Below, in pieces: positions 1 through 64,000 of a stretch of 64,000 bases of DNA. The notes beneath the pieces are model-generated. The model had not been told where the DNA came from. It made no database searches and saw nothing but the letters and a program-made list of their open reading frames with translations. Each line of letters starts with the position of its first letter. Position 1 is the stretch's first letter. The position numbers and the translations under genes were made by a program. Origin of the DNA: Bacillota bacterium. Its GTDB lineage: Bacteria; Bacillota; Limnochordia; DTU087; JAAYGB01. The stretch covers positions 62,001 through 126,000 of the forward strand of contig JAAYGB010000036.1 in assembly GCA_012727955.1 (NCBI GenBank), read 5' to 3'.

Positions 1-72
1 ATTTGGCGCAGTAGTCTTGGATTGAGCCAAAATAAGGCCTACTTGGTAGCGGGCCCTTTTGCGGAAAGGTGA
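1..72 (+). CDS. possible 3' end of an upstream gene (partial)
   Basis: The first reading frame is open from base 1 to a TGA at 70-72 and encodes 23 residues, ending AGPFAER. The stop sits inside the ribosome binding site of the next gene, the spacing expected of a translationally coupled upstream gene. The fragment is too short to recognise a family, and a chance open frame of this length is also possible. Confidence 0.35.
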   Translation: MWRSSLGLSQNKAYLVAGPFAER

Positions 73-82
73 GGATAGCATC

Positions 83-862
83 ATGGTACCAACTCCAGTA
101 CGGGAGAAGAAGTATGATAACGTCACCGTCAAGATCTTTGCCAATAAGGAGGACTTGGGGCGGGCTGCTGCTGCGGCGGCAGCGGAGCACATTGCTGCCC
201 TGCAGACCCAGGAGGATAGGGTCAATCTGATGTTCTCCACCGGGGCTTCTCAGTTTGAGTTCGTGGCGGCCCTGAAGGACCACAAGGAAATCGATTGGAG
301 TAGGGTCAACGGCTTCCATCTCGATGAGTACATCGACATGGATGATCAACATCCCGCCAGTTTTCGGTTGTGGCTGCGGACCCGGGTGGAGGAGCCCTTC
401 CAGCCCGGTAAGTTCTATTACATAGAGGGAGACGCCGAGGATACCGAGGCTGAGATCCAGCGCTATGCCCGCCTGCTGGAGGAAAACCCCATTGACCTGG
501 GCTTCATTGGCATCGGGGAGAATGGGCATATCGCTTTTAATGATCCCCCGGTGGCGGACTTTGAGGATCCCAAGGCCGTGAAAGTGGTGGAATTGGATGA
601 GGCCTGTCGGCGGCAGCAGCTGGGCGAAGGCTGGTTCCCGACCTTAGAGGACGTGCCCCGCTATGCCATCAGCCTCACGATTCCCAGCATCATGAAGTGC
701 AAGAAGATTATTTCCGTTGTTCCCGATGGGCGCAAGGCGGAGGCAGTGAGAAAGGCTTTGGAGGGTCCGATTGAAACCGCCTGTCCCGCTTCGATTCTCC
801 GGACCCATCCCGACGTCACCATCTTCCTTGACCAAGACTCTGCATCCTTGCTGTCAGACTAG
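83..862 (+). CDS. nagB: glucosamine-6-phosphate deaminase family protein (NagB-like)
   Basis: Predicted cytoplasmic sugar-phosphate isomerase/deaminase of about 259 residues. The family converts glucosamine-6-phosphate to fructose-6-phosphate and ammonia. Visible family motifs are FHLDEY (about residues 78-83, with the catalytic Asp) and GIGENGHIAFND (about 143-154), both diagnostic of NagB over 6-phosphogluconolactonase. I chose ATG 83 over an in-frame TTG at 59 because AAGGTGAGGA ends 7 bases before it. Translation may be coupled to an upstream frame ending at 72. The exact substrate (GlcN-6-P or a related amino sugar phosphate) is inferred; no nagA or PTS gene is visible to confirm it. Confidence 0.85.
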   Translation: MVPTPVREKKYDNVTVKIFANKEDLGRAAAAAAAEHIAALQTQEDRVNLMFSTGASQFEFVAALKDHKEIDWSRVNGFHLDEYIDMDDQHPASFRLWLRTRVEEPFQPGKFYYIEGDAEDTEAEIQRYARLLEENPIDLGFIGIGENGHIAFNDPPVADFEDPKAVKVVELDEACRRQQLGEGWFPTLEDVPRYAISLTIPSIMKCKKIISVVPDGRKAEAVRKALEGPIETACPASILRTHPDVTIFLDQDSASLLSD

Positions 863-871
863 ATAAATTCC

Positions 872-2443
872 CTATTCCTTTCCAAACCTAGCTTTGAAGC
901 GGCGGAGGAAGATGTCCAGGATTTCCTGGGCCTCTTCCATCCGCAGGCCGTAGGTGATCAGACCGTAGACGAGAACTCCCCACCCCGAGAGAACTAGAAC
1001 CTGTGCTGTGGTAGCCCACCACTTACCGGCAAGGTAGGGCGTGATTATCTTGCCGGCCCATACCACTGCCAGTGCCATTACTCCGCTGGCGACCGTTGCC
1101 TTCACGATGGTGCTGACCAAGCGTCGGCCATCGATCCTTCCCAACTTACCCCTGAGGATCAGTAAGTACAAACAAAAGCTCAGTACCGCTGAAGCGGAAT
1201 AGGCCAGGGCCAGAGCCCCGTGGGCCAAGCTGGTGGTGATCAGCAGGAACAAGCTCAACCCGGTATTAAGCACCATGGTGATCACCGAGATTTTCACCGG
1301 TGTCTTGGTATCCTGCAGCGAATAGTAGATCCGGGTAATAATCTGGATTCCCGATTGGGCCGCCAGCCCCAGACAGTAATAGAGTAGGGCATGGGCGGTG
1401 GCCATGGTATCGGAGGCGGTGAATTCGCCGGTTTCAAACAAAAAGCTAACCAAGGGTACCCGCAGCACTATCAGCCCCGCCGCGGAGGGAATGGTAACAA
1501 ACAAGATGGACCTAAGCCCCTTGGAGAAGGTTTCTCTAAAGGCGTCCATTTGTCCCTGGGCTACCTGGCGGGTCATCGTTGGAAAATAGACCTGAGAGGT
1601 GGCCATGGCAAAGATCCCCAGGGGAAACTGCATCAGGCGGTTGGCCAGCTGGAGGGCGGTAATGGAGCCTTGGGCCAGTCCCGAAGCTAGGTTTTGGGTG
1701 ATGATTTGATTGAGTTGAGTGATGGAAAGGCCCAATATAGCCGGGAGCATCAGCCGCAGCATTTGCTTAATCCCGGGATGGGATAACTGTAGGGTGGGCC
1801 GATACTGCCACTTCACTCGCAGGAGTACGGCAAATTGCAGGAGGAAGTTGGCACAGGCGCCAACTACGGTACCCACTGCCATTCCGGTGATTCCCATCCT
1901 AGGTCCCAACAGGTACGCCCCTAGAATAATGAAGAGGTTATAGATGATGGGCCCCACCACGGGAGCGATAAAGTGTTGATAGGAATTCAGTACCCCTGCC
2001 GTTAGGCCTGAGAGGGCAGTAAAAAAGACCGCGGGAAACATTACTCGCATCAGATGGATCAGCAGGAGTCTCTGGCTGCCGGTGAACTGATAGGCCACCA
2101 AAGGGGCCAGCACCGGCGCGAAGATGATTCCCAGAACAGTTAACATAATCAACAGGCCCCCGGTAACGGTCAAGAAGGTGCTGGCTACTACCCAGCCCTC
2201 CTCTTCCCGGTTCTTGGCCAGATAGCTGGTAAACACAGGAATAAAGGCCGACGATAAAGCTCCGGCAACTAAGAGAAAATACATGAGATCGGGAATAACA
2301 AAGGCGGCATTGAAGGCGTCGGTCTCTGCCGTCCGTCCAAAGACCTGGCTAGCGGCCCGCAGCCGGACAAAGCCCAGCACACGGCTGATAAAGATCAGGA
2401 CCATCATCGTTCCGGCGGTACGGGTTAGTCGTTGTTGGCTCAT
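872..2443 (-). CDS. murJ: lipid II flippase MurJ (MviN family)
   Basis: Polytopic membrane protein of 523 residues, the usual MurJ length, predicted to have about 14 hydrophobic segments. The family moves the peptidoglycan precursor lipid II across the cytoplasmic membrane. The N-terminal stretch with SRVLGFVR and then DAFNAAFVIPDLM is typical of MurJ/MviN. It starts at ATG with GGAAAGGAG about 7 bases upstream. It is encoded convergently with the nagB-like gene (9-base gap) and divergently from lepA, so it is probably its own transcription unit. A multidrug MATE exporter is the main alternative in the superfamily, but the N-terminal motif favours MurJ. Confidence 0.92.
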   Translation of the reverse strand: MSQQRLTRTAGTMMVLIFISRVLGFVRLRAASQVFGRTAETDAFNAAFVIPDLMYFLLVAGALSSAFIPVFTSYLAKNREEEGWVVASTFLTVTGGLLIMLTVLGIIFAPVLAPLVAYQFTGSQRLLLIHLMRVMFPAVFFTALSGLTAGVLNSYQHFIAPVVGPIIYNLFIILGAYLLGPRMGITGMAVGTVVGACANFLLQFAVLLRVKWQYRPTLQLSHPGIKQMLRLMLPAILGLSITQLNQIITQNLASGLAQGSITALQLANRLMQFPLGIFAMATSQVYFPTMTRQVAQGQMDAFRETFSKGLRSILFVTIPSAAGLIVLRVPLVSFLFETGEFTASDTMATAHALLYYCLGLAAQSGIQIITRIYYSLQDTKTPVKISVITMVLNTGLSLFLLITTSLAHGALALAYSASAVLSFCLYLLILRGKLGRIDGRRLVSTIVKATVASGVMALAVVWAGKIITPYLAGKWWATTAQVLVLSGWGVLVYGLITYGLRMEEAQEILDIFLRRFKARFGKE

Positions 2444-2532
2444 CAGTTTGCTCCTTTCCTACGATACCAAGGGTCAAATTCTGGAGAGGAAGGCAGGAGT
2501 CCTCCACTTCTAAGGCCATGAAGGGGGGATAA

Positions 2533-2562
2533 TTGCACAATCCGATGACTCAATGATATAAT
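2533..2562 (+). promoter_or_regulatory. sigma-A-type promoter for lepA-hemW
   Basis: TTGCAC at 2533-2538 and a perfect TATAAT at 2557-2562 are separated by 18 bases and lie about 45 bases upstream of the chosen lepA start, in the murJ/lepA divergent gap. Confidence 0.75.
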
Positions 2563-2606
2563 GTGCTTTGAGTCCAATGCCTGATTCGGCGAAAGAGGGA
2601 ACTGTA

Positions 2607-4409
2607 GTGCAGCAAAGCAGAATTAGAAACTTTTGTATCATTGCCCATATCGACCACGGTAAGTCCACCTTGGCGGACCGCCTGTTGGAAAACACCAAGA
2701 CCGTCTCGGAGCGAAAAATGACGGAGCAGGTGCTCGACTCCATGGATTTGGAGCGGGAGCGGGGAATTACCATCAAGCTCCAGGCGGTGCGGATGGAATA
2801 CCGGGCCCAGGATGGAAATGAATATATCCTTAATTTGATCGATACGCCCGGCCACGTGGATTTTTCCTACGAGGTCTCCCGCAGTCTAGCCGCCTGTGAG
2901 GGTGCACTTCTTGTTGTCGATGCCTCTCAAGGGATTGAGGCCCAGACCTTGGCCAATTTGTATATGGCCATTGAACACGACTTAGAGATTATTCCGGTGA
3001 TTAACAAGATTGATCTGCCTAACGCGGATCCGGAGCGGGTCAAGCGGGAGTTGGAGGAGTCCATCGGTCTTGATGCCAGTAACGCTATTTTGGCCAGTGC
3101 CAAGACGGGAGAAGGGACTATGGAGATCCTCGAGGCCATCGTCCGGGACATTCCGCCTCCGACGGGCGATCCCGATTTGCCCACCCGAGCCCTGATCTTT
3201 GACTCCCACTTCAATGCCTACAAGGGTGCAGTGGCCTACGTTCGGGTGGTGGAGGGTCGGCTCCGAGTCGGCGATGAGATCATTATGATGTCCAGTGACC
3301 GGAGATTTGAAATCACCGACTTGGGCGTTTTCACCCCAACCATGGTTCCCGTTGATGAACTGGGACCGGGGGAAGTGGGCTGTGTGATGGCCAGTATGAA
3401 GCAGGTACGGGATTGTCGTGTCGGCGATACCATCACCTGTGCCCAGCGGCCAGCCTCAGAACCCTTGCCCGGTTACCAGAAGGCCGTACCGATGGTGTAT
3501 TGCGGGTTGTATCCCGTAGATAATGACGCCTATCCTGACCTGCGAGACGCCTTGGAACGGCTGCAGCTCAATGACGCGGCCTTGTCCTTTGAACCGGAAA
3601 GCTCGGCAGCCTTGGGCTTTGGATTTCGGTGTGGGTTCCTGGGACTATTACACATGGACATTATTCAGGAACGCTTGGAGCGAGAATTTGATATCGCGCT
3701 GATTGCCACCGCTCCCAGTGTTGAGTATCGGGTGACCACCACCGATGGCAGCGTCCGCCTGATTGAAAACCCCGCGGATTTCCCGGAGCAGAACGAGATC
3801 GAACTTATTGAGGAACCCTTTGTCGAGGCCTCGATTGTGGTGCCGGAACAATGGGTCGGAGCCATTATGGAGCTGTGTCAGAACAAGCGGGGGATATTCA
3901 GCAACATGGAGTACTTGACTCCCGAGCGAACCCGTTTGGTGTACGAGTTACCCTTGAGCGAGATTCTGCTGGAGTTTTTCGACCAACTGAAGTCTCGCAC
4001 TAAAGGCTATGCCTCTTTGGACTATGAGTTTATCGGGTACAAGCCAGCTAAACTGGTGAAACTGGATGTGCTGCTGAATGGCGAACCGGTGGATGCTCTC
4101 AGCTGTATTGTCCACCGAGACTATGCCGCCAGCCGAGGGCGACAATTAGCCCGCAAGTTGAAGGAAGTTATCCCGCGGCAGATGTTTGAGGTACCCATCC
4201 AAGCAGCCATTGGGCGGAAGATTGTTGCCCGGGAGACCATTCGAGCTGCTCGCAAAGACGTTTTGGCCAAGTGCTACGGCGGAGACGTCACTCGGAAACG
4301 AAAGCTCTTGGAGCGGCAAAAGGAAGGTAAGAAACGGATGAAACAACTGGGCCGAGTCGAGGTTCCCCAGGAGGCCTTCTTGGCAGTGCTCAGTGTGGAG
4401 GATGACTAG
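2607..4409 (+). CDS. lepA: elongation factor 4 (LepA), translational GTPase
   Basis: Ribosome-associated GTPase of about 600 residues, exactly the family length. Visible are the P-loop [14 protein letters not shown] near the N terminus, the switch II motif DTPGHVDF, the NKIDLP motif, and the conserved C-terminal domain with [23 protein letters not shown] prefer the GTG start at 2607 (GAGGGA 6 bases upstream; product begins [14 protein letters not shown]) to in-frame codons at 2568 and 2577, which would add a non-conserved extension. It is first in a likely two-gene unit with hemW, an association seen in many Bacillota. Confidence 0.96.
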
Positions 4410-4516
4410 GTTCACCAGATTATTGCACAAGGATCGTGGCCCTTGGGTGTTTCCCATGGGCCATCGTTGTCTTAGTGGGGAGTTGTTGATTTTTGCAGAT
4501 AAGGGAGCAAACCCGT

Positions 4517-5665
4517 ATGGTGGAATCCATTGGGATTTATGTTCACTTTCCCTTTTGCGAGAGAAAGTGTTGGTACTGCGATTTTGTCTCCTACGGACGG
4601 GACTCGGGGCTGCACAGTCTCATCCCCCGATACGTTGAGACCCTGTGTCGAGAGATTAAGTTGTGGGGGGAAAAGATAGACTCCCTTCCGGTGACCAGCC
4701 TGTTCTTCGGTGGGGGTACACCAACCTTGGTGCCGGCCAGGGAACTGGAATCGGTGTTGGAGACTATCGACAAATCCTTCACCCTGGCCGCCGATGCAGA
4801 GGTTACCATCGAAGCTAACCCCGGGACGGTCTCTCCAAGCCTATTGGGAGATTTGCGGGCAATGGGGATCAATCGCCTCAGTCTGGGGATTCAAAGCTTT
4901 GATGATCAGGTTCTCAAGAGGCTCGGCAGGGGGCATACCGCTCTTCAGGGATTAGAGGCCTGTAACTGGGCCAGAGCTCAAGGGTTTTCCAATCTCAGTC
5001 TCGATCTGATGTTTGCTGTGCCGGGGCAGAATCTGGAAAGCTGGGAAGAGACCCTGGCAATCACCACCGAGCTGGCGCCGGAGCATGTGTCGGCCTACAG
5101 CCTTATCGTCGAGGAGGATACTCCCTATGGCCAGTGGTGCCAGCAGGGACTCTTGGATGTGCCCTCAGAGGATCTGTGGGCTGACATGATGGAACTTACC
5201 GAGGCCCGGTTGGCCTCCGCCGGTCTTGAACGATATGAGATCTCCAATTACGCTCGCCGGGGCTTTGAGTCCCGGCACAACCAAATCTACTGGCGCAATG
5301 GACCCTATCTTGGCTTTGGCGCCGGCGCCCACTCCTACTGGCAGCAGCGGCGCTGGGCCAATACCTCCGATGTTACCCGGTATATTAGGGACTTTGCGGT
5401 GACGGGAGCGCCCGTTGCTGGGGAAGAGACCCTGGATCTGCCGGGGCAGATGGGGGAAACGGTGATGCTGGGGCTGCGGTTGCTGCGGGGAGTGGACCTT
5501 GCAGAGTTTCGCCGCCGCTTTGGGCGGGACTTGTTGGAGGTCTATGCCGAGACGGTGGAGGAGTTAGTGGAGTTGGGGTTGGTTGAGGTTACCCCTGACG
5601 GATATCTTCGGCTCACAGCTCGGGGATTGGAATTGGCCAACCAGGTGATGGCCAGGTTTGTTTAG
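4517..5665 (+). CDS. hemW: heme chaperone HemW (radical SAM, HemN-like)
   Basis: Radical SAM protein of about 382 residues. The cluster-binding CxxxCxxC is seen as C14, C18 and C21 in HFPFCERKCWYCDF, followed by FFGGGTPTL and EANPGT, which are characteristic of the HemN/HemW group. In current understanding HemW is a heme-binding chaperone that inserts heme into membrane targets, not a coproporphyrinogen oxidase. Its location between lepA and hrcA is the standard hemW position in Bacillota. ATG 4517 is chosen because AAGGGAG lies about 9 bases upstream. A link to the norCB/ccmF locus later in the window is possible but speculative. Confidence 0.92.
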   Translation: MVESIGIYVHFPFCERKCWYCDFVSYGRDSGLHSLIPRYVETLCREIKLWGEKIDSLPVTSLFFGGGTPTLVPARELESVLETIDKSFTLAADAEVTIEANPGTVSPSLLGDLRAMGINRLSLGIQSFDDQVLKRLGRGHTALQGLEACNWARAQGFSNLSLDLMFAVPGQNLESWEETLAITTELAPEHVSAYSLIVEEDTPYGQWCQQGLLDVPSEDLWADMMELTEARLASAGLERYEISNYARRGFESRHNQIYWRNGPYLGFGAGAHSYWQQRRWANTSDVTRYIRDFAVTGAPVAGEETLDLPGQMGETVMLGLRLLRGVDLAEFRRRFGRDLLEVYAETVEELVELGLVEVTPDGYLRLTARGLELANQVMARFV

Positions 5666-5671
5666 GTTGTC

Positions 5672-5700
5672 TTGACAAAGACAGGGCTCAGTGGTATGTT
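5672..5700 (+). promoter_or_regulatory. sigma-A promoter of the hrcA-dnaK operon
   Basis: A perfect TTGACA at 5672-5677 and TATGTT at 5695-5700 are spaced 17 bases apart. The predicted transcription start falls just upstream of the CIRCE operator, the arrangement expected for HrcA repression. Confidence 0.85.
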
Positions 5701-5711
5701 ATCACTAGGTG

Positions 5712-5738
5712 TTAGCACTCATCGGGGATGAGTGCTAA
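5712..5738 (+). promoter_or_regulatory. CIRCE operator (HrcA binding site)
   Basis: Perfect inverted repeat TTAGCACTC (5712-5720), a 9-base spacer, then GAGTGCTAA (5730-5738), identical to the CIRCE consensus. It lies in the 5' untranslated region of hrcA, so the operon should be autoregulated by the HrcA repressor and induced by heat or unfolded protein. Confidence 0.98.
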
Positions 5739-5810
5739 TCCCGCAGAGGCTGAGTAACAAAGGGTTTAGCCATCCATCTCTTGGTGGCGAATGAAAATGG
5801 GGTGAGAAAG

Positions 5811-6851
5811 ATGAAAGAACGGAAAAGGCGGATTTTGCAGGCGATCACCGATGATTACATCGCTTATGCAGAACCTGTTGGCTCCCGTACCTTGGCAAAG
5901 AAGTATCGCTTGGGTGTAAGCCCTGCCACCATTCGCAATGAGATGGCTGATCTGGAGGAAGGCGGGTATCTGCGGCAACCCCATACCTCTGCCGGTCGGA
6001 TCCCCTCCGACAAGGGATATCGCTATTATGTTGATGTATTAATGATTCCTGAGGTCATTTCTGACGAACAGCGGAATGTCCTGCGGCAGGAGATTTTGCG
6101 GAAGCAGTATGCCATTGAAGAGATGATTCGTCATGCTTCACGATTACTTGCCCTCTTGACCAATGAAATTGCCATTGTTGTCGCCCCCAGTTTGTCTAAT
6201 TCGACCTTTCGCCATATCCAATATATCCCCATCGATCCGATGAGCGTTCTAGTTATTCTCGTGGTGGATCCGGGATTTGTCCAGAACAGCTTGGTGCAGC
6301 TGGGAGGTCCCATCTCTCCCGTGGAACTGGAGCGAATCAATCATCATTGTAATCGCTTGATGCAAGGGATCTGCCTCAGTGACATTGGCCAGTCCTTGGT
6401 GAAGGATCTAAAGCAGGTAATCGAAGACGGCGCTTTATTTGAAGCTACCCTGGAGTTGGTCTACCGGGGACTAGCCAAGAAGACTACGGATCGAGCCTTT
6501 GTTGAGGGATCGGTGAATTTGCTGGCTCAGCCGGAATTTCGCGATGTCGAAAAGCTGCGGGTGCTGCTGGAAGTTTTGGAAAACACCGATGTGATCATGG
6601 ATGCCATCGGCTCATCTTCGACATCGGGGGTTCGGGCCCAAATCGGGGTAGAGAACCAGCTGGATGAACTCAGTGACTGTTCTATTGTCAGTACCACTTA
6701 CAGTATTATTTACGATGTTGTCGGAGCTATTGGGATTCTCGGCCCTACGCGGATGGACTATGGGAAGGTGTTTGCGACGGTGGAGTACATGGCGGAGGCT
6801 CTCAGTGAGCTGCTGTCCGAGGGCCCCGGGAGCGGATGGAGCGTGGGGTAA
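5811..6851 (+). CDS. hrcA: heat-inducible transcription repressor HrcA
   Basis: DNA-binding repressor of about 346 residues that binds CIRCE. The N-terminal winged-helix region is clear (RRILQAITDDYIAYAEPVGS, then VSPATIRNEMADLEEGGYL and HTSAGRIPSDKGYRYYVD), and the family C-terminal domain follows. ATG 5811 gives the usual N terminus; an in-frame TTG at 5781 would add ten residues. GGGGTGAG precedes the ATG by only 4-5 bases, so the start is somewhat uncertain. It is first gene of hrcA-grpE-dnaK-dnaJ and is controlled by the CIRCE just upstream. Confidence 0.97.
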   Translation: MKERKRRILQAITDDYIAYAEPVGSRTLAKKYRLGVSPATIRNEMADLEEGGYLRQPHTSAGRIPSDKGYRYYVDVLMIPEVISDEQRNVLRQEILRKQYAIEEMIRHASRLLALLTNEIAIVVAPSLSNSTFRHIQYIPIDPMSVLVILVVDPGFVQNSLVQLGGPISPVELERINHHCNRLMQGICLSDIGQSLVKDLKQVIEDGALFEATLELVYRGLAKKTTDRAFVEGSVNLLAQPEFRDVEKLRVLLEVLENTDVIMDAIGSSSTSGVRAQIGVENQLDELSDCSIVSTTYSIIYDVVGAIGILGPTRMDYGKVFATVEYMAEALSELLSEGPGSGWSVG

Positions 6852-6898
6852 GGTAGCGGGCAGGTCAGACAACGTTGGGAAGGGATGTGCCAGTAGGA

Positions 6899-7504
6899 AT
6901 GACGGAAGAAGTCAAGGCCCAAGAAACTAGCGCGCAAGAAACTGATGCCACTGTCCAGGAGCAGCGGATGGAAGATACGTCGGAGCCCACCGAAGATACA
7001 GCCTGTGACCAGGAACTTGGCCCTGAAGAGCTTCAGGCTCTGGTGGAGGCTCAAAGGGAGCAAATTGACCGTCTCCAGCAAGAGTCTGCAGCCCTCAAGG
7101 ATCGGCTCCTGAGGTTGCAGGCGGATTTTGATAACTTCCGACGGCGAAGCCGCGAGGAAGTAACCCGAGCCGGTGACCAGGCCAACGAGCGGTTTTTCCT
7201 GGAGCTTCTCCCTGTGGTGGATAATCTAGAACGGGCCGTAGCCGCGGGCGAGGAGTCCCAGGGCAGTGGGATGGTGGCCGGTGTTCAAATGGTACTTAAA
7301 CAACTGCAGGATCTTCTGGCCCGGTGGGAAGTTCAGCCAATTCCCGCAGTGGGGGAAGCCTTTGATCCCAGGCTGCACGAGGCAATCATGCAGGTTGAAG
7401 CTGAAGACGAAACCGAGAGCGGTACCATTGTGGAGCAACTGCAAAAAGGGTACACCTTCAAGGATAAGACCCTGCGTGCTAGTCTGGTACATGTAGCAAA
7501 ATAG
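6899..7504 (+). CDS. grpE: nucleotide exchange factor GrpE
   Basis: DnaK co-chaperone that promotes ADP release, about 201 residues. An acidic, Gln/Glu-rich N-terminal half with a long coiled coil ([20 protein letters not shown]) is followed by [16 protein letters not shown] and [12 protein letters not shown], the conserved GrpE signatures. The start is uncertain: ATG 6899 sits 14 bases after GGAAGGG, and in-frame GTG 6887 and TTG 6875 are alternatives with tighter or absent spacing. It lies between hrcA and dnaK in the heat-shock operon. Confidence 0.95.
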
Positions 7505-7536
7505 GATTGTGGAAGTTAAGCAGGAGGAGATGTAAT

Positions 7537-9390
7537 ATGGGAAAGATCATTGGCATAGACTTGGGAACCACAAATTCCTGTGTGGCAGTTATGGAGGGTG
7601 GAGAACCCATCGTTATTCCCAGTACCGAGGGTAGTCGGACGACTCCTTCGGTTGTTGCCTTTTCTAAGTCTGGAGAACTCTTAGTTGGTCAAGTCGCCAA
7701 GCGCCAGGCGATTACCAATCCCGATAATACAGTCATTTCTATCAAGCGGCATATGGGTACCGACTACAAGGCCCAGATCGACGGTAAGGATTATACCCCC
7801 CAAGAGCTGTCCGCCCTGATCCTTCGCAAGCTCAAAGAGGACGCGGAAGCATATCTTGGTGAGGAGGTTACCCAGGCGGTAATCACCGTTCCTGCCTACT
7901 TCACCGACGCGCAGCGGCAGGCAACCAAGGATGCCGGGCGGATTGCCGGTCTGGAAGTGATGCGGATTATTAACGAGCCGACGGCGGCTTCCCTGGCCTA
8001 TGGTCTGGACAAAGAAGATGAGCAGACCATTTTGGTCTTTGACCTTGGCGGCGGTACCTTTGACGTTTCCATTCTGGAGCTGGGCGATGGTGTCTTTGAA
8101 GTACTGGCCACCAGCGGTAACAACCGCCTCGGCGGCGATGACTTCGACCAACGGCTGATGGACTATCTGATCAGCGAGTTCCGCAAGGAGCATGGGATCG
8201 ATCTCAGCAAGGATCGGATGGCTGTACAGCGCTTGAAGGAAGCCGCTGAGAAGGCAAAAATCGAATTGTCCAGTCTGCAAACGACGAATATCAACCTCCC
8301 CTTCATCAGCGCCGGCGCCGATGGTCCCCTCCATTTGGATATGAATATCACCCGGGCAAAGTTTAACGAACTGACGGAGGATCTGGTTGAGGCAACGATG
8401 GGACCCACTCAAAGGGCCTTGGAAGATGCCGGGCTATCCCCCAGTGATATCGATAAGATCCTGCTGGTCGGTGGCTCCACCCGGATCGTCGCGGTCCAGG
8501 AAGCCATTGCCCGCAAGCTGGGCAAAGAACCCTCCAAGGGAGTGAATCCCGATGAGTGCGTGGCTTTAGGTGCGGCCATTCAAGGCGGTGTCTTGGCCGG
8601 TGAAGTGAGCGACATTGTCCTCCTGGATGTGACTCCGCTATCTTTGGGTATCGAAACCTTGGGTGGAGTATTTACTCGCCTCATCGAGCGAAATACCACC
8701 ATTCCGACGAAGAAGACCCAGATCTTTAGCACCGCAGCCGATAACCAGACCGCGGTGGATATCCACGTTCTACAGGGGGAACGGCCGATGGCCGCGGATA
8801 ACGTCACCTTGGGTCGCTTCCAACTGACGGGAATTCCTCCGGCACCCCGGGGTGTGCCTCAAATCGAGGTTACCTTCGACATTGATGCCAACGGTATCGT
8901 CAACGTTTCCGCCAAGGACCTGGGAACCGGTAAGGAACAGAAGGTTACCTTGACTGCCTCCAGCGGTCTGTCGGAAAGTGACATCGAGCGGATGGTTCAG
9001 GATGCCGAGAAGTTTGCTGAAGAGGACAAGAAGCGTAAGGAGCTCGTTGAGGCCCGCAACCAGGCCGACAACTTGATCTACACCATCGACAAGACCCTGA
9101 AGGATCTGGGAGATCAGGTTACCGCCGACGAGAAGGCGAAGATTGAGGCAGCCAAGTCTGATCTCCAGAAGGTTCTGGATAGCGACGACATCCAGCAAAT
9201 CCAGGATAAGACCGAGGCCTTAAGTGCCCACTTACACACGGTATCCCAGAGGATTTATTCCCAGGCGCAAGGATCTCAGGGTGCTGCCAATGCCGGGGCG
9301 CAAGGCGAGACCGGTGGTGCCACCTCCGGCGGCGATGACAATGTGGTAGATGCCGACTACACCGTCGTCGATGACGAAGAGGAGAAATAA
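7537..9390 (+). CDS. dnaK: chaperone protein DnaK (Hsp70)
   Basis: ATP-dependent chaperone of 617 residues. The nucleotide-binding domain shows [38 protein letters not shown] and [10 protein letters not shown]; the substrate-binding domain follows, and the tail is Gly/Ala-rich and acidic, ending in DDEEEK. AGGAGGAG lies 8 bases before ATG 7537. The short spacer in the ATPase domain (no extra 24-residue loop) is the Gram-positive-type DnaK arrangement. It is the third gene of the CIRCE-controlled operon and is followed by a strong hairpin before dnaJ. Confidence 0.98.
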
Positions 9391-9448
9391 TCCTGCATGC
9401 TGAATTGGTTCCAGGTGCTGATGGCGAAAATGCAGGGACGAGAGCGGG

Positions 9449-9490
9449 ACAAGGAGATGAGAGACCGCGGTCGCGGTCTCCTCTCCTTGT
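9449..9490 (+). repeat. long hairpin between dnaK and dnaJ
   Basis: A near-perfect inverted repeat of 42 bases: outer arms ACAAGGAG / CTCCTTGT and inner arms GAGACCGCG / CGCGGTCTC, with a small asymmetric bulge between them. No T-run follows, so it is not a classical intrinsic terminator. It more likely stabilises or marks a processing point in the operon mRNA, or attenuates dnaJ. Confidence 0.7.
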
Positions 9491-9520
9491 CTGGCATTGT
9501 GGTGGAAGGCGGTGTGTCTT

Positions 9521-10678
9521 GTGGCAAAACGAGACTATTATGAAGTGCTAGGGGTAGATCGTTCTGCCGGCCCCGATGAAATTAAAAAGGCCTATCGGAG
9601 GTTGGCTCGTAAGTATCATCCCGACGTCAATCGAGATGATCCCGATGCTGAGGAGAAATTCAAAGAGGCCACAGAGGCCTATAAGGTGCTCAGTGATGAG
9701 CAAGCTAGAGCTAGATATGATCAGTTTGGCCATGCGGCCTTTGACAACAACGGTGCCGGTGGCGCCGGTGGTTTTGACTTTGGTGGCTTCGGTGGCTTTG
9801 ACGATTTGGGAGACATCTTCGACATGTTCTTTGGCGGCGGGATGGGAACTCGCCGGCAACGCAGCGGCCCCACCAGGGGTGCAGATCTGCGCTATGATTT
9901 GGAGATAGATTTCGTTGAAGCGGCCTTTGGTACCGAGGTAGATATTGAGGTTCCTAGAACCGAGACCTGTCCCCGCTGTCACGGCAATAAGGCGGAACCG
10001 GGCACTCCCATCGATACTTGTTCCCATTGCCATGGCACCGGTGAGATTCGAGCTGCACAGCAGACTGCCTTTGGGCAGTTTGTCAACGTTCGCCCCTGTC
10101 CCACCTGTCATGGTGAAGGTTCCACGGTACGGACCCCCTGTTCCGAGTGTCACGGCAACGGCAGGGTGCGGCGAACTCGGAAGATTCAAGTCAAGATTCC
10201 CGCGGGAATCGACGATGGCTATCGGATTCGAGTATCCGGTGAAGGGGAAGCTGGTACTCGAGGTGGCCCCAACGGAGACCTTTACGTTTTCGTTAGCGTC
10301 AGACCCCATGAGCTTTTTGAACGTCGAGGTAATGACATCTACCTAGAGGTGCCCATCAGTTTTGCCCAGGCAGCTTTGGGCGATGAGATAGAAGTTCCCA
10401 CTCTAGATGGGAAGGTAAAACTCAGAATTCCGGAAGGCACTCAAACAGGAACGTCCTTCCGTCTGCGGGGAAAGGGAATTCCCCACGTCCGGGGTTATGG
10501 TCGCGGAGACGAACATGTTCGGGTCAAGGTAGTTACCCCGAGAAACCTCTCGCCGAAACAGCGGGAGGCCGTTCGTAAGCTGGCAGAAAGCCTGGGCGAA
10601 GACGTCAAGGAACAGGAAAAGGGGTTCTTTGAGAAAATCAGGGATGCCTTTGACGGATTAGGGAGGCATGCCCATTGA
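9521..10678 (+). CDS. dnaJ: chaperone protein DnaJ (Hsp40)
   Basis: DnaK co-chaperone of about 385 residues. The J domain carries HPD ([13 protein letters not shown]), followed by a Gly/Phe-rich linker with GGFGGFDD. Four zinc-finger repeats are complete: [24 protein letters not shown] and CSECHGNG. The C-terminal client-binding domain follows. The GTG start at 9521 ([14 protein letters not shown]) is chosen because GGAAGGCGG ends about 8 bases upstream and upstream codons add nothing conserved. The stop overlaps the prmA start. Confidence 0.97.
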
Positions 10679-11628
10679 AATGGGTAGAGGTATCGGTGCA
10701 CACAACGTCGGAAGCGTCGGATGCGGTGGCCAGCAAGCTGCTGTCTTACCAGGAATTGTGTGGAGACTATCCCGCGGGGGGAGTCTCCATCGAGGATTCC
10801 CAAGCCCTGGCCGCCAAGGCCAAGCGGTTGGTGTGGGATGAAGTAGTGGAGCTTCCCCAAGGGTTAGCAGACACCGGAGTGGTGGTGCGGGCCTACTTTC
10901 CACCGGCGGTGGTGACTCCGAGATGGTTGGAGGAGCTGCAGGCCTGGCTTGACCAACTGCCGGAATTTGGTCTCGACGCGGAAGGGACAAAATTAAAGCT
11001 CAAGGCGGTACAGACGGAGGATTGGGCCCATGCCTGGAAGGCCCACTTTCATCGGCAGGCCATCGGTAATAGGTTAGTGATCCTTCCTTCCTGGGAAGAA
11101 TATACTCCCGGTCCCCAAGAGTGTGTTATTACCTTGGATCCGGGAATGGCCTTTGGCACCGGTACCCATCCCACTACGGTATTGTGTCTTGAGGCCTTGG
11201 AACAATGGATCACCCCCGGGGATGTAGTCTTTGATGTCGGTACGGGATCGGGGATCTTGGCCATTGCCGCGGCTAAGCTGGGGGCAAGACAGGTTACCGC
11301 GGTGGACATTGATCCCGTCGCCGCTGAAGCGGCCCAAGCCAACGTCACTGGTAACGACGTTGCCGATATCGTTACAGTTCGGCAAGGGGTAGTTACCGAT
11401 ATTGCCGGCCAAGGGGATCTAGTCTTGGCGAATATCATCGCTAAGGTGATTATCGGGATTGCTCCAGAGCTGTATCACCGGGTCAAACCCGGGGGCATGC
11501 TGCTGGCCTCGGGAATTATCGCGGACAAAGAAGCGGCGGTGGTCGCAGCCCTAGTTGACGTGGGATTTACGATTATCCAGCGAACCACCAAAGAAGAATG
11601 GGTATGTTTGGCGGTCCGTCGCCCCTAA
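10675..11628 (+). CDS. prmA: ribosomal protein L11 methyltransferase PrmA
   Basis: SAM-dependent methyltransferase of 317 residues that modifies ribosomal protein L11. It contains [15 protein letters not shown], the SAM-binding motif [18 protein letters not shown] and NIIAKVI, all diagnostic of PrmA. The TTG start overlaps the dnaJ stop by 3 bases, with GGGAGG 8 bases upstream, so translation is coupled. dnaJ-prmA-rsmE is a conserved Bacillota arrangement. Confidence 0.95.
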
Positions 11629-11645
11629 GGAGTCGAAGCTAACCG

Positions 11646-12404
11646 ATGCGATTTTTCGTTAGTCAAGACAACATCACCGAGGAGCAAGTGATTATCACCG
11701 GTGAGGATTTGAAACATATGAAGGTGTTGCGGTTGGAGCCCGGTGATATCATCGAGGTCTGTGACGGGCAAGGATGGGACTATTCCTGTCGCTTGCTGGA
11801 GATCACCGGAGATCGAGCTCTGGCCGCTATCGTCACTAAAGGGGAGAATCGGGCAGAGCCAAAGGTAAGAATTACCCTGTACCAGGGATTGCCCAAATCC
11901 GATAAGATGGATCTGATTGTCCAGAAGTGTACGGAAATTGGAGTGGCAAGAATCGTCCCGGTGACTACCCAGCGTACCGTTGTCCAACTGAACGCCAAAA
12001 AAGCGCAGCAGCGTCGGGAACGGTGGGAGCGGATCGCAACGGCTGCTGCCAAACAAAGCGGTCGGGGCAGAATCCCACAGGTGGGCCCGGTGATGTCCTG
12101 GCAGGCGGCCTTGACCGATGCCCAGGAGCTGCGAAGCCAAGTGGGCTCTGAGCGCTTTGGCGCGGTGATTCCCTACGAACTGGAGAATACAGTGTTTGTC
12201 GGGACGGTGTTTCGTCGGTGGCGGGAGCAGGCGGTTCTTGAGGTGGCGATTTTTATCGGGCCGGAGGGCGGCTTTGCCGAAGAGGAAGTGACCCAGGCCC
12301 AGGACATCGGAGCCCACAGCGTATCCTTGGGACCTAGGATTTTGCGAACGGAAACAGCGGGTTTGATTACCGCCGGATGCCTGTTGTATGAGATGGAACA
12401 ATAA
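11646..12404 (+). CDS. rsmE: 16S rRNA (uracil-1498-N3)-methyltransferase RsmE
   Basis: SPOUT-class methyltransferase of 252 residues. It has the N-terminal PUA-like region (HMKVLRLEPGDIIEVCDG) and the C-terminal trefoil-knot motifs IFIGPEGGFAEEEV and VSLGPRILRTETA, which mark RsmE. It directly follows prmA in the same operon. The start is ATG 11646; AAGGAG is 13 bases upstream, longer than usual. Confidence 0.95.
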   Translation: MRFFVSQDNITEEQVIITGEDLKHMKVLRLEPGDIIEVCDGQGWDYSCRLLEITGDRALAAIVTKGENRAEPKVRITLYQGLPKSDKMDLIVQKCTEIGVARIVPVTTQRTVVQLNAKKAQQRRERWERIATAAAKQSGRGRIPQVGPVMSWQAALTDAQELRSQVGSERFGAVIPYELENTVFVGTVFRRWREQAVLEVAIFIGPEGGFAEEEVTQAQDIGAHSVSLGPRILRTETAGLITAGCLLYEMEQ

Positions 12405-12444
12405 CTGAACCCGGGCCATTGGTTAGCCGGTGCAAAGGTAAGGT

Positions 12445-12981
12445 GTGATCCTGGTGAAGGTTGGACTGATTTCCGATACCCATATTCCCTATCGAGCTAG
12501 GCACTTACCGAAGGAGATTTTCACCCTCTTTTCTCAAGTGGACCTAATCTTGCACGCGGGTGATCTGCTGGAGCTGTCGGTAATTGGAGACCTGTCGGTT
12601 TTGGCCCCGGTGGAGGCCGTGGCGGGAAACGTCGATTCCTTCGAAGTCAGAGCCAAATTGCCCCGGCGGCGATTACTACAACTGGAGGACGCAGCCGTGG
12701 GCCTAATCCACGGTGATGGCTCCGGTTACGACACTCCCGGACGGGCCTTGCGAGCCTTTCCCGATGCGGACTGTGTAGTTTTTGGGCATTCCCACCGCCC
12801 GATGATTGAGATCAGAGGCGGCAAGCTGTTGGTCAATCCCGGTTCTGCCTGTGATCCTCGGACGATGCCGGAACCCACCGTCGGTTTCTTATATATTGAG
12901 GCCGACGGGATGCGGGCTGAGATTGTGGGACTTCATTCTGGCCAGGTGACCCAAGGTCCATGGCATAAATATGGTGGTTAA
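12445..12981 (+). CDS. YfcE/MJ0936-family metallophosphoesterase
   Basis: Calcineurin-like phosphodiesterase of 178 residues. The di-metal ligands are visible: SDTH near residue 11, HAGD near 40, GNVDS near 61, then IHGD, and GHSH toward the C terminus. The compact length matches the YfcE/MJ0936 group of phosphodiesterases, whose physiological substrate is generally unknown. GTG 12445 and GTG 12454 are both plausible starts, each with AAGG upstream. It lies between rsmE and mtaB and was probably recruited into the operon; a substrate cannot be assigned. Confidence 0.88.
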   Translation: MILVKVGLISDTHIPYRARHLPKEIFTLFSQVDLILHAGDLLELSVIGDLSVLAPVEAVAGNVDSFEVRAKLPRRRLLQLEDAAVGLIHGDGSGYDTPGRALRAFPDADCVVFGHSHRPMIEIRGGKLLVNPGSACDPRTMPEPTVGFLYIEADGMRAEIVGLHSGQVTQGPWHKYGG

Positions 12982-12984
12982 GAC

Positions 12985-14364
12985 ATGAAGCAAGAATTGA
13001 GCAGTCAACGGGTGGCCTTTTACACCCTAGGCTGCAAAGTAAACCAATATGATACCGAAGCAGTAGCGGAGCTCTTTGCCCGCGAGGGTTGGCAGATTGT
13101 AGAATTTTCCGAGCCCGCGGATGTATATATAATCAATACCTGTACCGTCACCAATATGGGCGATAGAAAATCCCGGCAGATTATTCGCCGGGCGGTGCGG
13201 CAAAATCCCGAGGCCGCGGTGGTGGTGATGGGATGCTATGCCCAGGTGGCCCCCGGGGAAGTGGCAGAGATTGAGGGCGTGGACTTGGTGGTCGGGACCA
13301 ATGAGCGAGGACGATTGGTGGATCTAGTTCGGGAGTTTACCACCAGCGGCAAGCGGCAGTTTGTTGTCAACGATATCTTTCAGACCATAGAGTTTGAAGA
13401 TCTGCCTATTACCCAGTTCAAGGGGAGAACCAGGGCAACGATTAAGATTCAAGAGGGCTGCAATGAGTTTTGTAGTTACTGCAAGATCCCCTATGCTCGG
13501 GGACGGAGTCGCTCTCGTCCCTTAGAATCCGTTGTGGCCGAGGTCAAACGCCTGGAGGCCGCGGGGTTTTCCGAGGTGGTTCTGACTGGAATTCACTTGG
13601 GAGCATATGGCCGGGATTTGGACGGGAAACTAGAGCTAGCCGATGTCCTGTCCGCGGTGGCCCAATCCACGGAGATCCCCCGTATTCGGATCAGTTCCAT
13701 TGATCCCCATGAAGTCACTCCTAGATTTATTCAGGTGATGGAGGAACACCCCAACATCTGTCGGCATCTGCATATCCCTCTTCAGGGGGGACACGACGAG
13801 ATTCTGCGAGCAATGCGCCGGCGATACACCCTCGCGGAGTATCAAAGAACAGTGGAGCAACTGCGAGAGGTATTTCCCGAGATTGCTCTGACCACCGATA
13901 TTATCGTGGGGTTTCCCGGGGAGACGGAGGATCAGTTCGCCTCCAGTCTGCAGTTCGTTGAGGCCATGGGCTTTAGTCGGTTACATGTCTTTCGGTACTC
14001 CCGCCGCTCAGGGACCCCGGCAGCCAAGCTAGCCAATCAGGTGTCGGTGGCTGAGAAACAGGAGCGCAGCCAGCGAATGCTGGAGTTGGGCCAGCGCCTG
14101 GCTCTGAGATATCACGAGGGATTCTTGCAGCGATCGTTGCCGGTGCTCTTTGAGGAGCCCGCGTCGGAGGAAACAGTGGCGGTGGCTGTGGGCTCTACTC
14201 CCACCCTTGCTCCCGATGAGCAGCTGTGGGAGGGCCTGACCGACAACTACATTCGGGTACTCGCGCCGGCAGCAGGGGATGTGTCGGGCCGGATCCTCCC
14301 GGTACGGCTTCAGGGCGCTTCGGAGGATCTGATGGTGGGGCAAATCGAGAAAAATAGCCAATAA
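12985..14364 (+). CDS. mtaB: tRNA (ct6A37) methylthiotransferase MtaB
   Basis: Radical SAM methylthiotransferase of 459 residues. The N-terminal UPF0004 domain has its three cluster cysteines (C17 in GCKVNQYD, C53 in NTCTVT, C84 in GCYAQ), and the radical SAM CxxxCxxC is C159, C163 and C166 in GCNEFCSYC. The TRAM-like C-terminal part carries the rest. GCKVNQYD and the position after dnaJ-prmA-rsmE favour MtaB over MiaB or RimO. It adds a 2-methylthio group to threonylcarbamoyladenosine-37 in tRNAs reading ANN codons. Confidence 0.95.
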   Translation: MKQELSSQRVAFYTLGCKVNQYDTEAVAELFAREGWQIVEFSEPADVYIINTCTVTNMGDRKSRQIIRRAVRQNPEAAVVVMGCYAQVAPGEVAEIEGVDLVVGTNERGRLVDLVREFTTSGKRQFVVNDIFQTIEFEDLPITQFKGRTRATIKIQEGCNEFCSYCKIPYARGRSRSRPLESVVAEVKRLEAAGFSEVVLTGIHLGAYGRDLDGKLELADVLSAVAQSTEIPRIRISSIDPHEVTPRFIQVMEEHPNICRHLHIPLQGGHDEILRAMRRRYTLAEYQRTVEQLREVFPEIALTTDIIVGFPGETEDQFASSLQFVEAMGFSRLHVFRYSRRSGTPAAKLANQVSVAEKQERSQRMLELGQRLALRYHEGFLQRSLPVLFEEPASEETVAVAVGSTPTLAPDEQLWEGLTDNYIRVLAPAAGDVSGRILPVRLQGASEDLMVGQIEKNSQ

Positions 14365-14444
14365 TTACCGATTTCCCGCAGGACAGAGTCCTTCGGTGGC
14401 GAATCTAAGTAGAGTAAGAGTCCGCCGGGGAGGAGGTGGAGTCG

Positions 14445-14789
14445 TTGTCGGAGTGCATTTTCTGTAAGATCTTGGCCAAAGAGATCCCAACTGAAGTGCT
14501 GTATGAGGACGATTTGGTGATGGCTTTTCCCGACGTATCGCCTCAGGCACCGGAACACATCCTCATTATACCCAAGAAGCATATTCCCTCCCTCGCCGAC
14601 CTGTCACCGGAAGACGAAGGGGTGATGGGACGCATCGTTAGTGTGGCTAATCGGCTGGCACAGGAGAAGGGATTTGCCCAAGAGGGATACCGGCTAGTGG
14701 CTAATTGTGGGAAGCAGGCAGGTCAAACGGTCTTCCACATCCATTTTCATCTGCTGGGTGGCAGGGACTTTGGTTGGCCACCGGGTTGA
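14445..14789 (+). CDS. HIT-family nucleotide hydrolase/transferase
   Basis: Protein of 114 residues with the histidine triad HIHFHLLGG near the C terminus and ECIFCKI at the N terminus, typical of the HinT/HIT branch that hydrolyses adenosine phosphoramidates. I chose TTG 14445 because AGGAGG ends 8 bases before it; GTG 14436 lies inside that ribosome binding site. A HIT gene between mtaB and rpsU is a common Bacillota arrangement. The physiological substrate is unknown. Confidence 0.92.
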   Translation: MSECIFCKILAKEIPTEVLYEDDLVMAFPDVSPQAPEHILIIPKKHIPSLADLSPEDEGVMGRIVSVANRLAQEKGFAQEGYRLVANCGKQAGQTVFHIHFHLLGGRDFGWPPG

Positions 14790-14817
14790 ACCGGGGATGG
14801 ATGTAGGGCCGAAGAGA

Positions 14818-14847
14818 TTGACACTGCTTAGACTTTCAGAGTATAAT
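14818..14847 (+). promoter_or_regulatory. sigma-A promoter of rpsU
   Basis: Perfect TTGACA (14818-14823) and perfect TATAAT (14842-14847) separated by 18 bases, about 110 bases upstream of rpsU. The strength suits a ribosomal protein gene. Confidence 0.88.
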
Positions 14848-14956
14848 CAACTCATATGTTTGTGGTGTTGTTCCTGTCAACTCAAGACTACAGATGTTTG
14901 GTTTGGCGTAGGCAGGAGTAGCCCCTCTAATGTAGGTGTTGGAGGGAGGGAGATGG

Positions 14957-15148
14957 ATGCCGGAGGTTCGGGTTGGTAAAGACGAATCCCTCGATCGCGC
15001 TCTACGCCGTTTCAAGCAGCAATGTCGTCGCAGCGGCGTTCTTAGAGATGCTCGCAAGCATGAGGTCTATGAGAAGCCTAGTGTCAGACGCAAGAAAAAG
15101 TCTGAGGCTGCTCGCAGAAGAGCAAGCAGAGCTAGAAGATTTGGTTAA
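14957..15148 (+). CDS. rpsU: 30S ribosomal protein S21
   Basis: Highly basic protein of 63 residues with the S21 features [17 protein letters not shown] and the C-terminal [15 protein letters not shown] 14957 follows GGAGGGAGGG by 6 bases; an in-frame GTG at 14936 would add seven residues across the ribosome binding site and is rejected. It has its own consensus promoter and a terminator, so it is a single-gene unit within the conserved cluster. The yqeY gene that follows rpsU in Bacillus is absent here. Confidence 0.97.
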
Positions 15149-15168
15149 AATCTGATACGAGAATAACT

Positions 15169-15197
15169 AACCCACCGCCTTGGTTGCGGTGGGTTTT
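15169..15197 (+). terminator. intrinsic terminator after rpsU
   Basis: Stem AACCCACCGC / GCGGTGGGTT with a 7-base loop, followed by TTTT, 20 bases after the rpsU stop. Confidence 0.85.
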
Positions 15198-15348
15198 GCG
15201 CGTATGGCCGAATCAGCCAGGAATTCTCGGGGCGAAGTTGAAGAGGTTGCATGAACCGAAGCGGATGGGGAAAGTAGGATAGTAGGAGAGGTGACAGGGT
15301 AGAACGCTGCGAAGGGAGGCGAAAAATCTGCGTCCAAGAGGATATCAA

Positions 15349-16641
15349 TTGTTGATCGCTGTCATAACACTGCTGGTATTGTTGTCTACCAACGCAGCCT
15401 TGGCTGGTCAGTTGGTCTATGGTTTGCGACTGGAGGGAACTATTGAGCCGGGGCTTGCGGCCTTTGTGAACCGCGGAATGACCGAGGCCCGACAGAACCA
15501 GGCTGCGGCCATCCTGATTGAATTAAACACCTTTGGTGGTCGGGTTGATGCCGCAACGGAGATTCGAGACTTGATCATGGCATCCCCGGTACCGGTAATT
15601 GCCTATGTGACGGAACGGGCCTGGTCCGCCGGGGCATTAATTGCTACTGCCTCACATCATCTCTACATGGCCCCCGGTAGCAGTATCGGCGCAGCAGAAC
15701 CCAGACCCGCGGAGGAAAAAACCGTTGCCGCCCTGCGTTCGGAATTTGTCGCTACTGCCCAGGGGCGGGATAGGGATCCCCAGATGGCTGCTGCTATGGT
15801 GGATAAGGATGTGGTCATCCCCGGTGTCGTGGAAGCCGGGAAAATCCTCAGCTTGCCTGCGAAGGACGCGGTGGAGTTTGGCTATGCCGATGGCTTAGCA
15901 ACCAGCCGCCGGGAGGTTTTGGCGGCGGTGGATTTAGCAGAAACCGACATCACCTGGGTTGAGCTGACCTGGGCTGAGCGGTTGGCCCGGTTTGTCACGG
16001 AGCCAACGGTCAGTTCCTTGCTTTTGACCATTGGCTTTTTGGGGATCTTATTGGAGCTTTTCACCGCGGGCTTTGGGCTAACGGGGATTATCGGGCTGAT
16101 TTCCCTGGGACTCTTCTTCGGTGGTCGGATCATCGCCGGCTTGGCCGGGGCCGAAGTGATTGTCCTGTTTGTCAGCGGTCTTGTGCTATTGGCCATTGAA
16201 CTGGGGGTGCCCGGCGGGGTCTTCGGAGTGGCAGGAATCCTGGCGATTATCACCAGTATCATCCTGAGCTACTCCAGTGCTAGGGCGGCAGCCTATTCTC
16301 TCACAGTAGCCGTCGTTCTCACAATTATCTTGTTCTGGTGGTTGTCTCGCTATTTTAAGAAGTCAAATACCTGGGGTAAATTGATTCTCAAGGCAGAGCA
16401 GACAAAGACCCAAGGGTATGTAGGAACCAAGGCGAACCCCGATCTTGTGGGTAAACAGGGAATCACCCTGACTGCCTGTCGCCCCGGGGGCACGGTTTTG
16501 ATTGACGATGTTCGTTATGATGCCATCACCCAAGGCGAATACCTTGGGGCCGATGTCCCGGTAGAAGTAATTGGTCGCTCCGGTGCTCAAGTTGTGATCC
16601 GCCAGATTCACCAGCCTACAGATGAAGGGAAGGGTGTTTAG
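15349..16641 (+). CDS. NfeD-family membrane protein with ClpP-like serine protease domain
   Basis: Protein of about 430 residues resembling the long NfeD (NfeD1b) class. It has a signal peptide, a ClpP-like domain with [27 protein letters not shown] (catalytic Ser in WSAGALI), four or five C-terminal transmembrane helices, then an OB-fold-like NfeD tail. These proteins associate with flotillins; floA follows with a one-base overlap. The start is doubtful. TTG 15349 has no ribosome binding site, while an in-frame CTG at 15328 lies 8 bases after GAAGGGAGG and would add RPRGYQL, giving a normal positively charged signal-peptide start. The protease substrate is unknown. Confidence 0.9.
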
Positions 16642-17645
16642 TGGAACTCTTTGCGTTTCTCCCCCTGATTGTGATTATCGTTGGCTTGTTGGTGTTGTTG
16701 AACTTTGTTCCCCTGGGCCTGTGGATTTCCGCCTTGGCCGCGGGAGTTAATATCAGTATCTTCAACTTGATTGGGATGCGTTTGCGGCGGGTACCGGCTA
16801 GGGCCATTGTCTTGCCTCTGATTAAGTCCACGAAGGCTGGCCTGCCCGATATCACCATCGACCGCCTAGAGGCCCATTACTTGGCCGGTGGTAACGTAGA
16901 CATTGTTGTCGATGCTCTGATTGCCGCCCAGCGAGCGGAAATTGACCTGGGCTTTGAGCGAGCCGCGGCCATTGATTTGGCTGGCAGGAATGTGCTTGAG
17001 GCCGTGCAAATGAGCGTCAACCCTCGAGTGATCGAAACTCCAGTGATCTCTGCCGTTGCCAAGGATGGCATCGAACTCAAGGCCAAGGCCCGGGTCACCG
17101 TCCGAGCCAACATCGATCGCTTGGTGGGTGGTGCCGGGGAGCCAACGATTATTGCCCGAGTTGGTGAGGGAGTTGTCACTACCGTTGGCTCTTCAGAGAG
17201 TCACAAGGATGTCTTGGAGAATCCAGACTTGATTTCCAAACGGATCCTGGAGAAGGGATTAGATGCCGGTACGGCCTTTGAGATTCTGTCTATTGACATT
17301 GCCGACGTTGATGTCGGGCGAAACATCGGCGCGAAATTGGAGATGGAACAGGCTGAGGCCGACAAGAATATCGCGCAGGCCAAGGCCGCCGAAAGGAGAT
17401 TTGCCGCCCAAGCCCGGGAACAGGAGATGAAGGCACGGGTGCAGGAAATGCGGGCGTTGGTGGTGGAATCCGAAGCCGAGGTTCCCAAGGCCCTAGCCCA
17501 GGCCCTTAAGGAAGGCAAGATGGGTGTGATGGATTACTACAGCCTACGGAACTTGCTAGCTGATACCGGGATGCGAGAAGCCATTTCCCGCAGTTCTGAT
17601 CCAGCCCACCAATCCGAGGGTGATGATGCCGGTAAGACCCGCTAA
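16641..17645 (+). CDS. floA: flotillin-like protein FloA
   Basis: Membrane-microdomain scaffold of 334 residues. It has an N-terminal hairpin-type membrane anchor (residues about 3-45), a PHB/SPFH-like domain, and an Ala/Glu-rich coiled-coil region ([20 protein letters not shown]) typical of the YqfA/FloA family. The GTG start overlaps the TAG of the nfeD gene by one base, so the two are translationally coupled, as in the Bacillus yqeZ-yqfA pair. FloA organises envelope and signalling proteins in functional microdomains. Confidence 0.95.
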
Positions 17646-17681
17646 GGGTTAACTGGCTCGGGAAGATAAGGAGATGGTGCC

Positions 17682-18203
17682 ATGGAAGGTTTATTCGGCC
17701 TTCTCGTCATTCTGTATCTAATCTGGTCGGTGGTGGGCGCGGTGCTGGACAAGGTCCGACAAGGTCCGGTATTGTCGGAACCCTTTCCTACCCAAGAGAC
17801 TACGGGGCAGGAAGAGGTAACGGTTTTCCCTCTAGAGGGTATCCCGTCTCCTGAAAGGCCAGAGTTCTCGGGCCTGCCTCAAGGGGCAGAACCGGAACCC
17901 GACCGGGCGGCTGAGCCGGAGGTAACGATGCCAGGGCCTGAACCAGTCCTGGAGCCGGTGATGACCCAGGAGGGACCCGAGGACTTTGGGTGGGAGGATG
18001 ACTGGACCGAGGAGGATGATTGGTCGGAGTTTGACGACCGGGAAACACTGCTTCCCTGGGAGGAGACCCGTGGTCGCCGGCAAGTACAGCAACAGGCCGC
18101 AGGGGGAAGGGTGCCTTTACCGGCTACCCCTTCACAGTGGCAGCGGGCCTTTGTCTTGGCAGAAATATTGGCGCCGCCCTTGAGTCGCCGCCGATACCGA
18201 TAG
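17682..18203 (+). CDS. unrecognised acidic single-pass membrane protein downstream of floA
   Basis: 173 residues that I cannot place in a family. Residues about 3-24 form one hydrophobic helix (GLFGLLVILYLIWSVVGAVL). A long Pro/Glu/Asp-rich, probably disordered stretch follows (many PEPxP and EDDWSEFDD-like segments). The protein ends in a short basic motif with FVLAEILAPPLSRRRYR that looks like a conserved interaction tail. ATG 17682 follows AAGGAGATGG with good spacing. It is last in the nfeD-floA unit and ends at a strong terminator. A partner of FloA/NfeD is the natural inference from position, but nothing in the sequence proves it. Confidence 0.8.
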   Translation: MEGLFGLLVILYLIWSVVGAVLDKVRQGPVLSEPFPTQETTGQEEVTVFPLEGIPSPERPEFSGLPQGAEPEPDRAAEPEVTMPGPEPVLEPVMTQEGPEDFGWEDDWTEEDDWSEFDDRETLLPWEETRGRRQVQQQAAGGRVPLPATPSQWQRAFVLAEILAPPLSRRRYR

Positions 18204-18213
18204 ATTTGACCCT

Positions 18214-18259
18214 AAGAAACAAGCAGGTCGCGCAGCGCGAGTGCTTGTTTCTTTCTTTT
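18214..18259 (+). terminator. intrinsic terminator after the nfeD-floA unit
   Basis: A 12-base perfect stem AAGAAACAAGCA / TGCTTGTTTCTT enclosing an inner TCGCG/CGCGA stem, followed by TCTTTT. Confidence 0.88.
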
Positions 18260-18317
18260 GTGCTGATTTATCCTGTCCCTGCATAGATTTGATAGCATGG
18301 AAGGGTGGGATGGCACG

Positions 18318-18614
18318 ATGATTCGACGGTTAATGCCGAAGGTATCGCGGCGGATAATCGATATGATAGAGATGCCTCGGGACGTCTTTTTGGGTCTACC
18401 TAAAATCACTGTGATTGGCTCGATGCAAATGGTGATCGAGAACCACAAGGGGGTCTTAGAGTACAATCCGGAGAGAATCAGGATCCGGTCAACCCAGGGC
18501 GAGGTATTGGTATCCGGCCGATACCTCAAGCTAGGGTCCATTGCCTCCAGCGAATTGGTCATCGACGGCAAGATTGATGGCATTGCCTTTAACGGCCAGG
18601 GGGGCGATGTGTAG
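18318..18614 (+). CDS. yqfC: sporulation protein YqfC
   Basis: Small protein of 98 residues, close to the 93 of Bacillus YqfC. It carries the YqfC/YabP-like fold signature ITVIGSMQMVIENHKGVLEYNPERI and ends in IDGIAFNGQ. In Bacillus it belongs to the mother-cell (sigma-E) sporulation programme. ATG 18318 follows GGTGGG by 8 bases; an in-frame ATG at 18297 would add seven non-conserved residues. It overlaps yqfD by one base. A weak sigma-E-like -10 (CATAGATT, 18282-18289) is present, but I see no convincing -35. Confidence 0.9.
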   Translation: MIRRLMPKVSRRIIDMIEMPRDVFLGLPKITVIGSMQMVIENHKGVLEYNPERIRIRSTQGEVLVSGRYLKLGSIASSELVIDGKIDGIAFNGQGGDV

Positions 18615-19867
18615 TGGCTTTGCGGTCTTTATGGTCATACATCTTCGGCTATGTTATAATCAAAATCAAAGGTCCCAGAGTCGAACAACTGCTGAACCGG
18701 GCGATGCGAGGGGGAATTTCCCTATGGAATTGCCGGCAGCTGGCTCCAGGATTCTATGTGGCGGCGGTGGGAATTTCCGGCTATCGTCGTTTACGTCCTT
18801 TGGTGCGGCGCTTGGGGCTGGAGGTTCGGATCCTGCGCCGGGTGGGACTTCCCTTTGTGATCCAACGAGGGGCAAAGCGCCCAGGATTCCTGGCAGGCAT
18901 GGTTATCTGTGGCCTTATGCTCTTTTATTTATCGGGATTTGTCTGGTTTATTGAGGTAGAAGGTCTTGTGGACCTATCGCCGGAAGAGGTGCTGCAGGAG
19001 GCACAGGCCGCGGGCCTCAAGGTCGGTGCTGCTAAGGCAGACATTGTCACCGCGGATATCACTCACCATCTCTTGAGTCAGATTCCAGAGCTGGCCTGGG
19101 TTGGTATTAGACTGGAAGGAACCCGGGTGGTCCTGGAGGTAGCGGAGAGGGAAATTGTCCTTCAAGACCAGAACTTACCGGGAGACGTGGTGGCGGCCAA
19201 GAGCGGATTAATCGAACAGATCATTCCCCTGGTGGGCTTGCCCTTGGTCAAGGAAGGGGATACCGTTATAGCGGGACAGGTGTTGATCTCTGGGCGACCC
19301 CACTACTACGATGAAACGGGAGTTCCTCATTTTTTGCAGGATGGCTTATACCAACGGGCAGAGGGAATCGTCAAGGCCCGGGTGTGGTATGAGGCTCAGG
19401 TTGACATTCCCTTGACCCAGGTGGAGGAGTTCCCAACAGGACGGGAAATGCAGACTGTAGAGGTAGATTTATTCGGCCGCCGACTGTGGTTGGGGCCGAA
19501 GCCACCTCAGGATGGATTCTGGGAGGAAACCACCGAGAGGATTCCAGTGGTATTGGGGCAGGTGGAGTTTCCCATCGAGGTGATTCGGCATCGGTTTATT
19601 GAGCTGGATCGCCGTGTTTACCTGCTGGACAAAGAAGTGGCCATCGAGTTGGGAGTGGCACAGGCCCAAGCCAGTATTCGCCGGGAGGTTCCCCCCAATA
19701 CTGCGCTGAAGTTCTTGCCGGAGGAAGTGGAGGAGATCGACACTTCAGAGGGAACTGTGATCGCAATCGCAGTAGTGGGAGAGGCTGTGGAGAACATCGC
19801 CGCAACCACTCAGATTCAATGGGGGTCGCAACAGCAGTCTTCCTTCGATCAAGCCTTTGGTCAATAA
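18614..19867 (+). CDS. yqfD: sporulation protein YqfD
   Basis: Membrane-anchored protein of 417 residues, matching stage IV sporulation YqfD. It has an N-terminal cytoplasmic segment, a transmembrane helix near residues 95-115 (MVICGLMLFYLSGFVWFIEV) and a large extracytoplasmic part including LSQIPELAWVGIRLEGT and LVKEGDTVIAGQVLISG. GTG 18614 overlaps the yqfC stop by one base, indicating coupled expression during sporulation. The molecular activity is not known for the family. Confidence 0.93.
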   Translation: MALRSLWSYIFGYVIIKIKGPRVEQLLNRAMRGGISLWNCRQLAPGFYVAAVGISGYRRLRPLVRRLGLEVRILRRVGLPFVIQRGAKRPGFLAGMVICGLMLFYLSGFVWFIEVEGLVDLSPEEVLQEAQAAGLKVGAAKADIVTADITHHLLSQIPELAWVGIRLEGTRVVLEVAEREIVLQDQNLPGDVVAAKSGLIEQIIPLVGLPLVKEGDTVIAGQVLISGRPHYYDETGVPHFLQDGLYQRAEGIVKARVWYEAQVDIPLTQVEEFPTGREMQTVEVDLFGRRLWLGPKPPQDGFWEETTERIPVVLGQVEFPIEVIRHRFIELDRRVYLLDKEVAIELGVAQAQASIRREVPPNTALKFLPEEVEEIDTSEGTVIAIAVVGEAVENIAATTQIQWGSQQQSSFDQAFGQ

Positions 19868-19884
19868 CCCAGTGAAGGAGGGTC

Positions 19885-20910
19885 TTGTCTAGTTTGGGAC
19901 AAGGTATAGTAGAAAAGAAATTCGTAGCAAATGACATCCCCACGGCGCTGGCCCTGTTTGGTGATCGGGACAGAAACCTACGGGCCCTGGCCAGCAAAAC
20001 CATGGTTAGTTTCGTTCCCCGGGGTAATGAAGTGGCTATCAAGGGAGATGCCGCTTCGGTGGATAAGGTACTGCGGGTCTTGGATGAATTGGCGAAGATT
20101 GCTACGGAAAGGGAGGTCAATTTACAGGAATTGGGCTACACATTGGAATTGGCGGAACGGGGGCAGGAGCAGGCACTGACGGAACTTGAGTCCGATGTCA
20201 TTCAGGTTACCTGCCGCGGCAAGAAGATTACGCCAAGAACCACGGGGCAACGTCGCTATGTCCAGGCAGTTCGGGAAAACGGAATTGTGTTTTGTATCGG
20301 TCCGGCAGGGACGGGAAAGACTTACCTGGCAATGGCTATGGCCGTTGCTGAGCTGAAAGCCAAGCGAGTGGGGCGGATCATCTTAACCCGACCGGCGGTG
20401 GAAGCCGGAGAGCGTCTGGGGTTTTTGCCCGGCGATCTGCAGGATAAGGTGGATCCGTATTTGCGGCCTTTATATGATGCTTTGTATGATATTCTCGGCG
20501 CCGAGATTTATGAGAAGTACTCGGAGAAGGGTATTATAGAAGTGGCGCCCTTGGCTTATATGCGGGGTAGGACCCTGGATGATTCCTTTATTATTTTAGA
20601 TGAAGCACAAAATACCACTCCAGAACAGATGAAGATGTTCTTAACCAGGATGGGATTTGGTTCGAAGATGATTATTACCGGAGACATCACTCAGGTAGAC
20701 TTGCCTCGGGACAAGTCCTCCGGCTTGCAGCAGGTACAAGGGATTCTTCGGGATGTGGAGGGCATCGAGTTCGTATATCTGGATAATCGTGATGTGGTTC
20801 GTCACGAGTTGGTCCAGAGGATAATTAAGGCCTATGACCTCTTTGAACAAAAGCAGGTTGTGGCCGAAAAAGATGGTGTGATCAATAATGGAGTGGTGGA
20901 AGAGGTCTAG
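19885..20910 (+). CDS. phoH: PhoH-like ATPase
   Basis: PhoH-family P-loop protein of about 341 residues. Walker A is GPAGTGKTYLA and Walker B is FIILDEAQNTT; RPAVEAGERLGFLPGD and TGDITQVDLP are family motifs, and an N-terminal KH-like region is present. It probably acts in RNA metabolism with the adjacent YbeY and Era, as its position suggests. The start is ambiguous. TTG 19885 is only about 3 bases after AAGGAGG, while TTG 19894 has 12-base spacing; the difference is three residues. Confidence 0.94.
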   Translation: MSSLGQGIVEKKFVANDIPTALALFGDRDRNLRALASKTMVSFVPRGNEVAIKGDAASVDKVLRVLDELAKIATEREVNLQELGYTLELAERGQEQALTELESDVIQVTCRGKKITPRTTGQRRYVQAVRENGIVFCIGPAGTGKTYLAMAMAVAELKAKRVGRIILTRPAVEAGERLGFLPGDLQDKVDPYLRPLYDALYDILGAEIYEKYSEKGIIEVAPLAYMRGRTLDDSFIILDEAQNTTPEQMKMFLTRMGFGSKMIITGDITQVDLPRDKSSGLQQVQGILRDVEGIEFVYLDNRDVVRHELVQRIIKAYDLFEQKQVVAEKDGVINNGVVEEV

Positions 20911-23125
20911 GCGACAGGTAATGCGGTTTTTTGGCGGGCTGTGGGAAAGAGATGGAGCCCGCCACTGGATCGTGGCCTCCATTGTCTATGTCACTCTGCT
21001 GGGTATTCTGCTCGCCAACTTGATCCCCAGTCGCTCAGAACTGCGGGTGGGGCAAGTGGCGACCCGGGATATCAGTGCGCCGAAAACCATTGTCAATAGA
21101 TATCGTACCCAACAACTCCGGCAGCAGGAGGCAGAACTGGCCGTTGACGAGGCGCTGCAGGATCCGGCCAACTACGTCATCGATGGCAAAGTGGCAACTG
21201 CCGCCGGAGAGAAGTTGGGTTTAGTCTTTGATCGGGCTCGGGAGCTGCGCTCGCAGTTACCGCCGGCTCAGCCGGAAGGGCTGACCAGTGGTACCAACGG
21301 AAGCGAGTCGGCCCCGTCTTCTAGCTTAGCCCCTACCAGCGGCCAGATATCAGCTTTGCAGCAAACCATTGAAGCCGATGCAGGCCTGCGGGTGGACAAG
21401 CAGACTCTGACTCTGGTACTGTCCTGTTCTTGGCAGGATTTTATGCAGTTGGAGCGGGTCACGCTGCAGCTGACCCAGGACCTTCTCGGTGGCCGGCGAA
21501 TCGGCACAGGAGACCGGGAGCGGGTGGTGGCTGAGTTGCCGGATCTCGTGGACAGTTATCTTGAGAGGGAAGGGCTGTTACCCGCGGGTCCGGGAACCAG
21601 GGAGACGGTGGCTGAGGCCGTTGTGGCCTTGGTAGAATCTGTCGTGCAGCCTAACCTGATTCCCGATGAAGCCAAGCTGCGGACCATTGCTGAACAGGCT
21701 GCGGATACCGTAGAGCCCGTGATGGTTCTGCAGGGTGAGATTGTGGTGCGTCGAGGCGATGTGATTACTCGGGAGCATGCCGAGGTCCTGAAGGATTTGG
21801 GCTTGCAGAGGCTGCGAACAAACTATCTCACCGTGGCGGGGATTGCCGGGGTACTGCTGCTGAGCTTGGTGTTCCTGGCAGTGTATCTGTGGCAGCATCA
21901 ACGGGAAGTGGCCGCTAATGATGGACTTTTGGCCCTCCTGGGCTTGGTGCTGATTATCTCGGTCTTCCTTGCCAAGATTTTATCCCTGATTCCCTGGGAA
22001 GGGATTGGCTACCTCATTCCTTCGGCCTTTGCAGCAATGCTAATTACCCTGTTGCTGGATTCCCATCTAGCTATCGTGGTGGTAGTAGCGCTGTCGGTGA
22101 TTGTGGGGATGGTGACGGATTTTCAGATCTCCACCGTGGTTACCGTGATGGCCGGTGGGATTACCGGAGTGTTTAGCGTAGGACGCATCAGCCAACGGTC
22201 GGATTTGACCCGGGCGGGCTTTATTGTCGGTGTAGTCAATTTTGCTACCATCGTCTTCATGGCTTTGGCCACAAATAATCTTTTTATCCTGCGACACTCC
22301 TATCTCGGAATAGTCAATGGAATTGTTTCCGCGGTGCTCACCATTGGCTTTTTGCCCTATTTGGAGAGCCTCTTTGGGATTACTTCATCGATTAAGCTTT
22401 TGGAGCTGTCCAATCCCAACCAACCGCTGCTGCGCCGTCTCCTATTAGAAGCGCCGGGTACCTATCACCATAGTATTCTGGTGGGTAACCTGGCAGAGAC
22501 CGCGGCCGACGCCGTAGGGGCCGATGGCCTGTTAGCTCGGGTGGGTGCCACTTACCACGATATCGGTAAGTTGAAGAGGCCCTATCTGTTTGTGGAGAAC
22601 CAGTTTACTACGGAGAACCCCCACGATAAGTTGTCGCCTTCCTTAAGCACCTTGATTATCACTTCCCATGTCAAGGATGGCTTGGAATTGGCTCGGCAAC
22701 ACAAGCTGCCCCCGGCGCTGATGGATTTCATCGCCCAGCATCACGGCGATGATCTGGTGAAGTTTTTCTACCACAAGGCGGTGGAAGCGGGGATGGCCGT
22801 CGATGAATCCGACTTTCGCTACGGAGGCCCGAAGCCCCAGACTAAGGAGACGGCCATTGTGATGTTGGCCGATTCCGTGGAGGCTGCCGTCCGTTCCCTG
22901 GCGAAACCCACCCCGGGGCGAATCGAAGGAATGGTTCGCAAGCTAATTAAGAGCCGCCTCAACAGCGGTCAGCTGGACGAATGTAGTCTTACGCTGAAGG
23001 ATCTCGACAAAATCGCCCATGCCTTTGTTCAGGTATTGGGGGGAATCTATCACAGTCGGGTAGAGTATCCGGAAAGTGCCCTCAAGGAAGAGTTGTCACG
23101 GGACAATGCAGAGGGTAGGGGGTGA
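20888..23125 (+). CDS. pgpH: cyclic-di-AMP phosphodiesterase PgpH (YqfF, 7TM-HD)
   Basis: Membrane protein of 745 residues. It has one N-terminal transmembrane helix, a large extracytoplasmic 7TMR-HDED region, seven transmembrane helices (about residues 310-500) and a C-terminal cytoplasmic HD domain with APGTYHHSILVGNLAE, TYHDIGKLKRP and AQHHGDD. PgpH hydrolyses the second messenger c-di-AMP. It overlaps phoH by 23 bases if ATG 20888 is used; ATG 20921 is an alternative just after the phoH stop. Its place between phoH and ybeY is the conserved yqfF position. Confidence 0.94.
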   Translation: MEWWKRSRRQVMRFFGGLWERDGARHWIVASIVYVTLLGILLANLIPSRSELRVGQVATRDISAPKTIVNRYRTQQLRQQEAELAVDEALQDPANYVIDGKVATAAGEKLGLVFDRARELRSQLPPAQPEGLTSGTNGSESAPSSSLAPTSGQISALQQTIEADAGLRVDKQTLTLVLSCSWQDFMQLERVTLQLTQDLLGGRRIGTGDRERVVAELPDLVDSYLEREGLLPAGPGTRETVAEAVVALVESVVQPNLIPDEAKLRTIAEQAADTVEPVMVLQGEIVVRRGDVITREHAEVLKDLGLQRLRTNYLTVAGIAGVLLLSLVFLAVYLWQHQREVAANDGLLALLGLVLIISVFLAKILSLIPWEGIGYLIPSAFAAMLITLLLDSHLAIVVVVALSVIVGMVTDFQISTVVTVMAGGITGVFSVGRISQRSDLTRAGFIVGVVNFATIVFMALATNNLFILRHSYLGIVNGIVSAVLTIGFLPYLESLFGITSSIKLLELSNPNQPLLRRLLLEAPGTYHHSILVGNLAETAADAVGADGLLARVGATYHDIGKLKRPYLFVENQFTTENPHDKLSPSLSTLIITSHVKDGLELARQHKLPPALMDFIAQHHGDDLVKFFYHKAVEAGMAVDESDFRYGGPKPQTKETAIVMLADSVEAAVRSLAKPTPGRIEGMVRKLIKSRLNSGQLDECSLTLKDLDKIAHAFVQVLGGIYHSRVEYPESALKEELSRDNAEGRG

Positions 23126-23129
23126 AACT

Positions 23130-23612
23130 ATGCTTGAGGTGGAGATGACTAATCTTCAGGAGAAACTGTCGGTGGACGAAGCCTTGCAGGCCCTAGTGAC
23201 CGAGGCTTGTGCAGTGACCTATGAGTTAGCGGGGCCAAGGGATGATGGAACTCTTCCGGCGGCAGAGGTGAGCATCACCTTCATGGACGATGCGGGGATT
23301 CAAGAGCTTAATCGCGAGCACCGAGGGATCGATGAGCCCACCGATGTGCTCTCCTTTGCGATGGGCGAAGGTGAGCTCTTTCCCCATAGTGAAGAGCTGG
23401 CCCTGCCCCTAGGTGATATTATCATTTCCCTGGAGCGGGCTTGGGTGCAAAGCCAAGAATACGGTCATAGTTTCACTCGGGAAGTTGCCTTCCTTACCGT
23501 ACATGGGATGTGCCATCTGTTGGGATATGATCATCTGACTGAGACCGAAAGGCAAGAGATGCGCCAGATGGAAGAGAAGGTGCTGGCCAGGCTCGGTCAG
23601 AAACGGGAGTAG
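23130..23612 (+). CDS. ybeY: endoribonuclease YbeY
   Basis: Metal-dependent RNase for 16S rRNA 3'-end maturation and rRNA quality control, about 160 residues. The zinc-binding signature HGMCHLLGYDH is intact, preceded by PTDVLSFAMGEGE. ATG 23130 follows GGGGGTGA with good spacing and begins four bases after the pgpH stop; an in-frame ATG at 23076 would give an unlikely 54-base overlap. It acts with Era in ribosome maturation, and both lie in this cluster. Confidence 0.95.
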   Translation: MLEVEMTNLQEKLSVDEALQALVTEACAVTYELAGPRDDGTLPAAEVSITFMDDAGIQELNREHRGIDEPTDVLSFAMGEGELFPHSEELALPLGDIIISLERAWVQSQEYGHSFTREVAFLTVHGMCHLLGYDHLTETERQEMRQMEEKVLARLGQKRE

Positions 23613-23618
23613 CCGACG

Positions 23619-24326
23619 ATGCCCTTTAAGACCCGTAATCTCGTGGAAAGCTTTCGCTATGCCTTTGCGGGGCTATGGTTTGCCCTGCGAAGGGAAAGGA
23701 ATATTCGGATTCACGGTATCGTCGGGACCTTGACTGTGATCTTGGCCGTTCATTTGGGGGTAACTCGCCTGGAGCTGGCGGTAATCCTGTTGACCATTGG
23801 CCTGGTATTGACCGCCGAGATGGTCAATACCGCTTTGGAGACTGTCGTGGATTTGTTTACCGATGAGTATCATCCCTTGGCCGCGCTCAGCAAGAATCTG
23901 GCTGCGGGAGCGGTACTGGTGACGGCAATTACCGCGGTACCCGTCGGGATCTTGGTGATGGGCAAGTACCTGGTGATCGCCCAGGGAAGGGTGGTGCCTT
24001 TGAAGCTGCGCTCGGGGTTGTTGGTGGCTATTGTGGGGGCTGTCTTTGTGGTCCTACTGGTGGTGGCCATTAAGGCAGCCCTGGGCAACCTGCGGGGGTT
24101 CCGAGGTGGAATGCCCAGTGGCCATTCGGCCCTGGCGGCGGCTTTGGTAACGGCCATTTACTTTGTTGGGGCTTCCCCCACCGTAGTGGCCTTGGCCATC
24201 GGTTTGGCGCTCTTGGTGGCTCAGAGTCGGTTAGAGGCGAGGATTCATTCGCTGACCGAGGTGCTAATCGGCATGATAGTGGGCATAGGAATGGCCTGGT
24301 TGGTCTTTTCCCTCCTGGCAGTCTAG
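23619..24326 (+). CDS. fused undecaprenol/diacylglycerol kinase and PAP2 phosphatase
   Basis: Integral membrane protein of 235 residues joining two domains. Residues about 5-120 match the DgkA/undecaprenol kinase family (RRERNIRIH, EMVNTALETVVDLFTDEYHPLA, KNLAAGAV), closer to the Gram-positive UdpK type than to E. coli DgkA. Residues about 150-235 match the PAP2 phosphatase family (PSGH at 166-169, then SR at 203-204 and H210). The usual PAP2 Asp after that His is Glu214 here, and the first PAP2 motif is not evident. Together the two activities would phosphorylate undecaprenol and dephosphorylate its phosphates, recycling the peptidoglycan carrier. It occupies the dgkA slot of the cluster. 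Confidence 0.88.
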   Translation: MPFKTRNLVESFRYAFAGLWFALRRERNIRIHGIVGTLTVILAVHLGVTRLELAVILLTIGLVLTAEMVNTALETVVDLFTDEYHPLAALSKNLAAGAVLVTAITAVPVGILVMGKYLVIAQGRVVPLKLRSGLLVAIVGAVFVVLLVVAIKAALGNLRGFRGGMPSGHSALAAALVTAIYFVGASPTVVALAIGLALLVAQSRLEARIHSLTEVLIGMIVGIGMAWLVFSLLAV

Positions 24327-24504
24327 TCCAGGTGAGGCAGTGATTGGCCGTTAGGTTGGATATCCCTTGCGCGACTTGCAGAGTATATTGTAGCAGCATT
24401 GCAGCCATCGATTGACCTAGAATCTAACAAGTGGCAAAGGAAAATCAGGACTTGGGTTCGAAATGTAACAAGTGTAACAAAAAGAACAGCAACAGGGGGC
24501 AACC

Positions 24505-25563
24505 ATGAAGTCACGTATTCTTGTCGCACTTATCTTATCCTTCGTCTTACTATGTTCCACCGTGTCCGCGGCGGCAGCCTTCGGGGGTCGAGTAATTGAG
24601 AGAAACATGAGCGGTCCCGATGTGGCTGAAATTCAGCGGATGTTACAGAATCTGGGGTATGATGTTGTTCCCGATGGCAAGTTTGGAGCCAAAACTCAGG
24701 CTGCGGTGAAGACCTTTCAGCAGGACAACGGGATTGTCGCCGATGGAATCGTGGGACCGCAGACCTACAAATGCCTGAGGGATGCTGGTTTGAATCTGGT
24801 TCATCGGGTCCAGCGGGGAGATACTCTGATTGGACTGGCCAAGCGCTATGGTTCCTCCGTAGAGGCAATTATGGACGCCAATGACTTGACCAGCGACAGG
24901 ATTTACCGGGGCCAGAAGTTGGTAATTCCCGTTGACAGGGATACTTCCGGTGCCGGCGGCAATGGTGGCGACCAGGTCAAGGACGCCAGCAGTCAAGGTG
25001 GGGAAACTGCGGCGATGATGACCTACACCGTGCAGCGGGGAGAAAGCGCTTACATCATTGCTCGGAAGTTTAACACCACGATTAGTGCCATTGCCCGGGC
25101 CAATAACCTTCGGGATCCCGGATTTTTGCGGGAGGGACAGCAGCTCTTGATCCCCAGTGTCGGGGGCGGCAGGGTCTTAGAGAGCCTTCGCTGGCCTGTC
25201 AAGGGTAGCATTTCCTCGGGATATGGTTGGCGAACCCACCCAGTATATAAGAACCGGCAATTCCATGGGGGGATTGATATCGCTGTCCCCACCGGTACCA
25301 TCGTCCGAGCTGCAGCCTCGGGAACGGTAATTCAAGCGGAAAATATGGGTGGCTTTGGTCTGGGGGTAGTCATTGACCACGGTGGTGGAGTAACCACTTG
25401 GTATGGTCACAACTCCCGGCTGTTGGTGAAAAAGGGTGACAAGGTGGTCCGAGGACAGGCCATTGCCAACTCCGGAAACACCGGTGTCAGTACCGGTCCC
25501 CATCTGGATTTTCGGATCAAGATCAATGGAAACACCGTCAATCCACTGTTGTGGTTACCCTAG
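24505..25563 (+). CDS. exported cell-wall protein: PG-binding, two LysM, M23 peptidase-like domain
   Basis: Secreted protein of 352 residues. Order: signal peptide (1-25), PG_binding_1 domain (about 33-93), LysM (99-142), linker, LysM (173-217), M23/LytM-like domain (228-352). The LytM domain keeps H254 and D258 (HGGID) and H302 (YGHNS), but the usual HxH reads H333-L-D335, so the second His, a zinc ligand, is Asp. It may be a degenerate, scaffolding LytM protein or an enzyme with an Asp ligand. AGGGGG precedes the ATG by 8 bases. It sits between dgkA and cdd, an insertion relative to Bacillus, and ends at its own terminator. Confidence 0.92.
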   Translation: MKSRILVALILSFVLLCSTVSAAAAFGGRVIERNMSGPDVAEIQRMLQNLGYDVVPDGKFGAKTQAAVKTFQQDNGIVADGIVGPQTYKCLRDAGLNLVHRVQRGDTLIGLAKRYGSSVEAIMDANDLTSDRIYRGQKLVIPVDRDTSGAGGNGGDQVKDASSQGGETAAMMTYTVQRGESAYIIARKFNTTISAIARANNLRDPGFLREGQQLLIPSVGGGRVLESLRWPVKGSISSGYGWRTHPVYKNRQFHGGIDIAVPTGTIVRAAASGTVIQAENMGGFGLGVVIDHGGGVTTWYGHNSRLLVKKGDKVVRGQAIANSGNTGVSTGPHLDFRIKINGNTVNPLLWLP

Positions 25564-25586
25564 AATTGAGTTAGGCAAAGAAAGCG

Positions 25587-25625
25587 ACGACCGGTGGGAA
25601 GGTCCTTCTTCTAACCGGTCGTTTT
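25587..25625 (+). terminator. intrinsic terminator after the LysM/M23 gene
   Basis: Perfect 9-base stem ACGACCGGT / ACCGGTCGT with an 18-base loop, then TTTT. Confidence 0.8.
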
Positions 25626-25654
25626 CCTGTGGATTATTGGGGAGGGGTTGAGCT

Positions 25655-26074
25655 GTGAAGAATCCTGACAACAAGGAACTATTGGCCTTGGCTCAGCAGG
25701 CCCGTCAGTTTGCCCATGCGCCCTACTCTCAGTTTGCCGTGGGTGCCGCGGTCCGGGGAGGAAGTGGTCGGGTTTATCTGGGGTGCAACATTGAGAATGC
25801 CAGCTATGGTGCCACTTGCTGCGCCGAGCGGGTGGCCATGTTTAAAGCTATCTCCGAAGGAGAAAGGGTATTGGAGGAAATTGCCGTGGTTGCCGATACC
25901 CAGGGGCCCTGCTCTCCCTGTGGCCTTTGCCGGCAGGTGATGGTGGAACTAGGTCCCAAGATGAAGGTTTGGTTGGGTAATTTGCGGGGAGATGTTCTAG
26001 AGACTACAGTGGCAGAGCTGATGCCCTACAGTTTTGACCAGCAGTCATTGAGTGGAGAGAGCGGCTATGAGTGA
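25655..26074 (+). CDS. cdd: cytidine deaminase
   Basis: Pyrimidine-salvage enzyme of 139 residues that converts cytidine to uridine. Zinc and active-site motifs are intact: CAERVA with the catalytic Glu and PCGLCRQV with the two other Cys ligands; NIENASYGATCCAE matches the substrate-binding region. GTG 25655 follows GGGGAGGGG. The last 8 bases overlap the next gene. It is in the usual cdd-era neighbourhood. Confidence 0.96.
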   Translation: MKNPDNKELLALAQQARQFAHAPYSQFAVGAAVRGGSGRVYLGCNIENASYGATCCAERVAMFKAISEGERVLEEIAVVADTQGPCSPCGLCRQVMVELGPKMKVWLGNLRGDVLETTVAELMPYSFDQQSLSGESGYE

Positions 26075-26546
26075 GTCAGATCTTTCGGTGACTTGGGAAA
26101 GGGAACTATCCCAAGAGCTATTAGCGACCTTGGTTGAAATGGAAATCGATGCCTTTGGCATTGGAGGTATGAATGAGTGGTTCTTGCCGGCCTTTGCTCG
26201 CCATGGGGCAGTGTTTGTCCTGTGGCATCGCCGCCAACCGGTAGGAGTGGCGGAGTGTATGAGGGATTGGGAGGATCCGGCGACTGCCTATCTCTTCGCC
26301 TTTTCTATTGTCGCCGGTAAGCGGGGTCGAGGATGGGGCAAAGTATTCTTGAGGGAGATTTGCCGCCGATTATCGGAGATGAGAATTGCCAAACTAGCCC
26401 TAACGGTGGCACCGGAGAATTCCCGTGCCCTGTCCCTCTATCGTGGGGCCGGTTTTCAAAGGGTCAAGATGATTCCCGATGCCTATGGTCCCGGGACCAA
26501 CCGATACTATTTGATCAAGACTTTGGCTGAAGAGGTGAAGGAATGA
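26067..26546 (+). CDS. GNAT-family N-acetyltransferase
   Basis: Protein of about 159 residues with GNAT features: an acetyl-CoA-binding loop in KRGRGWGKVFLREICRR and the late motif NSRALSLYRGAGFQRV. The substrate (protein N terminus, small amine or antibiotic) cannot be inferred. ATG 26067 overlaps the cdd stop (ATGAGTGA), and its own stop overlaps the era start (ATGA), so it is tightly coupled to both neighbours. This gene is not part of the Bacillus cluster. Confidence 0.88.
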   Translation: MSESDLSVTWERELSQELLATLVEMEIDAFGIGGMNEWFLPAFARHGAVFVLWHRRQPVGVAECMRDWEDPATAYLFAFSIVAGKRGRGWGKVFLREICRRLSEMRIAKLALTVAPENSRALSLYRGAGFQRVKMIPDAYGPGTNRYYLIKTLAEEVKE

Positions 26547-27436
26547 GTCAGTTTCGATCAGGATTTGTCGCAGTGGTCGGCCGCCCAAACGTAGGTAAGT
26601 CAACGCTCCTTAACAGTCTGCTGGGAGAAAAAGTAGTGATTGTCGCCGACAAGCCCCAGACAACCCGCAACAAAATTCGTTGTATCCTCACTCGCCGGGA
26701 TGCTCAGATCATTTTCCTAGATACTCCGGGAATTCACCGGCCAAAGAACAAACTGGGAGAGCACATGGTGAAGGTGGCAAGGAGTGCCATTTCCGAAGTG
26801 GATGGGATCCTGTTCATCATCGATGGCGTCGATGGGATTCGCCAGGGGGATCGGGCCATTGCCGAAGAGTTGACGGGAGTCTCTACCCCGGTAGCCCTGG
26901 CTGTCAACAAGATCGATCAGCTCACCGAGGAGCAGACGAATCAGGTAGTCCAAGGGGCTAAAGCCCTGGGGCCCTGGCCGGTCTTTGCTATTTCCGCCCT
27001 GGAGCAAACCAACCTAGACCAATTAGTGGACTACTTGGTTACCCAGCTGCCCGAGGGACCCCAGTATTATCCCGACGACTATATCATTGATCATCCCGAG
27101 CAGTTTGTAGTCGCTGAGTTGATACGTGAGCAAGTACTGCACTTGACCCGGGAAGAGGTACCCCACTCCGTGGCGGTCATCGTCGAGGAGATGAAGGCCC
27201 GAGAGGACAAGGATTTGGTGGACATTCGCTGCACCATCTTTGTGGAGCGAGACTCACAAAAGGGGATTATTATCGGTAAGGGAGGCAGCATGCTCAAGGA
27301 AATTGGGCAGAATGCTCGCAGCAGTATCGAAGGAATACTGGGCTCCCAAGTGTTTCTGGATTTGTGGGTCAAGGTGCGGAAGGATTGGAGAGACAATCCC
27401 AATCTAATCCGCCAGATGGGGTACAAAGAGGAATAG
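26543..27436 (+). CDS. era: GTPase Era
   Basis: Ribosome-assembly GTPase of 297 residues that binds the 3' end of 16S rRNA. G motifs: GRPNVGKSTLLN, DTPGIHRPK and NKID; the C-terminal KH domain shows KGIIIGKGGSMLKEIG. The ATG overlaps the TGA of the acetyltransferase gene. It closes the rpsU-to-era conserved cluster. Confidence 0.97.
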   Translation: MSQFRSGFVAVVGRPNVGKSTLLNSLLGEKVVIVADKPQTTRNKIRCILTRRDAQIIFLDTPGIHRPKNKLGEHMVKVARSAISEVDGILFIIDGVDGIRQGDRAIAEELTGVSTPVALAVNKIDQLTEEQTNQVVQGAKALGPWPVFAISALEQTNLDQLVDYLVTQLPEGPQYYPDDYIIDHPEQFVVAELIREQVLHLTREEVPHSVAVIVEEMKAREDKDLVDIRCTIFVERDSQKGIIIGKGGSMLKEIGQNARSSIEGILGSQVFLDLWVKVRKDWRDNPNLIRQMGYKEE

Positions 27437-27466
27437 GAATAACAACACTAAGGTGGTCACAACTCC

Positions 27467-28492
27467 ATGGATGTAGCAGATTTTGATTTCAACCTACCAG
27501 AGGAATTAATTGCCCAATCACCGATGACTCCCCGGGACGCCTCCCGCTTGATGGTGGTCCGACGGGATCGGGAAGAGGTAGAGCACAAAATCTTTCGGGA
27601 TTTGCCGGATCTGTTGCTGCCCGGTGATCTCTTGGTTCTCAATGATACCCGGGTGATGCCGGCCCGTCTGTATGGTGTGCGAGAGGGCACCGGGGCGCAG
27701 ATTGAAGTGCTGCTGCTCAAAAAGGTAGGCCTTAACCGCTGGGAGACCTTAGTTAAACCCGGGCGCAGGGCCAAACCGGGAGTGCGGATCCGGTTCGGTG
27801 AGGGTGAACTGGTGGGCGAAGTCCTGGCCTCGACGGAGGTTGGGGGTAGATTGATTGAGTTTGAGTTTACCGGTCCCTCCTTTGAGGCGGTTTTGGACAA
27901 GTTAGGGCAGATGCCGCTGCCCCCATACATCAGGAGGGAGCTGAAGGACGCGGACAGATACCAGACGGTCTATGCCAAAGAGAGGGGTTCAGCAGCGGCA
28001 CCCACCGCGGGTTTGCACTTTACCCCCCAGTTATTGGAGGGGCTGCAGGCCCGGGGAATACAGCTGGAGTACGTTACTTTACATGTGGGACTGGGTACCT
28101 TTCGGCCAGTAAGTACTGCCACCATCGAGGAACACGTGATGCATTCCGAGTATTTTCGTCTGTCGGCGACCACCGCCAAGGCTATTGCCCAAGCCAAGGA
28201 CGAAGGGCGCCGGGTGATAGCCGTAGGTACAACTTCCGTGCGCACCTTGGAGACCGCCGCGGGGCTTGGTCCCTGGCAGGCCCGGGAAGGATGGACCGAT
28301 ATTTTTATCTATCCGGGGTATCAGTTTAAGGCCGTCGATGGAATGATCACCAACTTCCACCTGCCAAAGTCTACATTATTAATGTTGGTGTCGGCCTTTG
28401 CCGGACGAGAAAAGATACTGCAGTGTTACCAACAGGCGGTGGCCATGGGTTATCGGTTTTTTAGTTTCGGCGATGCGATGTTGCTCCTGTAG
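27467..28492 (+). CDS. queA: S-adenosylmethionine:tRNA ribosyltransferase-isomerase QueA
   Basis: Queuosine biosynthesis enzyme of 341 residues that makes epoxyqueuosine at tRNA position 34. It shows [16 protein letters not shown], the tail motif INYP-like [24 protein letters not shown] and [12 protein letters not shown] 27467 follows AAGGTGG by about 10 bases. It precedes tgt, the enzyme for the preceding step in the pathway, as in most bacteria. Confidence 0.96.
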
Positions 28493-28537
28493 GTTTCTCC
28501 AGAATAGACGAAGGATCGAGATGTGACAAGAAGATGA

Positions 28538-29668
<1,131 letters not shown>

Positions 29669-29728
29669 TTTGCCACTACGCAGAAATCGTCGAGTATGTT
29701 TTTGCTTTTAGAGCGGGGAGGTGAACCT

Positions 29729-30031
29729 ATGTCAATGGTATTTGCCGCTGCTGAGGGAGCCCAGGTCAGTGGACCGGCCGGGTTGATATCCATGCTTATG
29801 CCCTTCATCATCATGCTGGCCGTTTTCTACTTTGTTCTTTGGAGACCGCAGCAGAAGCAACAGAAGCAAAGAACCGAGATGCTGAATGCCATCAAGAAGG
29901 GTGACAGAATTGTGACCGTAGGCGGCATTCACGGAGAAGTCACCAATGCTAAGGGCGATGAGATTACTGTCCGGATTGCCGACAAGGTAGAAATTCGTCT
30001 AAGTCGCTCCGGTGTTGGTCACGTGAAATAA
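29729..30031 (+). CDS. yajC: preprotein translocase subunit YajC
   Basis: Small inner-membrane protein of about 100 residues: one transmembrane helix (LISMLMPFIIMLAVFYFVLW), then RPQQKQQKQ and the conserved cytoplasmic IKKGDRIVTVGGIHGEV. It is an accessory subunit of SecDF-YidC. ATG 29729 follows GGGGAGGTGA; the upstream in-frame start at 29696 is unsupported. secD and secF, the usual next genes, are absent here; the operon ends at a terminator shared with ssrA. Confidence 0.94.
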   Translation: MSMVFAAAEGAQVSGPAGLISMLMPFIIMLAVFYFVLWRPQQKQQKQRTEMLNAIKKGDRIVTVGGIHGEVTNAKGDEITVRIADKVEIRLSRSGVGHVK

Positions 30032-30037
30032 ATGCAG

Positions 30038-30078
30038 AAAAAAACCTGAGGCAGCAATGCCTCAGGTTTTTGGTTTTT
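30038..30078. terminator. bidirectional terminator between yajC and ssrA
   Basis: Perfect stem AAAACCTGAGGCA / TGCCTCAGGTTTT with a T-rich flank on both strands: seven A on the left (a U-run for minus-strand ssrA) and TTTTTGGTTTTT on the right (for plus-strand yajC). The 3' side abuts the end of the tmRNA. Confidence 0.85.
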
Positions 30079-30439
30079 GGTGGAGGTGAGCGGATTTGCA
30101 CCGCTGTCCACGGATGAACCCACAATAGCTTCTACGAGCGTATCCTCTATATTTCAGCTTCATCGCTCCGGCTCCTAGAGGCAGGATCCTTGGAGCAACT
30201 ATCCCATTAAGTGTCCTGAACTAGCCATGGGCAACACTAGTCAGCAAGCCTACTGCAAATGACACCCTAGCCGGCCCGTAGGCCAAACCGGTTCGGATGG
30301 CTACCGCCTAGTTAGGCAGCAGCGAGAGCGTAATTATCGTTTGCTCTTAAATTTAGGTTCCCGCTGTTTAACGAGGCACAGGAGACCTCGGCTCGCTACT
30401 ACTGCTCATCCTATCCGTGTCGAACCTAAATTCACCCCC
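30078..30439 (-). ncRNA. ssrA: transfer-messenger RNA (tmRNA)
   Basis: 362-base tmRNA. The 5' end GGGGGTGAATTTAGGTTCGA and the 3' end CACCTCCACCA form a 7-base-pair acceptor stem with the G3-U70 wobble that specifies alanylation, and the CCA is encoded. The tag reading frame (30312-30344 on this strand) encodes ANDNYALAAA then TAA, a normal C-terminal degron. The T-loop reads TGCAAAT, with G where U55 is standard. smpB, encoding its protein partner, lies just upstream on the same strand. The RNA rescues stalled ribosomes and tags nascent chains for proteolysis. Confidence 0.97.
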
Positions 30440-30471
30440 AAGAAAGGATCACACACTTCAGTACACCATAT

Positions 30472-30500
30472 ATTATACACCATCTTGCTTCCTTTGCAAA
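30472..30500 (-). promoter_or_regulatory. candidate sigma-A promoter for ssrA
   Basis: On the minus strand, TATAAT (30477 down to 30472) lies 17 bases downstream of TTTGCA (30500 to 30495). It falls between smpB and ssrA, about 33 bases before the mature tmRNA 5' end, leaving a short leader that RNase P would remove. Confidence 0.6.
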
Positions 30501-30504
30501 CACA

Positions 30505-30978
30505 CTATCCCCGCTGCCGCTCCGCTAGGACCGTTTGGATTCGCCTTTGGGCATCCTTCTTGGCCTGGGCCTCTCGCTTATCATACAGCTTCTTACCCCT
30601 AGCTAGGGCCAGCTCCACCTTAGCTTTACCGTAGGAGGTGAAATATACCCGCAGGGGGATGAGAGTAAAACCCTTTTGTTGGACTTGCCCCAGCAACCGC
30701 ATAATCTCCCGCTTGTGCAAGAGCAACTTGCGAGGCCGAGTGGGTTCGTGGTTAAAACGGTTGCCCTGGTCATAGGGACTGATGTGCATATTGTACAGCC
30801 AAACCTCACCGTTTTCGATCAGAGCATGGGAGTCCCTGAGGTTGGCCCGGCCGGCCCGCAGGGACTTAACCTCGGTACCCTGGAGGGCAATGCCTGCCTC
30901 TAGAGTATCTTCGATAAAATAATCGTGCCGAGCTCGGCGGTTAAGACAAACCGTCTTCTCGGCCTTTCCTTTAGCCAT
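30505..30978 (-). CDS. smpB: SsrA-binding protein SmpB
   Basis: tmRNA partner protein of 157 residues, the normal length. Motifs: [29 protein letters not shown] near the N terminus (cited here in part, residues 13-41), [11 protein letters not shown], and the basic C-terminal tail [18 protein letters not shown] that enters the mRNA channel. The start has GGAGGTGAT 7 bases upstream. It is adjacent to ssrA in the same orientation. Confidence 0.97.
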
Positions 30979-31133
30979 TGGTTATCACCTCCGGTCTTGG
31001 CAGTGACCCTTGGCGTTCCCTTGAGATAAAGGGAAGACATCAAGTGTATAGAAAATTATATCCAACCAGCTGTGAAACAGTCAAGATGGGTGTTATCCCG
31101 GTGATTAACACCAAGGGATGGGAGGGACCTATT

Positions 31134-32081
31134 GTGATCCGAACACGGAACTTGGTTAAACGCTATGACAAGCTAACCGCCGTGGATAATCTCAATATCC
31201 ATGTGCAAAAGGGGGAGATCTATGGCTTTCTCGGCCCCAATGGGGCGGGCAAGACAACCACGATTATGATGCTGTTGGGGATGGAGCCCCCAACTCAAGG
31301 GGAGATTCGGTTATTTGGGAAGAAGCCCCAGGAGGATTACTTCCAAATCCGGCGTCAAATCGGAGTGTTATCGGAGTTTCAATACCTTTACGAGGATATG
31401 ACCGCCTTAGAATATCTCCGGTTCTTTGCTCGTTTGTATCAAGTGGACAATCCCGACAAGAAGATTCAGGAGGTACTGAGTCGACTCAATTTGTGGTCTC
31501 GTCGGGATGGGCTGCTGGCGGAGTACTCCAAGGGGATGAAACAGAAATTGGGCATGGCCAGGGCTTTGCTCGCGGATCCCCAATTGCTCATTCTCGATGA
31601 ACCGGTGTCGTCGCTGGACCCCTATGGGATCCGGGAAATCCGGGACGTGATCATGGAGGAAAACGCTAGGGGGAAGACGCTCTTCATTTCCTCCCATATC
31701 TTATCGGAGATAGAGCGGACCTGTCATCGAGTGGGGATTATGAACAAAGGCAGACTCTTGGCAGAAGATGACATGACCCACCTGAAGCAGCGGCTGCGTC
31801 AGGACGTCGAACTGGTCGTAGAATTGGAGGAGCTTCCGGAGCACCTTGTCGAGGCCCTAGAGATTCAGCCCTATGTCATTTCCGTAGTTGCTGAGGGCAA
31901 TCTGCTTCGGATTAAGACCGATGCTGAGACTGACCACCGGGCCAAGATTTCTCAGTTAATTTCCGGCTCTGGCGGCGTGATTATCGGGATGACCACCAGA
32001 GAACTGAGCCTCGAAGATGCCTTTATTACCATCACTGAAAACAATCTGTCCCTGTTGACGAAGGAAGGTGAAGCTTCATGA
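31134..32081 (+). CDS. ABC transporter ATP-binding protein (ABC-2 exporter type)
   Basis: ATPase of 315 residues. Walker A GPNGAGKTTT, the signature YSKGMKQKLGMARALL and Walker B LLILDEPVSSLD place it with the CcmA/NatA-like ATPases that drive ABC-2 permeases; a family-type C-terminal region of about 95 residues follows. GTG 31134 (MIRTRNLVKRYDKL) has GGGAGGG 7 bases upstream; the frame continues further upstream but without conserved sequence. Its stop overlaps the start of the permease gene. The cargo is unknown. Confidence 0.92.
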   Translation: MIRTRNLVKRYDKLTAVDNLNIHVQKGEIYGFLGPNGAGKTTTIMMLLGMEPPTQGEIRLFGKKPQEDYFQIRRQIGVLSEFQYLYEDMTALEYLRFFARLYQVDNPDKKIQEVLSRLNLWSRRDGLLAEYSKGMKQKLGMARALLADPQLLILDEPVSSLDPYGIREIRDVIMEENARGKTLFISSHILSEIERTCHRVGIMNKGRLLAEDDMTHLKQRLRQDVELVVELEELPEHLVEALEIQPYVISVVAEGNLLRIKTDAETDHRAKISQLISGSGGVIIGMTTRELSLEDAFITITENNLSLLTKEGEAS

Positions 32082-32911
32082 GTGCCTTATCTCCTCGGAT
32101 GAACGCGATTTACGCGATAGTGCGCCGGGAGCTGAGATCTAACTTCTACAGCCTAGGTCTGTACGCTGCAATTACCGTTGCCTTCACCGCAGCCGTCCTC
32201 AGCGTTACCTCGAACCTGTCCAGTATTGCGCAGAATGGATTGATGTCCCTGAACAGTCCCCTAAGTGATCCCCTACGCTATGCCGTTATCCTGGGGGCCG
32301 CTTATTTGGCTTTGTGCTCTGCCATGTCCATCACCCGAGAACGGGATCAGGGCACCTTGGAAGTGCTTTTTTACGGCCCCGTTGATTCTGTCTCCTATGT
32401 TTTGGCTAAATTCCTGGAGCAGATCCTTACCTTTGCAGCTATGATTCTCGTCTACTTAGCCTTCTTTGCAGTGGTCTCCTGGGCAACGAACCTGGGCCTT
32501 GGCTGGAATTTCTTGGCCCAAGCCCTGATGTCCATCCTTTTGGGTTCCGCCTTGATTGCCTTTGGGATCCTATTATCTGCTGTCACCAAGAGGGCACGAA
32601 CTTCCATAATTCTCTTCCTCAGTTTCTTGGCCTTTTTCCTGGTGACGGATTTGGCAGCGGGAGTGATGGGGCTGATGGAGTTCAGCGAGAACACCGCTTC
32701 GCCGTTGATCTTTGCCCGAGACGTTCTCAGTTACATCAGGACGGCAACCAGTTGGTTCAGTCCCTTCGATTACTTGGATCGGGGTCTTACCGCGATAGTT
32801 TTTGGTAACTGGGGACTCTTTGCTCGCAGAACGGTGGAAGCCCTGGCCTATACTGGGGTATTGCTTTGGATTGCAGTGGTTGCCTTTGCTCGGAAGGGGG
32901 TCAGAAGATGA
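32078..32911 (+). CDS. ABC-2 family permease
   Basis: Membrane protein of 277 residues with about six hydrophobic helices, including an early one (YAAITVAFTAAVLSV) and a terminal one (EALAYTGVLLWIAVVAFA), plus the cytoplasmic motif ITRERDQGTLEVLFYGPV typical of ABC-2 permeases. The ATG overlaps the ATPase stop (ATGA), and its own stop overlaps the next start, so the three proteins are made together. Gliding-motility or multidrug ABC-2 permeases are relatives; the cargo cannot be told. Confidence 0.9.
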   Translation: MSALSPRMNAIYAIVRRELRSNFYSLGLYAAITVAFTAAVLSVTSNLSSIAQNGLMSLNSPLSDPLRYAVILGAAYLALCSAMSITRERDQGTLEVLFYGPVDSVSYVLAKFLEQILTFAAMILVYLAFFAVVSWATNLGLGWNFLAQALMSILLGSALIAFGILLSAVTKRARTSIILFLSFLAFFLVTDLAAGVMGLMEFSENTASPLIFARDVLSYIRTATSWFSPFDYLDRGLTAIVFGNWGLFARRTVEALAYTGVLLWIAVVAFARKGVRR

Positions 32912-34236
32912 ACCGGGTAGTGATGGGGTTAGTTTTGGCGCTGTGTATCATCACCTTTGTCGGATCTGGCCTTGCCGCACCGCCGCCTCGGGAAGAACAG
33001 TTGGTGTATGGCATCAGTGCCTGGGATGGAAACAAGTTTGCCTCCACCTTCGTCCCTCGGGGGGTGGAGATGTTCCTTCTCGCGGACGTTGATCACGTGA
33101 TCAACGGTACGAAGACCGATGTGTACTACTGGGATATCACCCAGGAGTGGATGGGCAACTGGATGGAAAAGCGAATCGATGTGCCCGGTCAACTGGAGAT
33201 TCTCGACTCCGATGGTAATTTGGTCTCGAAGCAGGACATGATGTCCTATGGGTATCGCTTGCGCTCCGGTCAATTCACCCCCAGCGAATTGCTCAAGGGA
33301 GATGAGGCCCACCGGGCCTATGAAGCTTATCGACAGGAGCTGGAAAGGTACTACCAGGCGGTGAACGATTACCGCACCGCTCGAGTGGAGTACGAAGAAA
33401 CTCTCCTTGCGATGGTACAACATGTGCAGGAAACCGGGGTTCCCTATGACGAATCGGAGATTCCCGATCCACCGGTGGAACCGTCGCCGCCCACGGAATT
33501 TGTTGGAGCGCCCTTGGAAGCCTTCATCGTAAACTTACCCCCGGGCAAGTACCGGATCAGAATGGTGAACGAGGCAGGGGTCATCCCAGATTCTGAGCGA
33601 AGCCTAACGGTATTCTCCGCCCGTAGACACGGGGTGGGATATGAGATCTTGCCCGAGAGCCGTTGGACCCGTCCGGTAATGTCCGATGACAGTTCACACA
33701 TTCTGTACTTACACGGAACACGAACGATGTATCTTAAAGCCTTTACCGCCTCGGAGTACAGTGCCTATGAATTCCTGCGCATGGTCCAGGCCCACAAGCC
33801 CCTGGCAGGACGGGGCATGAAGGGAATGTGGCAGTGGCAGCGGGGGCAAGAGTTGGAGAATATCCAACTGCAAGTGGTTCAGGGTGGTGAGGTTGTGGAA
33901 ACCGCTCCCTTGGCACCCTACTATGTCCAACAGACACCGGGATATGCCCTGGGCTATGAGATTGTGGAGTTTGATCCCGATAAGGTAGAGATGGCGGGAC
34001 GGCGTCCCAGCTTTGCCGCCTTCAAATTGGTTTTGGAACCTGGTAGTTATGTGATTCGGGCCATCGACGAAGCTGGGAATGTAGTTCCCGGTAGTGTCCG
34101 GGAAATTCGGACCATTAAGGAGCCGCCCCCTTGGTCACTGTACTTGCTGGCGGCGATACCCTTGTTCTTCGGAATTGGGCTCAGCGGGCTTCGGCGATTC
34201 ACCAGTCGCAGCAGGACCCGAAGCGAAGCTCTGTAA
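32908..34236 (+). CDS. unrecognised exported, membrane-anchored protein coupled to the ABC-2 transporter
   Basis: 442 residues, no family recognised. Signal peptide at 1-24 (MGLVLALCIITFVGSGLAAP). The extracytoplasmic body contains a helical, coiled-coil-prone stretch (AYEAYRQELERYYQAVNDYR), a Pro-rich linker and beta-rich segments resembling Ig-like modules (NLPPGKYRIRMVNEAGV and LEPGSYVIRAIDEAGNV are alike). A C-terminal transmembrane helix (SLYLLAAIPLFFGIGLSGL) with a basic tail follows. ATG 32908 overlaps the permease stop (ATGA). It is presumably a surface-side partner or substrate-handling subunit of the transporter; that is inference from coupling and topology. Confidence 0.85.
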   Translation: MNRVVMGLVLALCIITFVGSGLAAPPPREEQLVYGISAWDGNKFASTFVPRGVEMFLLADVDHVINGTKTDVYYWDITQEWMGNWMEKRIDVPGQLEILDSDGNLVSKQDMMSYGYRLRSGQFTPSELLKGDEAHRAYEAYRQELERYYQAVNDYRTARVEYEETLLAMVQHVQETGVPYDESEIPDPPVEPSPPTEFVGAPLEAFIVNLPPGKYRIRMVNEAGVIPDSERSLTVFSARRHGVGYEILPESRWTRPVMSDDSSHILYLHGTRTMYLKAFTASEYSAYEFLRMVQAHKPLAGRGMKGMWQWQRGQELENIQLQVVQGGEVVETAPLAPYYVQQTPGYALGYEIVEFDPDKVEMAGRRPSFAAFKLVLEPGSYVIRAIDEAGNVVPGSVREIRTIKEPPPWSLYLLAAIPLFFGIGLSGLRRFTSRSRTRSEAL

Positions 34237-34370
34237 CGTAAGACAACTGATTGGCCACCTCCCCAGTGGGGGTGGCCATTAATATCTGCATCTTATCGCC
34301 GCTTCGTCGCATATGATGGCTGAGAAAGGCCGGGAGCTTGTAACTTGGCGATGAGGTGGTGACGGGCCAA

Positions 34371-35207
34371 ATGTTTGAACCTAATCCCTGGCGTAAATTG
34401 CGACGCATCGCCTGGTATAGTTTTGTTGCTTACTTGGCGTTGGTTTGGATCGCGGTTGTTTCCCTGTTGGTCCGAGAACACTATCCGGGATATTGGCTGC
34501 CCACAGTCCCCGCTGCTGTGGAAGGTCCCCAAGCCTGGGGTACCCTTCGCGGTAGGGTATGCAACGTCCTAGGTGATCCGATTTCAGGGGCTGAGATTAG
34601 GCTTGGTGAATACTATCGGGCCAGAAGCGATGGCGATGGCCGCTATGTAATCGAAGGAGTACCGGTGGGGCAACACGTCTTGGAACTAGAGGCTGAAGGC
34701 TATCGTCGGGAACGAATGACGATTCAAGTGGAGACCGGGGACAACAACCAGCAGTTTACCGCGGATCTGGGATTGTGGCCCGAGGAGGTGGCTATTTCCT
34801 TTCACGTATTCACTAACAGCACCCCCAGCGATCCTACCCCTCGGCTCTTTGGTTACTTCGGGATGGCCAATGGGACCGGTTCGTCGGTGGCCGTCTATAG
34901 TGTGATGATCACTGACCCACAGGGAGAAAAGGTCTGGGACTTGGTCCAGGACGAAGACGCTCGTTCAGAGTTCCTGGCGATGTGGGAAGAAATCGCTGTG
35001 GTAAAGGACAATGGTTATCACTGGGTGGTTCCCGCCCACATCGTCTTTGAGGGCGAGTTGCCATCGGTAAGTGGTGCTGTCACGGGCAGCTATTCCGTTA
35101 CCGTGGCTTACAGTGTCGGCCGCAGAGATCCCCGGCAACCGGTAACATTGCTCACCGCCTTTGATGAGGCAGAGCCCGATCCCGACTGGAATCCCCGATT
35201 GCCCTAA
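34371..35207 (+). CDS. membrane-anchored protein with carboxypeptidase-regulatory-like domain
   Basis: About 278 residues. An N-terminal helix (WYSFVAYLALVWIAVVSLLV) anchors an extracytoplasmic region. Within it, LRGRVCNVLGDPISGAEIRL ... DGDGRYVIEGVPVGQHVLEL ... EGYRRERM is a clear CarboxypepD_reg/Cna-B-like beta-sandwich. The remainder is beta-rich and not recognised. ATG 34371 is preferred (GGTGGTGA upstream); GTG 34356 is in frame. It lies 134 bases after the ABC-coupled exported protein and could work with it. A conserved function is not known. Confidence 0.8.
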   Translation: MFEPNPWRKLRRIAWYSFVAYLALVWIAVVSLLVREHYPGYWLPTVPAAVEGPQAWGTLRGRVCNVLGDPISGAEIRLGEYYRARSDGDGRYVIEGVPVGQHVLELEAEGYRRERMTIQVETGDNNQQFTADLGLWPEEVAISFHVFTNSTPSDPTPRLFGYFGMANGTGSSVAVYSVMITDPQGEKVWDLVQDEDARSEFLAMWEEIAVVKDNGYHWVVPAHIVFEGELPSVSGAVTGSYSVTVAYSVGRRDPRQPVTLLTAFDEAEPDPDWNPRLP

Positions 35208-35287
35208 CCAAGACTTGGAGGACGTGACAGGAGATGCATTTCGGATTGTCGAACTTGGTATCTATATCCTGCAGGGGAGGTGGCAGA

Positions 35288-37453
35288 GTGAAGTTATACT
35301 ATTCCAAGGCATCTTCAGCCTTGCTTTGGTTGGGGGTATTATTGGCGCTGGTGTTTGTTGCTGGGGCCGAGGCCTCGATCACAGTGATCTACAACGACAC
35401 TCCGCTGCCTTTGGTGGCACCGCTCACCACCGTCGATGGTCGAGTGATGGTGCCCCTAGAGTCCCTAGCCGAGCCCTTGGGGCTGATTATTCGGTGGAAT
35501 AGGGCGACAGGAGAACTGGCGATTCAGGCCCCAAGCGGAGATGATTACATAGGTCAAGTCGGTGAGAAGTATTTTGTGGGAGCGGAAAGGACTTTGGGGA
35601 CGGGAGTACCTCCCACACTAATTGACGACCATATCTATGTGCCGATTCAGGCCATAGTGAATATGTTAGGAATCCGGTTGGCTTGGGATGGCGGGGCGAA
35701 GGCTCTGAGAATCATGGGGGATCCGCCCAAGGCGTCCGGAGCCTTTCACGTAGAAGGCCCAGTGCCCCAGGATCACGAGGAGGAAGGGCCTCAGTTGGAT
35801 CCAGAGCCGCAGCTGCTGCCCTTTGACGACTCCCTGGGCCTGGTGAAGCAGGTTGCCTTTGCTCGGGATCAACAGGGTGCTTGGCTGGAGATCAGTTCCA
35901 CCCGGTTTTCCGGATTGAGCATCAATCTGCTCCAGTCGCCGGCGCGTTTGGTGATTGACATTCCACAATCCCGCCTGGCCGTAGAGTATGAGACCATTGA
36001 GATCGAAGACTCTGTGGTGAGAAGCATCCGGATGAGTCAAAACCAGTCCGATGTGGTTCGTATTGTTGTGGACTTACATTGGATGACGGGCTATGATGTG
36101 AACTGGCAATCGGAAACCAAAGTTGTGGTAGCCCTGAATCAGTTGGTAGGTGGAGTCAGCTTAACCCGCAGGGGATCGGCTCTGACTTTGTTTTTCGAGA
36201 GCACCGGTGATCTTGCCCGGGAAATCAAGCTGCTGCGGGAACCCCACCGACTGGTGATAGATTTTCATGGCGCCACCCTCTGCCAAGAGGGAATCGAAGC
36301 AGACATTGAGGACGAATTGGTGTCTAAAATTCGACTTAGTCAGTTTCAACCAGGGATTGTTCGCTTTGTTATGGAGACAAAGGAGCCCGTCGATGCTTCG
36401 CGACTAGAGGCAAGGCCGAACCAGAAGGGTGTGGAACTGCTCCTTCCTGGCCTGCGGGGGGAAACGGGATGGTTGGCTCTACGGCAACCCATCTACGATG
36501 GCGTTGGTGCCCTGGCAGATACTGGTTGGGAGTCCTTTGGTAATACCCGCTGGGAGGCTTCACCCTCAGAGTCCATGATTGCTGAGGTTAGCGCTGACCT
36601 GCCTGCGGGATCTGGTCCGGGGATAGGAGACGGTGACCCAGAATCGGGACCAAGGTCATCACCGGAGGAAGAAGATGTTCCAGTCGGCGGCCAGGAAGCC
36701 TTGGATGTCGCCCTTACTTTACCGGCCCTGGATCTGATGACCCCGGAAGCCATCCAATGGCTGAAGCAACGGGAATTGTCTCCGGAGGCCCTTGGTGGAT
36801 TATTGTCGGGATTAGAGGGCAAGGTGATTGTCATCGATCCCGGACACGGTGGTCCCGAAGTGGGCGCTGCCGGTCGAGACGGCGTTTGGGAGAAGGAACT
36901 GAACCTAGCGGTGGGACTGCAGGTATATGAGGGCCTACAGGCCGCTGGCGCGGAGGTCTATATGACCCGGATGACCGATAACCTGGTTCCCTTGAGCCAG
37001 CGTAGTCAGTTGGCTAATGAAAGACAGGCCGACGCGTTTATCAGTATTCACTTTAACGCATCCTATTCTAAGCAGGCCGCTGGGACCGAAACTCTATACA
37101 AAGACAGCAATCCTGCCAACGCAGCCTTGAGTCGAGCGCTGCAACGGCAGTTGGTCGCAGTGTTGGATACGATAGATCGAGGAACAAAAATCAGAGAGGA
37201 TCTCTATGTGTTGAGGCACACGGAGGTTCCAGCGGCCCTGGTGGAAGTTGCCTTCCTAGATCACGCCGAGGAGGGTCCCCGCTTTCTCGACAGTGAGATG
37301 CAACGGCGAGCCGCTATTGGTATCATCGCGGGAGTATATCAATACTTTAGTGTACCAGAAGGGGAACCTGTGGAGACGGAATCTCTGGTGACTGAGCAAG
37401 GGGAATCTAACAGCACCGATACTCTCTGCACAGAAGAGGAGGGACTTCGATGA
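35288..37453 (+). CDS. N-acetylmuramoyl-L-alanine amidase with AMIN domains
   Basis: Exported protein of about 721 residues. Signal peptide (1-32), a copper-amine-oxidase-N-like stress domain (about 34-150, with DGRVMVPLESLAEPLG), two AMIN domains (about 190-400), a Pro/Glu-rich linker, and Amidase_3 (about 510-700). The catalytic domain keeps DPGHGG (His about 520), EKELN, SIHFNAS and VEVAFL, so zinc ligands and the catalytic Glu are present. It should cleave the peptide from peptidoglycan glycan strands in division or spore formation. GTG 35288 follows GGGGAGGTGG. Its stop overlaps the next start. Confidence 0.93.
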   Translation: MKLYYSKASSALLWLGVLLALVFVAGAEASITVIYNDTPLPLVAPLTTVDGRVMVPLESLAEPLGLIIRWNRATGELAIQAPSGDDYIGQVGEKYFVGAERTLGTGVPPTLIDDHIYVPIQAIVNMLGIRLAWDGGAKALRIMGDPPKASGAFHVEGPVPQDHEEEGPQLDPEPQLLPFDDSLGLVKQVAFARDQQGAWLEISSTRFSGLSINLLQSPARLVIDIPQSRLAVEYETIEIEDSVVRSIRMSQNQSDVVRIVVDLHWMTGYDVNWQSETKVVVALNQLVGGVSLTRRGSALTLFFESTGDLAREIKLLREPHRLVIDFHGATLCQEGIEADIEDELVSKIRLSQFQPGIVRFVMETKEPVDASRLEARPNQKGVELLLPGLRGETGWLALRQPIYDGVGALADTGWESFGNTRWEASPSESMIAEVSADLPAGSGPGIGDGDPESGPRSSPEEEDVPVGGQEALDVALTLPALDLMTPEAIQWLKQRELSPEALGGLLSGLEGKVIVIDPGHGGPEVGAAGRDGVWEKELNLAVGLQVYEGLQAAGAEVYMTRMTDNLVPLSQRSQLANERQADAFISIHFNASYSKQAAGTETLYKDSNPANAALSRALQRQLVAVLDTIDRGTKIREDLYVLRHTEVPAALVEVAFLDHAEEGPRFLDSEMQRRAAIGIIAGVYQYFSVPEGEPVETESLVTEQGESNSTDTLCTEEEGLR

Positions 37454-37977
37454 TCCGTCATCAGCTAGGGCGTATCCTGGTGATTATCCTGGCTACTGCC
37501 TTGATTATCATCGGAGTCTGGTGGGGTCTTAGGGAGAATCGCCCTACCCTGTCTCCTCCGACGATGCAAACCGTTTCCTTGTATTTTGGCGAACCCAACA
37601 GTGAACTGTTGGTGGTGGAGACCAGGGACATGGAGGAGCCTGTCTCCGTGGCTGAGGTGGTAGCGGCCCTGTGTGCTGGACCCCTCAACCCAAAGTATGT
37701 TGCGGTCATTCCACCGAATTGTCGGCTCTTGGCTGTAGAAGTAGAGCAAGGGGTAGCCACCGTCAGTTTTAGCCGTGAGCTAGTGGAGGATCATCCCGGC
37801 GGCAGCTCAGCGGAACTACAAACGGTATTTTCTATCGTGAATACACTGACTTCCCTCCCGGGTATTCGGCAGGTGGTGTTGCTAGTCGAAGGGATGCCGG
37901 TAGATACATTGACGGGTCATGTTGACCTGAGTCAACCCTTGGAATTTGCCGCTGAGATGGTATCGCCGGGAAATTAG
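37450..37977 (+). CDS. GerMN-domain protein
   Basis: 175 residues: a transmembrane or signal-anchor helix at about 8-26 and one GerMN (sporulation/germination) domain, with LYFGEPNSELLVVETR, VAALCAGP, and QTVFSIVNTLTSLPGIRQVVLLVEG. Bacillus GerM has two such domains; this has one. The ATG overlaps the stop of the amidase gene, so the two are coupled and probably act together on spore or vegetative peptidoglycan. An amidase-GerM pair upstream of rph is seen in several Clostridia. Confidence 0.88.
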   Translation: MIRHQLGRILVIILATALIIIGVWWGLRENRPTLSPPTMQTVSLYFGEPNSELLVVETRDMEEPVSVAEVVAALCAGPLNPKYVAVIPPNCRLLAVEVEQGVATVSFSRELVEDHPGGSSAELQTVFSIVNTLTSLPGIRQVVLLVEGMPVDTLTGHVDLSQPLEFAAEMVSPGN

Positions 37978-37996
37978 TGAGGATGGATGATGAACA

Positions 37997-38803
37997 ATGA
38001 GCGACGCGCGTCCCATTGGGGTCTATGACTCCGGGGTGGGAGGGTTGACTGTCGTCAAACAACTAGAAGAAAACTTGCCAGAAGAACACATTATCTATGT
38101 GGGCGATACTGCCAAGGCCCCCTACGGGGAAAAAACCGCGGAGCAGATTCGGCAGTATTCCCGGGAGATTATCACCTTCCTGTTGGAGTTTGATGTGAAG
38201 TTGGTGCTTGCCGCTTGCAATACTTCGTCGGCACTGGCCCTTCCCGAGATCCAGGAAGAGTTTCCTGTACCTGTAGTAGGGGTAATTGAGCCCGGTGTCA
38301 GGGCGGCTTTGCGTCATCACAGGAAAGGACCCATTGCCCTGTGGGCCACTGAAGCGACGGTAGCTTCCGGGGTCTACTCCCAAAAGCTAAAAGCAGCCAA
38401 TCCCGGAGTGGAAACGGTGGCGGTGCCATGCCCGAAATTAGTTCCCATGATTGAGTCGGGACGCCTGGAAGAACCTAATCTAACCCAGGTGTTGGAGGAA
38501 TACCTAGAGCCGGTGCGGCAGGCCCAGGCAGAAATCCTCATCTTGGGGTGCACTCATTATCCCTTTCTCGCCCCTCGGATTCAGGCCCTGGCGCCGGAGT
38601 TGACCTTGATCGACCCTGCTATCGAAACGGTAGGGGAAGTGCGGCGCAGATTGGAGGAAACCGACGGGCTCAGCCCGGCCCGGGGACGGGGCAGTGAGTA
38701 TTATGTTAGTGGCGATCCAGGACATTTTGCTGCTCGCTCTCAGGTGTTAGCAGGCAAGGTTCTCCAACCGCGACAATGGAACAGGCCACGGGAATGTGAT
38801 TGA
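37997..38803 (+). CDS. murI: glutamate racemase
   Basis: Supplies D-glutamate for peptidoglycan; 268 residues. It shows GVYDSGVGGLTV, the first catalytic Cys in AACNTSSALAL and the second in ILGCTHYPFL. The end overlaps the region just before murD; both are used for muropeptide assembly, so co-expression makes sense. Confidence 0.96.
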   Translation: MSDARPIGVYDSGVGGLTVVKQLEENLPEEHIIYVGDTAKAPYGEKTAEQIRQYSREIITFLLEFDVKLVLAACNTSSALALPEIQEEFPVPVVGVIEPGVRAALRHHRKGPIALWATEATVASGVYSQKLKAANPGVETVAVPCPKLVPMIESGRLEEPNLTQVLEEYLEPVRQAQAEILILGCTHYPFLAPRIQALAPELTLIDPAIETVGEVRRRLEETDGLSPARGRGSEYYVSGDPGHFAARSQVLAGKVLQPRQWNRPRECD

Positions 38804-38819
38804 CCAAGGGGGTGGGCAG

Positions 38820-40202
38820 ATGGTTAATTGGCAGGGAAAACGGGTAGCAGTCGTTGGCTTGGGCGTCAGCAATCTGGCCGTAATTCAATACTTACTACCG
38901 CGCCAAGACGTGATTACTGCCTGTGACAAAAAGACTCCGGAACAACTGGGACAGCGATGGCACCAGATCAAAGATTATCCGATAGACTTTAAGTTTGGCG
39001 CCGATTACCTGTCGGGTTTGGAGCAGTTTGACTGGGTCTTCTTAGCCCCAGGATTGCCCAAGGAATTACCGGAGATTAAAGCCTTGGCCAACACCGATGT
39101 GACTATATGCAGCGAAATGGGCCTATTCTTGGAGTTGAACCCCGCTTCGACGGTGGGTATTACCGGCAGTAGCGGTAAGACAACAACTACAACTCTGATC
39201 GGAAGGATGTTAGGTAAAGAAAAGCGGACCTGGGTCGGCGGTAATATCGGCACACCGTTGTTGACCAAAATTGCCGACATCGCCAAGTCCGATTGGGTGG
39301 TGTTGGAGCTTTCCAGCTTTCAGCTGGAGATTGTCGATCATGCCCCGGATATTGCCGTGGTGACCAACATTACCCCAAATCATCTCGATGTGCATCCTTC
39401 TATGGAGGCCTATATCGCAGCCAAGAAGCGAATCTGGCAGTTTCAGTCTTCGGAGCAACAGGTGGTGCTCAATTACGATGATCCCATCACCAGGGCCATG
39501 GCGGAATCGGCCCCGGGACAGGTATATTGGTTCAGTCGACAAAGGGAAGTGGATCAAGGTGCCTTTGTCCGAGACGGTGAGATTGTCTTGCGGAATGTTC
39601 CGCCGGCGGCGTCAGGGGAGAAAATCCTGTGTTCCGTGGATGATATTCGCCTAGTGGGCAGTCATAATATAGAGAATATCCTAGCGGCGGCAGCGGCATC
39701 GGCTTTGGCCGGAGTCTCTTTGGAGGCATTAACTTCGGTGATCACCACCTTTGCCGGCGTGCCCCATCGTCTGGAGAAGGTGCGGGAGATCGATGGCGTG
39801 AAGTTCTACAACGACTCCATCGCTACTTCACCCAGTCGAGCCGTTGCTGGGCTCCGTGCCTTTGTGGAACCAATTATTCTCATCGCCGGTGGATATGATA
39901 AGAACCTGCCCTTTGATGAGTTTGCCCAAGTGATCCAGGAGAAAGCCAAGGCTGTAGTCCTGTTGGGTGCTGCCGCTGCTAAGATCGAGGCGGCGATTTC
40001 GTCTCAAGGCAGTCAAGTGCCGGTTTATCGAGTGGAGGCCCTGGAACAGGCGGTGAGGTTGGCCAATGACCTGGCCAGCCCCGGGGATGTTGTTCTGCTA
40101 TCTCCGGCCTGTGCCAGCTATGATATGTTTCAGAATTTCGAAGAAAGAGGGGACCGCTTCCGGGAGTTAGTGGGCTCCCTAGTTAGGCGCATCGCCGAGT
40201 AG
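38820..40202 (+). CDS. murD: UDP-N-acetylmuramoyl-L-alanine--D-glutamate ligase
   Basis: Cytoplasmic ligase of 460 residues that adds D-Glu, the product of murI just upstream. ATP motif [16 protein letters not shown], central [20 protein letters not shown] and C-terminal [10 protein letters not shown] are intact. ATG 38820 follows GGGGGTGGG at about 5 bases; an in-frame codon at 38796 would overlap murI. It lies apart from a dcw cluster in this window, paired with murI instead. Confidence 0.95.
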
Positions 40203-40227
40203 TCGAAGATTCAGGGAGGAGATTTCT

Positions 40228-41007
40228 TTGTCTAGGTTGGATGGAAGGAGTCCAGATCAATTACGGGAAGTCAAGTTGACCCGAAATATCAATAAGTATG
40301 CCGAGGGTTCTGTCTTAATTGAAGTCGGTGACACCAAGGTAATCTGTACCTGCAGTGTTGAGGAAAAGGTACCTCCTTTCTTACGTGGGACAGGGCAGGG
40401 TTGGGTGACTGCTGAGTACTCCATGTTGCCCAGGGCGACAGAAACCCGCAACGTCCGAGAAGCGGCACGAGGCAAGCTCAGTGGCAGAACCTCGGAGATT
40501 CAACGTCTGATCGGCCGGGCCTTGCGCTCAGTAGTTGATCTGAAGGCCTTGGGGGAGCGGACCCTGTGGTTAGACTGTGATGTAATTCAAGCCGATGGCG
40601 GTACCCGCACCGCCGCGGTGACGGGAGCCTTTATCGCGCTGATGGATGCGATGAACTACCTGACAGACCGCCTGAGGTGGACGGCCTTTCCCATCACCAA
40701 TTTCGTGGCCGCCACCAGCGTAGGAATTGTCGATGGTCAGCCGATGCTGGACCTGTGCTACGGTGAGGATGTCAAGGCCCAGGTGGACATGAATGTGGTA
40801 ATGACCGGTGATGGACGGTTAATCGAGGTGCAGGGAACGGCAGAGGAATTTCCCTTTACCCGTGAGGAGATGAATCGTCTGCTGGACTTGGCGGAAAGTG
40901 GAATTAGCCAGCTAATTGAGATGCAGAAGCAGCTGTTGTCGGAAGACCTTGCCGCTCGCATTGGAGGACTAAGTAATGTTAGAATTGGTACTAGCTTCGA
41001 GAAATAG
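40228..41007 (+). CDS. rph: ribonuclease PH
   Basis: Phosphorolytic 3'-5' exoribonuclease of 259 residues that trims tRNA precursors. Motifs include [38 protein letters not shown] and the phosphate-site [14 protein letters not shown]. The TTG start has AGGGAGGAG 6-7 bases upstream. It overlaps rdgB by 32 bases, and a tRNA operon follows. Confidence 0.96.
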
Positions 41008-41596
41008 GCACAAATTGGCGGAATTTGCCAGCTTGCTTCAACCCTTGGGAATCAAGGTGGTTGCGGTGAGTGAATTTCCCGAGGTTAAGGAAGTAGTGGA
41101 AGACGGGGCCACCTTTCAAGCCAATGCCGTTAAGAAGGCCCGGGAGGTGGCGCTGCAGCTGGGTTTGCCTGCCTTGGCCGACGACTCGGGGCTAGTGGTG
41201 GATGCCTTAGACGGGGCACCGGGAGTGCGGTCAGCCCGCTATGCCGGGGAAGATGCCTCCGATGCAGCCAACAATGAGAAGTTATTAAAGGAACTGGAAG
41301 GGTTCCCTCCGGAGCAGCGTACCGCGGCCTTTCACTGTGTGATTGCCTTCGCGGTTCCAGATGGAGAGAAGGTCACGGTGCAAACCGCCGAGGGGATTTG
41401 TTCTGGGATTATCGCTGATAGCCCCCAAGGTACCAATGGCTTTGGGTATGACCCTATTTTCTTCCTGCCGGAATACGGCAAGACCTTTGCCCAACTTGCT
41501 CCGGAGGAGAAGAATAGGATTAGCCACCGAGGAAGGGCGATGGCTCAGCTTTATCAACTGCTGTCCAGCTGGCAGAAGGGGGTATCCAGGGCCTAA
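40976..41596 (+). CDS. rdgB: XTP/dITP diphosphatase (RdgB/HAM1)
   Basis: Nucleotide-pool sanitising enzyme of 206 residues that hydrolyses non-canonical purine NTPs. It shows [29 protein letters not shown] and the C-terminal [19 protein letters not shown] ... SHRGRA. The start lies within rph (32-base overlap), so it is translated from the same mRNA. Confidence 0.96.
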
Positions 41597-41629
41597 GGAG
41601 CTTTTCCCAGAGAGTCGGGATTTTTGGGC

Positions 41630-41658
41630 TTGACGCTGCAAAGGACCCATGGTATACT
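41630..41658 (+). promoter_or_regulatory. sigma-A promoter of the tRNA operon
   Basis: TTGACG (41630-41635) and TATACT (41653-41658) with a 17-base spacer, about 43 bases upstream of the first tRNA. Confidence 0.85.
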
Positions 41659-41701
41659 CATTATTGTTCGCCGGGGCAACAGCCCGGTGGAGGGTTAGAA
41701 T

Positions 41702-41779
41702 CGGGGCGTGGCGCAGTTTGGCTAGCGCGCCTGCCTTGGGAGCAGGAGGGCGGAGGTTCAAATCCTCTCGCCCCGACCA
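41702..41779 (+). tRNA. tRNA-Pro (anticodon TGG)
   Basis: Cloverleaf with acceptor CGGGGCG / CGCCCCG, anticodon stem CCTGC / GCAGG around loop CTTGGGA, T-loop TTCAAAT, and encoded CCA. First gene of a four-tRNA operon. Confidence 0.97.
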
Positions 41780-41855
41780 GCTCTTCTTCCTAGTAAGAAA
41801 TTGTGAGGAAAGAGCACTTGAAAAACCTCGGCGAATGTGGTAACATTACAGAGTG

Positions 41856-41929
41856 CGCGGGAGTAGCTCAATGGTAGAGCTCTGGCCTTCCAAGCCAGCT
41901 ATGCGGGTTCGATTCCCGTCTCCCGCTCC
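41856..41929 (+). tRNA. tRNA-Gly (anticodon TCC)
   Basis: Acceptor GCGGGAG / CTCCCGC, anticodon stem CTGGC / GCCAG with loop CTTCCAA, T-loop TTCGATT, and encoded CCA. Confidence 0.97.
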
Positions 41930-41959
41930 ATCCAAAAATATGGAGCAGAATGGCAGTGA

Positions 41960-42035
41960 GCGCCTGTAGCTCAGGGGATAGAGCATCGGACTTCTAATCC
42001 GAGTGCCGCAGGTTCGATTCCTGCCAGGCGCGCCA
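41960..42035 (+). tRNA. tRNA-Arg (anticodon TCT)
   Basis: Acceptor GCGCCTG / CAGGCGC, anticodon stem TCGGA / TCCGA with loop CTTCTAA, T-loop TTCGATT, and encoded CCA. Confidence 0.97.
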
Positions 42036-42041
42036 GATCGT

Positions 42042-42119
42042 GGTGGGTGTAGCTCAGTTGGTTAGAGCGCCAGGTTGTGGCCCTGGAGGCCGTGGGTTCG
42101 AATCCCATCACTCACCCCA
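42042..42119 (+). tRNA. tRNA-His (anticodon GTG)
   Basis: Acceptor GTGGGTG / CACTCAC preceded by the histidine-specific G-1 (42042) opposite C73; anticodon loop TTGTGGC; T-loop TTCGAAT; encoded CCA. Last tRNA of the operon, followed by a terminator. Confidence 0.97.
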
Positions 42120-42123
42120 CAAG

Positions 42124-42156
42124 AACGGCTTGCGAAGTTTCGCAGGCCGTTTTTTC
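42124..42156 (+). terminator. intrinsic terminator of the tRNA operon
   Basis: Stem AACGGC-TGCGA / TCGCA-GCCGTT with an AGTT-type loop and single-base interruptions, then TTTTTT. Confidence 0.85.
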
Positions 42157-42760
42157 ATTATCTACGTCGAGGTCTCCGTTGAAGTAAGAGTTTTGATATC
42201 TTGCCTCAATTCCCCTGGATTCACTTTCTTAGACGATTGAGACTTTGAAGCGAATCTAGCGAAGACCTGATTTTGTTACAGGAATGTTGCCGCGGCATCT
42301 GGAATATATAACGTTGTAAGGCACAGTTTGTTACTCCGGCTTGGATCCAACTTCTATATAAGTTGGAATTTTGTGTGAATGAAAAACAAGCAGTACCAGG
42401 CAGGAGAATGAAATGGTGACGTTAAATTATTCTATGATGAGTTTACATGCTGGAAACATCATCAGAGATTTCTGGAGTCACCGGGAGGTGGTGGATTAGG
42501 GAAATTGCAGTAGAGCTAGCAGAGGACGCAGCTCGGATTACAGACTAAGTTTGCAGCAGCCTTTACAGCCGGGGAAGCTGGCTAGCCCCCGGAACTCTAG
42601 GACTGTGGCCGCTTGATTGCGCAGTGATTTGGCAGGGGCCGCAGAGAACTGCAAACAGACACCAGGTGATTGAGGCCGGCGATCTTGGCTCGGCTCCAAG
42701 AAACACACTGCGAATAGTTTATTCGGCACCAAACAACAATGCTGAAGGAAGTGATGCAGC
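42157..42760 (+). other. 600-base intergenic leader upstream of the opp operon
   Basis: No conventional gene recognised. It holds a 10-base palindrome TTGGATCCAA (42341-42350) overlapping a second inverted repeat CCAACTT / AAGTTGG (42347-42366), a possible 28-codon leader peptide, and GC-rich hairpins nearer the gene (CCGGGG / CCCCGG around 42569-42592; CTTGG / CCAAG around 42684-42700). No T-box or known riboswitch consensus is visible to me. It probably contains the opp promoter and a structured 5' untranslated region. Confidence 0.5.
42413..42499 (+). CDS. possible 28-residue leader peptide upstream of opp
   Basis: ATG 42413 follows AGGAG by 6 bases and opens a frame ending at TAG 42497-42499. 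The peptide begins MVTLNYSMMSLHAGN. No family is recognisable; the ribosome binding site and the position ahead of a structured leader are the only support. It could be a chance frame. Confidence 0.25.
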   Translation: MVTLNYSMMSLHAGNIIRDFWSHREVVD

Positions 42761-43744
42761 ATGATGGCATTTATTGGGCGGCGATTTGTGTACATGATCT
42801 CCACCCTAGTATTTGTTTCCATCATCGGATTCTTTTTGATTAACTTACCGCCTGGCTCATATCTTGACGTGTACAGGGCGGAGCTAATGCTTCAGGGAAC
42901 CAGTACTGCCGACCAGCAGATTGAGGCTCTGAATCAGCGCTATGGGTTGGATAAGCCAATCTATGTACAGTATTGGAAGTGGATTAGCGGCTTTGTCCGT
43001 GGCGACTTCGGTCGGTCCTTCCAGTACAACCGAGAGGTAAATGAGTTAATTTGGAGTCGACTTGGATTTACCGTTGTCATCTCCTTGGGTAGCTTGATTT
43101 TCAGCTGGATTGTGGCTGTGCCCATCGGTATCTATTCGGCGACACACAAGTACTCAGTAATGGATAATGTCTTTACCTTCTTCTCCTTCATAGGATTAAG
43201 TGTCCCGGGCTTCTTGATTGCTCTAGTACTGATGGTCATTTCATCTCGTGTCTTTGGGTGGTCAATCGGTGGCCTGTTCTCCCGGGGAATGGAGAATGCT
43301 CCCTGGAGTATGGCCAAAATCATTGACTTCTTACAGCATCTATGGATTCCAGTCATCGTTGTTGGTATGTCCGGTACTGCAGGTCTGATGCGGACTATGC
43401 GAGGAAACCTGCTTGACATTCTGAACATGCAGTACGTACAGACGGCGAGGGCTAAAGGGTTGACGGAAACCAAGGTGGTTTACAAGCACGCAGTCCGCAA
43501 CGCCCTTCACCCGCTGATCATGAGTCTCGGAATGAGCTTCCCTTCGATTATTTCGGGAAGTACGGTTGTGTCAATTGTGTTGAGTCTGCCGACCACAGGT
43601 CCGCTGTACTTTAACGCATTGCGCTCCCAAGACATGTTCTTGGCTGGAAGTTTCCTGGTATTTCTTTCAATAATGCTGGTTGTCGGTAACTTCTTTGCCG
43701 ACATTCTTCTGGCCTTGGTCGATCCGAGAATTCGTTACGAGTAA
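42761..43744 (+). CDS. oligopeptide-type ABC transporter permease (OppB/DppB family)
   Basis: Membrane protein of 327 residues with six helices. The N terminus FIGRRFVYMISTLVFVSIIGFFL is typical of OppB, as are LGLDKPIYVQYWKW-like RYGLDKPIYVQYWKW and the EAA loop QTARAKGLTETKVVYKHAVRNAL (residues about 225-247). ATG 42761 (a second ATG follows at 42764) is preceded by GGAAGTGAT. First gene of an oppBCDF-like operon, co-located with two solute-binding proteins. Confidence 0.94.
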   Translation: MMAFIGRRFVYMISTLVFVSIIGFFLINLPPGSYLDVYRAELMLQGTSTADQQIEALNQRYGLDKPIYVQYWKWISGFVRGDFGRSFQYNREVNELIWSRLGFTVVISLGSLIFSWIVAVPIGIYSATHKYSVMDNVFTFFSFIGLSVPGFLIALVLMVISSRVFGWSIGGLFSRGMENAPWSMAKIIDFLQHLWIPVIVVGMSGTAGLMRTMRGNLLDILNMQYVQTARAKGLTETKVVYKHAVRNALHPLIMSLGMSFPSIISGSTVVSIVLSLPTTGPLYFNALRSQDMFLAGSFLVFLSIMLVVGNFFADILLALVDPRIRYE

Positions 43745-43759
43745 AGGGAGGTCGGAGTA

Positions 43760-44902
43760 ATGGCTTTGGAACCAGTCGCAACACGTCAAGAGGAAATTGA
43801 GGTTGAGTTGGAGACTCAAGGTGAGTCCTTAACTCAAGGTCAACTAATCTGGCGTCGATTCTTGAGAAACAGATTGGCAGTAGCCGGAGGAATTATCGTA
43901 GTTGTTCTTTACCTAGTCATGGTAATTTTCCCCGGTTTCTTCGCCACCTATAATTACACGCAACAGAATGAGAATTACATTTATGCTCCGCCGCAGGTTC
44001 CCAGGTTCTTTGATGAGGAAGGCAAATTCCACCTGAGACCCTTTGTCTACGGACTTAAGACGGAGCTGGACTTTGAGCTCTTTGAGTGGGTGCATACCAT
44101 TGATACTTCTCAGAAGTATCCCATTAAGTTCTTCGTCCGCGGCGATGAGTACAAGTTGTTCGGTTTGATTCCCACCAATATCAGACTGATGGGTGTGGAT
44201 GCTCCCGGCACCTTCTACCCCTTTGGTACCGATGACCTTGGCCGTTGCTTGTACAGCAGAATTCTTCACGGTGGTCAGGTCTCGCTTACCGTCGGTCTGG
44301 TGGGTGTTACCTTGACGATTATCTTGGGTTCGGTGTTGGGTACCATTTCCGGATACTACGGTGGAATTATTGACAACGTTATTCAGCGGATTGTAGAGTT
44401 GCTGCTCTCTTTCCCGGATATTCCGTTGTGGGCAGCTTTGGCTGCTGCGGTTCCTCCCGAGTGGTCTCCGACGAAGGTCTTCTTTGCGATTTCTATCATC
44501 CTCTCGTTGAGAAACTGGACCGGTCTGGCCAGACAGGTGCGGGCCAAGATTTTGGCCTATCGGGAAGAAGACTATGCAGTGGCGGCTCAAGCCATGGGCG
44601 CTTCGGATCGCAGAATTATCCTGATCCACATGCTGCCTAATGCTCTGAGTCACATCATCGTTGTGGCCACGCTGTCGATTCCCGGAATGATTCTGTCTGA
44701 GACGTCCTTGAGCTTCCTTGGCCTGGGAATTCAACCGCCGACAACGAGCTGGGGAGTATTGTTGCAGCAATCGCAGCAGGTTAGTGTAGTCTTGCAACGT
44801 CCGTGGTTGCTGTTGCCTGGTCTGTTCGTCGTCCTTGCGGTACTGGCATTCAACTTCCTAGGCGATGGTATCCGGGACGCAGTGGATCCCTATTCCAGCT
44901 AA
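43760..44902 (+). CDS. oligopeptide-type ABC transporter permease (OppC/DppC family)
   Basis: 380 residues, longer than the usual 300 of DppC. Between the first helix (LAVAGGIIVVVLYLVMVIFPGFF) and the second lies an extracytoplasmic insert of about 90 residues (residues about 65-155) before the standard PFGTDDLGRCLYSRILHGG. The EAA loop is AVAAQAMGASDRRIILIHMLPNA, and SETSLSFLGLGIQPPTTSWG is conserved. It pairs with the upstream OppB-like permease. The insert may contact the large binding proteins. Confidence 0.94.
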   Translation: MALEPVATRQEEIEVELETQGESLTQGQLIWRRFLRNRLAVAGGIIVVVLYLVMVIFPGFFATYNYTQQNENYIYAPPQVPRFFDEEGKFHLRPFVYGLKTELDFELFEWVHTIDTSQKYPIKFFVRGDEYKLFGLIPTNIRLMGVDAPGTFYPFGTDDLGRCLYSRILHGGQVSLTVGLVGVTLTIILGSVLGTISGYYGGIIDNVIQRIVELLLSFPDIPLWAALAAAVPPEWSPTKVFFAISIILSLRNWTGLARQVRAKILAYREEDYAVAAQAMGASDRRIILIHMLPNALSHIIVVATLSIPGMILSETSLSFLGLGIQPPTTSWGVLLQQSQQVSVVLQRPWLLLPGLFVVLAVLAFNFLGDGIRDAVDPYSS

Positions 44903-44932
44903 AGTGACCGCAATGAGATTGAAGGAGGGATC

Positions 44933-45955
44933 GTGGTGGCAGTAGAGCAGAAGACGCTAGCTACCAATAATGAGGAACTGATCCGAGTTGAGGATCTAAG
45001 AACGTACTTCTATACTGAGCAAGGCGTAGTTAAGGCCGTCGACGGCGTTAACTTCTCAATAAAAAAGGGTAAAGTTCTTGGTGTTGTAGGAGAAAGTGGC
45101 TGTGGTAAAAGTATTACAGCATCATCCATCATGAGGCTGTTGCCGGAACCACAGGGACGAATCGTGTCGGGTAAGATTACCTTTAATTCACCCGATGGAC
45201 AGGTTATCGATATTACATCACAGGACCGTCATGGACAGGTGATGCGGAGTATTCGGGGTCGTCATATCGCTATGATTTTCCAAGAGCCTATGACGTCCTT
45301 GAACCCGGTATATACCGTTGGCGATCAGATTATGGAAGCGGTAACGCTTCACCAGAAAGTCGGTGAGGCCGAGGCTAGAGAAAGAGCCATTGAGGTTCTG
45401 CGGGAAGTAGATATCCCGGATCCTGAGCGTCGTGTCGACGAATATCCTCACCAGATGAGTGGAGGACAGCGCCAGAGAGCAATGATTGCCATGGCTCTAT
45501 CCTGTCGTCCTAGTCTGTTGATCGCCGACGAGCCGACCACAGCCTTGGACGTCACTATTCAGGCTAAGATTCTGCGGAATATGAAGGCTCTGCAGGACGA
45601 GTATGGCATGGCAATTATGATGATTACCCACGACTTGGGCGTAATCGGGCAACTTGCCGATGAGGTTATTGTCATGTACGTCGGTAAGAAAGTTGAGCAG
45701 GCTGAGGTCCGAGAGCTGTTCCACAACCCTGCCCACCCCTATACGCAAGGGCTGATGAAGTCGGTACCGATGATCGGCTTACGGCATAAGAAGCTGAGCC
45801 CCATCGCTGGATCGGTCCCAAGCCCCTACGCGCTGCCGAAGGGTTGTAAATTTGCTCCGCGGTGTCCGAAGGCGATGGACATCTGCCGTCAGGAAGAGCC
45901 GCCGGAGTTCGAAATCGGGCCCGATCACACCGTCAACTGCTGGCTGTATAAGTGA
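44933..45955 (+). CDS. oligopeptide-type ABC transporter ATP-binding protein (OppD/DppD family)
   Basis: 340 residues. Walker [13 protein letters not shown], signature [15 protein letters not shown], Walker [15 protein letters not shown], and the oligopeptide-family C-terminal extension with [19 protein letters not shown], whose Cys pattern can hold an iron-sulfur cluster in some homologs. Starts at GTG 44933 or 44936 after GAAGGAGGG. It works as a heterodimer with the next ATPase. Confidence 0.95.
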
Positions 45956-45965
45956 GGTGGTTACT

Positions 45966-47042
45966 ATGACGAATGCTAACACAGCTAAGAAGGACAATAT
46001 ACTGCTCGACGTCAAAGGTCTTAAGAAGTACTTCCCGATTCAGAAGGGATTTTTCCGCAAGACCGTCGGCTATGTCAATGCTGTCGATGGCGTTGACTTG
46101 TTTATTCGCGAAGGTGAAACTCTAGGTCTAGTTGGCGAAAGTGGATGTGGTAAGACAACCACCGGCCGAACGATCTTGCGATTAATCGAACCAACGGAGG
46201 GGGAAATCAATTTCCGTATGCCCTCCGGTGAGATGGTGAATATCACTACCCTAGACAAGGAAGAAATGAAGCGTCTGCGTCGGCAGATGCAGATCATCTT
46301 CCAGGACCCCTTCTCATCCCTTAACCCACGGATGTCCGTGGAGCGTCTGGTCTCCGAACCCTTGGTAATCCACAATATCGGTGATGAGAAGTCCCGCCGG
46401 GAACGGGTAGCCGAGCTGCTGCAAGCTGTAGGTCTGAGTCCAAGTGTTGCCTCACGTTATCCCCACGAGTTTAGTGGTGGACAGCGGCAGCGGATTGGTA
46501 TTGCTCGGGCATTGGCGCTAAATCCAAAATTGATCATCTGTGACGAACCAGTCTCGGCCTTGGACGTGGCGGTTCAGGCTCAGGTGCTCAACTTGCTTCA
46601 GGATCTCCAGGAAGAGTATGGTCTAACCTATCTCTTTATTGCCCACGACCTGAGCGTAGTGGAGCATATCAGTGACCGAGTCGGTGTGATGTATCTGGGT
46701 CGAATTGTCGAACTGACCACGGCTGAGGAATTGTACGCAAATCCCTTGCATCCTTACACCGAGGCACTATTGTCGGCCATTCCTTTCCCAGAGCCAGACA
46801 TGAAGACCGAGGAAATCCTTCTGGATGGTTCTGTACCGGATCCGTCCAATGCACCTTCGGGTTGTCACTTCCATCCTCGCTGCCGTTATGCGACGGAGCA
46901 ATGTGCCGTTGAAGCCCCGGTCCTGCAGGCGACGGAGGAGAATCCGGAGCACTTTGTGGCTTGTCATCGCTACAAGGAGCTTTCGCTGGCCGCGGTTCAG
47001 CCGCCTCAGTCCGTACTCGACAGAGTTGCCGGGGAAGACTAA
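45966..47042 (+). CDS. oligopeptide-type ABC transporter ATP-binding protein (OppF/DppF family)
   Basis: 358 residues. Walker [13 protein letters not shown], signature [15 protein letters not shown], Walker [15 protein letters not shown], and the C-terminal [38 protein letters not shown] is the usual OppF N-terminal region. ATG 45966 follows GAGGTGG by 5 bases, 10 bases after the oppD-like stop. The transcript ends at a strong terminator. Confidence 0.95.
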
Positions 47043-47061
47043 GTGCGATAATTGACTGAAG

Positions 47062-47096
47062 AAGACAGCCAGAACAGAGAATTCTGGCTGTCTTTT
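47062..47096 (+). terminator. intrinsic terminator after the opp operon
   Basis: Perfect 13-base stem AAGACAGCCAGAA / TTCTGGCTGTCTT with a 7-base loop, then TTTT context. Confidence 0.9.
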
Positions 47097-47186
47097 GGTA
47101 TATCCTTGAACGGGCACTAATTGAAGCGACGATTGTCTACTCTTGACTTGCTGAAGATCAACTACCGGGTTTACGGAGGGGTAAAG

Positions 47187-47657
47187 ATGAAAACACTGTT
47201 GGCGACAGTGATGGCGTTGGTCGGAGTTGGCGTCAACGTCTATGTGATGATCGAGTTGGTAGAAATTGTCGAGATTGTCGGTGCCGTCCGTGCCGCATGG
47301 GGCAGACCAGAGGGATCTACAGGGACTATTCCCTGGTTGCCGTTATTTGTCGTTATTCCCGTCCTTGCCATCGGCGGAGCGATCTTTGTGGCGGAACGAC
47401 TATTTCGCTATGCTAAAAATGGCACTTTGAAGGATATGCTCTCCCTTGGTTGCAAGGTGGCTGCTGTGCAACTGGGAGCATTGTGGCTGGGTCGCACTAC
47501 CATGGTGCTGGTGCGGCCGGTAGATCGCACTCCTGGTAATCTGTTGTTCTTACTGCTTTATGCCCTAGTAGTAGTGGGGTTGTGGACCCTCCCCAGCACT
47601 CCTCTAGGAGTGAAATTGTTTAACAAATTGCAGTCCGGCAAAGCGCAAGAGGAATGA
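47187..47657 (+). CDS. unrecognised small membrane protein between opp and its binding proteins
   Basis: 156 residues with four hydrophobic segments (about 3-30, 50-70, 90-110 and 120-140). No family recognised. ATG 47187 follows GGAGGGGT; the frame extends upstream but without support. It is bounded by terminators on both sides, so it is its own unit. Confidence 0.75.
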   Translation: MKTLLATVMALVGVGVNVYVMIELVEIVEIVGAVRAAWGRPEGSTGTIPWLPLFVVIPVLAIGGAIFVAERLFRYAKNGTLKDMLSLGCKVAAVQLGALWLGRTTMVLVRPVDRTPGNLLFLLLYALVVVGLWTLPSTPLGVKLFNKLQSGKAQEE

Positions 47658-47707
47658 GAATTGTGCGACACAATGGAATATCTTGACCTCGTTGAGAAGG
47701 GAATCTG

Positions 47708-47744
47708 ACGGGCCCTGCGTGATTGCGGGCCTGTTTTCTTTTTT
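47708..47744 (+). terminator. intrinsic terminator after the small membrane protein
   Basis: Stem GGCCC-GC / GCGGGCC with one bulged T and a 6-base loop, followed by TTTTCTTTTTT. Confidence 0.8.
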
Positions 47745-47928
47745 AAGAGGCGAAAACACTGAGAGTGAAAATAGACGGAATTTTCAGAGGAAGGAAAGGA
47801 AGGTAAAAGCCCATAATTGTACTAGTGTTGGTAACAACAAAGAAACAGGGCATGGGAGGGATTGGTAGACGGAGTAGCATTGGATGTTGTAGTCGTAGTA
47901 AGTTACACCGAATAGGGAGGGTAAATAG

Positions 47929-49893
47929 TTGATTAAGCAAACTTCAAGAATTGCATTACTAGCTGTAGTTGCTGTAATTGCTTTTGCTTCTTTTGCTTTC
48001 GCTTATAACGAAGCACCTGTGTTGGCAGATAAGGTAAAGGCCGGTTTGCTGCCGCCGGTAGAAGAGCGTCTACCGGAGAATCCGTTGGTTATCGAGCCTT
48101 TGCGTGAGGTCGGTCAGTATGGTGGCACCTGGGTGCGCTTTACCACCGATACCAACTTCACCGACGCTCGGATGTTGATGTATGGTTGGTCACCAATCCG
48201 TTGGGTTAACGACGCCCTGGACATTGCTCCTGGCTGGTTGGAGAGCTGGGAGTCCAACGCCGATGCCAGTGAGTGGACCCTCAACATCCGCAAGGGCATC
48301 AAGTGGTCTGACGGAGCTCCCTTTACCGCCGCCGACTTCATGTTCTGGTGGGATGACATGGTCCTCAACCCTGAGATGTCTGACCCCGTTCCGGACATGT
48401 TTATCGCCGGTGGAGAAATTGCTCAGTTCAGCACCCCTGACGAGTACACCATTATCGTGAAGTACGCTGCTCCGGCTCCGTTGCTGCCCTACCGGTTGGC
48501 AATGTGGTGTAAGGCCGGTCACGGTGAGCGCCTCATCGTACCAGCTCACTACTTGAAGCAATTCCACCCAGACTACTCCGACTACACCACCTTCGAGATC
48601 TTCGAAGAGAAGATGGAGTGGTGGACCAATCCGGAGATGCCTGTTCTCTCCGAGTGGATGCCTGTGGAGTATCGCCCGGCTCAGAAGCTGGTTCTGGAGC
48701 GTAACCCCTACAGCTACTATGTCGATACCGAAGGCAATCAGTTGCCCTACATCGATCGGATCGAAGTTGACCTGATCGAGGACAAAGAAGTTATCAAGCT
48801 GAAGTTGATGAATGGCGAAGGCCAGATGCAGGTTCGTCCTTACATGGATCTTTCCGACCTGTCCATGTTGATGAGAGGTCGGGAGGCCGGCGGTTACGAG
48901 GTCTACCTCTGGGACAGTGGCTCTGGTACCGGTCCGATGTTGTACTGGAACTGGAACCATCCCGACGATGCTAAGCGGGAAGTATACCGCAACAAGGATT
49001 TCCGCCGTGCTCTCTCCCTCGGTATCAACCGGGAGCGCATCCAGAGAATGCTGTACTTCGGTCTCGGTGAGCCAACCACTGGAACCTTCAGCCCCAAGGC
49101 TGCTGAGTATCACCGTACCGAGGAAGGTCAGGCTCTCTTCCAAGAGTGGAAGAACTCCTGGGTCAAGTATGATCCTGAGCGAGCTAAGCAGATGCTAGAT
49201 TCCATTGGTGTTGTCGACCGCAATGGTGACGGCTGGCGGGATCTGCCCAACGGCGAGCCTTTGGTACTGCGGATTGACTTCAACTCTCAAGCCAACCGCA
49301 CCGACATTCAGATCAACGAGATGGTTGCAGTCGACTGGGAGAACCTGGGCCTCAAGGTTCAACTGAACCCCATCGATGGTTCTCAGTTCAGTGTGCTAGA
49401 TGCCACTGCTACCTTTGACATCCACAACAGCTGGGAAATCGGCGACGGTCCGAACCACTTGGTCTTCCCGCAGTGGATTGTGCCCATTGACGTCAGCCGC
49501 TGGGCTCCGCTCAACGGTGGTTGGTACTCTGTCATCGGTACCGACAAAGAGGGTACTGAGCTAGACAAGGCACCCCGTGATCGCAGCCCGGTGCGTGAGC
49601 AACCTGAGCCCGGTGGTCCGGTAGAGCGTCTGCAAAAGCTCTATGACCTGGCCAAGGTCGAGCCCGATGAGGCCAAGCGTGATCAATATGTTCTCGACAT
49701 GATCCGCATCCACATCGAAGAAGGTCCCTTCTTCCTGGGTACTATTGCCAACTATCCTCGTCCTGTGATCGTCAGCAAGAACATGAGGAACGTACCCACC
49801 GGAGATGACCTGGCACTAGGTGGCTTCGTCAACCCCCACATCGTGCCTTATCCTGCAATTACTATTCCGGCTCAGTACTGGCTGGCTCAGTAG
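47929..49893 (+). CDS. oligopeptide-type solute-binding protein, family 5 (copy 1)
   Basis: Exported binding protein of 654 residues. Signal peptide ending about AFA|YNEAP, with no Cys, so not a lipoprotein. The mature protein shows the family-5 pattern with YGGTWVRF, WTLNIRKGIKWSDGAPFTAADF, and YWNWNHPDDAKREVYRNKDFRRALS-type features (residues about 345-370). The TTG start follows AGGGAGGGT by about 6 bases. It serves the oppBCDF genes upstream; oligopeptide or oligosaccharide cargo cannot be told from the sequence. A near-copy follows directly. Confidence 0.93.
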   Translation: MIKQTSRIALLAVVAVIAFASFAFAYNEAPVLADKVKAGLLPPVEERLPENPLVIEPLREVGQYGGTWVRFTTDTNFTDARMLMYGWSPIRWVNDALDIAPGWLESWESNADASEWTLNIRKGIKWSDGAPFTAADFMFWWDDMVLNPEMSDPVPDMFIAGGEIAQFSTPDEYTIIVKYAAPAPLLPYRLAMWCKAGHGERLIVPAHYLKQFHPDYSDYTTFEIFEEKMEWWTNPEMPVLSEWMPVEYRPAQKLVLERNPYSYYVDTEGNQLPYIDRIEVDLIEDKEVIKLKLMNGEGQMQVRPYMDLSDLSMLMRGREAGGYEVYLWDSGSGTGPMLYWNWNHPDDAKREVYRNKDFRRALSLGINRERIQRMLYFGLGEPTTGTFSPKAAEYHRTEEGQALFQEWKNSWVKYDPERAKQMLDSIGVVDRNGDGWRDLPNGEPLVLRIDFNSQANRTDIQINEMVAVDWENLGLKVQLNPIDGSQFSVLDATATFDIHNSWEIGDGPNHLVFPQWIVPIDVSRWAPLNGGWYSVIGTDKEGTELDKAPRDRSPVREQPEPGGPVERLQKLYDLAKVEPDEAKRDQYVLDMIRIHIEEGPFFLGTIANYPRPVIVSKNMRNVPTGDDLALGGFVNPHIVPYPAITIPAQYWLAQ

Positions 49894-49930
49894 TAGGGCA
49901 GGTAAATAAAGTCAGATAATTGACGCATTG

Positions 49931-49966
49931 CAGCCGAGGAAAAAACTGTTTCCTCGGCTGTATTTT
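49931..49966 (+). terminator. first intrinsic terminator between the two binding-protein genes
   Basis: Perfect 12-base stem CAGCCGAGGAAA / TTTCCTCGGCTG with a 6-base loop, then TATTTT. Confidence 0.9.
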
Positions 49967-49983
49967 AGTTAACGCTTTTTTTA

Positions 49984-50026
49984 CAGCGGTTTCGGACATT
50001 GTGTTCGAAACCGCTGACTTGTTTTT
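49984..50026 (+). terminator. second intrinsic terminator in tandem
   Basis: 15-base stem starting CAGCGGTTTCG and closing CGAAACCGCTG, one G-T mismatch, 3-base loop, then ACTTGTTTTT. It lies 18 bases after the first terminator. Confidence 0.8.
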
Positions 50027-50234
50027 AGGCGGCTCATTGGCGGCAATAGGCAAAGAGTTTAAAGAAATGTAAAGAAAAAAAGAGATCAAAAGAAGGAAAA
50101 AGGCCTTCGCCGTCTAACATTTCTAATAGTGGTAACACAACAGCAATGTTTCGGGGGTGGTAAGGGAAGAGACAACGACTCGGTACTTATTTAGGTTTAG
50201 TATATGTCCGAGAACTTAAGGAGGTAACACAGAA
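50027..50234 (+). other. upstream region of the second binding-protein gene
   Basis: Completes the roughly 340-base gap that opens with two terminators. The remaining 208 bases are A-rich at first and contain GGTAACA (50131-50137) about 100 bases before the start, matching the position of GGTAACA (47830-47836) before copy 1. AAGGAGGT lies 9 bases before ATG 50235. I see no convincing -35/-10 pair. Confidence 0.4.
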
Positions 50235-52214
50235 ATGATTAGACGATCTTCTGTCTTTACCGTACTTGTAATGATTGGCTTGCTGGTTTTCAGCGCAATG
50301 GCCATCGCAGCTCCGAAGAAGTATAACGAAGCTCCGATGTTGGCCGAGAAGGTTGCCGCTGGGCTATTGCCTCCCGTCGAGGAGCGTTTGCCCGAGAATC
50401 CGATGGTAATTAAGCCTCTCCATGGCGTTGGCCAATATGGCGGTACCTGGGTCCGATTTGAGAGCAGCCCGACCTGGGGCGCCCTACGAATGATCATGTA
50501 TGGTCACTCTCCGATTCGCTGGGTTGACGACGCCCTAGGTATCGAAGGCAACTGGGTGGAGAGCTGGGAGTCCAACGAGGACGCCACTGAGTGGACCCTC
50601 AACATCCGTAAGGGCATCAAGTGGTCTGACGGTGTTCCGATGACTTCCGCAGACTTCATGTTCTGGTGGGAGGACATGGTGCTCAATCCCGAGATGTCCG
50701 ACCAAGTTCCGGACTACTTCATTGCTGGTCGCCGGACCGCCCAGATTTGGGCTCCCGATGAGTGGACCATCAATGTGAAGTTTGCAGCTTCGGCTCCTCT
50801 GCTGCCGGAACGGATGGCATGTTGGGTCAACAACGGCCACGGCGAGCGGTTAATCGTTCCGGCTCACTATCTGAAGCAGTTCCATCCCGACTACACCGAC
50901 GAGTATACCGACTTTGAAGTGTTGGAAGAGAGGATGGAGTGGTGGGTGAACCCAGAGTGTCCTGTGCTCACCGCCTGGATGCCCGTAGAGCATCGAGTTT
51001 CTCAGAAACTGATCCTCGAGCGGAACCCCTACTACTGGGCAGTCGACACCGAGGGTAACCAACTGCCTTACATCGACAGAATCGAAGTTGACTATGTCGA
51101 GGACGTCGAAGTTATCAAGTTGAAGCTGCTCAACGGCGAAGGCCACATGCAGGTTCGTCCCTATCTGCAGCTGTCTGACCTCTCCATGCTGATGAGAGGA
51201 CAACAAGCCGGGAACTACAGAGTATATCTCTGGGATAGCGGCTCCGGTACTGGTCCAATGCTCTACTGGAACTGGAACCATCCCGACGATGCTAAGCGGG
51301 AAGTTTATCGGATGCCTGAGTTCCGTCGGGCCTTGTCCCACGCTCTAAACCGCGAGCGGATGCAGCGGATGCTCTACTTCGGTCTTGGCACCCCCACCAG
51401 CGGTACCTTCAGCCCGAAGGCTGCTGAGTACGGTCGGACCGAGGAAGGCGCCGCAATCTACGAACAGTGGAGAACCGCTTGGTTGGAGTACAATCCCGAG
51501 AAGGCTAAGGCAATGCTCGACGCCGCTGGTATCGTTGACCAAGACGGCGACGGATGGCGGGATCTGCCTAACGGCCAGCCTCTAACGGTACGGATTGACT
51601 TCAACGCCCAAGCCAGCAGAACTGACGTCCAGATCAACGAGATGGCTGCCGCTGACTGGGAAGCCATCGGCGTGAGAACTCAGCTGAACCCCGTAGACGG
51701 ATCTCAGTTGAGCTTGATGGATGCCAACGCTACCTTTGACGTTCACAACAGCTGGGAGGTCGGCGACGGACCGAACCACTTGGTCTTCCCACAGTGGATC
51801 GTTCCCATCGACGTCAGCCGTTGGGCTCCGCTCAATGGTGGTTGGTACTCCGTAATTGGTACCGATAAGGAAGGCACCGAGCTGGATAAGGCTCCTCGTG
51901 AGCGTAGTCCTGTTCGGGAAGAGCCCGAGCCAGGCAGCCCCGTTGCTCGTCTGCAAGAGCTCTACGACATTGCCAAGGTCGAGCCCGATCAAGCTAAGCG
52001 TGACCAATTGGCCCTAGAGATGGTCAAGATTCACATCGAAGAAGGTCCCTTCTTCCTAGGTACCATCTGTAACTATCCTCGTCCGGTTGTTGTCAGCAAC
52101 AAGATGCACAACGTACCGGATGTCACCGACCTGCCTCGCGGCGGTGCTGTGAACCCCTACATCACTCCTTATCCGGCAATGACCATGCCTGAGCAGTACT
52201 GGCTGGAGCAGTAG
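50235..52214 (+). CDS. oligopeptide-type solute-binding protein, family 5 (copy 2)
   Basis: 659 residues, clearly a duplicate of copy 1: long identical runs such as AAGLLPPVEERLPENP versus KAGLLPPVEERLPENP, YWNWNHPDDAKREVYR, and SPVREEPEPG. Signal peptide ending about AIA|AP, again without a lipobox Cys. ATG 50235 has AAGGAGGT upstream. Differences are spread through the ligand-binding body, so substrate divergence is likely. Shares the single opp transporter upstream. Confidence 0.93.
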   Translation: MIRRSSVFTVLVMIGLLVFSAMAIAAPKKYNEAPMLAEKVAAGLLPPVEERLPENPMVIKPLHGVGQYGGTWVRFESSPTWGALRMIMYGHSPIRWVDDALGIEGNWVESWESNEDATEWTLNIRKGIKWSDGVPMTSADFMFWWEDMVLNPEMSDQVPDYFIAGRRTAQIWAPDEWTINVKFAASAPLLPERMACWVNNGHGERLIVPAHYLKQFHPDYTDEYTDFEVLEERMEWWVNPECPVLTAWMPVEHRVSQKLILERNPYYWAVDTEGNQLPYIDRIEVDYVEDVEVIKLKLLNGEGHMQVRPYLQLSDLSMLMRGQQAGNYRVYLWDSGSGTGPMLYWNWNHPDDAKREVYRMPEFRRALSHALNRERMQRMLYFGLGTPTSGTFSPKAAEYGRTEEGAAIYEQWRTAWLEYNPEKAKAMLDAAGIVDQDGDGWRDLPNGQPLTVRIDFNAQASRTDVQINEMAAADWEAIGVRTQLNPVDGSQLSLMDANATFDVHNSWEVGDGPNHLVFPQWIVPIDVSRWAPLNGGWYSVIGTDKEGTELDKAPRERSPVREEPEPGSPVARLQELYDIAKVEPDQAKRDQLALEMVKIHIEEGPFFLGTICNYPRPVVVSNKMHNVPDVTDLPRGGAVNPYITPYPAMTMPEQYWLEQ

Positions 52215-52239
52215 GGAATAGAAACTGAATATCGCATAG

Positions 52240-52269
52240 AAGGTCCGGCCTATGGCCGGGCCTTTTTTT
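52240..52269 (+). terminator. intrinsic terminator after copy 2
   Basis: Stem AAGG-CCGGCC / GGCCGG-CCTT (one mismatched pair) with a TAT loop, followed by TTTTTTT. Confidence 0.88.
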
Positions 52270-52378
52270 ATTGCGCGGCCGCTTGTCAGGCAAGCGCGAA
52301 AATAAAGAAAAAAGGGAAAGGTTCAGTTGTCGGGAACCTAGGCTAGAGGCAGGGCAGCTCAAGGGTGGTGAGCAGAAC

Positions 52379-53107
52379 TTGGCAGTGAGACAGACAGCGG
52401 ATCCAGCGCCGATGGTTACGATGCGAAAGGTAACTCGGGTATATGGAACCGGCAGACATAAGGTTCATGCTTTGCGGGGGATTGACCTGGAGATTCCTCC
52501 AGCAACTTTGGCGATAATCAAAGGCAGGTCCGGTTCAGGGAAGACTACCACCTTGAACCTGATGGCTGGCCTTGACCGAGCCACTTCCGGTCAGATCCTG
52601 GTTGCAGGAGCAGACCTAGCTGAACTTACCCAGAGGCAATTGACCCGGTGGCGGAGAAAGACCATCGGCTTTATCTTCCAGAGTTTTGGCCTGTTGCCCA
52701 GCTTGACGGCCTTGGAGAATGTTGAGCTGCCAATGCGGATTCTCGGCGTTGGCAGCAAGTTCCGTCGGGAGCGAGCCTTGGAGTGTTTACACCTGGTGGG
52801 GTTAACTCGGCGAGCCAGCCATCGGGTCTTGGAATTGAGCGGTGGAGAACAGCAAAGGGTGGGCATTGCCAGAGCCTTGGTCAACAAGCCCCAGCTGATT
52901 CTAGCCGACGAACCCACGGGAGAGCTGGATCACAACACTGCGATGAAGGTGATGGTGCTCTTTCGGGAATTGGTTGAGGTCCAGGGAGTAACCATCTGTT
53001 TGGTCACCCACGACCCCGCGGTAGAGGAGTTTGGAGACTACGTCTTTGCCATTGAGGATGGGCGAATCGGCGAGGTGCTGCACAGGCGCGAGGAGGGAGG
53101 GAGGTGA
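52379..53107 (+). CDS. MacB/LolD-type ABC ATPase (first of two in the locus)
   Basis: ATPase of about 242 residues. Walker A KGRSGSGKTTTLN, signature LSGGEQQRVGIARAL, Walker B LILADEPTGELD and RRKTIGFIFQSFGLLP mark the MacB/LolD group that powers FtsX-type permeases. The TTG start at 52379 has GGGTGGTGA 7 bases upstream; the frame is open from 52271, but the extra region is Arg/Lys-rich and not conserved. Its stop overlaps the adaptor start, so the two are coupled. Confidence 0.92.
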   Translation: MAVRQTADPAPMVTMRKVTRVYGTGRHKVHALRGIDLEIPPATLAIIKGRSGSGKTTTLNLMAGLDRATSGQILVAGADLAELTQRQLTRWRRKTIGFIFQSFGLLPSLTALENVELPMRILGVGSKFRRERALECLHLVGLTRRASHRVLELSGGEQQRVGIARALVNKPQLILADEPTGELDHNTAMKVMVLFRELVEVQGVTICLVTHDPAVEEFGDYVFAIEDGRIGEVLHRREEGGR

Positions 53108-54210
53108 ACCGCATTGGCCCCAGGGCTCAGGTTTTGGGCCTAAGGGCGGCGGTCTTGGCAATGGGAAAAGGACACTTAGCTTGGTACCGAAGGGGTTTTT
53201 TCATCGCAGCCGTGCTCATCGGGTTGCTTCTGATGGGTTCTGGCTGTGCCTTGTTACCGGAGGAGAAGGTGGATGAGGTGCCAGTATTACTGAGACCACC
53301 GGAAACCCGGCTTGTGACCTATGAGGTGATCGTAGGTCCCATCGCCGATCAAATTCGTGCCCTGGGGCGAGTGGCGGCCGTGAAGGAGGCCCAACTTTAC
53401 TTTCCTCGAACGGAGAGGCTCAAGCATGTTCACGTGGCGCCCGGGGAGACAATCACTGAGGGTCAGTGCCTGGCTGAGCTGGAGACCGGCGATTTGCGGT
53501 ATCGGCTGCAGCGAGCCCAGTTGGCCTTGGCTCAGGAGGAGCTTCGCTGGAAGCGAGTGGAGAATCTAGTGGGGATCGAGATTAACGAAATTGACTATGG
53601 CATCGCTCAACTGGAGCTCAAGAAGGCTCAACTGGAAGTGGACCACTTGACTAGGCAACTGGAAGCATCGATGTTGCGGGCACCCTTTTCCGGTGTGGTG
53701 GTCAGTGTCGATCGCCGGGAGCGGGAGTTAGTGGAAGGTTATGAAACTGTGATGACCATCGCAGATCCCAGTGAACTGGAGATTCAGGTGGAACTGTCCT
53801 ATACCAGCGATGTCAGCAAGCTGGTTCGAGGGCAGAAGGTTCTGGTTAACCTCGGGCGCGAAGAGTGGGTCACCGGCCACATTTACCAGATTTCTACCCG
53901 TCAGGATGATCCCAGTTACGCGCGGACCAGCTACCAATCGGCTCCCTTTGTGATCAAGATTCGACTGGACGATCCCCGGATTACTTTGGACTTTGACTCC
54001 TTGGTGCGGGTGGTGATTGTCATCGAAGAGGAACCAGAGGCAATTCTCGTTCCCAATGCCGCGATTCGCTCCTACATGGGCCGCAAGTATGTGCGGGTAC
54101 TCGAGGGTGATGTTCGTAAGGAAGTGGATATCGTTACAGGAATCGAAGGGGAGACGGAAACCCAGGTCCTCAAAGGACTCAAGCCCGGTGATATTGTGAT
54201 TGGAAAATAG
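53104..54210 (+). CDS. HlyD/MacA-type membrane fusion (adaptor) protein
   Basis: 368 residues: an N-terminal membrane segment (FFIAAVLIGLLLMGSGCALL), a lipoyl-like half (VAPGETITEGQCLAELETGDLRYRLQ), a helical hairpin (AQLALAQEELRWKRVENL ... AQLELKKAQLEVDHLTRQLE), the second half (LRAPFSGVVVSVD), then beta-barrel and membrane-proximal domains. A Cys after LLLMGSG is not a good lipobox, so the anchor is probably the helix. GTG 53104 follows AGGAGG by 7 bases. It links ATPase and permease as in MacAB systems. Confidence 0.9.
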   Translation: MNRIGPRAQVLGLRAAVLAMGKGHLAWYRRGFFIAAVLIGLLLMGSGCALLPEEKVDEVPVLLRPPETRLVTYEVIVGPIADQIRALGRVAAVKEAQLYFPRTERLKHVHVAPGETITEGQCLAELETGDLRYRLQRAQLALAQEELRWKRVENLVGIEINEIDYGIAQLELKKAQLEVDHLTRQLEASMLRAPFSGVVVSVDRRERELVEGYETVMTIADPSELEIQVELSYTSDVSKLVRGQKVLVNLGREEWVTGHIYQISTRQDDPSYARTSYQSAPFVIKIRLDDPRITLDFDSLVRVVIVIEEEPEAILVPNAAIRSYMGRKYVRVLEGDVRKEVDIVTGIEGETETQVLKGLKPGDIVIGK

Positions 54211-54236
54211 CAATGCCACAGTGAGGGGATTACCGG

Positions 54237-57056
54237 ATGCGCTGGCTAGCAGTTGTGTGGATGGTAGTCAAACAAGTGCTCAACAATTGGCGGCTGGAAG
54301 CAAGTATCCTGGCCGGGCTGATCATTGCCGTGGCTGTGGTTTCCTGTGTTCCAATCTATACCAGCGGAGCCTTGCAGTCGGTGCTAGTCGAGCAGTGGAT
54401 GGCCCGCACGGATCCCGGAAGAATGCCCAATACACTGATGTTTTATCATGATCCCCTGTTGGAGTCTGAGGTTGAGGATTACCACCGGGTGACGGAGTTC
54501 TTGGAGCAGGCAGTCCCGGCTCGATTAGGACAGCCTCAGCTCTCATCCCGGCTGGGAGAGATTCGGACCTCCCAGTTTTATTCCGCCCGGGATCCCCGGG
54601 GTCAACGGATTGGTTACGCCAATATTCGCTTCCTGACCAATCTCTTTGATCTAATTCAAGTCACCGATGGGAGATTACCTCGGTCCCGCCGATTACCCGA
54701 CGGCAGTATTGAGGCGATTGTTGATGAAACAACCCTAGATAGCCTGGGCTTACTGGTGGGGGAGACCTATGTCTTTCCCATTGACAAGAGAGGTGCCTAC
54801 GATACCTCGCCGGGGCAGTCCCTGAAGGTGACCGTGGTGGGAACCTTTGTCGGGAAGGTCCAGCCGGAATCTGCCCATGCCTGGCTGTATCTGCCCCCCT
54901 TTGATCGCAGTTTCTTTGTCACCGAACAACTCTTTGTTGAGGACCTCGCGCTGATCGAGGATGTTGGGGTAGGGCAGTATGTTTGGTATATGGTCCTAGA
55001 CCATCGCCCAGTGCGAGTGGATCACCTAGACCGCTGGATCGAAAGCTTTCGGTATATCGAATCTAGAGTGGCGCAGCTTATGCCGGGAACCAGGGCCTGG
55101 CGCTCGCCCCAGCGGCTCTTCCAGTACTTCTGGGACGAAGCTTCCTATCTGCGCCTCTTCATGTTTGCCTTAAGTGTGCCGATCCTGGGGATGGTACTGT
55201 ATTTTGTAGTCCTGGCGGCAACGTTAACGGTGCGCCGACGGCGAACGGAGATCGCGATGCTGCGCAGTCGGGGCGCGGGCATTTTCCAGATTGCCCTTGC
55301 CTATGTCCTGGAATGGGGGTTTCTAGGGGTAATTGCGCTGGTACTGGGACCATACTTGGGTCTGTGGATGGCCAGAGCTATCGGCGCTGCCTCGGGATTC
55401 CTTCAATTCGTCGACCGCCAATCGCTACCGGTTATTCTCTCCTCCGACGCTTATCTCTATGGCTTCGTCGGCCTGGTCATTGCCATTGGGGCTTGTCTCA
55501 TCCCAGTTATCCAAGCCGCGAGACACAGTATCGTGACCCATAAGCAGGCGGAGGCTCGAGCTGTTCACACCCCGGTGTGGCAGCGGTACCTGGTGGATTT
55601 TCTGCTCCTGGGGATTTCATACTGGGGCTATCGCATGCTAAGTCGCCAAGCCCTTTCCCTTCGCTCTGGCCAGTTCTCCGCAACGGAGGCAGTGATGATC
55701 ATCGATCCCCAGCTATTTCTCATTCCCTTAGTGTTTGTGACTGCCTTGGGTCTGTTTGTCCTGCGCCTATTTCCCTTGCTTATGGGTCTGGCTAATCGGA
55801 TCATTGCTAGGGGGAGAGGAGTTTGTCTGCCTATGACCGTCTTGCAGATGGCGAGAAACCCGGGACAACATCGCCCATTGCTCCTGCTTTTGATTATCAC
55901 CGTTGGCTCGGGTATCTATGGAGCCGCGACGGCACGAACCATGGATCAGAATTGGATGGATCAATTGCGATACAAATATGGTGCTGACGTGATCCTCCAG
56001 GAGCAATGGCAGCTACCTACTGCACCTGGGATGGGGGAGGACGATGACCCAGAGGCGACTCTTTTCGTTGAACCTCCCTTCTATATCCATGAGGAGCTGC
56101 CCGGAGTTGTCGCTGCAGCTCGGGTCTTTAAGGGAGCTGGGACAGTACGGGTCGGGGGTAATTACCTTAGCGGAGGCACGATTATTGGAATCGATCCCGT
56201 GGAGTATGCCGGTGTTGGCTGGCTGCGCAGTGACCTGGCGCCCCATCACTTATACGATTACCTCAATCTTCTCATCCAGGTTCCTGAGGGAGTACTGGTT
56301 TCTGGCTCGGCCGCAAAGGCCGCGGGATTGCGCAGTGGAGACTGGATTAGTGTGAGAATTGGCAATGAAGACGTGGATTTTATGATCGTAGGCACCTTAG
56401 AGTATTGGCCGACGATTGTTGACGCCGCTATGCCCTTTGCAGTAGCTAATCTCGACTACATTCAGCAGTCCACTACATTGCAGCCCTACGAAGTGTGGCT
56501 GCGGGTCACTCCGGAGTTTCGCCTGCAGACCGCGGTGGATCTCCTTAGGGAGCAGGGAATTTGGGTGATAAACATCAAGGATCTGAATCGAGAGTTAGTG
56601 GAAGGACGCCGGGAGCCGCAGCGAATGGGCCTATATGGCATGTTGTCCCTGGGGTTTATCGTTTCCGTGGTAATCACTGTCATGGGGTACTTTCTGTATA
56701 CCCTTTTGTCCCTCCACAGTCGGATGCTGCAATTTGGGATCCTGCGAACTATTGGCCTGTCCCTGTGGCAGTTAATCGCAATGCTGTCTCTGGAACAGTT
56801 GTTATCGGTGGGCTTAGGGGTGCTCTTGGGTCTGGGTATCGGGCAGTTGACGAGCCGGTTGTATCTGCCCTTTATCCAATATGGGGCCGATGTCGGAGCG
56901 GATTTCATCCCCTTTATCGTTGTCACCGAGGGCACCGATACCTGGAAAATCGTGGGTGTCTTGGGACTCGTCCTGATGGCAGCTTTGATTGTGCTAGCAG
57001 TTCTACTGTCGAGGATGCGTTTGCATCAAGCCGTCAAGCTGGGCGAAAACATCTAG
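54237..57056 (+). CDS. large FtsX-family ABC permease
   Basis: 939 residues, about twice the size of MacB transmembrane halves. A first helix (residues about 22-42) is followed by a long extracytoplasmic domain. A block of helices (about 305-430) contains LRRRRTEIAMLRSRGAG-like VRRRRTEIAMLRSRGAG, the FtsX signature. A second large extracytoplasmic region and a final FtsX block (about 800-930) carry MLQFGILRTIGLSLWQLIAMLSLEQ (residues about 830-855). Two FtsX modules in one chain make it pseudo-dimeric. The cargo is unknown; peptide, lipoprotein or antibiotic export are typical of the family. Confidence 0.9.
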   Translation: MRWLAVVWMVVKQVLNNWRLEASILAGLIIAVAVVSCVPIYTSGALQSVLVEQWMARTDPGRMPNTLMFYHDPLLESEVEDYHRVTEFLEQAVPARLGQPQLSSRLGEIRTSQFYSARDPRGQRIGYANIRFLTNLFDLIQVTDGRLPRSRRLPDGSIEAIVDETTLDSLGLLVGETYVFPIDKRGAYDTSPGQSLKVTVVGTFVGKVQPESAHAWLYLPPFDRSFFVTEQLFVEDLALIEDVGVGQYVWYMVLDHRPVRVDHLDRWIESFRYIESRVAQLMPGTRAWRSPQRLFQYFWDEASYLRLFMFALSVPILGMVLYFVVLAATLTVRRRRTEIAMLRSRGAGIFQIALAYVLEWGFLGVIALVLGPYLGLWMARAIGAASGFLQFVDRQSLPVILSSDAYLYGFVGLVIAIGACLIPVIQAARHSIVTHKQAEARAVHTPVWQRYLVDFLLLGISYWGYRMLSRQALSLRSGQFSATEAVMIIDPQLFLIPLVFVTALGLFVLRLFPLLMGLANRIIARGRGVCLPMTVLQMARNPGQHRPLLLLLIITVGSGIYGAATARTMDQNWMDQLRYKYGADVILQEQWQLPTAPGMGEDDDPEATLFVEPPFYIHEELPGVVAAARVFKGAGTVRVGGNYLSGGTIIGIDPVEYAGVGWLRSDLAPHHLYDYLNLLIQVPEGVLVSGSAAKAAGLRSGDWISVRIGNEDVDFMIVGTLEYWPTIVDAAMPFAVANLDYIQQSTTLQPYEVWLRVTPEFRLQTAVDLLREQGIWVINIKDLNRELVEGRREPQRMGLYGMLSLGFIVSVVITVMGYFLYTLLSLHSRMLQFGILRTIGLSLWQLIAMLSLEQLLSVGLGVLLGLGIGQLTSRLYLPFIQYGADVGADFIPFIVVTEGTDTWKIVGVLGLVLMAALIVLAVLLSRMRLHQAVKLGENI

Positions 57057-57100
57057 GCAAATTACGGGAAGAAGGATAAGATTGAAGGGCGGTAGGGAGG

Positions 57101-58114
57101 TTGGCTAGGCAACATTCACAGGTTCCCGGAGTCCGAGGACTCGGAGGGACACTGCAGTATCTCAAGGCCCGCTATCTACAACGGCAACAGCCCATCATCG
57201 CAACTGGACAGCCCTTTATTCTCTGCGAGAATTTGGTACGAATCTACCAGGTCGCAGATATCGAGGTTCAAGCCTTGCAGGGGTTGGACATGGTGATTCG
57301 GAAGGGAGAGTTAATGGCCATCATCGGGGCCAGTGGAAGCGGCAAGTCCACTTTGCTCAATATCCTTGGGGGCTTGGACGTACCCACCGCGGGGAGGGCA
57401 CGGGTAGCCGGTTGGGATCTTAATCGGCTCAGCTATCTCGACCGCATCCACTACAAGCGAACCACCGTTGGGTTTGTGTGGCAGAATGTTAGTCGCAACT
57501 TGGTTCCCTACTTGACTGCTTTGGAGAATGTGGAGTTGCCGATGATCCTGAGAGGCAAACTGGACAGAAAGCGGGCCAGAGAGTTGTTGACCGCGGTGGG
57601 GCTATCGGACCGGATGAACCATCGACCCCAGGCTATGTCGGGAGGGGAGCAGCAGCGGGTGGCTATTGCCATCGCGCTGGCCAATAACCCCCAGGTGCTC
57701 TTGGCCGATGAACCTACGGGTTCCTTGGATAGCAAATCGGCACAGCAGGTCCTGCAGGTGCTACGCCGGGTGCGGGATCTGTATGGGGTTACCGTGGTAA
57801 TCGTAACCCACGACATGAGTATGGCCCAGGCCGTGGATCGCTACGTACTGATTAGAGATGGAAAGATCAGCATGGAGTCGGTTCGCCGCCCCAGCAAAAT
57901 CTCTTCCTTCGCCGAAGATGAAGCAGCGTCCCAAGCTGAGGATGACAGCCACGACGAATTTGTGGTGTTGGATTCCGCCGGAAGAATGCAGCTTCCCGAG
58001 GAGTATATCAAGAAGCTGGGCCTGAAGGAACGGGCGCGAATTTCCCTGGCTGGAAACAGGATTATCATTTCCCCGGAAATGATTCAGGAAGATAACGAGG
58101 CAGCAGAGCAGTAG
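57101..58114 (+). CDS. ABC ATPase with C-terminal AbrB/SpoVT-like domain
   Basis: 337 residues. The first 270 form a MacB/LolD-type ATPase: Walker A IGASGSGKSTLLN (about 76-87), signature MSGGEQQRVAIAIAL, Walker B LLADEPTGSLD. After an acidic linker (about 270-284), residues 286-326 (FVVLDSAGRMQLPEEYIKKL and on to ISLAGNRIIISP) have the V-D-x-x-G-R-x-x-x-P-x-E-x-x-x-x-L-G pattern of the AbrB/MazE/SpoVT swapped-hairpin fold. The TTG start abuts GGGAGG, with AAGGGCGG at a better distance, so the start is imperfect. It is the second ATPase of the locus. Confidence 0.88.
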   Translation: MARQHSQVPGVRGLGGTLQYLKARYLQRQQPIIATGQPFILCENLVRIYQVADIEVQALQGLDMVIRKGELMAIIGASGSGKSTLLNILGGLDVPTAGRARVAGWDLNRLSYLDRIHYKRTTVGFVWQNVSRNLVPYLTALENVELPMILRGKLDRKRARELLTAVGLSDRMNHRPQAMSGGEQQRVAIAIALANNPQVLLADEPTGSLDSKSAQQVLQVLRRVRDLYGVTVVIVTHDMSMAQAVDRYVLIRDGKISMESVRRPSKISSFAEDEAASQAEDDSHDEFVVLDSAGRMQLPEEYIKKLGLKERARISLAGNRIIISPEMIQEDNEAAEQ

Positions 58115-58139
58115 AGGTAGAGTTACGGGAGGTAGTTGG

Positions 58140-58733
58140 ATGCAGTTACCGTCACGGTTGCAGCAGCAGTTGGAGTTCATTGTGGAAATCGACAAGCTAA
58201 AAAAGGTGTTTCGCCAGACCTTCCTAATTGACAAGACCCGGCGGGAAAACGACGCGGAACACTCCTGGCATCTAGCGATGATGGCGATGGTTTTGGGAGA
58301 ATATGCTCCTGAAGGCACGGATCTGTCCCGAGTGATCCGCATGGTGCTGGTCCACGATTTGGTGGAGATCTATGCCGGGGATACCTTCGCCTTTGATGAT
58401 GTTGGTCATCGAGACAAGGAACTGCGGGAAAGGCAGGCAGCGGATCAGCTATTTGGCCTGTTACCGGCGGATCAAAAGGGGATCCTGCGGCAGCTGTGGG
58501 ATGAGTATGAAGCCCAAGAGACCCAGGAAGCCCGCTTCGCTAGAACTTTAGATCGCTTGCAGCCTCTGATTCACAATTATTATACCGACGGCGGAACCTG
58601 GAAGAAGTTCGGCGTGAAGGCAGACCGGGTTTGGCCCAGGGTGGACGCAGTGGCCCAGGGGTCCAAGGCCCTAGGGCAGTTAGCTCAGGAGCTAGTAGAA
58701 AGGGCCATCGCCCAGGGAATACTTCAAAGCTAG
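58140..58733 (+). CDS. HD-domain phosphohydrolase (YfbR-like nucleotidase family)
   Basis: 197 residues. Metal-binding His/Asp are visible: H41 in NDAEHSWHLA, H72-D73 in VLVHDLVEIYAGD, and D138 in RTLDRLQ, matching the HD_3/COG1896 group that dephosphorylates deoxynucleoside monophosphates. ATG follows GGGAGGT by about 7 bases, 25 bases after the ATPase, so it may be co-transcribed. The substrate is not certain. Confidence 0.88.
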   Translation: MQLPSRLQQQLEFIVEIDKLKKVFRQTFLIDKTRRENDAEHSWHLAMMAMVLGEYAPEGTDLSRVIRMVLVHDLVEIYAGDTFAFDDVGHRDKELRERQAADQLFGLLPADQKGILRQLWDEYEAQETQEARFARTLDRLQPLIHNYYTDGGTWKKFGVKADRVWPRVDAVAQGSKALGQLAQELVERAIAQGILQS

Positions 58734-58745
58734 TGGCCTGCGGGA

Positions 58746-60212
58746 TCAGTGGGCAAAGAAGATTCTCAGGCCAAACCGGCGCCAGGTCCCGGTCACCAGG
58801 CTAGAGACAAACAGAAAATCCCCGATAGCAAAGATAGCTCCCCCGGCAGCCCGCAGGGCCAGGTATGGTCTCAGGAGAGTGTGGGTCTCCATGAAGTCAA
58901 GACCGGCGATACGCCAGAGATAAGTCTGGAGGATTCCCGAGACAAGGAGCATTGTGCTCATCAAGAGCAGCCCCAAATTCAGTAGAGCCAATCCGATCCA
59001 GGCGCGAGTAAGTTCCGCCGGGGTCAGAGTAATCCTTTGGGTCAAGATATAGGTAGCCCCGGCAAGAACCAGAAATCCCACGGCTCCAAAGAGAGCCAGG
59101 TGAGCATGGGCTGAGGTGATATAGGTGCCGTGGGAATACCGGTTCCATTGGGGCACAGACATGATCATCCCCAGGAGCGCTGCTCCGAAAAGGTGGTAAA
59201 TGATGCTGCATATCACCAGGGCCAGGACCAGCCGATGGCCTGGGGGCAGCTGTTGCCACTTCATCCCTTCCAGTCCCCGATAGCCGATATACCCCAGCAC
59301 CAAGACTCCCGACATCTGGACAAGACTAAACACCCCTCCGATCCACAGCCATCCCCGGCTGTTGCCGATCCAGTAGTAGTGATGTCCCGTCGCAAAGATT
59401 CCGCCAATAATCGTGATGATGATGTTAAAGAATAACACCCGTTCCAGGCTCTTTCTGGTGGCTGCAATGGGGGTCAGGAGCAGACTGACCAACGCGCTGA
59501 TGTTGAGCAGTTCTAGGCTCATTTCCTCAGTCATATGCACCACCCAAAATCTGACCATCTGCTCAACGCTGGGGTGAAGGTAGGAAACCAGATTGGGTAT
59601 GTACTGGGCAAGGATGTACCAAGCCCCCAGTAACATCCCCACTAGGGTCACCCGCTGCCGGTATTGAGATTGGGTCTTCAAGTAGGTGCGCAGCAGGTTA
59701 TACCCGAAAATTTCCACGGCCAGGATAATGCCAAGTTTAAGCCCCGGCAAAGCTTCCAGGTACTCCCGGCCGGTGGTGTAACCCAGCAATAATGCCAGCA
59801 TAATCCCGGCAAAGGACAGCTGAAAAACCCAGAACTGCACCTGAGCCAGTGGGCGACTGTAGAGATCAACGTTCGCTTCTTGAACGAAAAAATAGTAGCC
59901 CACACCCATGCTGCCCAGCAGCGGCCAGTAGACACTGAGATTGAGGTGAATGGCCCGACCGATCTCAGCGGTGACGGGAGCCGGAAGCTGGGGCCAGACC
60001 ACGTGCAAAGCCCCGAGGGTGGCCACTAAGCCCTGGCTGCTGAACATCAGTAGGGTGGCAAAGCAGTAGGGCAGGGCAGCCTGTTGGGAGATATACCCTC
60101 GGGCTGTCCCATCGCGCTGTGATTTCCTCTTGCGCCGCAACCAAGATGCCACTAGCTGCACCAAAGCCGCGGGTAAAGGGATTAGCAACAGGAACCAAGG
60201 AATTCTTGCCAC
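58746..60212 (-). CDS. nitric-oxide-reductase-like heme-copper subunit (NorB family)
   Basis: Membrane protein of 488 residues with about 12 helices, the NorB length. Predicted ligands: heme b H89 and H371, FeB H226, H277 and H278 (TGHHYYWIG), heme b3 H369 (AHAHLALFG). Glutamates at the positions of P. aeruginosa NorB E211 and E215 are present (E230 and E234 in HMTEEMSLEL). The position of E280, important for NO reduction, is Gln (Q299). GTG 60212 overlaps the norC stop, with GGGGAGGA 6 bases upstream. It is NOR-like more than oxidase-like; activity on NO is inferred. Confidence 0.85.
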   Translation of the reverse strand: MARIPWFLLLIPLPAALVQLVASWLRRKRKSQRDGTARGYISQQAALPYCFATLLMFSSQGLVATLGALHVVWPQLPAPVTAEIGRAIHLNLSVYWPLLGSMGVGYYFFVQEANVDLYSRPLAQVQFWVFQLSFAGIMLALLLGYTTGREYLEALPGLKLGIILAVEIFGYNLLRTYLKTQSQYRQRVTLVGMLLGAWYILAQYIPNLVSYLHPSVEQMVRFWVVHMTEEMSLELLNISALVSLLLTPIAATRKSLERVLFFNIIITIIGGIFATGHHYYWIGNSRGWLWIGGVFSLVQMSGVLVLGYIGYRGLEGMKWQQLPPGHRLVLALVICSIIYHLFGAALLGMIMSVPQWNRYSHGTYITSAHAHLALFGAVGFLVLAGATYILTQRITLTPAELTRAWIGLALLNLGLLLMSTMLLVSGILQTYLWRIAGLDFMETHTLLRPYLALRAAGGAIFAIGDFLFVSSLVTGTWRRFGLRIFFAH

Positions 60213-60628
60213 TAGGAGTCCTCCCCTGCCGGTACTGGAAAAAGGGGCCTTGGGGGCCAGTCTGACAACTGGATACGGGATATAAGGCGCAGGTAGGCGA
60301 CGATGCTGGGAATATCCTCCGCGGGAAGTGCAAGGTGCCGCAGAGCCTTGGTGGGACGCTTCACAGGAGGGTACCGGAAAAAATGGATCAACCACTCCGC
60401 CCCTCGTTGGTTGTACACCTGGGTCAGTTCCGGAGCTGAGTAGCCACCGTTGCCAAAGACGGCGTGGCATTCGACACATCCATGTCTTTCCCAGACGGAT
60501 TTACCCGCTGCCTCCGCAGCGGTGAGATTTTGGGGATCAAGGTGTACAGTAAATCTAAAGATCAGGTAGCCAAAGATTAGGATACTAAGACTGGATACAA
60601 TTAAGGCGTAGAGCATGGGGCGATTCAT
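60212..60628 (-). CDS. membrane-anchored cytochrome c (NorC-like)
   Basis: 138 residues: an N-terminal membrane helix (LYALIVSSLSILIFGYLIF) and a monoheme c domain with CVECH at 51-55 followed by FGNGGYSAPELT, which is the NorC pattern. A downstream Met for the sixth ligand is not unambiguous. Its ATG overlaps the ccmF stop (ATGA), and its stop overlaps norB. It should pass electrons to the NorB-like subunit. Confidence 0.88.
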   Translation of the reverse strand: MNRPMLYALIVSSLSILIFGYLIFRFTVHLDPQNLTAAEAAGKSVWERHGCVECHAVFGNGGYSAPELTQVYNQRGAEWLIHFFRYPPVKRPTKALRHLALPAEDIPSIVAYLRLISRIQLSDWPPRPLFPVPAGEDS

Positions 60629-62079
60629 TGGGAATCCCGCACCTCCGAGGGTTTCTTGGTGAGAATTCTGCCCACGAGACTGGCGATGAGAAGCACTGCC
60701 CCCAGAGCCATCAGCACCACCGATGGGGCGATGGCCTTTCCCGGCAGGGCTGAGTCAGTCCCAGGCACCATCGCCGGGACGGAGACAAGACTAGTTCCCC
60801 AACCCGTCAGCAACAACAGCGCGCTAAGGTGAATCCTGCCCACTCCCGATAATTTCCGGGATAGCAAGGCGGAAACTAACGTCACCACACATCCCGCTCC
60901 CAGGGGAGTGAGGGCCAGGCGAAATACCGCGGCTGGTGGGATGAGGACAAATCTCCCTAGACCACTGGCCAGGGGATACAATACCGTGCCGGCAAGGAGC
61001 AGAACAAAGGTACAGCCCATCAATAGGATCGCGGTGGGAAGCAGCGCCTGGCTTGGGGCAAAGCGGTTGACCAGGTTAGGCCTTAGTTGTCCCTTCATCA
61101 AGGCCAGAATAACCACGGCAGCACCGATCAGTGTCAGCAGCAGGAAACAGCCTGCTGCCGGATCCCGGATCTTCCCTTCGCCAGTAACTAACCAGCCGCT
61201 TCTGGCTAGATAGGAGGCGAAGAAGGTGAAAAGCTGGGGCAGACAAAGGGCGATAGCACAGCCTCGACTCAATGAACCTCGCTCTGCGCTCTGGATCAGA
61301 GAGTGGACCGCGATCCCTGTGAGTAACCACAGGCTTAAGGCGATGTTTTCCAGGGGATCCCAGCGCCAATACACGCCGGCAAATTCCCGGTAGGCCCACA
61401 CTGCCCCCAGAAGTATGCTGGTACTGAGCCCCAGCCAAGCCACCAGGAGCCAATTACGGAGCAGGACCGAGATGGCAAAGGCAGCGTTCGCCGATCCTCG
61501 ACTGGTCGTCAGCCAATGCCCTAGAGTGAGGGCGAAGACCAAGGCCAGGCAGGCATAGCTTAGATAGAGGGTCGGTGGATGCAGGAAATTGAAGGGACTT
61601 TGCAGGGGCTGGCTGAGGCCTGGGCCCACGGTGGGCACGGGATCTAGGCGGGCAAAAAGTGGGGTAATCCACCTGAGGATCAGACCAAAGAAGCCCATCT
61701 GCGCCAGCATAATTCCCCTGGCAACGTCGCCACACCATCCCAGCCCGGGAAAGAGGCGTAGCTCACCGTAGCCAGTTACTATGCCAAGAAAAAACAGCCA
61801 TAGGAGCAAAGTGCCGGGCTTAGCGGACCAAAGGGCTGAGAGTTTATAAGGTTGAGGCAGGTCAGCGCTGGAATGCCCCGCGACATAGGCGAGGGAAAAG
61901 TTATCAGTAATGAAGGCCCAGGCCAGTTGGCCAAGGATAGCAATAATTAGGCCTAGGCTGGCCAGGACACAAGTGGCAATCCAAGGTTGGACTCTCTTGG
62001 TCCTGAAGCCCAACAGGCTCAGGAGGCCACCGATGCCGGTACAAGCTAGGAAGAAAACCAACAACAAGTCACCTTGCAC
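60625..62079 (-). CDS. CcmF/NrfE-like cytochrome c heme lyase
   Basis: 484 residues with about 13 helices. The periplasmic tryptophan-rich WWD-type motif is seen in VYWRWDPLENIALSLWLL, and family segments SALWSAKPGTLLLWLFF and LHPPTLYLSYA are clear. CcmF/NrfE proteins ligate heme to apocytochrome c; the NorC-like cytochrome just downstream is the obvious client. GTG 62079 (MQGDLLLVFFLA) follows GGGGTGG; a longer frame to TTG 62124 is less likely. It is shorter than typical CcmF (about 640), and no ccmE, ccmH or CcsBA gene is present here. Confidence 0.85.
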   Translation of the reverse strand: MQGDLLLVFFLACTGIGGLLSLLGFRTKRVQPWIATCVLASLGLIIAILGQLAWAFITDNFSLAYVAGHSSADLPQPYKLSALWSAKPGTLLLWLFFLGIVTGYGELRLFPGLGWCGDVARGIMLAQMGFFGLILRWITPLFARLDPVPTVGPGLSQPLQSPFNFLHPPTLYLSYACLALVFALTLGHWLTTSRGSANAAFAISVLLRNWLLVAWLGLSTSILLGAVWAYREFAGVYWRWDPLENIALSLWLLTGIAVHSLIQSAERGSLSRGCAIALCLPQLFTFFASYLARSGWLVTGEGKIRDPAAGCFLLLTLIGAAVVILALMKGQLRPNLVNRFAPSQALLPTAILLMGCTFVLLLAGTVLYPLASGLGRFVLIPPAAVFRLALTPLGAGCVVTLVSALLSRKLSGVGRIHLSALLLLTGWGTSLVSVPAMVPGTDSALPGKAIAPSVVLMALGAVLLIASLVGRILTKKPSEVRDSQ

Positions 62080-62245
62080 AAATTCCACCCCATGCCTAGT
62101 ATTGCCAGCATCGGCCAAGGGCAATCACAGATCAGGGGTATTGGGGAAAACTGAAGATTAGCTGGGCGGATTAACACCAATGACAGGGTTTGCGTTATTG
62201 ATACCGAAGGACAAAGAGAACAAACCCAACGGGAGGGATCTACCG

Positions 62246-63163
62246 ATGAGGACCATTAGACTGGGTGTATCGGACTTGCAGGTGCCGGTGATCGGGGTTG
62301 GCTGTATGCGGATTAGCTCGCTGACCAAGAAGGAGGCAGAGGCCTTTGTTCAGGCGGCACTAGACGAGGGTGCCTATTTTTTTGATCACGCTGACATTTA
62401 CGGTGGAGGAGAATGCGAGGAAATCTTCGCCGAGGCCATCCACATGAACGACGATGTACGCGAAAGGATTGTCCTGCAGTCAAAGTGTGGGATCCGGAAG
62501 GGAATGTATGATTTCTCTAAGGAGCACATCTTAAGCTCCGTGGATGGTATCCTCAGACGTCTCAGAACCGACTATCTCGATGTTTTGCTGCTGCGTCGAC
62601 CCGATGCCCTGGTGGAGCCTGAGGAAGTGGCCGAGGCCTTTAATCAGCTGCAGTCCAGTGGTAAGGTGCGTTACTTCGGGGTATCAAATCACAATTCCAT
62701 GCAAATCCAGCTGCTGCAAAAGTATCTCCAGCAGCCCATCGTGGCCAACCAGCTGCAGTTTAGTATCACCCACGCCACAATGATTAGCGCCGGGATTAAT
62801 GTCAACATGACCAATGAGGCCGCGGTGATGCGAGATGGCAGTGTCCTAGACTTCTGCCGACTTAATGAGATCACGATCCAGCCCTGGTCGCCCTTCCAGT
62901 ATGGTTTCTTTGAGGGCGTCTTCTTGGGTAGCGACAAGTTCCCGGAACTCAATGCCAAGATTGACGAGCTGGCAGCGAAGTATCAGGTCACCAATACCAC
63001 TATTGCTTTGGCCTGGATCCTGCGTCACCCCGCGAGGATGCAGCCGATCATCGGCACAATGAATATTGGCCGCTTACAGGATTGCTGCAGGGCCGCTGCT
63101 GTTAATCTAACCCGGGAAGAATGGTACGAGATCTACCGAGCCGCGGGTAACCAATTGCCGTAA
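62246..63163 (+). CDS. aldo/keto reductase family protein (YdhF-like)
   Basis: 305 residues of the NADPH-dependent aldo/keto reductase fold. It keeps the catalytic Asp47 and Tyr52 (FFDHADIYGG) and Lys80 (LQSKCG). The position of the catalytic His (LLxxHRPD in relatives) is Arg117 in LLLRRPD. FGVSNHN and the C-terminal cofactor region PIIGTMNIGRL are present. ATG 62246 follows GGGAGGGAT; the frame opens at 62180. It is divergent from ccmF. With His replaced, normal carbonyl reduction is doubtful. Confidence 0.92.
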   Translation: MRTIRLGVSDLQVPVIGVGCMRISSLTKKEAEAFVQAALDEGAYFFDHADIYGGGECEEIFAEAIHMNDDVRERIVLQSKCGIRKGMYDFSKEHILSSVDGILRRLRTDYLDVLLLRRPDALVEPEEVAEAFNQLQSSGKVRYFGVSNHNSMQIQLLQKYLQQPIVANQLQFSITHATMISAGINVNMTNEAAVMRDGSVLDFCRLNEITIQPWSPFQYGFFEGVFLGSDKFPELNAKIDELAAKYQVTNTTIALAWILRHPARMQPIIGTMNIGRLQDCCRAAAVNLTREEWYEIYRAAGNQLP

Positions 63164-63234
63164 ATCAAGGAAAGAACTAAGGCTTTCTCCGTACAAAATG
63201 TCACCCGTCGTCATTGAAAATAAGGAGAACAGCT

Positions 63235-63459
63235 ATGCGTGATATACTATTCAGTTTGATCAGGCTGATAATGGGTGTGAATTTGTATCGAAAGTCCAGG
63301 CAGGCAACGGAAGAAGAGCAAAGGGAAACAATGCGGGTATTCTTAATATCGCTGGTCCTGTGTTTACTAGGACTGGTGTTTCCCATCTTTTTCTCGATAC
63401 TCCTAATCTACTGGATAGTTAGTCTGTACAAGTATATTAGAAGAGACTATGATATTTAG
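63235..63459 (+). CDS. small two-helix membrane protein
   Basis: 74 residues: basic N terminus with one amphipathic segment, then a strong helix (MRVFLISLVLCLLGLVFPIFFSILLIYWIVSLYKYI, residues about 35-65) and a charged tail. No family recognised. ATG 63235 has AAGGAGA 6 bases upstream, which is the main support. Alone between the reductase and the Uma2 gene. Confidence 0.7.
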   Translation: MRDILFSLIRLIMGVNLYRKSRQATEEEQRETMRVFLISLVLCLLGLVFPIFFSILLIYWIVSLYKYIRRDYDI

Positions 63460-63519
63460 CCCTGGGAGAATAGATGACCCTGCCAAGTCCTATCTCCAGG
63501 TTCCTTCGAGATGGGGGAT

Positions 63520-63563
63520 GAAGGGAGCGATGCAACCAAGTGGGATGCAGCGCTCCCTTCTTT
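63520..63563 (+). terminator. probable terminator after the small membrane protein
   Basis: Perfect 10-base stem GAAGGGAGCG / CGCTCCCTTC, an inner TGCA/TGCA pairing, followed only by TTTAC, so termination strength is uncertain. It lies between convergent genes and could serve both. Confidence 0.55.
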
Positions 63564-63564
63564 A

Positions 63565-64000
63565 CTATCCTTCCTCTGGCGGCCGCGCAAAGAAGGCCGA
63601 AACATCAAAGGACAGGCCGGGAAAACTTGGATGGACAAAGGTGCCGTCAAAGCAGCGAACCATTGACACGTAGTGCTGATCCCGCAGTTCATAGGCCTCG
63701 ATGATGCAGTTATCGGGATCGACAATCCAGTAGTGGGGAACCCTGGCCCTTTGATAGCAGTTTAGTTTGGCCACCCGGTCCCGGCGCACCGACGAAGGAG
63801 ATAGGATCTCCACCACCAGTTCCGGCAGTGAGTCCACGGGATTGTTCTTGGCTGGTCGGTCACCGGGTAGATACAGTAGGTCAGGTTGTAGTACCGTATA
63901 TTTATCAAAGTACACGTCCAAGGGGGCATCAAATACTTCGCCCCTGGGGTCTACTTTAGCGAAATACTCTTCTAGGATACGCTGTAACCGTCTTGAAAGG
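63565..64000 (-). CDS. Uma2-family putative endonuclease (5' end beyond the window)
   Basis: The frame is open from 64000 down to 63565, at least 144 residues, and continues outside the window. It has the Uma2 (PD-(D/E)XK-like) layout: GEVFDAPLDVYFD, QPDLLYL, PELVVEILSPSS and DRVAKLNCYQRARVPHYWIVDP, with candidate Asp, Glu and Lys residues intact. Uma2 proteins are widespread and of uncertain biological role. The true start cannot be seen. Confidence 0.88.
   Translation of the reverse strand, partial: LSRRLQRILEEYFAKVDPRGEVFDAPLDVYFDKYTVLQPDLLYLPGDRPAKNNPVDSLPELVVEILSPSSVRRDRVAKLNCYQRARVPHYWIVDPDNCIIEAYELRDQHYVSMVRCFDGTFVHPSFPGLSFDVSAFFARPPEEG

Follow-up and report, generated by a model that had tools for sequence, protein, structure and literature searches.

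Gene organisation of the locus

A stretch of 64,000 nucleotides from a Bacillota bacterium (hereafter the window), part of a 129.6-kb contig in a draft genome of 2.27 Mb that is 96.9% complete, contains an operon for a NorB-like haem-copper protein, a NorC-like cytochrome and a CcmF-like haem lyase, in which one glutamate of the catalytic pocket of nitric oxide (NO) reductases is a glutamine. Which reaction such an enzyme could catalyse, from where it would receive electrons and how its cofactors would be inserted are the questions raised by this locus. The following features were recognised:

58746..60212, minus strand: norB-like gene encoding 488 aa from a GTG, with 12 core TM helices
60210..60214, minus strand: TAGTG overlap of the norC stop and the norB start, read from sequence; translational coupling
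60212..60628, minus strand: norC-like gene encoding 138 aa, with a TM anchor at the N-terminus and a haem-c motif CVECH (C51-H55)
60625..60628, minus strand: ATGA overlap of the ccmF stop and the norC start, read from sequence; translational coupling
60625..62079, minus strand: gene for a shortened, divergent CcmF/NrfE-type haem lyase (484 aa from the GTG at 62079)
62077..62091, minus strand: likely ribosome-binding site and GTG of ccmF (GGGGTGG, 5-base spacer, GTG), read from sequence

All three frames are intact and overlap tightly; the norC stop and the norB GTG share one base, the first G of norB. Coordinates and overlaps read just as in the sequence-only reading, which had described three minus-strand genes joined by an ATGA and a one-base overlap. 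The coordinate 62079 given there for ccmF is also sensible, because the GTG at this position, with GGGGTGG directly 5', is the best start; an alternative TTG would open a longer frame reaching to 62124. Scans for promoters, terminators and Rfam families found nothing that exceeded chance. Codon use is near that of the neighbour genes, with a slightly lower fit for norC and ccmF, GC content resembles that of the surroundings, and no clear sign of horizontal transfer was found by composition.

The NorB-like subunit and its active site

The norB product matches the Pfam COX1 family (6.5e-47), and its closest solved sequences are the NorB subunits of cytochrome c-dependent NO reductases (cNOR), 4xyd_A (1.3e-39) and 3o0r_B (1.2e-38). 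A structural model (AF2, pLDDT 84.7) also places these two cNOR proteins as its nearest solved folds, with TM-scores of 0.80-0.83 and rmsd of 2.1-3.1. In the alignment to 3o0r_B, from P. aeruginosa (Pa), the set of haem and FeB histidine ligands is complete as had been proposed, with H89, H226, H277, H278, H369 and H371 of the window corresponding to Pa H60, H207, H258, H259, H347 and H349. The match of E230/E234 to Pa E211/E215 is likewise exact, and E150/E153 correspond to Pa E135/E138.

The position of Pa E280, 21 residues past the second FeB histidine, is occupied by Q299, in agreement with the earlier claim. This glutamine is not misaligned, since its flanks (GHHYYWIG...FS-x-x-Q) align without gaps, nor is it a sequencing error, as it recurs in 21 other sequences of the clade described below. 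In the Pa-type enzyme Glu280 stands beside a water on FeB; together with Glu211 it has been called critical, and in canonical NOR it is reported to be critical for both activity and proton uptake (PMC3431322). Its replacement could therefore mean low activity or another reaction. A second change is found in the same pocket: E229 of the window takes the place of Pa V210, on the same helix as the FeB glutamate and one residue ahead of it, so that the pocket appears rebuilt and not merely one carboxylate short. Judging from the alignment, the glutamate at 210 could partly make up for the charge lost at 280, in a pairing that is not strict: strict compensation is ruled out by three early-branching sequences with Q280 and no E210, and by seven that combine E210 with E280.

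Phylogeny and distribution of the NorB clade

Across a phylum-wide sample of 399 Bacillota genomes, relatives of norB with 36-50% identity were found in 23 genomes besides that of the window, assigned to ten family codes. A scan of contigs added at least the named Desulfosporosinus, Paradesulfitobacterium and Pelosinus members among the matches listed; these matches were mostly proteobacterial cNOR, and a restriction of the clade to Bacillota does not follow from them. Among 72 other genomes of the class to which the window belongs no near relative of its norB was found, and four have qNOR-type matches.

In a tree of 59 sequences (30 of the clade, 25 canonical cNOR and a qNOR outgroup), the 30 sequences form a clade of their own (support 100/99), placed as the sister group of canonical cNOR (98/95) and not nested inside it, and the qNOR sequences remain a separate outgroup. 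A tree with both column 210 and column 280 masked gave the same outcome. L114 is placed closest to the window NorB (49% identity; support of the pair 100/98), whose end branch is 0.61. The proposal of a divergent enzyme of the cNOR type is thus supported by tree, sequence and fold, which place it outside canonical cNOR, qNOR and the O2 reductases.

The catalytic histidines and the FeB glutamate are invariant across the clade, and the equivalents of E211/E215 are kept in 30/30 sequences. Gln is present at 280 in 22 of the 29 clade sequences covering this column, against Glu in 25/25 canonical ones; the seven with E280 all fall within one nested subgroup of 12, including Desulfosporosinus, and the pattern needs three changes on the tree. 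Position 210 is Glu in 27/30 clade sequences and Val in all 25 canonical ones. Moreover, the canonical Q342, A345, G348, W203 and Y112 become Y, S, A, F and L in most of the clade, in which the periplasmic proton-path glutamates E135/E138 are retained (E138 being Asp in four cases). Since the Gln is a trait of a clade spread through many anaerobic Bacillota, such a host is normal for this NorB, contrary to the initial impression that an NO reductase would be unusual in an anaerobe-like gene set.

A gene for a haem-c subunit adjoins norB in nearly every clade locus. In these neighbourhoods norCB stands alone, other shared genes being limited to close relatives or belonging to common families. 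In two genomes (G255 and G182) norB is split into several frames, and in G202 only a remnant was seen.

Haem c ligation in NorC

The norC product matches cytochrome c, has a helix at residues 3-29 and resembles 3o0r_C and 4xyd_B. All 30 NorC sequences of the clade carry an invariant His between CxxCH and WPP, at +42 to +44 from the former (H98 in the window), and in seven of them, including the window, Met is absent between the two motifs; in its periplasmic domain the window NorC contains no Met at all. Canonical NorCs, by contrast, keep a Met in this segment in 24/24 cases, at +41 where the segment has equal length, and in NorCs of equal length the clade His lies two residues past the Met column. 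The best folds for an AF2 model of NorC are the NorC subunits of 3o0r and 4xyd (TM 0.55); the model, weak at residues 59-65, cannot show the ligand, because the haem loop is partly of low confidence and haem is absent from it. As H98 is offset from the Met column, the predicted coordination is a deduction from the alignment. Its simplest reading is that the haem c is probably bis-His ligated, with H98 as candidate distal ligand.

Bis-His haems generally have a lower potential than His/Met haems. With such a ligation the potential of the haem c should drop, so that a menaquinol-level donor could serve NorC, and a low-potential bis-His electron entry appears probable. In the literature we found no description of a bis-His NorC or of this clade, in a search that covered sources other than the 2024 PNAS phylogeny of NOR families. 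The probable change of axial ligand in NorC, the additional Glu at 210 and the lost marks of NorQD (see below) had all been missed by the sequence-only reading.

Electron supply and cofactor assembly

In the genome of the window, norB is the sole haem-copper (COX1) gene, this ccmF is the sole Cytochrom_C_asm gene and NorC is the only match to PF00034 (class-I cytochrome c). Searches of the same genome found no bc1 cytochrome b, ResB, CcmC-type partner or NrfA-type match, absences that may be gaps since the draft is 96.9% complete. A search with PF13442 gave zero matches and missed NorC itself; it is thus uninformative on other cytochromes, and PF00034, which finds NorC, was used instead. With neither bc1 nor a second class-I cytochrome c found, the standard route, in which bc1 feeds a soluble cytochrome c, is not visible, and the best reading is that NorC would take electrons from a low-potential donor.

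The ccmF product matches the Cytochrom_C_asm and NrfE/CcmF families and reaches 179 bits against a CcmF profile from Bacillota. It keeps P-His1 (H167) and TM-His1 (H259). P-His2, present in all 29 other Bacillota CcmFs aligned and in E. coli, is absent (SVHAF becomes TGEGK), the GW of the WWD motif is gone and the C-terminus is short by about 160 residues. TM-His2 is not aligned; H417 may be equivalent as a candidate stand-in, and its loss was for this reason dropped as a claim. The idea of a dedicated haem lyase stands in so far as no other cytochrome-c assembly protein was found in the genome and the gene shares the operon with norC; it is weakened by the loss of conserved residues and by the other clade loci examined, none of which has ccmF beside norCB within about 9 kb. 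This CcmF is either a minimal lyase with one client or a gene on its way out. The former is favoured because ccmF overlaps norC tightly, and haem attachment by one protein is possible; yet, as residues that all other CcmFs examined keep are missing, NorC may go unmatured here.

In canonical cNOR the insertion of FeB needs NorQ and NorD, which dock via Pd D220/E222 (PMC9976466), corresponding to Pa D233/E235 by a 13-residue numbering offset. Each of these acids is kept in 20/25 canonical sequences; in the clade, D is found at the first position in 5/30, and E is not among the common residues at the second. Directly after norB, the canonical loci tested carry norQ and norD. Neither gene was found near clade loci, and a profile search of the genome of the window and 21 clade genomes (22 in all) found no full-length NorD, the few matches being C-terminal VWA regions of other proteins. 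In this clade FeB is presumably inserted without NorQD.

Proposed function and alternative explanations

Gene order, residues, tree and absences were observed, whereas NO reductase activity is predicted and likely; as a whole we consider it rather probable that the operon encodes a predicted NO reductase of the cNOR sister clade, with a rebuilt pocket, a bis-His NorC and a menaquinol-level donor, assembled without NorQD and matured by CcmF. The membrane-bound enzyme would catalyse 2 NO + 2 e- + 2 H+ -> N2O + H2O, with NorB holding the cofactors predicted from cNOR: a low-spin haem b (H89/H371), haem b3 (H369) and FeB (H226, H277, H278, E230). The third pocket glutamate (E280) is replaced by Gln, with an additional Glu at 210 next to that of FeB. 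Electrons would enter via NorC, through a haem c ligated by two His and not by His/Met, from a menaquinol-level donor replacing the bc1/cytochrome c route that was not found in the genome; with Gln at 280 and probably His for the Met ligand, the enzyme probably reduces NO with electrons of lower potential than the textbook one does. FeB would presumably be inserted without NorQD, the stripped CcmF, first gene of the operon, would probably attach haem to NorC, and the role would most likely be NO detoxification in an anaerobe. It counts against this proposal that in Acididesulfobacillus norBC, which may or may not belong to the clade, was barely transcribed and the protein was not detected (PMC10949509). 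A more demanding version, which seems rather unlikely, is a self-contained low-potential module with a bis-His haem c, an E210/Q280 pocket, electrons taken directly from menaquinol, NorQD-free assembly and a minimal CcmF working without CcmE, CcmC or ResB; if true, one operon would hold an unusually small cytochrome c assembly system with its single client.

The locus might instead encode an ordinary cNOR, in which E280Q is near-neutral, the NorC loop has drifted to another ligand and the donor is an unrecognised cytochrome or cupredoxin. The canonical fold and metal ligands of NorB would agree with this, as would the E280 of the nested subgroup, from which position 280 tolerates both residues; nevertheless, Q280, E210, the NorC His, the loss of the docking acids and the lack of NorQD genes are fixed together over a deep clade, and the Met-free periplasmic domain of the window NorC and a genome in which neither bc1 nor a second class-I cytochrome c was found also speak against it, leaving it a small chance of being right. 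Decay or poor function of the operon in this genome, with the degenerate CcmF reflecting relaxed constraint, is quite improbable: the three overlapping frames are intact, the catalytic residues and the NorC His are all kept despite a long divergence and codon use resembles that of the neighbours, in spite of the missing P-His2, WWD residues and C-terminus of CcmF, the want of a CcmC-type partner and the fragmented or residual norB of G255, G182 and G202.

NO chemistry of another kind, for instance dismutation, comes to mind since in putative NO dismutases (Nods) a Glu close to the catalytic centre is changed to Gln (PMC3413370). Nods, however, are of the qNOR type, have Asn for a coordinating His and possess no site of electron entry, whereas here all His are kept, NorB lies on the cNOR side of the tree and a haem-c subunit gene accompanies norB almost throughout the clade; this reading is therefore highly improbable. 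Least probable of all is a cbb3-like O2 reductase, as automated annotation would have it. Plasmid-borne cNOR-like relatives are indeed annotated as 'cbb3-type cytochrome c oxidase subunit I', but the NCBIfam cbb3-type matches of the window NorB are weak (42.9 bits, where the ccoN cut-off is 583), the NOR-type FeB Glu is present and cNOR structures outrank cbb3 by both sequence and fold.

Significance

The clade is a second deep branch of cytochrome-c NOR, a sister family of canonical cNOR spread in anaerobic Bacillota. Profile-based surveys largely miss it: in a 2024 survey, Bacillota cNOR was reported from Desulfitobacteriaceae only (PMC11388526), compared with the ten family codes found here, and as NOR produces the greenhouse gas N2O, uncounted carriers matter. 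The natural Q280/E210 variants, together with the return of E280 within a nested subgroup, offer a ready test of the role of the third active-site glutamate. The invariant His that NorC has instead of an axial Met points to a possible route by which cNOR could have been adapted to low-potential, menaquinone-based anaerobes, a way of life that a lowered haem c potential would fit.

Comparison with known systems

With canonical cNOR (Pseudomonas aeruginosa, 3o0r, and Roseobacter denitrificans, 4xyd) the enzyme shares the norC-norB order, a separate membrane-anchored monohaem NorC with WPP, the six His, E211, E215 and E135/E138; yet, despite TM-scores of 0.80-0.83, identity is 26-27% and the sequences belong to a separate sister clade. 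It differs from them in having Gln for E280, Glu for V210, Y/S/A for Q342/A345/G348, a NorC His for the axial Met, and the lack of both NorQD genes and docking acids. Desulfosporosinus and its relatives (Desulfitobacteriaceae) have NorBC of the same clade, with the NorC His and E210; the Desulfosporosinus NorB has Glu at 280, a probable reversion, and its norCB has no adjoining ccmF.

CcmF of E. coli K-12 has 647 aa against 484 here; the WWD-type region, P-His1 and TM-His1 are shared, whereas in the window P-His2 (H303) is replaced, the WWD GW is lost, the C-terminus is missing and the genome offers no CcmC-type or ResB partner. Unlike qNOR, a single chain with a fused N-terminal domain devoid of haem c, the enzyme has a separate NorC with CxxCH, and with Nod, a single chain of the qNOR type in which one His has become Asn and electrons have no entry site, it shares the Glu-to-Gln change only (PMC3413370). 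The eNOR, sNOR, gNOR and bNOR groups are related to B-family oxidases (PMC11388526), and their diagnostic residue is Q/N/D (table of PMC8756737). By motif spacing this residue stands four positions after the first FeB His, at Pa E211, so that the earlier statement that divergent NOR groups vary at E280 did not hold for eNOR, sNOR and gNOR. With E230 at this position, as in cNOR, and cNOR and qNOR as nearest homologues, an assignment of the window enzyme to any of these groups was rejected.

Annotation and surroundings of norB

The NorB of the window was reached by no NCBIfam NorB model, and plasmid-borne cNOR-like relatives bear the annotation 'cbb3-type cytochrome c oxidase subunit I'; the Bacillota clade to which it belongs is thus prone to misannotation as oxidase. 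An HD-domain gene facing norB is adjoined by an export operon, and the following further genes lie in the window, the Opp-type transporter preceding both binding-protein genes:

42761-47042, Opp-type ABC transporter
47929-52214, two oligopeptide-binding proteins (SBP_bac_5) in succession
53104-58114, MacAB/LolCDE-like export operon (HlyD-type adaptor, 939-aa FtsX-like permease and ABC ATPase)
63565-63999, Uma2-family gene, continuing past the right edge

Broken and second norB copies in clade genomes

Two clade norB genes have a broken reading frame, each being spread over two or three frames:

G255:C1:424704-426057, broken norB (L136)
G182:C1:1178872-1179509, broken norB (L137)

In a third genome, a stop-bearing C-terminal remnant (G202:C17) is all that remains of norB. 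Taken together, these cases reflect either repeated gene loss or assembly errors.

In two other genomes of the clade, norB is accompanied by a further norB-like gene:

G186:C1:3058651-3059931, second norB-like gene
G150:C75:1780-3060, second norB-like gene

NorD was sought in both genomes and was not found. Canonical-type NORs are also present in Bacillota (L030 and L031, from G201 and G083); in these, at about 833-1471, the NorC domain is followed by a second CxxCH domain, so that the cytochrome c domain is doubled. The second copies of G186 and G150 share 31-33% identity with the window norB, a level similar to that of L030 and L031.
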